Source: a virus. Taken from it: a stretch of DNA of 20,618 nt. The stretch covers positions 1 to 20,618 of IMG/VR virus record IMGVR_UViG_3300022745_000159. One strand, written 5' to 3'. This document shows positions 1 to 20,618 of the stretch, in pieces (position 1 is the stretch's first letter; each line of letters opens with the position of its first letter). The notes beneath the pieces are model-generated. The model ran no database searches. It was given only the letters and a program-made list of their open reading frames with translations, and was not told where the DNA came from. The position numbers and the translations under genes are program-made.

Positions 1-1
1 G

Positions 2-775
2 AACGTGTACGTGGTCCATGAGACACCCCCGCCGGGGTACGACGGGCCGCTGCGCATCGACGACGTGTACCGGGACGTGCGTCCGTCCGTGGCATCGTCC
101 CCCGCGGTGTTGGGCCGAACGGCTGTGGACAGGGCTGTCCCTGCCACTGATGACGCGCCCCTGACCAGCGGGAACAGAGAAACCGCAGGTCAGCCCGTAG
201 TGCGCGAAAACGCACCACGGCGTGAACTGGTCAATTGCAGTTTGACCAGTTCGGCCCGTAGTGCGCAAAAACGCACCACCATGGTGCGCAAAAACGCACA
301 TGAACTAGAAGAACCTCAACTAGAAGAAACCACCACCACCCCCGCGTGCGAGCACGCGCCGGACGCGCCCGCGGGTACGGGCGAAGCCGGTGGTGGTGGA
401 TGCCCCACGGAGCAGGGACAGGCGCTCATCCGGGAAGCGGCCACGGCCGCGGGCCAGACTCTCGCCGTGGCCGTCGTGACCGGGCTTGCCCGGAGGGTCG
501 ACGCGGCTGTGGAATCCGGCATCCCCCTGCCCGTGCTGCGGACCCACCTCACGGCCAACATCCGGGGTTCCCGGTCCGTCGCGGCCGTGCTCGGCGCCAG
601 GCTGGCCGACGGGGCGCTCCCCGCCATCCCCCCGCCCCCCACGCGCCCCGCACGGGCCCCGGAACTGGACACCCACCGGGAGACACCGGAGGAACGCGCC
701 AACCGTGTAGCGGCCAACAGGGAGGCGAGGGAGCGGGCCATGGCGGCAGTCCGGTCCCTCGGCCAGGCAGGGTGA
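2..775 (+). CDS. Probable replication or DNA-binding protein, C-terminal part (partial at left edge)
   Basis: The frame is open to the left edge, so the true start lies outside the window; about 257 codons are seen. The first visible residues (YVVHETPPPGYDGP) could be the end of a winged-helix DNA-binding domain, but I cannot confirm this without the missing N-terminus. The middle (about residues 60-115) is low-complexity and overlaps an array of DNA repeats. The last third has an alanine-rich helical stretch (about 140-200) and a charged C-terminal helix rich in Arg, Glu and Ala. The repeats inside the reading frame are conserved as DNA rather than as protein, as in phage replication initiators such as lambda O, where the origin lies within the gene. 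The initiator role is an inference from this arrangement. It could also be a transcription regulator with internal operators. Confidence 0.55.
   Translation, partial: NVYVVHETPPPGYDGPLRIDDVYRDVRPSVASSPAVLGRTAVDRAVPATDDAPLTSGNRETAGQPVVRENAPRRELVNCSLTSSARSAQKRTTMVRKNAHELEEPQLEETTTTPACEHAPDAPAGTGEAGGGGCPTEQGQALIREAATAAGQTLAVAVVTGLARRVDAAVESGIPLPVLRTHLTANIRGSRSVAAVLGARLADGALPAIPPPPTRPARAPELDTHRETPEERANRVAANREARERAMAAVRSLGQAG
200..299. repeat. Three 16-bp iteron-like repeats
   Basis: Copies lie at 200-215 (GTGCGCGAAAACGCAC), 261-276 and 284-299 (both GTGCGCAAAAACGCAC). Each is an imperfect palindrome with GTGCG/CGCAC arms around an A-rich centre. The first two copies share the preceding CCCGTA. 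Copy starts are 61 and 23 bp apart. The copies are read in two different frames of the host gene, so the DNA sequence, not the protein, is what is kept. Confidence 0.75.
225..251. repeat. 10-bp inverted repeat between iterons
   Basis: AACTGGTCAA (225-234) and TTGACCAGTT (242-251) are perfect reverse complements separated by 7 bases. The element lies between the first and second 16-bp repeats and is AT-richer than its surroundings. It may be a second protein-binding site in an origin or operator complex. Confidence 0.65.
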
Positions 776-834
776 TCGTGAAAATCTGAACCATTGCGGT
801 GGACACAGCGGCGTGGTACAGGGACCCTGGACCG

Positions 835-1050
835 GTGAACACCACATACACGGACCGTCACCGGTCCATCGCCCTCACCGACTCGACCCGCATCCCGGCA
901 GGCATGGCCTGCCCCGACTGCGAGGGAACCCACTGGGTCGAAACCCCGGACGGCCGCCCACTCCGGAAGTGCACCCACCCCCGGCTCGTCCGCCGCATCC
1001 CGTCTCAGCGGCGTCCCATCACCCCCCGCGGCCGCCGCCGGTGGCCGTAA
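835..1050 (+). CDS. Small protein with a Cys-rich zinc-type motif
   Basis: This is a 71-aa product if it starts at GTG 835; an in-frame GTG at 799 would add 12 residues. I prefer 835 because a purine-rich AGGGA lies upstream, whereas 799 has no visible ribosome-binding site. The centre contains CPDCEGTHW, then a further Cys-Thr-His about 15 residues later (KCTHPR), which gives a CxxC...CxH pattern typical of small zinc ribbons. The C-terminus is very basic (RRIPSQRRPITPRGRRRWP), fitting nucleic-acid contact. I do not recognise a named family. It lies just downstream of the putative replication gene and may be co-transcribed with it. Confidence 0.55.
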   Translation: MNTTYTDRHRSIALTDSTRIPAGMACPDCEGTHWVETPDGRPLRKCTHPRLVRRIPSQRRPITPRGRRRWP

Positions 1051-1152
1051 CCCCCCACCACGCCCCCCTCACGCGCCCACACAGGGCATGGGATGGGGGG
1101 TGCGGTGTGCCCGGGTGGGGAACCGGCGACAGGCCACCAGCGGCCACACCGA

Positions 1153-1190
1153 ACCAGGGGGAACAGTCACACCACACCGTGATACTGTGA
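1153..1190 (+). promoter_or_regulatory. Candidate promoter for the paralogue operon
   Basis: TACTGT at 1183-1188 resembles an actinobacterial -10 and shares GTG-N-TAC-N-GT with two other promoter candidates in the window. The element ACCAGGGGGAACA ends 17 bases upstream (1165). TCACA (1167-1171) and TGTGA (1186-1190) form a small inverted repeat around it. A transcript starting near 1195 would carry the GGAAAGGAC ribosome-binding site at 1204-1212 before ATG 1224. Bases 1051-1152 show no convincing gene. Confidence 0.4.
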
Positions 1191-1223
1191 TCCCAACACC
1201 GACCGGAAAGGACCCCGCACCCC

Positions 1224-1592
1224 ATGCCCACACCCGGCCACGGCGGCTACGCCCCCCGCGGCGTGCTCCCCCACGAGTTGGCCAACGCCCGCGCCGTCAT
1301 CGGGGCGCTCGACCCCACCACCGTGACGTGGCTCCACAACTGCGGACTCCCCGTCCGCAGCACACAGGCAGACCGGATGAACACCCAGATCACCACCACC
1401 GGCACCCTGACCGCCACCACCGCACTCACTGCGGCACGAGCCCTTTACCACCACCTCACGGACGTCATCCGGGACAACCCCACCGCCACCCCCGACGGCC
1501 GCCGACACATCGTTGCCGTCATCAACACGCTCGCCCAACTGGTCTGGTCCCTCACCGGCCAGAACGACCAGGAACAGGACATCCCCGCATGA
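1224..1592 (+). CDS. Hypothetical protein, first gene of the paralogue operon
   Basis: The product is 122 aa, starting at ATG 1224 behind a clear GGAAAGGAC ribosome-binding site. It has a helical N-terminus (HELANARAVIGAL), a Thr-rich centre (ITTTGTLTATTALTA) and a C-terminal helix (HIVAVINTLAQLVWSL). No membrane segment, signal peptide or known catalytic motif is seen, and I do not recognise the family. Its stop overlaps the start of the next gene in ATGA, so it is translationally coupled to the tandem family downstream. Top-strand C bias (ACC, GCC and CTC codons) matches its neighbours. Confidence 0.7.
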   Translation: MPTPGHGGYAPRGVLPHELANARAVIGALDPTTVTWLHNCGLPVRSTQADRMNTQITTTGTLTATTALTAARALYHHLTDVIRDNPTATPDGRRHIVAVINTLAQLVWSLTGQNDQEQDIPA

Positions 1593-1912
1593 ACAACCAC
1601 CCCACCACCAGGGTCCGCAAGGCCCTTGACACCACCACAGCCCCTGGGGCGCGGTACGGCGACACCCCCCTCACCGACGGCGTGGTCGCCATCAGCACCA
1701 GCCGCGACCAGACCACCACCACCATCATCACCACCGCCGCCGACGTGGTCGTCACCACCGCGGGCGGCAACCCCGCCCGCTGCGCGCGGGACGCCGACTG
1801 GTGGGCAAACCACATCGCCACCACCGTCAAGGCACTCCCCCGCGCCCGCACCGTCACCACCACCCACCGGGGCCGCATCGCCAGCGTCACCATCACTTGG
1901 GGTGCCCGGTGA
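1589..1912 (+). CDS. Tandem-family protein A (hypothetical)
   Basis: The product is 107 aa, starting at ATG 1589, which overlaps the preceding stop in ATGA. Its N-terminus (HPTTRVRKALDTTTAPG) closely matches family member C at 2190 (HPTARVRYALDTTAAPG), and the corresponding DNA is also nearly the same. Further shared positions are a TSRDQTTTTI strand (compare TTRDRTRTVVTI in B and TARDWSRTTITV in C), a central tryptophan (WWANHI), and a final beta-strand ASVTITW. The predicted fold is two beta-hairpins around a helix, by eye. There are no catalytic or membrane motifs. I do not recognise the family; it probably arose by local gene duplication. Confidence 0.7.
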   Translation: MNNHPTTRVRKALDTTTAPGARYGDTPLTDGVVAISTSRDQTTTTIITTAADVVVTTAGGNPARCARDADWWANHIATTVKALPRARTVTTTHRGRIASVTITWGAR

Positions 1913-2193
1913 ACCCCACCACCGCCGTCCGGCAGGCTCTCGCCGCCGCCGGACTCCACCACCCCGTCCAGGTCATCCGCACCACCAGGGACCGCACCCG
2001 CACCGTCGTCACCATCGGGTCCGGCACCGTGGTCGGGCCGCACACCACACTCGTGTGCGGTCCCGCCCACTGGGCAGCCCTCATCACCCCCATCCTCGCG
2101 GCCATGGACGGTGCCACCGCCGTCACCCACACCCCGTTCGCCCCCCTCGCCGCCCCCCGGATCCGGCTCACCATCACGTGGAGGGACCGGTGA
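1909..2193 (+). CDS. Tandem-family protein B (hypothetical)
   Basis: The product is 94 aa, starting at GTG 1909 in a GTGA overlap with gene A. It keeps the family plan: an N-terminal helix NPTTAVRQALAAAG, a strand VQVIRTTRDRTRTVVTIG, a helix HWAALITPILAAMDG, and a terminal strand IRLTITWRD. It is the shortest member, lacking the alanine/proline-rich linker of A and C. No cysteines suggest metal binding, and no membrane segment is seen. The function is unknown; tight overlap with its neighbours implies coordinated expression, possibly as parts of one hetero-oligomer. Confidence 0.68.
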   Translation: MNPTTAVRQALAAAGLHHPVQVIRTTRDRTRTVVTIGSGTVVGPHTTLVCGPAHWAALITPILAAMDGATAVTHTPFAPLAAPRIRLTITWRDR

Positions 2194-2522
2194 CCAACCA
2201 CCACCCCACCGCCAGGGTCCGGTACGCACTCGACACCACCGCAGCCCCCGGAACCGACGACTACCCCATCGTCGCGGTCACGGACATCCGCACCGCCCGG
2301 GACTGGTCGCGGACCACCATCACCGTCGGGGCGGCCGCCCGCGCCATCCCCACCGGCCGCGTCCTTGTGTTCAACCCCGGATGGTGGGGAGAACGCGTGG
2401 CGACCGTGTGCCATGGGGTCGAAGGGGTCGACCGGGTCGACATGATCGTCACGTCCGGTGGGGTCGCCACGGTGACCGTCTGGTGGGACCGGCCATGGCC
2501 GCGAGGATGGAGGTCCCGGTGA
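2190..2522 (+). CDS. Tandem-family protein C (hypothetical)
   Basis: The product is 110 aa, starting at GTG 2190 in a GTGA overlap with gene B. The first 20 residues are close to those of protein A. The body shows AVTDIRTARDWSRTTITV, a glycine-tryptophan segment (NPGWWGERVA) and the family-ending strand GVATVTVWW, then a short extra basic tail (PWPRGWRSR). The first part of the gene is C-rich on the top strand like its neighbours, but from about 2390 the base usage turns G-rich and continues so into gene D. This suggests a recombination junction inside the gene. No function is recognised. Confidence 0.68.
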   Translation: MTNHHPTARVRYALDTTAAPGTDDYPIVAVTDIRTARDWSRTTITVGAAARAIPTGRVLVFNPGWWGERVATVCHGVEGVDRVDMIVTSGGVATVTVWWDRPWPRGWRSR

Positions 2523-2854
2523 CCAGTTACCCGGAGGGCATCGACCCGGACCGGTGGCTCCGGCTGGCCGGTGCGGCCCACCGGGCGGGGTTGTCCCGGA
2601 CCCGGTTCCGGTTCCTCGCCCACCTGGACCGCCCCGCGGGTGGTGGTGTCACGACCCTGTCCGTGCCTTCCGGTCGTCCCCCCGTGGTGCGTGGCCCGGT
2701 CCGGGCGCCCGCGTACCCGTCCGCGGTCGGGGGCCCGTTGGCGACGTTCCTGGGCGCGGTCACCGCGTTCCCGGACGTGGTCAGCGCACTGTTCCTCGGC
2801 GGGGGGATCGTCCAGGTGGAATGGGCCCCTGACCAGGGGGAACACACCCCCTAG
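2519..2854 (+). CDS. Tandem-family protein D, divergent (hypothetical)
   Basis: The product is 111 aa, starting at GTG 2519 in a GTGA overlap with gene C. It is a weaker member of the family. The order of elements is the same: an N-terminal helix DRWLRLAGAAHRAG, strand FRFLAHLD, strand TTLSVP, helix GGPLATFLGAVTAF, then a last strand IVQVEW that fits VTITW, LTITW and VTVWW of A-C. It lacks the shared TTRVR-AL opening. Base usage is G-rich, unlike the C-rich genes on both sides. The last codons contain the repeat ACCAGGGGGAACA (2832-2844), also found before gene 1224. Homology with A-C is an inference from the pattern. Confidence 0.6.
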   Translation: MTSYPEGIDPDRWLRLAGAAHRAGLSRTRFRFLAHLDRPAGGGVTTLSVPSGRPPVVRGPVRAPAYPSAVGGPLATFLGAVTAFPDVVSALFLGGGIVQVEWAPDQGEHTP

Positions 2855-2865
2855 GCACACCTGTT

Positions 2866-2887
2866 CCACGTGTGGTACAGTAGTGCC
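2866..2887 (+). promoter_or_regulatory. Promoter candidate of the 2955 operon (shared motif)
   Basis: The -10 candidate is TACAGT (2876-2881). The 22-base block reads CCACGT, two variable bases, then GGTAYAGTRGTGCC; it matches the minus-strand block at 6437-6458 at 18 of 22 positions. No good -35 is visible at 17 bp. GGAACA (2839-2844) and TGTTCC (2862-2867) form a 6-bp inverted repeat just upstream that could bind a regulator. The transcript would start near 2888. Confidence 0.5.
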
Positions 2888-2898
2888 ACAACAACAGA

Positions 2899-2933
2899 TG
2901 GTCCCCCCCCGGAACCCCCCCCGGGGGGGACCA
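2899..2933 (+). promoter_or_regulatory. Leader hairpin before the 2955 gene
   Basis: TGGTCCCCCCC (2899-2909) pairs perfectly with GGGGGGGACCA (2923-2933) around a 13-base C-rich loop. It lies between the promoter candidate and the ribosome-binding site AGAAAGGA (2938-2945). Its position in the 5' leader suggests control of translation, mRNA stability or attenuation. No T-tract follows. Confidence 0.55.
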
Positions 2934-2954
2934 CGCCAGAAAGGACACACCACC

Positions 2955-4151
2955 ATGACCAACCTCACCACCACCAACCGCCAGATCGGCAACGCTCTCC
3001 GCAAGACCGCCCCCGGAACCACCGTCCGCACCGCGGGCAGCAACACCCTCCCCACCGGCGGCGTCACATTCACCTACCTGATCCGCACCGACGCCGACGC
3101 CGACCAGATCGACGCCGTGATCGAATCCCTGGAACTCCGGGTCACCGAGATCATCAACCGCCCCACCGGCGCCACCATCACCGTGTTCACCGGCACCGAC
3201 TTCGAGTGGCAGGCGTACCTGGACGCCACCACCGCCGTGGACACCGACGACCACGTCGACAACGACATCATCACCACTTACAAGACGTTCCCCCACCAGT
3301 GGGTCAACCTCGCCGACCTCCGCGCCGCGCTCCACCACCCCCACCACGTCGTCACCGCCGCGCTGATCAGGCTCGCCGACAACAGCCGCATCCACCTCGC
3401 CCCCTGGGCCGCACAGTCCACCCTCACCGAGTCCGACCACGCCGCCGCCGTCACGTACGGGACCCGCCCCCAGCACATGATGGCCATGGACCAGGAAGAG
3501 CCGCTGACCCCGGCCACCACCACGGACACCGCCACGGCCGACCTGGACACCATCGACGATGACATCCACGGCACCGGCGCCCCCCACGCCGATTACGGGT
3601 ACTGCGACTGCCCGGACTGCGTGGACGACGACTACGACGAGGACGCCGACCCCGACATGGACTACGACATGACGGACCTGATCGAAGAGTCCGAGCGGTG
3701 CGACAACCGGGTCGGAGCCGACCCGTTTGACGACGACCACCAGTGCATCCTTGACCGGGGCCACGACGGGCCGTGCACCGACACCCTCACCACCGCCATC
3801 GCCGACGGTATCGCCGCTATCGGCATCGCCGTGCGCAACGCCCGGCTGGTCGCCCTGCTCGACTACCTCACCCGCCAGTTCCACACGGTCTACGGTCTCC
3901 GGGCACCCGGAGACAACCGGGCCATCGTGGACGCCACCCTCACCACCATCCACCGAATGATCACCATGGTCGGCGGAATGATCGACCGCCACGACTACAC
4001 CGAGACCGACGAATACCTCCACAACATGGTCGACCGGCTCACCACCCACCAGACCACTGCCGGTCAGTACCACACCCCCGCGGCCCGCACCTTCGCCGAC
4101 GCCCTCCACCAGATCATGGTGGAGATCGAGGGCCACATCATCACCCGCTGA
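2955..4151 (+). CDS. Acidic 398-aa protein with a family-like N-terminus and Cys/His motif
   Basis: It starts at ATG 2955, 9 bases after AGAAAGGA. Residues 1-80 resemble the small tandem family upstream: a helix NRQIGNALRKTAPG, a strand FTYLIRTDAD and a terminal strand GATITVF. Residues about 85-180 are mixed alpha/beta. Residues about 195-275 are extremely acidic and include YCDCPDC, then CDNRV...HQC...GHDGPC, a Cys/His arrangement of possible zinc-binding type that recurs in the protein at 5079. The last 120 residues look helical (LVALLDYLTRQFHTVYG, TLTTIHRMITMVGGMI). There is no signal peptide. The acidity could suit DNA mimicry, but that is speculation; no named family is recognised. It heads the operon that runs to 5778. 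Confidence 0.7.
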   Translation: MTNLTTTNRQIGNALRKTAPGTTVRTAGSNTLPTGGVTFTYLIRTDADADQIDAVIESLELRVTEIINRPTGATITVFTGTDFEWQAYLDATTAVDTDDHVDNDIITTYKTFPHQWVNLADLRAALHHPHHVVTAALIRLADNSRIHLAPWAAQSTLTESDHAAAVTYGTRPQHMMAMDQEEPLTPATTTDTATADLDTIDDDIHGTGAPHADYGYCDCPDCVDDDYDEDADPDMDYDMTDLIEESERCDNRVGADPFDDDHQCILDRGHDGPCTDTLTTAIADGIAAIGIAVRNARLVALLDYLTRQFHTVYGLRAPGDNRAIVDATLTTIHRMITMVGGMIDRHDYTETDEYLHNMVDRLTTHQTTAGQYHTPAARTFADALHQIMVEIEGHIITR

Positions 4152-4170
4152 CCACCACCACCACCCCCAC

Positions 4171-4197
4171 CCCCACCCGGGGGTGGGGTACCCCCAC
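4171..4197 (+). other. C/G-rich stem-loop between genes
   Basis: CCCCAC (4171-4176) can pair with GTGGGG (4183-4188), and the same GTGGGG could instead be engaged by downstream CCCCAC (4192-4197), though that second loop is tight. The element lies between the 2955 gene and the 4213 gene and may modulate read-through. There is no T-tract, so I do not call it a terminator. Confidence 0.3.
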
Positions 4198-4212
4198 AAC
4201 CGGAGCCCGAAC

Positions 4213-4731
4213 ATGCTGACCCCCCGAACCAACCGCCACCACGCCATCGCCGCGTCCGCGATCACCGCGGCCGCCGACGCCATCCACGACCACACGAGTT
4301 CCCCCACGATCGCCCACTTGTTCGACCCCGACACCATCGCCCCCATCCACCCCGGCGACCCGGTCGACGACGAGATCGACAACCTCTCTGCCCTGTACCT
4401 CATCGACAACTGGTACGGGCAGGCCATGGAGTACGCCGGTCGGTACGGCCACGACCCCCGCCTCACCCTCGCCCTGGTCGGAATGATCAGGGAGTCCCTC
4501 ACCACCCACGACCACCCGTTCACCGACCCCCACGGCGACAGCAGCATCAGGGCCGCCATCACCGAGACCGGGATCGACCCCACCGCCACCTACCACCCCG
4601 GCGGCGAGAACACCCACAGCGACACCTACACCGACGGCGCCAACACCATCCCCGCAGCCATCATCCGCACCGCCGCAGGACTCATCCGGCACCTCAACGA
4701 CACCACCCCCCAGAAAGGAATCGAACCGTGA
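4213..4731 (+). CDS. Hypothetical 172-aa protein
   Basis: I choose ATG 4213, which follows CGGAGCCC; an in-frame GTG at 4183 lies within the hairpin and lacks a ribosome-binding site. The protein has an N-terminal helix (HHAIAASAITAAADAIHDH), an acidic stretch around GDPVDDEIDNL, a helical core (LYLIDNWYGQAMEYAGRYG, LTLALVGMIRESL), and a hydrophilic His/Thr/Asp-rich C-terminal half ending in helix AAIIRTAAGLIRHLND. It has no cysteines, membrane segment or recognised catalytic motif. It shares codon bias with the 2955 gene and ends in a GTGA overlap with the next micro-protein, so it belongs to the same operon. Function unknown. Confidence 0.68.
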   Translation: MLTPRTNRHHAIAASAITAAADAIHDHTSSPTIAHLFDPDTIAPIHPGDPVDDEIDNLSALYLIDNWYGQAMEYAGRYGHDPRLTLALVGMIRESLTTHDHPFTDPHGDSSIRAAITETGIDPTATYHPGGENTHSDTYTDGANTIPAAIIRTAAGLIRHLNDTTPQKGIEP

Positions 4732-4835
4732 CCGCCGCAACCCTCACCCTCGCCATCCTCGCGGCGAGCGTCCTCATGCCCATGTTCATCGGCCTACTCG
4801 CACCCTGGCGCGAGTGGGAAAGGACCCGGAAGTGA
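4728..4835 (+). CDS. 35-aa membrane micro-protein
   Basis: It starts at GTG 4728, overlapping the previous stop in GTGA, with AGAAAGGA at 4712-4719 as the ribosome-binding site. It has one hydrophobic segment (about residues 3-25, TLAILAASVLMPMFIGLLAP) followed by a short charged tail (WREWERTRK). The positive-inside pattern predicts an outside N-terminus and a cytoplasmic tail. It is one of four such proteins in this operon. A membrane-disrupting or holin-accessory role, or membrane anchoring of a partner, is possible but not shown. Confidence 0.62.
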   Translation: MTAATLTLAILAASVLMPMFIGLLAPWREWERTRK

Positions 4836-4930
4836 ACCTGCTACTACAGGCCGCGTGCTTCGCGCTCGGTGTCGCCCTCTACCAACTCGCCAAGTTGCTG
4901 TTGCTCGCCTACCTCCGGGACCACCAGTGA
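4832..4930 (+). CDS. 32-aa membrane micro-protein
   Basis: It starts at GTG 4832 in a GTGA overlap with the previous gene, with GGAAAGGACC about 15-20 bases upstream. Nearly the whole chain is hydrophobic (residues 3-28, LLLQAACFALGVALYQLAKL and LLLAYL), broken by one Gln-Leu-Ala-Lys turn, and ends RDHQ. A single membrane helix is predicted. The tight coupling on both sides and the unbiased match of start and stop to the gene chain argue that it is real despite its size. No homologous family is recognised. Confidence 0.58.
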   Translation: MNLLLQAACFALGVALYQLAKLLLLAYLRDHQ

Positions 4931-5079
4931 CCATCCTCATCACCGCACTCCTGTGGGTCGCGGCCGCCGCCGAGCTCCTACTCGCCGGGCTCATCGCCGG
5001 GACCCTCATCGCCCTGCTGCGATGGGTCACCCTCGCCCTCATCGCCTCCCTGCGACCCCGGAAGGGAACACAGCAGTAA
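4927..5079 (+). CDS. 50-aa membrane protein, two predicted helices
   Basis: It starts at GTG 4927 in a GTGA overlap with the previous gene. The hydrophobic region runs from residue 3 to 42 (ILITALLWVAAAAELLLAG, then LIALLRWVTLALIASL), long enough for a helical hairpin. It is followed by a basic tail RPRKGTQQ. Two short helices with a basic C-terminus resemble small phage holins in general form, but no lysin gene is visible nearby, so that role is unsupported. Its TAA stop overlaps the next ATG (TAATG). Confidence 0.6.
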   Translation: MTILITALLWVAAAAELLLAGLIAGTLIALLRWVTLALIASLRPRKGTQQ

Positions 5080-5474
5080 TGACACCCGAAGACCTGGAAC
5101 AGGTCCTACAGAACATCGTGGACGCCCACACCGCGTCCTACGCCAACACCCCCTGGCCCGACGGAACCACCCCGGGCACCGACGACATCACCACCGCGAT
5201 CGCCGCAGAACACATCCGGTACGCCGTCCAAGACGCACACCGCGCCACACTCGACTACATCCTCACCAGGATCACCGGCCCCGGACCCACAGCCCTACCC
5301 GACACCACCGAACCCGGAGACGACTACGACGTCCCCCCCACCAACGAACAGTGCGGCACCACCGTCCGCGTCGGAACCGCACACATCCGATGCCGACGCC
5401 TCGCCGACCACACCCCACCCCACTGCGGCCACAGAGCAGACACACCCGGGCGACTGTTGTGGTACGACCGATGA
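5079..5474 (+). CDS. 131-aa protein with C-terminal Cys/His motif
   Basis: It starts at ATG 5079, overlapping the preceding TAA, with GGAAGGGAA at 5060-5068 as the ribosome-binding site. Residues 1-70 look helical (EDLEQVLQNIVDAHT, HIRYAVQDAHRATLDYIL). After an acidic linker, the C-terminal part has C-G-T-T-V, then HIRCRRLADHTPPHCGH: a C-x12-C-x6-H-x3-H-C-x-H arrangement. The same layout (C...HQC...GHDGPC) occurs in the 398-aa protein at 2955. Such short Cys/His blocks are common in actinophage proteins and probably bind zinc. The function is unknown. Confidence 0.66.
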   Translation: MTPEDLEQVLQNIVDAHTASYANTPWPDGTTPGTDDITTAIAAEHIRYAVQDAHRATLDYILTRITGPGPTALPDTTEPGDDYDVPPTNEQCGTTVRVGTAHIRCRRLADHTPPHCGHRADTPGRLLWYDR

Positions 5475-5653
5475 CCCCCGACACCGCCCCCTGCCCCGTC
5501 TGCGGCCGCACCATCCAACTCCGCAAGGACGGCCGCATCGGGTGGCACGCAGGGGAACGCGCCACCCCCAACCCCGGTGGCACCCCCCGCGGCAACCGCC
5601 ACGGCAACTGCCCCGGCTGGGGGCGCTACCCCCGCATAGAGGACCCCCGATGA
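5471..5653 (+). CDS. 60-aa zinc-ribbon-like protein
   Basis: It starts at ATG 5471 in an ATGA overlap. An N-terminal CPVCGRTIQLRKDGRIGWH block is followed by NCPGWGRYP, giving CxxC...H...C, a likely single zinc site. CPVCGR followed by a basic hairpin and WH is a common form of small zinc ribbon. The protein is strongly basic overall, which fits nucleic-acid or protein docking. It is sandwiched between a Cys/His protein and a membrane micro-protein in the same operon. Confidence 0.65.
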   Translation: MTPDTAPCPVCGRTIQLRKDGRIGWHAGERATPNPGGTPRGNRHGNCPGWGRYPRIEDPR

Positions 5654-5778
5654 ACCTGGCCACTGCCTACATCATCACCGCGCTCGCGTGGGCCCTACTC
5701 GTCATCTCCGCCGTCGCCCTCACCACCGCACTCATCCACGCACTCATCACCCTCGCCCGGCGGATCACCCGCCGGTAG
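5650..5778 (+). CDS. 42-aa membrane micro-protein, last gene of operon
   Basis: It starts at ATG 5650 in an ATGA overlap with the preceding gene. One long hydrophobic stretch (residues about 5-36: AYIITALAWALLVISAVALT and more) ends in the basic tail RRITRR, so the C-terminus should be cytoplasmic. It is the fourth membrane micro-protein of the operon, whose transcript ends at the strong stem just after its stop. Confidence 0.62.
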   Translation: MNLATAYIITALAWALLVISAVALTTALIHALITLARRITRR

Positions 5779-5780
5779 AC

Positions 5781-5824
5781 ACCACAGTGCCCCCCACCGC
5801 CGAAACGATGGGGGGCACTGTGGT
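5781..5824. terminator. Perfect 16-bp stem between convergent operons
   Basis: ACCACAGTGCCCCCCA (5781-5796) and TGGGGGGCACTGTGGT (5809-5824) are exact reverse complements around a 12-base loop. It lies 3 bases after the rightward operon ends and 31 bases beyond the end of the leftward one, so it can serve both strands. There is no T-tract, which is usual for high-GC actinobacterial terminators. Confidence 0.85.
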
Positions 5825-5855
5825 GCGGTCTGTCCCTGGCAGGACCGACCCGACC

Positions 5856-6014
5856 CTACCGGGACTTCGACGTCAGGTACTCGGTAGACAGGATCGCGTA
5901 ACAGTCCATGCACTGGACCTCACGCTTCGTAGTCTTGACCTTGCCGTCGTCCGACACCACCGTGTCGACGATCGTCGGGACATGGATATGGGGGCCGCCC
6001 CCATCACTGGACAC
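5856..6014 (-). CDS. 52-aa protein with CxxC motif, third gene of leftward island
   Basis: I read this ORF directly on the reverse strand. The start is GTG at 6014 with GGGGG just upstream; an in-frame GTG at 6023 would add 3 residues. The sequence runs through PHIHVPTIVDTVVSDDGKV to KREVQCMDCYAILSTEYL and ends at TAG 5856-5858. A CMDC pair follows a beta-rich stretch, like half of a zinc ribbon, so it may dimerise around a metal. It lies 19 bases after the preceding leftward gene and ends before the shared terminator. Function unknown. Confidence 0.6.
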   Translation of the reverse strand: MSSDGGGPHIHVPTIVDTVVSDDGKVKTTKREVQCMDCYAILSTEYLTSKSR

Positions 6015-6033
6015 GACCCCCACACCTACCCGG

Positions 6034-6201
6034 TCACACCCCCGACGAAGACGGCGGGGGGATCGGCCGACCGTTCACCGCGGTCACCGAGATCGTCTGA
6101 CCGCAGTTCGCGCAAGCCACCCTGGTCTGAATGATCATGTGGGTGACCCCGGTCAGTTCCGTAACCTCCCGCGGCCCTGGAACGTGCTGCTTGCAACCCA
6201 T
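6034..6201 (-). CDS. 55-aa protein with Cys/His pairs, second gene of leftward island
   Basis: It starts at ATG 6201 (MGCKQHV), preceded on the reverse strand by a strong purine ribosome-binding site GGAAGGGGAAG, one base after the stop of the upstream gene, so the two are coupled. It has GCKQH near the N-terminus and CANCGQTI in the middle, giving a C..H....CxxC set that could hold one zinc. The tail PPPSSSGV is disordered. Like its downstream neighbour it carries one CxxC, and the two may work together. No family is recognised. Confidence 0.62.
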   Translation of the reverse strand: MGCKQHVPGPREVTELTGVTHMIIQTRVACANCGQTISVTAVNGRPIPPPSSSGV

Positions 6202-6202
6202 C

Positions 6203-6436
6203 TCACTTCCCCTTCCTGCGATGCTTCCCGCCCTCGCTGGATTCATCCCTCTCCGCCCGGGTGAACCCCCGCACAGACACTTCCTCTGCCTCCCTCGCCG
6301 CGTCCCTCGCGGCCTGTCGTCGGTGCGCGTCGGAGATGTGTACCCGCTCCCCGCGGGTGTAGGTGGGGAAGCCGTCGTGGTCGGTCTCGCCGGTCGGGAT
6401 CCGCCGGTAGATGGCGGGGTGGTCGTTCTCGGTCAT
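6203..6436 (-). CDS. 77-aa charged protein, first gene of leftward island
   Basis: It starts at ATG 6436 (MTENDHPAIYRR), six bases after the -10 candidate TATAGT, so the mRNA is probably leaderless. An upstream GTG-type extension to 6490 would run through the promoter and is rejected. The N-terminal half has short strands (AIYRRIPTG, FPTYTRGERV). The C-terminal half is a long charged helix (HRRQAARDAAREAEEV) and a basic tail (GGKHRRKGK). It could bind nucleic acid, but there is no recognisable HTH. It heads the only leftward transcription unit in the window, a position often held by regulatory or lysogeny genes. Confidence 0.62.
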   Translation of the reverse strand: MTENDHPAIYRRIPTGETDHDGFPTYTRGERVHISDAHRRQAARDAAREAEEVSVRGFTRAERDESSEGGKHRRKGK

Positions 6437-6458
6437 GGCACCACTATACCGGACGTGG
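6437..6458 (-). promoter_or_regulatory. Promoter of the leftward island (shared motif, leaderless)
   Basis: On the reverse strand the -10 candidate TATAGT is followed by GGTGCC and then the ATG of the 77-aa gene. The block reads CCACGT-CC-GGTATAGTGGTGCC and matches the block at 2866-2887 at 18 of 22 positions. The initiating base would be at or next to the A of the start codon. No clear -35 is present. Confidence 0.6.
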
Positions 6459-6480
6459 CGCACCCGTACCGCGTCCGGTA
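6447..6480. promoter_or_regulatory. 9-bp inverted repeat overlapping the leftward promoter
   Basis: TACCGGACG (6447-6455) and CGTCCGGTA (6472-6480) are perfect reverse complements, 25 bp apart centre to centre. The left arm overlaps the -10 of the leftward promoter. A dimeric regulator bound here would block leftward transcription and lies about 75 bp upstream of the small terminase gene. Confidence 0.6.
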
Positions 6481-6543
6481 GGGGGAACACACACAGTCAC
6501 CAACCGTCACCATTCGGATCGCGTAAACCCACTGACCGGCCCG

Positions 6544-6555
6544 TATCATCGACAC
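6544..6555 (+). promoter_or_regulatory. Possible leaderless promoter for the small terminase gene
   Basis: TATCAT (6544-6549) is followed by six bases and then ATG 6556, the same spacing as at the other leaderless candidates. No ribosome-binding site precedes the ATG, which supports leaderless translation. No good -35 is seen. The stretch 6481-6543 also holds AGGGGGAACA (6480-6489) and a 10-bp-spaced GTCACCA repeat (6496-6502, 6506-6512), and is a natural place for a packaging site. Confidence 0.4.
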
Positions 6556-7233
6556 ATGGCACCCCGTACCCCCGATAACCTGACCCCCCGACCCACCTGC
6601 CACGCCCACAGCAAGACCACCGGGAAGCTCTGCGGCCGACCCGCCGTCCCCGGCGGCAAGGTCTGCCGGTGGCACGGCGGAGCCGCCCCACAAGTAGCGA
6701 GGAAGGCCGCGATGGTGCGGACCATCGAACAGATCAGGGAGAACGGCGGGAAGGTCAACGACCCCGCCGCGCAGATGCTCGAAATCATGACTGCGTCCGA
6801 CACCATGTGGCGCCTCTACTCGTCACTCCTGGACAAGACGTGGCAGGCAGCCCAGACCGGGGCCGACCCACAAACCCCCATCGAACTGGACGATGACCAG
6901 TACATGGCCGTGGCCGCGGGACTCGCCGGGATGGGGGTCCGGGCGTTCGTCACCCCCACCAGGGCCGCGGGCAAGGCCCCCGGTGAGGTGATCATCACCG
7001 GGGAACAGGTCAGCGCGCTCGCCGACCTGGAAATGAAAGCCCGTGACGTCGCCATGCAACACGCTCGGATCGCGTTCGCCGCGGGACTCGCCGACCGGGA
7101 ACTGAAACTCGCCGAGCGCTTGGTCGACCGGGTGTTGGGTGCCGTGAACGCCGCCCTGGACGCGGCAGAAACCACCCCCGAAGCACACGCCGCAGGAAGA
7201 CTCGCGGCCGCCGACTACCTACAGACCGCGTAA
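6556..7233 (+). CDS. Terminase small subunit (probable)
   Basis: The product is 225 aa and lies upstream of the large terminase. Residues 15-40 form a zinc-type motif (C15, C26, C37, H40) continuing into HGGAAPQV, a signature frequent in actinophage proteins next to the large terminase. The remainder is mostly helical (MLEIMTASDTMWRLYSSLLD, LADLEMKARDVAMQHARIAF, LKLAERLVDRVLGAVNAALD), consistent with an oligomeric DNA-recognition subunit. Small terminases bind the packaging site and present DNA to the motor. Assignment rests on position plus the motif. ATG 6556 is used because a -10-like TATCAT lies six bases upstream. Confidence 0.72.
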   Translation: MAPRTPDNLTPRPTCHAHSKTTGKLCGRPAVPGGKVCRWHGGAAPQVARKAAMVRTIEQIRENGGKVNDPAAQMLEIMTASDTMWRLYSSLLDKTWQAAQTGADPQTPIELDDDQYMAVAAGLAGMGVRAFVTPTRAAGKAPGEVIITGEQVSALADLEMKARDVAMQHARIAFAAGLADRELKLAERLVDRVLGAVNAALDAAETTPEAHAAGRLAAADYLQTA

Positions 7234-7253
7234 TCCCCACCACCACACACCCG

Positions 7254-7271
7254 TGTCCTACAGTGCAGGTC
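7254..7271 (+). promoter_or_regulatory. Leaderless promoter candidate of the HTH gene
   Basis: GTGTCC then TACAGT (7259-7264), seven bases, then ATG 7272. GTGT-N2-TACAGT is shared exactly with the promoter candidate at 2866-2887. There is no ribosome-binding site before the ATG. It would start transcription inside the packaging cluster. Confidence 0.5.
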
Positions 7272-7577
7272 ATGGGACCTACCACCCACCACGCGATTAC
7301 CACCCGACTCGGGGCGCCACCACCAGCACTGTGGCGCCCCCTACGCAAGGCATCCGGGCTCACCCTCGCCGACGTCGCCGGACGCGTCGGTGTCGCCCTC
7401 CAAACCGTGCACCGCTGGGAGATCGGCGCCAGCCACCCCACCGGACCCGCCGGAACCACCTACGCCGGGTTCATGCGGGAACTCGCCGACCTAGCCGACC
7501 AGGAAGGGGTCACCGTGACCACCCACGGCACACACCCCGATGGCACCTGCACATGGTGCGGCCGGGAAGCATCCTGA
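7272..7577 (+). CDS. Xre/Cro-type helix-turn-helix protein
   Basis: The product is 101 aa. Residues about 20-52 carry a typical HTH_3 motif: LRKASGLTLADVAGRVGV then ALQTVHRWEIG, with the usual L-T-L-ADVA first helix and T-V-HRWE recognition helix. Such proteins bind operator DNA, often as dimers. The tail includes CTWCGREAS, a CxxC pair that might bind metal. The start at ATG 7272 is chosen because a -10 lies seven bases before it; a GTG at 7263 would lie within that -10. The gene sits between small and large terminase genes, an unusual site for a regulator. It may control the late operon or the 6447-6480 inverted repeat. Confidence 0.8.
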   Translation: MGPTTHHAITTRLGAPPPALWRPLRKASGLTLADVAGRVGVALQTVHRWEIGASHPTGPAGTTYAGFMRELADLADQEGVTVTTHGTHPDGTCTWCGREAS

Positions 7578-7581
7578 CACC

Positions 7582-8952
7582 ATGACCACCGCCAGCCCCG
7601 ACCCCCTACGCATAGCCGCCGACCGGCTCCGGGCATCCGTCACCGACGACCCCATCGCCAAGGGCCGCCGGGGCTGGTGGTGCGACAACCCCGACTGCGA
7701 CGGACAACCACACGACACCTACACCACCAACCACGCCAGGGCCGCACAACGCACCCCCGTCGGGGACTGGTACACGTGGCTCATCCTCGCCGGACGTGGG
7801 TTCGGGAAGACCCGCACCGGCGCGGAAGACATGGCCCGCTACATGATCGACAACCAGGGGGTGCGGTGCGCCATCGTCGCCCCCCGCTACGCCGACGGCC
7901 GCGACACCTGCGTAGAGGGCGAGTCCGGGATCCTCGCCGTACTCGACCGGTACGGCCACACCGACCAGAACGGGCGCCGCTGGAACCGGTCACTCGGCGA
8001 ACTCATCCTCACCAACGGTAGCCGCGCCAAACTGTTCTCCGCCGAAGCACCCGACGCGCTACGCGGCCCCCAACACCACCGGGTGTGGGTAGACGAACTC
8101 GCACAAGTGTTGAAACGGAACCCCGACACATGGTCACAGGTGATGTTCGGGCTCCGACTCGGCCGCGACCCCCGCGCCATCGTCACCACCACACCCCTGC
8201 CCCTGCAAGGCATCCGGGAGTTGCTCACCGACGACCACTGTGTCGTCACCCGCGGATCCACCTACGACAACGCGGGCAACCTCGCCGCACCCGCGCTCGC
8301 GAAACTCCGATCCCAGTACGAGGGCACCCGGCTAGGCCGTCAGGAACTGGACGGGGCCCTCATGGACGACGTCCCCGGTGCACTGTGGGCCAGGGCGTGG
8401 TTGGACCGGGACAGGGTGTGGCGGCCACCCACCCTGGACCGGGTCGTGGTCGCTGTCGACCCCGCGGTCACCAGTGGTGAGGACAGTGACGAGACCGGGA
8501 TCGTGGTCGCCGGGGTCGGACCCATCATCGACGGACACCGGCCCGTGTGGGTGCTGCGGGACGCGTCCCTACGCGCCACCCCCGACGCGTGGGCACGCCG
8601 GGTCGACGACATGTACCGGGAGTACGACGCGGCCGAAGTGGTCATCGAAACCAACCAGGGCGGTGACGCCTTGATCGCACTGCTACGGACCGTGAACCCC
8701 AACCTCCCGATCACCAAGGTCATCGCGAAAAAGGGGAAACGGGTCCGCGCGGAGCCGGTCTCCGCCCTGTATGAGCAGGGCAAGGTCCACCACGTCGGGA
8801 AACTGGACACCCTAGAGGATCAACTGTGCACGTGGACACCCGACGACCCGAAGAGCCCGGACAGGCTAGATGCGCTTGTGTACGCTGTGTTACAACTAAC
8901 GGGTGGTGGGCGTGCGTCCGCGTTTTTCACCGCCCTCCGGAAGGGAGCGTGA
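7582..8952 (+). CDS. terL: Terminase large subunit
   Basis: The product is 456 aa, the normal size for the ATPase-nuclease that pumps DNA into the prohead through the portal and cuts concatemers. The Walker A motif is AGRGFGKT (residues 70-77), Walker B is VWVDE (D171, E172), and the C-terminal RNase H-like nuclease shows VAVDPAV (D293), VIETNQGGD (E356, D362) and RLDALVYA (D430). An N-terminal Cys/His set (C34, C39, H44, H51) precedes the ATPase. The start is ATG 7582 after GGGAAG; an in-frame start at 7540 overlaps the HTH gene further and has no ribosome-binding site. The portal gene follows after 6 bases. Confidence 0.95.
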   Translation: MTTASPDPLRIAADRLRASVTDDPIAKGRRGWWCDNPDCDGQPHDTYTTNHARAAQRTPVGDWYTWLILAGRGFGKTRTGAEDMARYMIDNQGVRCAIVAPRYADGRDTCVEGESGILAVLDRYGHTDQNGRRWNRSLGELILTNGSRAKLFSAEAPDALRGPQHHRVWVDELAQVLKRNPDTWSQVMFGLRLGRDPRAIVTTTPLPLQGIRELLTDDHCVVTRGSTYDNAGNLAAPALAKLRSQYEGTRLGRQELDGALMDDVPGALWARAWLDRDRVWRPPTLDRVVVAVDPAVTSGEDSDETGIVVAGVGPIIDGHRPVWVLRDASLRATPDAWARRVDDMYREYDAAEVVIETNQGGDALIALLRTVNPNLPITKVIAKKGKRVRAEPVSALYEQGKVHHVGKLDTLEDQLCTWTPDDPKSPDRLDALVYAVLQLTGGGRASAFFTALRKGA

Positions 8953-8958
8953 CCCGAC

Positions 8959-10809
8959 GTGGCACGTCGAACCGTCGGAATCCGCCGTCCGACCCCACGC
9001 CCCCGACGGGGCCTCACCGCGAAAGCCACCCTCCCCGGGGTCGGGGCACTACCGTCCGGCACCGGGCTGGTCGACGTTCAACCCGCGATGAACGCGATGC
9101 GGCAGGCCACCAGGGGGCAGGCCACCACCAACAGCCCAGGGCTGATCGACACCGAACCCCTACCCCGACACCCCGCCGCGTTCGTCGCCGCGTTCGGCCC
9201 CGGCGTGCCCCTGGTACCACAGGCACTACAGCCGTCACCCACCCCCGGTGGGCAGGCCGAACCCCGCCGGTGGGAATACCCCATCACGTGGAACCTTTCG
9301 ACCGCGTCCGGTCGACCGGTCCCGTGGGCGACACTCAGGGACACCGCCACGATCGACCTAGTCCGGCGGTGTATCGAGAAACGGAAGAGTGAGCACGTCG
9401 GGCAGCCGTGGGACTTCACTCTCACCCCGCGGGCCATGGAGTCCGCCGGTGCGGACACCCCCGCCGAACAGCGGGCCATGCGGGAACAGTACGCCGACCA
9501 CATCAGCCGTCTCACCGAATGGTGGGGCACCCCCGACAAGACGAATGACCTCCCGTTCGACCAGTGGCTGTCGAACGCTTTAGAGGAGTTGCTTGTCCTT
9601 GACGCTCTGGCGATTTTCCCGCGGGTCACGTACGGGGGACAGTTGGCGTCCCTGGAAATCGTGGACGGCGCCACGATCAAACCCCTACTGGACGTCCGCG
9701 GGAACCGACCCACCCCACCGGATCCCGCGTACCAGCAGTGGCTGTACGGGTTCCCGCGGGGGGAGTACACCCGGGGAAGTGAGGAAGCGGGGTGGGAGGG
9801 GCAGGCCGGTGACCTGATCTACACGGCCCGCACGGTCCGGTCGACCAGCCCGTACGGGTACAGCCCAGTGGAGCAGTCCTTGCAGTCCGCGTCCCTGTGG
9901 ATCCACCGTCAGCAGTGGATGTCGAGTGAGTACACGGACGGGACACTGCCCACGTCGTTCCTCACGGTCGATGACACCGCCGCGTCCATGACCCCCGAAC
10001 AGCTCCGGGCATGGGAGGTGTCCCTCAACGACTACTACGAGGGGTCGAACGGGAACCGGCACCGGCTCCGACTGCTCCCCGGTGGTGTGGCCCCGGTGTC
10101 CACGTCAGATGTGGCGGAACGGTACAGCCCGGACTACGACTACTTCCTGGTCAAACTGGTCTGTTCCCACTTCGACGTGGACCCCACCGAGATTGGGTTC
10201 GCCCCGTCCGGTGGGTTGGGTGGGAAGGGTTTCAGTGCGGGGCAGCAGGACACGAAGTGGCGGAGTGCGATCGAACCGTGGAACCGGTTCCTGTCGTCCC
10301 TGATCAACCGGATCAGTGCCCAGTATCTGGGGATGCCCCCGGAGCTCACGCACGCGTTCCTCGGGGCGGAGTCCGAGGATGAGAAGTCCGCGGACGACAT
10401 CGGTGCTGCCCGCGTGAATTCCGGCCGGGCCACACTGAACGAGGACCGGGACAGGGCTGGTATGCCCCGGTACGACGGGGAGTGGGCGGACACCCCGATG
10501 GTGATGACCGGGTCGGGTCCGGTGTGGATTCCGGGTGCGTGGGATGACGCGATGGCGCCCCCTGCGCCGGTGCCCGCGGCCCTGGTCGCGGCGCAGGGGG
10601 GTGTGCCCCCGTCTCCCGACGCGGCACCCCGCCCGGAGAGCGCTTCCCCGCCGGGATCGGACGGCCCCGACTACACGGTGAAGACCGACAGGGGTGATGC
10701 CCGGGGGCGAGCGGCAGGCCCGAGTCGAACGGGCCCTGCTGAACCACGACAGGGTCGTCACCCCGGCGCGGGCACGTATCGGCCGGGGTTTACGTGGGAC
10801 CGTGCGTGA
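8959..10809 (+). CDS. Portal protein
   Basis: The product is 616 aa and starts at GTG 8959 behind GGGAG. Portal proteins form the dodecameric channel at the capsid vertex. Typical features are IDLVRRCIEKRKSEHVGQPW, a LEIVDGATIKPL-type strand segment, GDLIYTARTVRSTSPYGYSP, VEQSLQSASLWIHRQQW, and the late region FDVDPTEIGF followed by glycine-rich GGLGGKGFSAGQQ, as in SPP1/HK97-type portals. The first 110 residues are a proline-rich extension and the last 100 are proline/alanine-rich and disordered. The final 37-38 residues are encoded within the start of the MuF-like gene in another frame, and look like unselected tail. Confidence 0.93.
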   Translation: MARRTVGIRRPTPRPRRGLTAKATLPGVGALPSGTGLVDVQPAMNAMRQATRGQATTNSPGLIDTEPLPRHPAAFVAAFGPGVPLVPQALQPSPTPGGQAEPRRWEYPITWNLSTASGRPVPWATLRDTATIDLVRRCIEKRKSEHVGQPWDFTLTPRAMESAGADTPAEQRAMREQYADHISRLTEWWGTPDKTNDLPFDQWLSNALEELLVLDALAIFPRVTYGGQLASLEIVDGATIKPLLDVRGNRPTPPDPAYQQWLYGFPRGEYTRGSEEAGWEGQAGDLIYTARTVRSTSPYGYSPVEQSLQSASLWIHRQQWMSSEYTDGTLPTSFLTVDDTAASMTPEQLRAWEVSLNDYYEGSNGNRHRLRLLPGGVAPVSTSDVAERYSPDYDYFLVKLVCSHFDVDPTEIGFAPSGGLGGKGFSAGQQDTKWRSAIEPWNRFLSSLINRISAQYLGMPPELTHAFLGAESEDEKSADDIGAARVNSGRATLNEDRDRAGMPRYDGEWADTPMVMTGSGPVWIPGAWDDAMAPPAPVPAALVAAQGGVPPSPDAAPRPESASPPGSDGPDYTVKTDRGDARGRAAGPSRTGPAEPRQGRHPGAGTYRPGFTWDRA

Positions 10810-11521
10810 CGTGACCAGTCTCGCTACGGCCCTGGTCCAGGCCGCACGGGACGGCCACGGCACCCCACACGAACTGCGGGCACTGGTGGGGCGGGGGTTG
10901 GTCCGCAACGCGGGGGTCGACGCGTTGCGGACCCTGTACCGGGCCGCGTGGGAGCAGGGAGCCAAGACAGCACGGGACGCGGTCCGCGCCGTCCGGCCGA
11001 CGGTGAAGGCGGACACCTCACCACCCCCACCGCCGGGTGTCCCACCGCCCGCGGCTGCCCCGGTCCCGATGGTGGATGTGGTGGCGTTCCTTGCGTCGGC
11101 TGATCAGGTGTGGGACGGCATCGCGGATCATGTCGGTGACCAGATCGCGGATGTGGTCGTGTCCCTACTGGCCAGTAACGGCAACGAAGGGGTGAGCGTG
11201 GCGGAGGTCGAGTCCGCGATCCGGGACGTGACCGGCGCACCCCACGCCGACATGATCGCCCAGACCGAGACGACCAGGGCCCTCACCGCCGCCGCGTACG
11301 ACCAGTACCACACGTTGGGTGTCCGGCGGGTTGAGTTCCTCGCCACCGACGACCCGAAGGTGTGCCCGCGGTGCGCGGCGAACGAGGACCAGGGTCCGGT
11401 GGATATCGGGGCGGAGTTCGTGAACGGCGCCCCGCCGGTCCACCCCCGCTGCCGGTGCGCGGTCGAACCCGCGTTCAGCGACGATGACATGATCACCGAT
11501 CTTGGGGACACCAGTGGATGA
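10697..11521 (+). CDS. MuF-like minor head protein
   Basis: The product is 274 aa from ATG 10697; a GTG directly before it (10694) is also possible, and GACAGGG lies immediately upstream. The C-terminal domain is the Mu F/SPP1 gp7 type: IAQTETTRALTAAAYDQY, then FLATDDPKVCPRCAANEDQ, and the closing PPVHPRCRCAVEP. These proteins sit inside the head near the portal and help assembly or ejection. The N-terminal helical part (VRDVTSLATALVQAARDG) precedes a proline-rich linker (PPPPPGVPPPAAAPVP). The gene overlaps the portal gene by 113 bases and ends inside the next gene's start region. Confidence 0.9.
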   Translation: MPGGERQARVERALLNHDRVVTPARARIGRGLRGTVRDVTSLATALVQAARDGHGTPHELRALVGRGLVRNAGVDALRTLYRAAWEQGAKTARDAVRAVRPTVKADTSPPPPPGVPPPAAAPVPMVDVVAFLASADQVWDGIADHVGDQIADVVVSLLASNGNEGVSVAEVESAIRDVTGAPHADMIAQTETTRALTAAAYDQYHTLGVRRVEFLATDDPKVCPRCAANEDQGPVDIGAEFVNGAPPVHPRCRCAVEPAFSDDDMITDLGDTSG

Positions 11522-13898
11522 CCACCCGGGAGACACGGAACGGCTCATGCGGTACTGGGCCGAGGGAGAAGGAGCGGCGAAGATCCGGTGGGGTGAGCCG
11601 GGTGATTTCGACCGGGCCGTCCGCCACCTCACCGAAGTGGGTGTCCCGTTGGGTGAGGTGAAGGGGTTGGCAGCGAACTTGCACCACCGTGCGCTCGGTG
11701 TGTGGCCCGGTAAGGAACACACCAAGACGACGGAGGGAAGCACCGTGGACGACACGGGTGTGGTGGAAAAGGCCGGCCCGCACGGGTACATCCACGGGTG
11801 GGTGTTCGTGGGTGTCCCCGGCGCCGGTGGTGACGGTGGGAAGGGTAAGGAACTGGTCGGTGCCCTGGAACACGCGGGTGCCGCAGCGGAGGAACACCAC
11901 CCCACCGGGCAGGTACTCCACAACGGCAAGGGGCGCGCCGTGGCCCTGTCCGATGAGGAGGCCCGACATTTCGAAAGCCTGTCACCGGAGGACAGGGTGA
12001 AGTACGCGGACGCCCGGTTCGGGGGGAAGTCCCACGCCGCGGCGACCGGGGGGCACGAACCGGCCGCACCGAAGATCACACCGCACCCCACTGCGGCACC
12101 GAAGACCCCCGGGCACGCGGCACCCGCGGCCCTGTCCCGTGCGCCGGTCGGGGGGTCCGTCGCTCTGGGTGGGAAACCGGGTGGGCCGATGACGATCTCC
12201 CCGTCCGGTGGTGGTCCGGCCGTGACCGTGACCGCCAAGGACAAGGCCGATGTGAAGGCCAAGCTGAACAACAACGGTGCGATGGCGTACACGTCAGCGC
12301 GGCTTAAGGGCAACAGCCACGAACAGGCTATGGCGATCGGGCAGCGGATCGGCGCCAAGACAACGACGCGCCGTAAGGCGGACGGAGAGGGCGAGGTGGG
12401 CACGGTGGGTGACACTGTCGTGGTGGAGGGTATGGACACGGCGGACGTGGCCGCCGTGTTCGACCTGGAAAAGACCGTGGGTGAGGTCGACGCGCACGGG
12501 TGGGTGCCGATCAGCAAGTCGACCGCCCTGGACGACGGGACGGTGGTCGTAGAGGGCATCGTCTCCGACAGTGGGATCGACTCAGATCAGCAGATCGCGG
12601 ACCCGACGTGGTTGGACGGTGCGGTCGGCGAGTGGTTCAGGTCGGGTGGGAATATCCGGGAGCAGCATGACCCCCGTAAGGCCGCGGGGGTGGCCGTGGA
12701 CTACCGGGTCGACTCCGGTGCGCATCGTGTGGTGGCGCACGTGATCGACCCGACCACCGCGGCGAAGGTCAAGTCGGGTGTGCTCCGGGGGTTCTCGTTC
12801 GGGGCATCCGGGGCCCGTGTGGTGGCGGACAAGGCCGCGCGGGGCGGCCGGATCGTGGACGGACGGATCTACGAAGTCTCGCTGGTGGACCGTCCCGCGA
12901 ACTCGAGGTGTGTGGCGACCCTGGTCAAGACCGACGACGGGGGTGGTCTCGCCCTGGTGGATGAGATCACGGTGGTGGAGCGGCCACCGACCCCGGCGGA
13001 GGTGTTCGGTGGGGTCGTGAAGCGGGACGTGTCGCAGGACACCCGGGAGTCCCTCGCCGACCAGGGCAAGGCCCTGCCGGGGGGTGGGTTCCCGATCGCG
13101 AACGTGGCTGACCTCCGGAACGCGATCCGGGCGGTTGGCCGGGCGAAGGACCCCGCGGCCGCGAAGGCACTGATCATCCGGCGGGCTAAGGCACTGGGCC
13201 GCACCGATCTGCTGCCGGACGGGTGGGACGACTCGGCCAGCAAGGCTGACGGGGACGGTGCCGACGACGGGTCGTGGACCCACGACCCCACCGCGGTCGC
13301 ACAGGTGCGGGACGGCCTGATCGACATGATCCGGGCCGAACTCGCCGAACTCGAAAACGGTGAGGACGAACTCTGCGACATCACCCAACTGCTGGTCGCA
13401 CTGAAGATGTACATGGCGTGGTGGTCGGCGGAGTCCGACCACGGGGAGACCGAGGACCCGTACCCGTCCGGTGACACGGACAGTGACGATTCCGGCCCCG
13501 GTCAGGCTATGCTGACGTTGGCGGACGGCAGTGTCCGCCCCGGTCCCGTACCGGGACACAACGACACCACCATCCACGTAGCCAAGACGGAAACAGAGGA
13601 GCCCCGGGTGGAACCGGACCCCGAACTGACTGCCCTGGTGAAGACCCTTGCCGACAGGGTCGAGTCCCTGTCGACGGAACTCACGGTTTTGAAGTCGACC
13701 CCCATTACGGGTGGACCCGCACGGTTCCGGACGGCGGACCAGTCCGCCGCAGCAGCTCGCCGGGAGGCACTGGTGGTGGAGAAGACCCGACTGCGTGATG
13801 CGGTCGAACACTCCACCGGGGCGCTGCGCACCGGGTACACGGAGCGGCTCCGTGGTGTGGAGGCAGACCTACTGAAAATGAACGGTGGTGCACGATGA
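11514..13898 (+). CDS. Head maturation protease fused to scaffold
   Basis: The product is 794 aa from GTG 11514, placed 5 bases after GGGGA; TTG 11502 is the longer alternative. Domains in order: a basic N-terminal block (AEGEGAAKIRWGEPGDFDRA, to about 75) of a type usually seen in actinophage head proteins; GPHGYIHGWVFVG (about 88-100) with a glycine-rich linker; a helical AKDKADVKAKL block (about 240-285); an HK97-type prohead protease with REQHD (H385), GFSFGAS (S428) and YEVSLVDRPAN (E454/D459); a FPIANVADLRNAI...AKALG block (about 525-565); an acidic linker; and a C-terminal coiled coil (about 700-794) that should act as scaffold. The protease cleaves scaffold and capsid proteins in the procapsid. 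The capsid gene follows with a 4-base overlap. Confidence 0.88.
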   Translation: MDDHPGDTERLMRYWAEGEGAAKIRWGEPGDFDRAVRHLTEVGVPLGEVKGLAANLHHRALGVWPGKEHTKTTEGSTVDDTGVVEKAGPHGYIHGWVFVGVPGAGGDGGKGKELVGALEHAGAAAEEHHPTGQVLHNGKGRAVALSDEEARHFESLSPEDRVKYADARFGGKSHAAATGGHEPAAPKITPHPTAAPKTPGHAAPAALSRAPVGGSVALGGKPGGPMTISPSGGGPAVTVTAKDKADVKAKLNNNGAMAYTSARLKGNSHEQAMAIGQRIGAKTTTRRKADGEGEVGTVGDTVVVEGMDTADVAAVFDLEKTVGEVDAHGWVPISKSTALDDGTVVVEGIVSDSGIDSDQQIADPTWLDGAVGEWFRSGGNIREQHDPRKAAGVAVDYRVDSGAHRVVAHVIDPTTAAKVKSGVLRGFSFGASGARVVADKAARGGRIVDGRIYEVSLVDRPANSRCVATLVKTDDGGGLALVDEITVVERPPTPAEVFGGVVKRDVSQDTRESLADQGKALPGGGFPIANVADLRNAIRAVGRAKDPAAAKALIIRRAKALGRTDLLPDGWDDSASKADGDGADDGSWTHDPTAVAQVRDGLIDMIRAELAELENGEDELCDITQLLVALKMYMAWWSAESDHGETEDPYPSGDTDSDDSGPGQAMLTLADGSVRPGPVPGHNDTTIHVAKTETEEPRVEPDPELTALVKTLADRVESLSTELTVLKSTPITGGPARFRTADQSAAAARREALVVEKTRLRDAVEHSTGALRTGYTERLRGVEADLLKMNGGAR
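13595..13601 (+). promoter_or_regulatory. Internal ribosome-binding site for a nested scaffold protein
   Basis: AGAGGAG lies six bases before the in-frame GTG 13608, the best Shine-Dalgarno match within the protease-scaffold gene that I noticed. It is far stronger than that of the capsid gene at 13895. It would permit separate translation of the C-terminal coiled coil. Confidence 0.6.
13608..13898 (+). CDS. Nested scaffold protein (internal start, same frame)
   Basis: Translation from GTG 13608 gives a 96-aa product identical to the C-terminus of the protease fusion. It begins EPDPELTALVKTLADRVESL, a leucine/valine heptad-like helix, and ends with a second charged helix (ALVVEKTRLRDAVEHS to RLRGVEADLLK). 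The known precedent is lambda gene C with nested Nu3, and similar overlapping protease-scaffold genes in other phages, where the free scaffold is made in excess. The coiled-coil content, the acidic linker just before it and the strong ribosome-binding site all agree. That it is actually made is inference. Confidence 0.55.
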   Translation: MEPDPELTALVKTLADRVESLSTELTVLKSTPITGGPARFRTADQSAAAARREALVVEKTRLRDAVEHSTGALRTGYTERLRGVEADLLKMNGGAR

Positions 13899-15628
13899 CG
13901 CTGACAGCGTCCCCGGAGAACATGTTCTCCGACGTGAAGGGCAACCCGGTTGCTCTGAGTGAGCGTTTCGACGCTTTCAAGTCCGCTCTCGCGTCCGCCC
14001 CATGGGGGCAGGTCGGGAACGACGGCCAGACCACGGCGGGAAACCTGGACGTTCACCCCCTCGGTGACGGACAGGGCAACAACGGTCTCGGGAACTTCGT
14101 TGTTTCCAAGAGCGTCGCGGCCAACCCCGCTGACAAGCTCCGGGAACTCGCGAACAACCCCCTGATCAGCAAGGCGATCGGGGATGAACTCCGGTCGTCT
14201 CTGGTGGATCGTCTGGACGGGGTGGTGGAGAAGGACCTGTCCCTCACCAACCCGCTCTCCACCGGACTGGTGCTGTTCGATCTGAAGGCCCCGTCGGAGT
14301 TCCTGGTGCCGGTGGAGACTCCGATCCGGAACCGGACCCCCCGCACTCAGGGTGTGGGCACCAGTTACCGGTTCAAGCAGATCACCGGTATCTCGGGTGC
14401 GCAGACCACTGCGGGTGTGTCCCCGGTGTTCCCCGGGTTCACGGACACCACCGAACTGGACATCACCACGACCGGGTCGGCCACCCCGACGTACCTGAAC
14501 CGGCCCCCGATGATCAGCTACGCGGGTGTCGACAAGCAGGTCAGTTACATGCAGTTCGGCCTGTCGGACAAGGTCCCGTGGTCGGCTGAGTTCGCGGGTC
14601 AGGGGTTCCAGGATCTTCGGTCCCTGTCCCAGACGAGTGTCTTGTACGCGTCCATGCTCTCTGAGGAGCGGGTCATGCTGTACGGGCGTGGCACGTCTGG
14701 GAACGGTTTCTCCGGGACGATCACCACCCCGACGGGTGTGATGGGTGCGGCCCGGTCCGCGAACGCTGGTGAGACCGGGATCAGCGGTTCGGCGACTCTG
14801 ACGGTGTGGCTGGTCGCGGACACCGGTTTCGGGACCGCGCCCGCGGTCCAGGCCGGTACCGGTGTGGCGGTGACCGCCGGGCAGGTTCTCCCGGTGACCG
14901 TCCCCGCAACCGCTGGTGCGTACACGTACCGGGTGTTCGTGTCCACTAACGGGTCCCCGACGACCGCGAATGCGTTCTACTACGGCAACGTGGGTGCGTC
15001 GTTTGTTTTGCAGGGCACCATGCCGACTTCCGGGACCGCGGCGTCCGCTTTCTCCGCGAACTCGTCCGCCCTGTCGGGGTCGTACGACGGGATCATTCCG
15101 ATCGTGACCGGCACCAACTCCGGTTACGTCAGGAACCTGAACACGACCCTGTCGGTGACCAACCCCGGCAACGAGTTCAACACGGCGTTCGCCGCGATGT
15201 ACGCCCAGAACCTCGCCAACCCCGACGAAATCCTCATGAACGGATTGGACAGGAAACAGCTGTCCGATACGTTGAAGAACGCCGGGAACGTCAACGGTTA
15301 CAAGCTGGAAATCGCGGCTGACGGCCTGTCCGGTCATCAGGTGGGTACCGTGGTGTCGGGTATCCAGAACGAAGTCACTGGCAAGCTGGTGGACATCACC
15401 GTCCACCCGTACCTCGCGCAGGGTACCGCCCCGATCCTGTCCCACACGCTACCCTTCCCGAACAGCAACGTCACCAGCTGCTGGGAGGCCAGGAACGTTC
15501 AGGACTACGTGGGGATCAACTGGCCGGTCATCGCCACCACCTACGACACTTCGTCGTACTGGTTCGGGACTTTCTTCTGTCACGCCCCGGCGTGGCAGGG
15601 TGCGATCACCGGGATCGTCGCGGCCTAA
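13895..15628 (+). CDS. Major capsid protein, HK97 fold with inserted domain
   Basis: The product is 577 aa, beginning at ATG 13895 in an ATGA overlap with the protease gene. It is longer than typical HK97-type capsid proteins (about 300-450). The N-terminal 110 residues are a putative delta or scaffold-like region; then come SLTNPLSTGLVLFDL, PVETPIRNRTPR and TSYRFKQITG (N-arm and E-loop type), and a spine-helix region with LSEERVMLYGRGT. Residues about 295-382 read as an inserted Ig/FN3-like beta domain (SATLTVWLVADTG, GAYTYRVFVSTNG). The HK97 core resumes with MYAQNLANPDEILMNGLDRK. Codons are G/T-rich compared with the early genes. The strong hairpin after the stop fits a highly expressed gene. 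Confidence 0.93.
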   Translation: MTLTASPENMFSDVKGNPVALSERFDAFKSALASAPWGQVGNDGQTTAGNLDVHPLGDGQGNNGLGNFVVSKSVAANPADKLRELANNPLISKAIGDELRSSLVDRLDGVVEKDLSLTNPLSTGLVLFDLKAPSEFLVPVETPIRNRTPRTQGVGTSYRFKQITGISGAQTTAGVSPVFPGFTDTTELDITTTGSATPTYLNRPPMISYAGVDKQVSYMQFGLSDKVPWSAEFAGQGFQDLRSLSQTSVLYASMLSEERVMLYGRGTSGNGFSGTITTPTGVMGAARSANAGETGISGSATLTVWLVADTGFGTAPAVQAGTGVAVTAGQVLPVTVPATAGAYTYRVFVSTNGSPTTANAFYYGNVGASFVLQGTMPTSGTAASAFSANSSALSGSYDGIIPIVTGTNSGYVRNLNTTLSVTNPGNEFNTAFAAMYAQNLANPDEILMNGLDRKQLSDTLKNAGNVNGYKLEIAADGLSGHQVGTVVSGIQNEVTGKLVDITVHPYLAQGTAPILSHTLPFPNSNVTSCWEARNVQDYVGINWPVIATTYDTSSYWFGTFFCHAPAWQGAITGIVAA

Positions 15629-15638
15629 GCGCAGTAGA

Positions 15639-15677
15639 AACCCCCCGCGTCCGGATTGGGTCACGCCGCGGGGGGTT
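15639..15677 (+). terminator. Stem-loop after the capsid gene
   Basis: AACCCCCCGCG (15639-15649) and CGCGGGGGGTT (15667-15677) are perfect reverse complements with a 17-base loop, 10 bases after the capsid stop. No T-tract follows, and the next genes run on in the same direction, so it may be a partial terminator or a 3' mRNA stabiliser that sets capsid to tail ratios. Confidence 0.7.
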
Positions 15678-15710
15678 GACCCACACAGTACCCGATAGTG
15701 AGGTGACACG

Positions 15711-15959
15711 GTGGCGTTGGTGCTCCCCGTCCGGGCGGTTGATGTGTCCCGCCCCGACGGCCGGAAGACGGCGTACCGGACCCGTGCGGACGGGACTGTG
15801 GAGCCCCGGTCCGCGCACGACGAACGCGCGCTGCGGGAGGCGGGAGCGGTGACGGCGGGTACCGCGGTCGGCCGCGCGGCGCAGGGCCGGACATGCACGG
15901 ACTGTGGTCGGGTCGGTTTCTTCGTGCGGTGTGGCCGGTGCGGTGGGGTGTGCTCGTGA
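15711..15959 (+). CDS. 82-aa zinc-ribbon protein in the connector region
   Basis: It starts at GTG 15711 after AGGTGA. The N-terminus has beta-type sequence VLPVRAVDVSRPDGRKTAYRT, then a helix HDERALREAGAVTAGTAVGR, and a C-terminal CTDCGRVGFFVRCGRCGG, a clean CxxC...CxxC ribbon. It ends in a GTGA overlap with the adaptor gene. Small proteins at this place are frequent in actinophages and generally uncharacterised. A structural neck role or a DNA-contacting role is equally possible. Confidence 0.72.
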   Translation: MALVLPVRAVDVSRPDGRKTAYRTRADGTVEPRSAHDERALREAGAVTAGTAVGRAAQGRTCTDCGRVGFFVRCGRCGGVCS

Positions 15960-16840
15960 CCACCACCGTGCCCCCGTTCTACGCGAACAGCTACCTGACG
16001 GTCCAGGAATACAAGGAATCCCCGACTGCACTGGACGCGCGGACCCTGGTCCCGGACCGTCCGGGGACCACACAGGACGAACAGCTTGCCGGACTGATCC
16101 AGCAGGCCAGCCGGTTTTTGGACAACATGGCCCGGCAGGAGCTGTACGCGTCCGTCCAGACACAGAGTGATGATGTGCGGGTCAACCGGCAGGGGTTCGC
16201 CGTGCTCCACGCACAGCAGGACCGGGCCACTCAGGTCACCGGTTTCGCGTGGGGGATGTCCCCCACATCACTGACCGCACTGTCCACGGTCACCCCCACC
16301 CAGTACCTGATACAGGACAACAGGATCTTGTTCAGCTTGTCTCCCGCGGGGAACTTGTCGTGGGTCGGTGGCCTGAACGTGGGGATGCCGGTCAACACCC
16401 GGAACCTGTACGTCCGGTGGTCGTACATCGCGGGGTGGTGCACCACGGTCCTGTCGGGTGCCGCGGCGGTGGGGGCCACGTCGGTCACGGTCGCGGACCC
16501 GTCGGGCCTGTACCCGGGTGCCGCGGTGCGTGTCGCCCAGGGGTCACAGGCGGAACAGGTCACGGTTGCGGGGTCGTGGGTGTACGGGCAGGCCACGGTC
16601 CCCCTCACCGCGCCCCTCACGTACGGGTACGACCAGGGGTCCGGGGTCAGTAACGTCCCGGACGACATCCGACGGGCCACGGTCATGGCCACGTCGGCGT
16701 ACATCAAAGCCCGGAAGTCGGGTGGGTTCGTCCTGGGGGGCGTGTCGGGCACTGTGGACCAGACCACGGACCAACAGGTGGGGTCCGATCTGGCACAGGC
16801 AAGGGAGATCGCCCAACGGTACGCATTGAAGGCATCGTGA
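15956..16840 (+). CDS. Head-tail adaptor (connector) protein
   Basis: The product is 294 aa from GTG 15956; upstream in-frame starts lie inside the previous gene. The N-terminal region (SYLTVQEYKESPTALD, then EQLAGLIQQASRFLDNMARQ) is the pattern of HK97 gp6/SPP1 gp15-type adaptors that bind under the portal. The C-terminus (PDDIRRATVMATSAYIKARK) is also typical of them. Between, at about residues 160-225, sits an extra beta-rich segment (GAAAVGATSVTVADPSGLYP, then AEQVTVAGSWVYGQATVPLT) that makes it longer than usual adaptors. Identification is by pattern and position after the capsid gene. Confidence 0.78.
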   Translation: MTTTVPPFYANSYLTVQEYKESPTALDARTLVPDRPGTTQDEQLAGLIQQASRFLDNMARQELYASVQTQSDDVRVNRQGFAVLHAQQDRATQVTGFAWGMSPTSLTALSTVTPTQYLIQDNRILFSLSPAGNLSWVGGLNVGMPVNTRNLYVRWSYIAGWCTTVLSGAAAVGATSVTVADPSGLYPGAAVRVAQGSQAEQVTVAGSWVYGQATVPLTAPLTYGYDQGSGVSNVPDDIRRATVMATSAYIKARKSGGFVLGGVSGTVDQTTDQQVGSDLAQAREIAQRYALKAS

Positions 16841-17349
16841 TGGGTGGTTCGAACATCGGGCTGGTGCGGTCGGCGGTCGCCGCGTACCTGACGAACGCCC
16901 GGATCCCCGGACTGGACACGGTGTTCAAACACGCACCGTTCGATGAGGGGGAGATCGCGTGGAACGTGATCGCCGCCCCAGGCCAGGAAGCGTTGACGTT
17001 CGGGGTCGTTTTCGTGGACGCCGCCCGGGACCAGATGATCGCGATGGACGGCCGGGGTGGCCGTAGGGCTACGACGTACGACGTGGTGTTCGCGGTGATG
17101 ACCCGGGACATCTCGGGTGATTCACAGGCCGCGGGTGACCGGTGGGACGCGGTGACCGCGGGGGTGAAGGGTGCGCTCATGGCGGACCCCGCGTTGGGGA
17201 CGGACCAGTCCGTGTCCGGGGTGATCGAGGCGGGTACCCGGTCCCTGTCGATCGGGTACGGCCGCCCGGAACGGTACGGGGAGGGGAACACTTGGGCCGC
17301 GGTGGCTGAGTTCAGTTTCCAGGTCACCGCATACGAGTGGTCCACATGA
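16837..17349 (+). CDS. Tail terminator (probable)
   Basis: The product is 170 aa with start GTG 16837 (GTGA overlap) or ATG 16840 directly after. The fold pattern is alpha-beta: an N-terminal helix (LVRSAVAAYLTNARI), strands ALTFGVVFVDAA and TTYDVVFAVMTRD, a helix (GDRWDAVTAGVKGALMAD), and closing strands SLSIGY and WAAVAEFSFQVTAYE. This layout is typical of tail terminator/completion proteins (lambda gpU, SPP1 gp17) that cap the tail tube. Its place just before the tube gene supports this. It could alternatively be the head stopper. Confidence 0.65.
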   Translation: MMGGSNIGLVRSAVAAYLTNARIPGLDTVFKHAPFDEGEIAWNVIAAPGQEALTFGVVFVDAARDQMIAMDGRGGRRATTYDVVFAVMTRDISGDSQAAGDRWDAVTAGVKGALMADPALGTDQSVSGVIEAGTRSLSIGYGRPERYGEGNTWAAVAEFSFQVTAYEWST

Positions 17350-17368
17350 GACGGAAGTAGGTGGCGTG

Positions 17369-17602
17369 ATGGTGCACGTGTACAGGTTCGCGGGTGAGTC
17401 GGAGACGGCGTTCCCGGGGTTGGGGTTCACTGTGGCCCCTGGGGATGTGGTGAGGGTCGAATTCCTTCCGGATGATGTCCGGGGCATGTTCGTTGAGGTC
17501 GTGGACGGACAGCAGGAGCCGCCGGTGGCGTCCCCGTCGGGGGACACTACCGGGGACGATGACAAGGGCAAGCCGCGCGCCACCCGGCGTTCGGCTAAGT
17601 AG
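17369..17602 (+). CDS. Small hypothetical protein before the tail tube gene
   Basis: The product is 77 aa from ATG 17369 with GGAAGTAGG about 9 bases upstream; GTG 17366 directly before is an alternative. Residues 1-50 are beta-rich (VHVYRFAG, FTVAPGDVVRVEFLPDDV, GMFVEVVDG). The C-terminal 25 residues are acidic then basic (DTTGDDDKGKPRATRRSAK) and disordered. It resembles small neck or tube-associated proteins by size and location only. The tail tube gene follows after 14 bases. Confidence 0.68.
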   Translation: MVHVYRFAGESETAFPGLGFTVAPGDVVRVEFLPDDVRGMFVEVVDGQQEPPVASPSGDTTGDDDKGKPRATRRSAK

Positions 17603-17616
17603 AGAGGGGCAGTCGG

Positions 17617-18597
17617 GTGGCCACCGGATCGACGGCAAGTAGTTATCAGTCAGTACTGGGGATCGCGAAGGAAGCGACCCCCGGTACGCCGGTCGCCGCG
17701 ACCGCGTTCATCCCCGTCCGGGACATCAAGCCCAAGCCGAACATCCGCAAGCTGATGGACAGTTCGTGGCGTGGGTCGATGGTGGATGTGGTCGGTGTCC
17801 AGGCCGGTGTCCAGTCGGCGGAGCTGTCGGTGTCGGGGGACGCGTTCCCGGACACGATCCCGTGGCTGCTCGCTGGCCTGTACGGGTCGGTGACGACTAC
17901 CGGGTCGTCTGCCCCGTACAGCCACGTGATCACATTGTTGAACAGTGGTAACGGTCAGCCGACCGCCTACACGGTGACGGACAGTGACCCCCTGTCGACG
18001 CGGCAGTACGCGTCGTCGAGAGTGACAGAGCTGAAACTGTCCTGGTCGTCGGAGGAGCTCCTGAACTACGACGTGACGTGGATGTCGTGGATGGGTACCC
18101 CCACGACCGCCCCGACCACGTCGTACACGACACTGCTGCCAGCCCCGTCGTGGCAGTGCGCCGCGTCGGTCGCCGGCAGCGCGGTGTCGAACCTCCGCGA
18201 GGTGGAGATCACCTGGAAGAGGAACGACGCGAACCCGATTTTCACCCTGGCGAATCAGACCAGCCCGTACGAAATCCACGTCGGCCCCCTGTCCGCGGAA
18301 GTGAAGCTGACGTGGGTGGCGGCCACGGAACAGCCTCTTCTGGACCTGTTGGCGAACACTTCACAGGCCCTGCAACTGAACCTGACGTCGGGTGCCGGTG
18401 CTGGGCTCACCCAGATTCAGGTGGCGTCGTCGGCGTTCATGTACACGGGGGTGGAGAAGGACAAGGGGTCTTCGTGGATCGAGTACTCGGCGACCGGGGT
18501 GTTCGTGGGTGCGACGGCCGACGCGGGCGCGTCGGGCGGGTACTCTCCGGGGAAGATCACTGTGCAGAACGCGGTCACGTCCGGCACGTACGCCTGA
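17617..18597 (+). CDS. Major tail tube protein
   Basis: The product is 326 aa from GTG 17617, behind AGAGAGGGG. The opening (YQSVLGIAKEATPGTPVAAT) is a hallmark of siphophage tail tube proteins, followed by beta-rich segments (AELSVSGDAFPDTIPWLLAG, RVTELKLSWSSEELLNYDVT, LREVEITWKRN, AEVKLTWVA). The C-terminal SSWIEYSATGVFVG and YSPGKITVQNAV complete the tube fold. It polymerises into the tail tube on the tape measure. The chaperone gene follows immediately, as expected. Confidence 0.9.
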   Translation: MATGSTASSYQSVLGIAKEATPGTPVAATAFIPVRDIKPKPNIRKLMDSSWRGSMVDVVGVQAGVQSAELSVSGDAFPDTIPWLLAGLYGSVTTTGSSAPYSHVITLLNSGNGQPTAYTVTDSDPLSTRQYASSRVTELKLSWSSEELLNYDVTWMSWMGTPTTAPTTSYTTLLPAPSWQCAASVAGSAVSNLREVEITWKRNDANPIFTLANQTSPYEIHVGPLSAEVKLTWVAATEQPLLDLLANTSQALQLNLTSGAGAGLTQIQVASSAFMYTGVEKDKGSSWIEYSATGVFVGATADAGASGGYSPGKITVQNAVTSGTYA

Positions 18598-18622
18598 CCG
18601 GGGCCGCGGGGAGGGACCTACC

Positions 18623-19030
18623 ATGACGTACCAGATCACCCTGAAATCGGGTGCCACTGTCGACCTCCGGGACGCGTCGGAGATTTCGATGCGGGCAAGG
18701 AACCGGCTCCGGGCGTCGCTCGGGTTGACCGGGGATGCCGCCACGAAGGGGCTTGGTGCCCTGGACGCGTCAGCGTTCCAGGCCCGGTACACCGAGGAAG
18801 CGTTCGTGATCACGGTGGTGGGGTGGACGTGTACCCCGCTGGCCGGTGCGCCCCTGGAATGGGGTGGCGTCCTGCCCACCCCGAGTGCGGATGACAGGGC
18901 CCTGGACTTCCTGTCCGCGTCGGACGCGACCGGGATCGAACCGCACGTGAACAACCTGTTGGGGTTGATCTTCCCGTCGTTCGAGCCGGACCCGACCCCG
19001 GGGTCCCCTACGATCAGCTCGGAGGGCTGA
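18623..19030 (+). CDS. Tail assembly chaperone, short form (gpG-like)
   Basis: The product is 135 aa from ATG 18623 with GGGAGGGA upstream. It has YQITLKSGATVDLRDASEIS, a helical middle (RARNRLRASLGL), SAFQARYTEEAFVITVV, and a region with DRALDFLSASDA. It ends GSPTISSEG. In lambda-like phages this protein, with its frameshifted longer version, binds the tape measure during tail assembly. Position between tube and tape measure and the open -1 frame downstream support the assignment. Confidence 0.82.
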   Translation: MTYQITLKSGATVDLRDASEISMRARNRLRASLGLTGDAATKGLGALDASAFQARYTEEAFVITVVGWTCTPLAGAPLEWGGVLPTPSADDRALDFLSASDATGIEPHVNNLLGLIFPSFEPDPTPGSPTISSEG

Positions 19031-19230
19031 GAACGGCCCTCCGCACGGGCAGGGTGCGGAGGGCTCTCCCCGAGCATTACGAGCCGTACCGGCTGATGAG
19101 ACTGTTCCCCGGGCTGTCCTATGAGGATGTGATGGGGTTGCCCGCGGGGTTCGCGATGTGGGCGTTCCAGTTCGACCGGGTGGAACGTGAGATCGAGTCG
19201 GACCAGATGAAAGCGGCGTCGGGTGGCTGA
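18623..19230 (+). CDS. Tail assembly chaperone, frameshifted long form (gpGT-like)
   Basis: A -1 shift at 18997-19003 joins 127 codons of the short form to a second segment ending at TGA 19228-19230, giving about 202 aa. The new segment begins VPYDQLGGLRTALRTGRVRR and continues ALPEHYEPYRLMRLFPGLSY then EDVMGLPAGFAMWAFQFDRV, a region typical of the T part of actinophage chaperones. No good independent start with a ribosome-binding site precedes this segment. The product is therefore read as a fusion. The exact slip point is inferred. Confidence 0.7.
18997..19003 (+). other. Predicted -1 ribosomal frameshift site (C CCG GGG)
   Basis: The zero-frame codons CCG GGG are preceded by C, giving the canonical X XXY YYZ layout; on slipping one base back, Pro and Gly anticodons still pair well. 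It lies nine codons before the short-form stop and inside a 12-bp palindrome (GACCCCGGGGTC, 18994-19005). The -1 frame is open from well upstream to 19230. Confidence 0.6.
19036..19064 (+). other. 11-bp stem-loop downstream of the frameshift site
   Basis: GCCCTCCGCAC (19036-19046) pairs perfectly with GTGCGGAGGGC (19054-19064) around a 7-base loop. It starts 5 bases after the short-form stop and 32 bases after the proposed slip site. It lies inside the -1 coding segment (ALRTGRVRRAL). It could stimulate frameshifting or pause ribosomes, though it is farther away than the usual 5-9 bases. Confidence 0.55.
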
Positions 19231-19696
19231 GTACGTGGTCATTCAGGGTGGGGTCGAGTTGCGGCTTGCCCTGAACGCGATGGCCGCACGTGAGGACCGG
19301 GCCACCCGGTTGGCGGTGCGGGAACTCGCCGCACGGCTGATCAGGTACGCGAAACGGGAAGCGTCGGGCCCTGCCCGGGGGGGTGGGGTGCGGCGGAACC
19401 GGAAGGGTGAGGTCGTACCCCACCACTCGGGTGGGCCCGGTGTGGTGACCGGTCACCTACGCCGGTCGATCCTGGTGTTGAACGAGGGGCGGCAGGGGCC
19501 GTTTTCGTGGTTCACGCGGGTCGCTCCCCGGACCCCGTACGCGCGTCGCCTGGAACTGGGGTTCGTCGGGGCTGACTCGCGGGGTCGCCGGTACACGCAA
19601 CCCCCCTACCCGTACATGCGGCCCGCGTTGCGCAAGGTCGACGCGGAAGCGAATAAGGTGTTCGTGCGTGTGTGGCGCAAGGCAGAGGAGGGGTAA
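19223..19696 (+). CDS. HK97 gp10-like tail completion or connector protein
   Basis: The product is 157 aa from GTG 19223, overlapping the chaperone stop by 8 bases. The pattern fits the HK97 gp10 family: an N-terminal helix with LALNAMAAREDRATRLAVRE, a TGHLRRSILV strand, WFTRVAPRTPYARRLELGF, and the closing PPYPYMRPALRKV. Members normally sit in the neck cluster, before the tail terminator. Here the gene is placed between the chaperones and the tape measure. A ribosome-binding site is weak (GCGTCGGGTGG region), so it may depend on translational coupling. Confidence 0.75.
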   Translation: MAEYVVIQGGVELRLALNAMAAREDRATRLAVRELAARLIRYAKREASGPARGGGVRRNRKGEVVPHHSGGPGVVTGHLRRSILVLNEGRQGPFSWFTRVAPRTPYARRLELGFVGADSRGRRYTQPPYPYMRPALRKVDAEANKVFVRVWRKAEEG

Positions 19697-19699
19697 CCG

Positions 19700-20618
19700 G
19701 TGGCCGATGAACTTCCCCCCGTTGTCGCCCGGCTGATCGCGGACACCAGTGACTTCAATGAGAAGTTCCGTGCCGCGGCGGTAGAGGCTGACAAATCGAA
19801 CGGGAAGACCGAGGAATCGTCCAACCGGATGGGGAAGACCGTCCACACGGTCTTCAAAGCCATGGGCGAAGACGTCGGTGCGACCGTGTCTGAGTTCGCG
19901 ACACTCGCCAAGTACATGGCGATCCTGGGTGCGGCGTCCGCGGCGGGGACGATCGCGGCAGGTGGTGTGATCGCGGCGGTCCCGATCGTGTTCGCGGGTG
20001 CCGCAGCGAAGATCCTTGCGGACAACGAGAAAGTGAAGGCGTCGTTCACCAGTCTCGGTGATCACGTGAAGACGAGCCTCACGTCCGCGGCACAACCCCT
20101 GGTCCCCGTTTTTCAGAACGTTGCGGGTCAGCTACGGTCCGCGTTCGACAGTATTCTGCCGTCGATCCGGACGATCTTCTCATCGCTCGGACCCCTGGTG
20201 ACCACCCTCACGTCCGGCATCACCGCGTTCGCGACGAACGCCATGCCCGGGCTGGTCGACGTGGTCAAGTCCGCGGGTCCGGTCATGACCGGCTTGAAAG
20301 ACCTTTTCTCCGGGTTGGGTGACGGGCTGGGTGCCCTGCTGTCGAACATTGCACGGGCGGCCGCCCCGATCGGGTCGGCGTTCACCACCCTGGGCGCGAT
20401 GATCGGCCCCATACTTGACGATCTTGGCCGGGTGTTGGGTGATCTGGCCCGTGCGGGTGCGCCGATCCTGAACGCGTTGCTCCCGATCGTGGAAGAACTG
20501 GTGTTCGCGTTGGCGGACGCGTTGGGCCCGGCGTTGGACGGCATCGGGTCGTCGGTGTCCACGGCGCTGTCCGCCCTGGCGCCGGTCGCGTCCGCGTTCG
20601 GGGACCTGATGCGGGCCA
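19700..20618 (+). CDS. Tape measure protein, N-terminal part (partial at right edge)
   Basis: It starts at GTG 19700 with the strong AGAGGAGGGG at 19684-19693. The reading frame runs to the right edge, 306 codons seen. The opening VARLIADTSDFNEKFRAAAV is typical of tape measure proteins. A charged helix follows, then an alanine/glycine-rich hydrophobic region (about 70-105) that may insert in the host membrane at ejection. Next are repeated helical blocks with FSGLGDGLGALLSNI and LGAMIGPILDDLGRVL. This protein sets tail length and is the first to leave at ejection. Any lysozyme or peptidase domain would lie beyond the window. Confidence 0.93.
   Translation, partial: MADELPPVVARLIADTSDFNEKFRAAAVEADKSNGKTEESSNRMGKTVHTVFKAMGEDVGATVSEFATLAKYMAILGAASAAGTIAAGGVIAAVPIVFAGAAAKILADNEKVKASFTSLGDHVKTSLTSAAQPLVPVFQNVAGQLRSAFDSILPSIRTIFSSLGPLVTTLTSGITAFATNAMPGLVDVVKSAGPVMTGLKDLFSGLGDGLGALLSNIARAAAPIGSAFTTLGAMIGPILDDLGRVLGDLARAGAPILNALLPIVEELVFALADALGPALDGIGSSVSTALSALAPVASAFGDLMRA

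Follow-up and report, generated by a model that had tools for sequence, protein, structure and literature searches.

By sequence comparison, three consecutive small genes of an uncultured phage (A, B and C) are homologous and constitute one family, which is an orphan in the collections that we searched. The window we analyzed is the entire IMG/VR record IMGVR_UViG_3300022745_000159, a phage genome fragment of 20,618 bases with a GC content of 0.68. The sequence-only reading had described a tandem array of four paralogue-like ORFs of 94-111 aa at 1589-2854; the four ORFs are present, with B, C and D starting inside GTGA overlaps, and the family relationship holds for the first three of them. 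The expansion of A-C is real yet fairly ordinary, as is tandem duplication of small accessory genes in general. On a small scale it clearly illustrates how this process gives rise to genes in the accessory part of an uncultured phage genome, here for a family whose relatives were not found.

The four genes are part of an overlapping run of five on the + strand that begins with a gene of 122 aa and no family (1224-1592), preceded by AAAGGA ahead of its ATG. It is followed by gene A (1589-1912, 107 aa), gene B (1909-2193, 94 aa), gene C (2190-2522, 110 aa), which carries the extra C-terminal tail RPWPRGWRSR, and gene D (2519-2854, 111 aa), the last of the run. The first gene overlaps A by ATGA, and the A/B, B/C and C/D junctions each overlap by GTGA. 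GGAGG-type signals precede the GTG of C (GGAGGG) and of D (GGAGG), and weaker ones are found at A and B. Composition by codon position supports coding for all five genes, including D, whose GC content at the three positions (0.76/0.60/0.88) is coding-like. The five genes are presumably read from one transcript as an operon. A promoter scan detected none, a result that is uninformative where the host is high-GC, and a search of Rfam over 1-7600 gave no match.

The run lies between the first gene of the window (5-775, 256 aa) and the terminase large subunit (7540-8952). The other recognized genes are the portal (8959-10809), a Mu F-like head protein (10694-11521), a protease-like protein (11502-13898), a protein in the capsid position (13895-15628) and tail genes from 17617, where a tail-tube-like gene is located. 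We found no tRNA genes in the 20,618 bases. Uncultured phages elsewhere carry relatives of the portal and capsid proteins with 46-63% identity; in the locus with the closest portal (L098, 61%), the same slot is filled by quite different small genes, many of which are likewise joined through 4-nt overlaps. Since the genes of L098 overlap in the same way, the 4-nt overlaps are the style of this group and do not point to a complex.

Several other features of the left part of the window were observed. The ORF at 5-775 contains repeated palindromes of the type GTGCGCRAAAACGCAC at 186-300, as well as a 33-nt direct repeat (186-218 and 247-279, 91%); the palindromes look like iterons or operator sites, and the ORF looks replication-like. 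The 83-aa protein encoded at 799-1050 has a weak match to an Anti-TRAP zinc-binding region (E 0.0002, below the cut-off). A GC-rich hairpin (TGGTCCCCCCCCGG / CCCGGGGGGGACCA) lies at 2899-2933, after D and before the gene at 2955, and has no run of T on the + strand. The latter gene (2955-4151) encodes a protein of 398 aa that is very acidic, at a net charge of about -41, and has cysteine pairs close to its middle; our searches, including a pattern scan of IMG/VR, gave no relatives of it. A second hairpin (CACCACAGTGCCCCCC / GGGGGGCACTGTGGTG) at 5780-5825, between the small genes of the + strand and the short genes of the - strand at 5856-6490, is a possible two-way terminator.

Evidence that A, B and C belong together came from several comparisons. 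Pairwise blastp gave 3e-13 for A and C and 3e-6 for B and C. The local alignments of the proteins gave z scores of 16.8 (A-C), 8.8 (B-C) and 6.7 (A-B) against 1000 composition-preserving shuffles, with none of the 1000 reaching the observed scores, and A was also recovered by the A-C profile. The DNA codon-shuffle test agreed, with z of 13.5 for A and C and of 5.3 and 4.1 for the remaining two pairs. The likeness of A-C is not an effect of composition, since the control set of T-rich neighbors (1224-1592, residues 1-95 of 2955-4151, and 4213-4731) reached z of at most 2.2. The first gene of the run showed no sequence relation to A-D (shuffle z at most 0.7). The N-terminal part of the gene at 2955-4151 was also considered as a relative of A-C and rejected; it is alike by eye only, with z from -0.4 to 2.2. 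No direct repeat in the window is stronger than a match of 56 nt between the 5’ ends of A (1592-1647) and C (2196-2251), both on the + strand. This repeat bears out the earlier claim that A and C still share DNA at their 5’ ends, although ‘near-identical’ was somewhat strong for 84% identity. Other tandem small paralogues occur among the fetched loci but are few; we counted 25 pairs of candidate frames, which makes arrays of this type uncommon rather than unique.

Conservation along the A-C alignment is uneven. Columns 1-22, which contain the motif PT..VR.AL, are 60-71% identical in all three pairs, columns 23-60 (I.T.RD) are 33-38% identical, columns 61-90, covering the second helix, are 21-25% identical and the last part is 26-43% identical. 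The three proteins are basic (+6, +6 and +3) and rich in threonine (14-22%). A conserved N-terminal portion with a diverged second helix would fit the suggestion, made in the sequence-only reading, of either a multi-subunit complex or a diversifying interaction with the host. Such a pattern might be expected if the copies bind a common partner, or one another, through the conserved surface and vary the surface that meets the target.

We did not recover relatives of A-D from Pfam, PHROGs, NCBIfam, PADLOC (which covers defence systems) or PDB sequences, and the earlier statement that no family is recognized was upheld in these and the other collections searched. Pattern scans of IMG/VR with A, B, the A-C alignment and D gave no relatives; distant relatives could escape these scans because short near-exact peptides are required. 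Searches with tblastn of annotated phages (A, B, C and D as queries) and of plasmids (C as query) gave nothing or matches at chance level. No relatives of A-D were found by hmmsearch without filters in the fetched loci, which include the structural relatives of this phage; one isolated match of B in another locus (L152, E 0.007) was taken as chance. The A-C profile was also run against actinobacterial genomes in two draws of 396 and 395, a sample that may be off target. Across these approximately 790 genomes there were seven matches with E up to 0.01 per genome, roughly what chance would give, and the three that were aligned were weak and inside larger frames. The absence of relatives of A-C fits what is expected of accessory genes that turn over fast.

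The claim of a fourth paralogue, and with it the part of the proposed local duplication and divergence that involved D, did not hold. Comparison of D with A-C gave z from -0.5 to 1.1 in protein shuffles and from -1.6 to 0 at the DNA level, and profile-profile comparison with hhalign gave a probability of about 0.2%. The composition of D is also unlike that of A-C (Thr 6%, Gly 14%, Pro 12%), and its single-chain model was unusable (pLDDT 40). On the strength of its sequence, D is probably unrelated to A-C, or so distant that a relationship is no longer recognizable.

An inverted repeat links B to the C-terminal tail of C; at a score of 27, against 22 for the runner-up, it is the strongest in the window. 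One arm of 33 nt lies in B (2086-2118, + strand) and encodes TPILAAMDGAT in the region of the second helix; the other, at the end of C (2482-2514, + strand), encodes the extra tail of C and covers the Shine-Dalgarno sequence of D. The arms are 91% complementary with an exact core of 18 nt, and codon shuffling of C, repeated 300 times, never gave a repeat as strong. Because the repeat encodes a tail that is absent from A and B, the tail of C probably arose through an inverted copying event from B. In the mRNA the arms are predicted to form an unusual, long stem of 30 pairs with a duplex energy of -63.8 kcal/mol. It is present in both the minimum-energy fold and the ensemble for 1909-2560 and, when its extension is included, spans the Shine-Dalgarno sequence of D together with its GTG. 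Ribosomes traversing B and C would open the predicted stem, which would make the translation of D conditional on that of C, a dependence already suggested by the overlap of the two genes. If the stem works, it would be a simple way for the last gene of a run to depend on the translation of earlier ones.

We modeled B with AlphaFold2 using an alignment of A and C only (pLDDT 85.8, pTM 0.75). This confident model consists of a helix (3-13), four strands (20-25, 31-36, 39-42 and 47-50), a second helix (52-64) and two further strands (69-77 and 84-91), in agreement with the earlier description of a helix, strands, an aromatic helix and a final strand. A, B and C are each probably a single small alpha/beta domain. 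Foldseek returned nothing significant with this model (best 0.053 in the PDB and 0.011 among viral models). With VIA-align, whose own note states that Z near 8 is often reached by unrelated models, the first-ranked group contained 2gjv_A (Z 8.4, 86 aligned, rmsd 2.8), followed by 9m6x_M (8.4), 9mu3_D (8.1), lambda gpU 3fzb_C (7.7) and T5 p142 8bcp_B (6.6). We take 2gjv to share the SCOP fold of gpU. Tail-terminator or neck proteins hold the top three places among the solved chains and many of those that come after, with a monocin protein among them, and cover 83-92 of the 94 residues; ferredoxin-like domains of EpsL, EpsM and PilO score almost as high. We regard the tail-terminator likeness of the predicted structure as a lead and not as membership of that fold.

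We tentatively propose, at a little under even chances, that A-C are an orphan family of basic accessory proteins that arose by two local duplications and have an early, host-facing role with a diverging target surface. The two duplications would yield A, B and C, with A and C as the closest pair. The predicted first helix (PT..VR.AL) and the strand after it (I.T.RD) are kept while the second helix has diverged, and the copies would share a scaffold or a pairing surface and vary the surface directed at the target. The putative role would be in takeover or counter-defence early in infection, and the three proteins may pair with each other. The location, a variable slot between the palindrome-bearing first gene and the terminase, is the context for an accessory reading; none of the neighbors of A-C has a recognized host-takeover function. 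The copy number was counted within the 20.6-kb fragment. If the copies do face the host, A-C would mark a surface under diversification. An alternative that we consider rather unlikely is that A-C, with or without D, are subunits of a single hetero-oligomer in which translational coupling sets the stoichiometry and whose function is not host-facing. The overlapping starts and the shared scaffold are consistent with it, and the conserved N-terminal helix could serve as a common interface; on the other hand, unrelated genes across this group also overlap by 4 nt, and the basic charge would also suit nucleic-acid binding.

The structural lead raises the possibility that A-C are virion or assembly proteins derived from a tail-terminator-like domain, acting as a mixed ring or as assembly helpers. 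The first rank of tail-terminator and neck chains against the model of B (Z up to 8.4, in a range common among unrelated models) points in that direction, as does the description of T5 p142 as a beta-sheet flanked by two helices with a hairpin (PMC11784142). The lack of a significant Foldseek match and the nearly equal scores of the EpsM, EpsL and PilO domains weaken the structural argument, and the genomic position speaks against it: A-C (1589-2522) lie outside the head-tail module, roughly 11 kb before the capsid gene, and not between the head-connector and tail-tube genes (the capsid gene starts at 13895 and the tail-tube-like gene at 17617). The expected terminator position is occupied by the gene at 16837-17349, whose role is deduced from its position, and hhalign of the family of this gene with the three-row A-C profile, a weak probe, gave a probability of 0.1-0.2%. 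We therefore judge a virion role improbable. It is similarly improbable that A-C are redundant copies from a recent neutral duplication, devoid of distinct functions and heading for loss. No relatives were found and divergence is strong beyond the 5’ end, as such a history would allow, but all three frames are intact, and start signals and predicted elements have been kept despite 21-43% identity over most of the length. A combined scenario seems very doubtful to us, in which a tail-terminator-like fold was repurposed as three mutually pairing proteins acting on the host and the stem closes the ribosome-binding site of D unless B and C are translated.

Among known systems, the tail terminators (lambda gpU, T5 p142 and STM4215, 2gjv) have an order of helices and strands that resembles nearly the whole model of B (Z 6.6-8.4, on the scale discussed above), whereas A-C are shorter, occupy a different genomic position and lack a significant Foldseek or sequence-profile match to them. 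Small ferredoxin-like domains in the periplasmic proteins EpsM, EpsL, PulM and PilO of type II secretion systems and type IV pili share a helix-strand-strand-helix-strand-strand layout with the model (Z 6-7.8), whereas A-C have no sequence relation to them and no membrane segment; the likeness is probably a common arrangement only. In the literature on tandem phage paralogues, the sole useful case we found was the dmd-tifA region of phage T4, in which the small counter-defence gene tifA was amplified in tandem (PMC9391042). By description, tifA and A-C are alike in being small phage genes of an accessory region that were amplified in tandem. The copies of tifA are fresh, identical segments of a gene that acts in counter-defence, whereas those of A-C are old and diverged, and their role is putative (PMC9391042).
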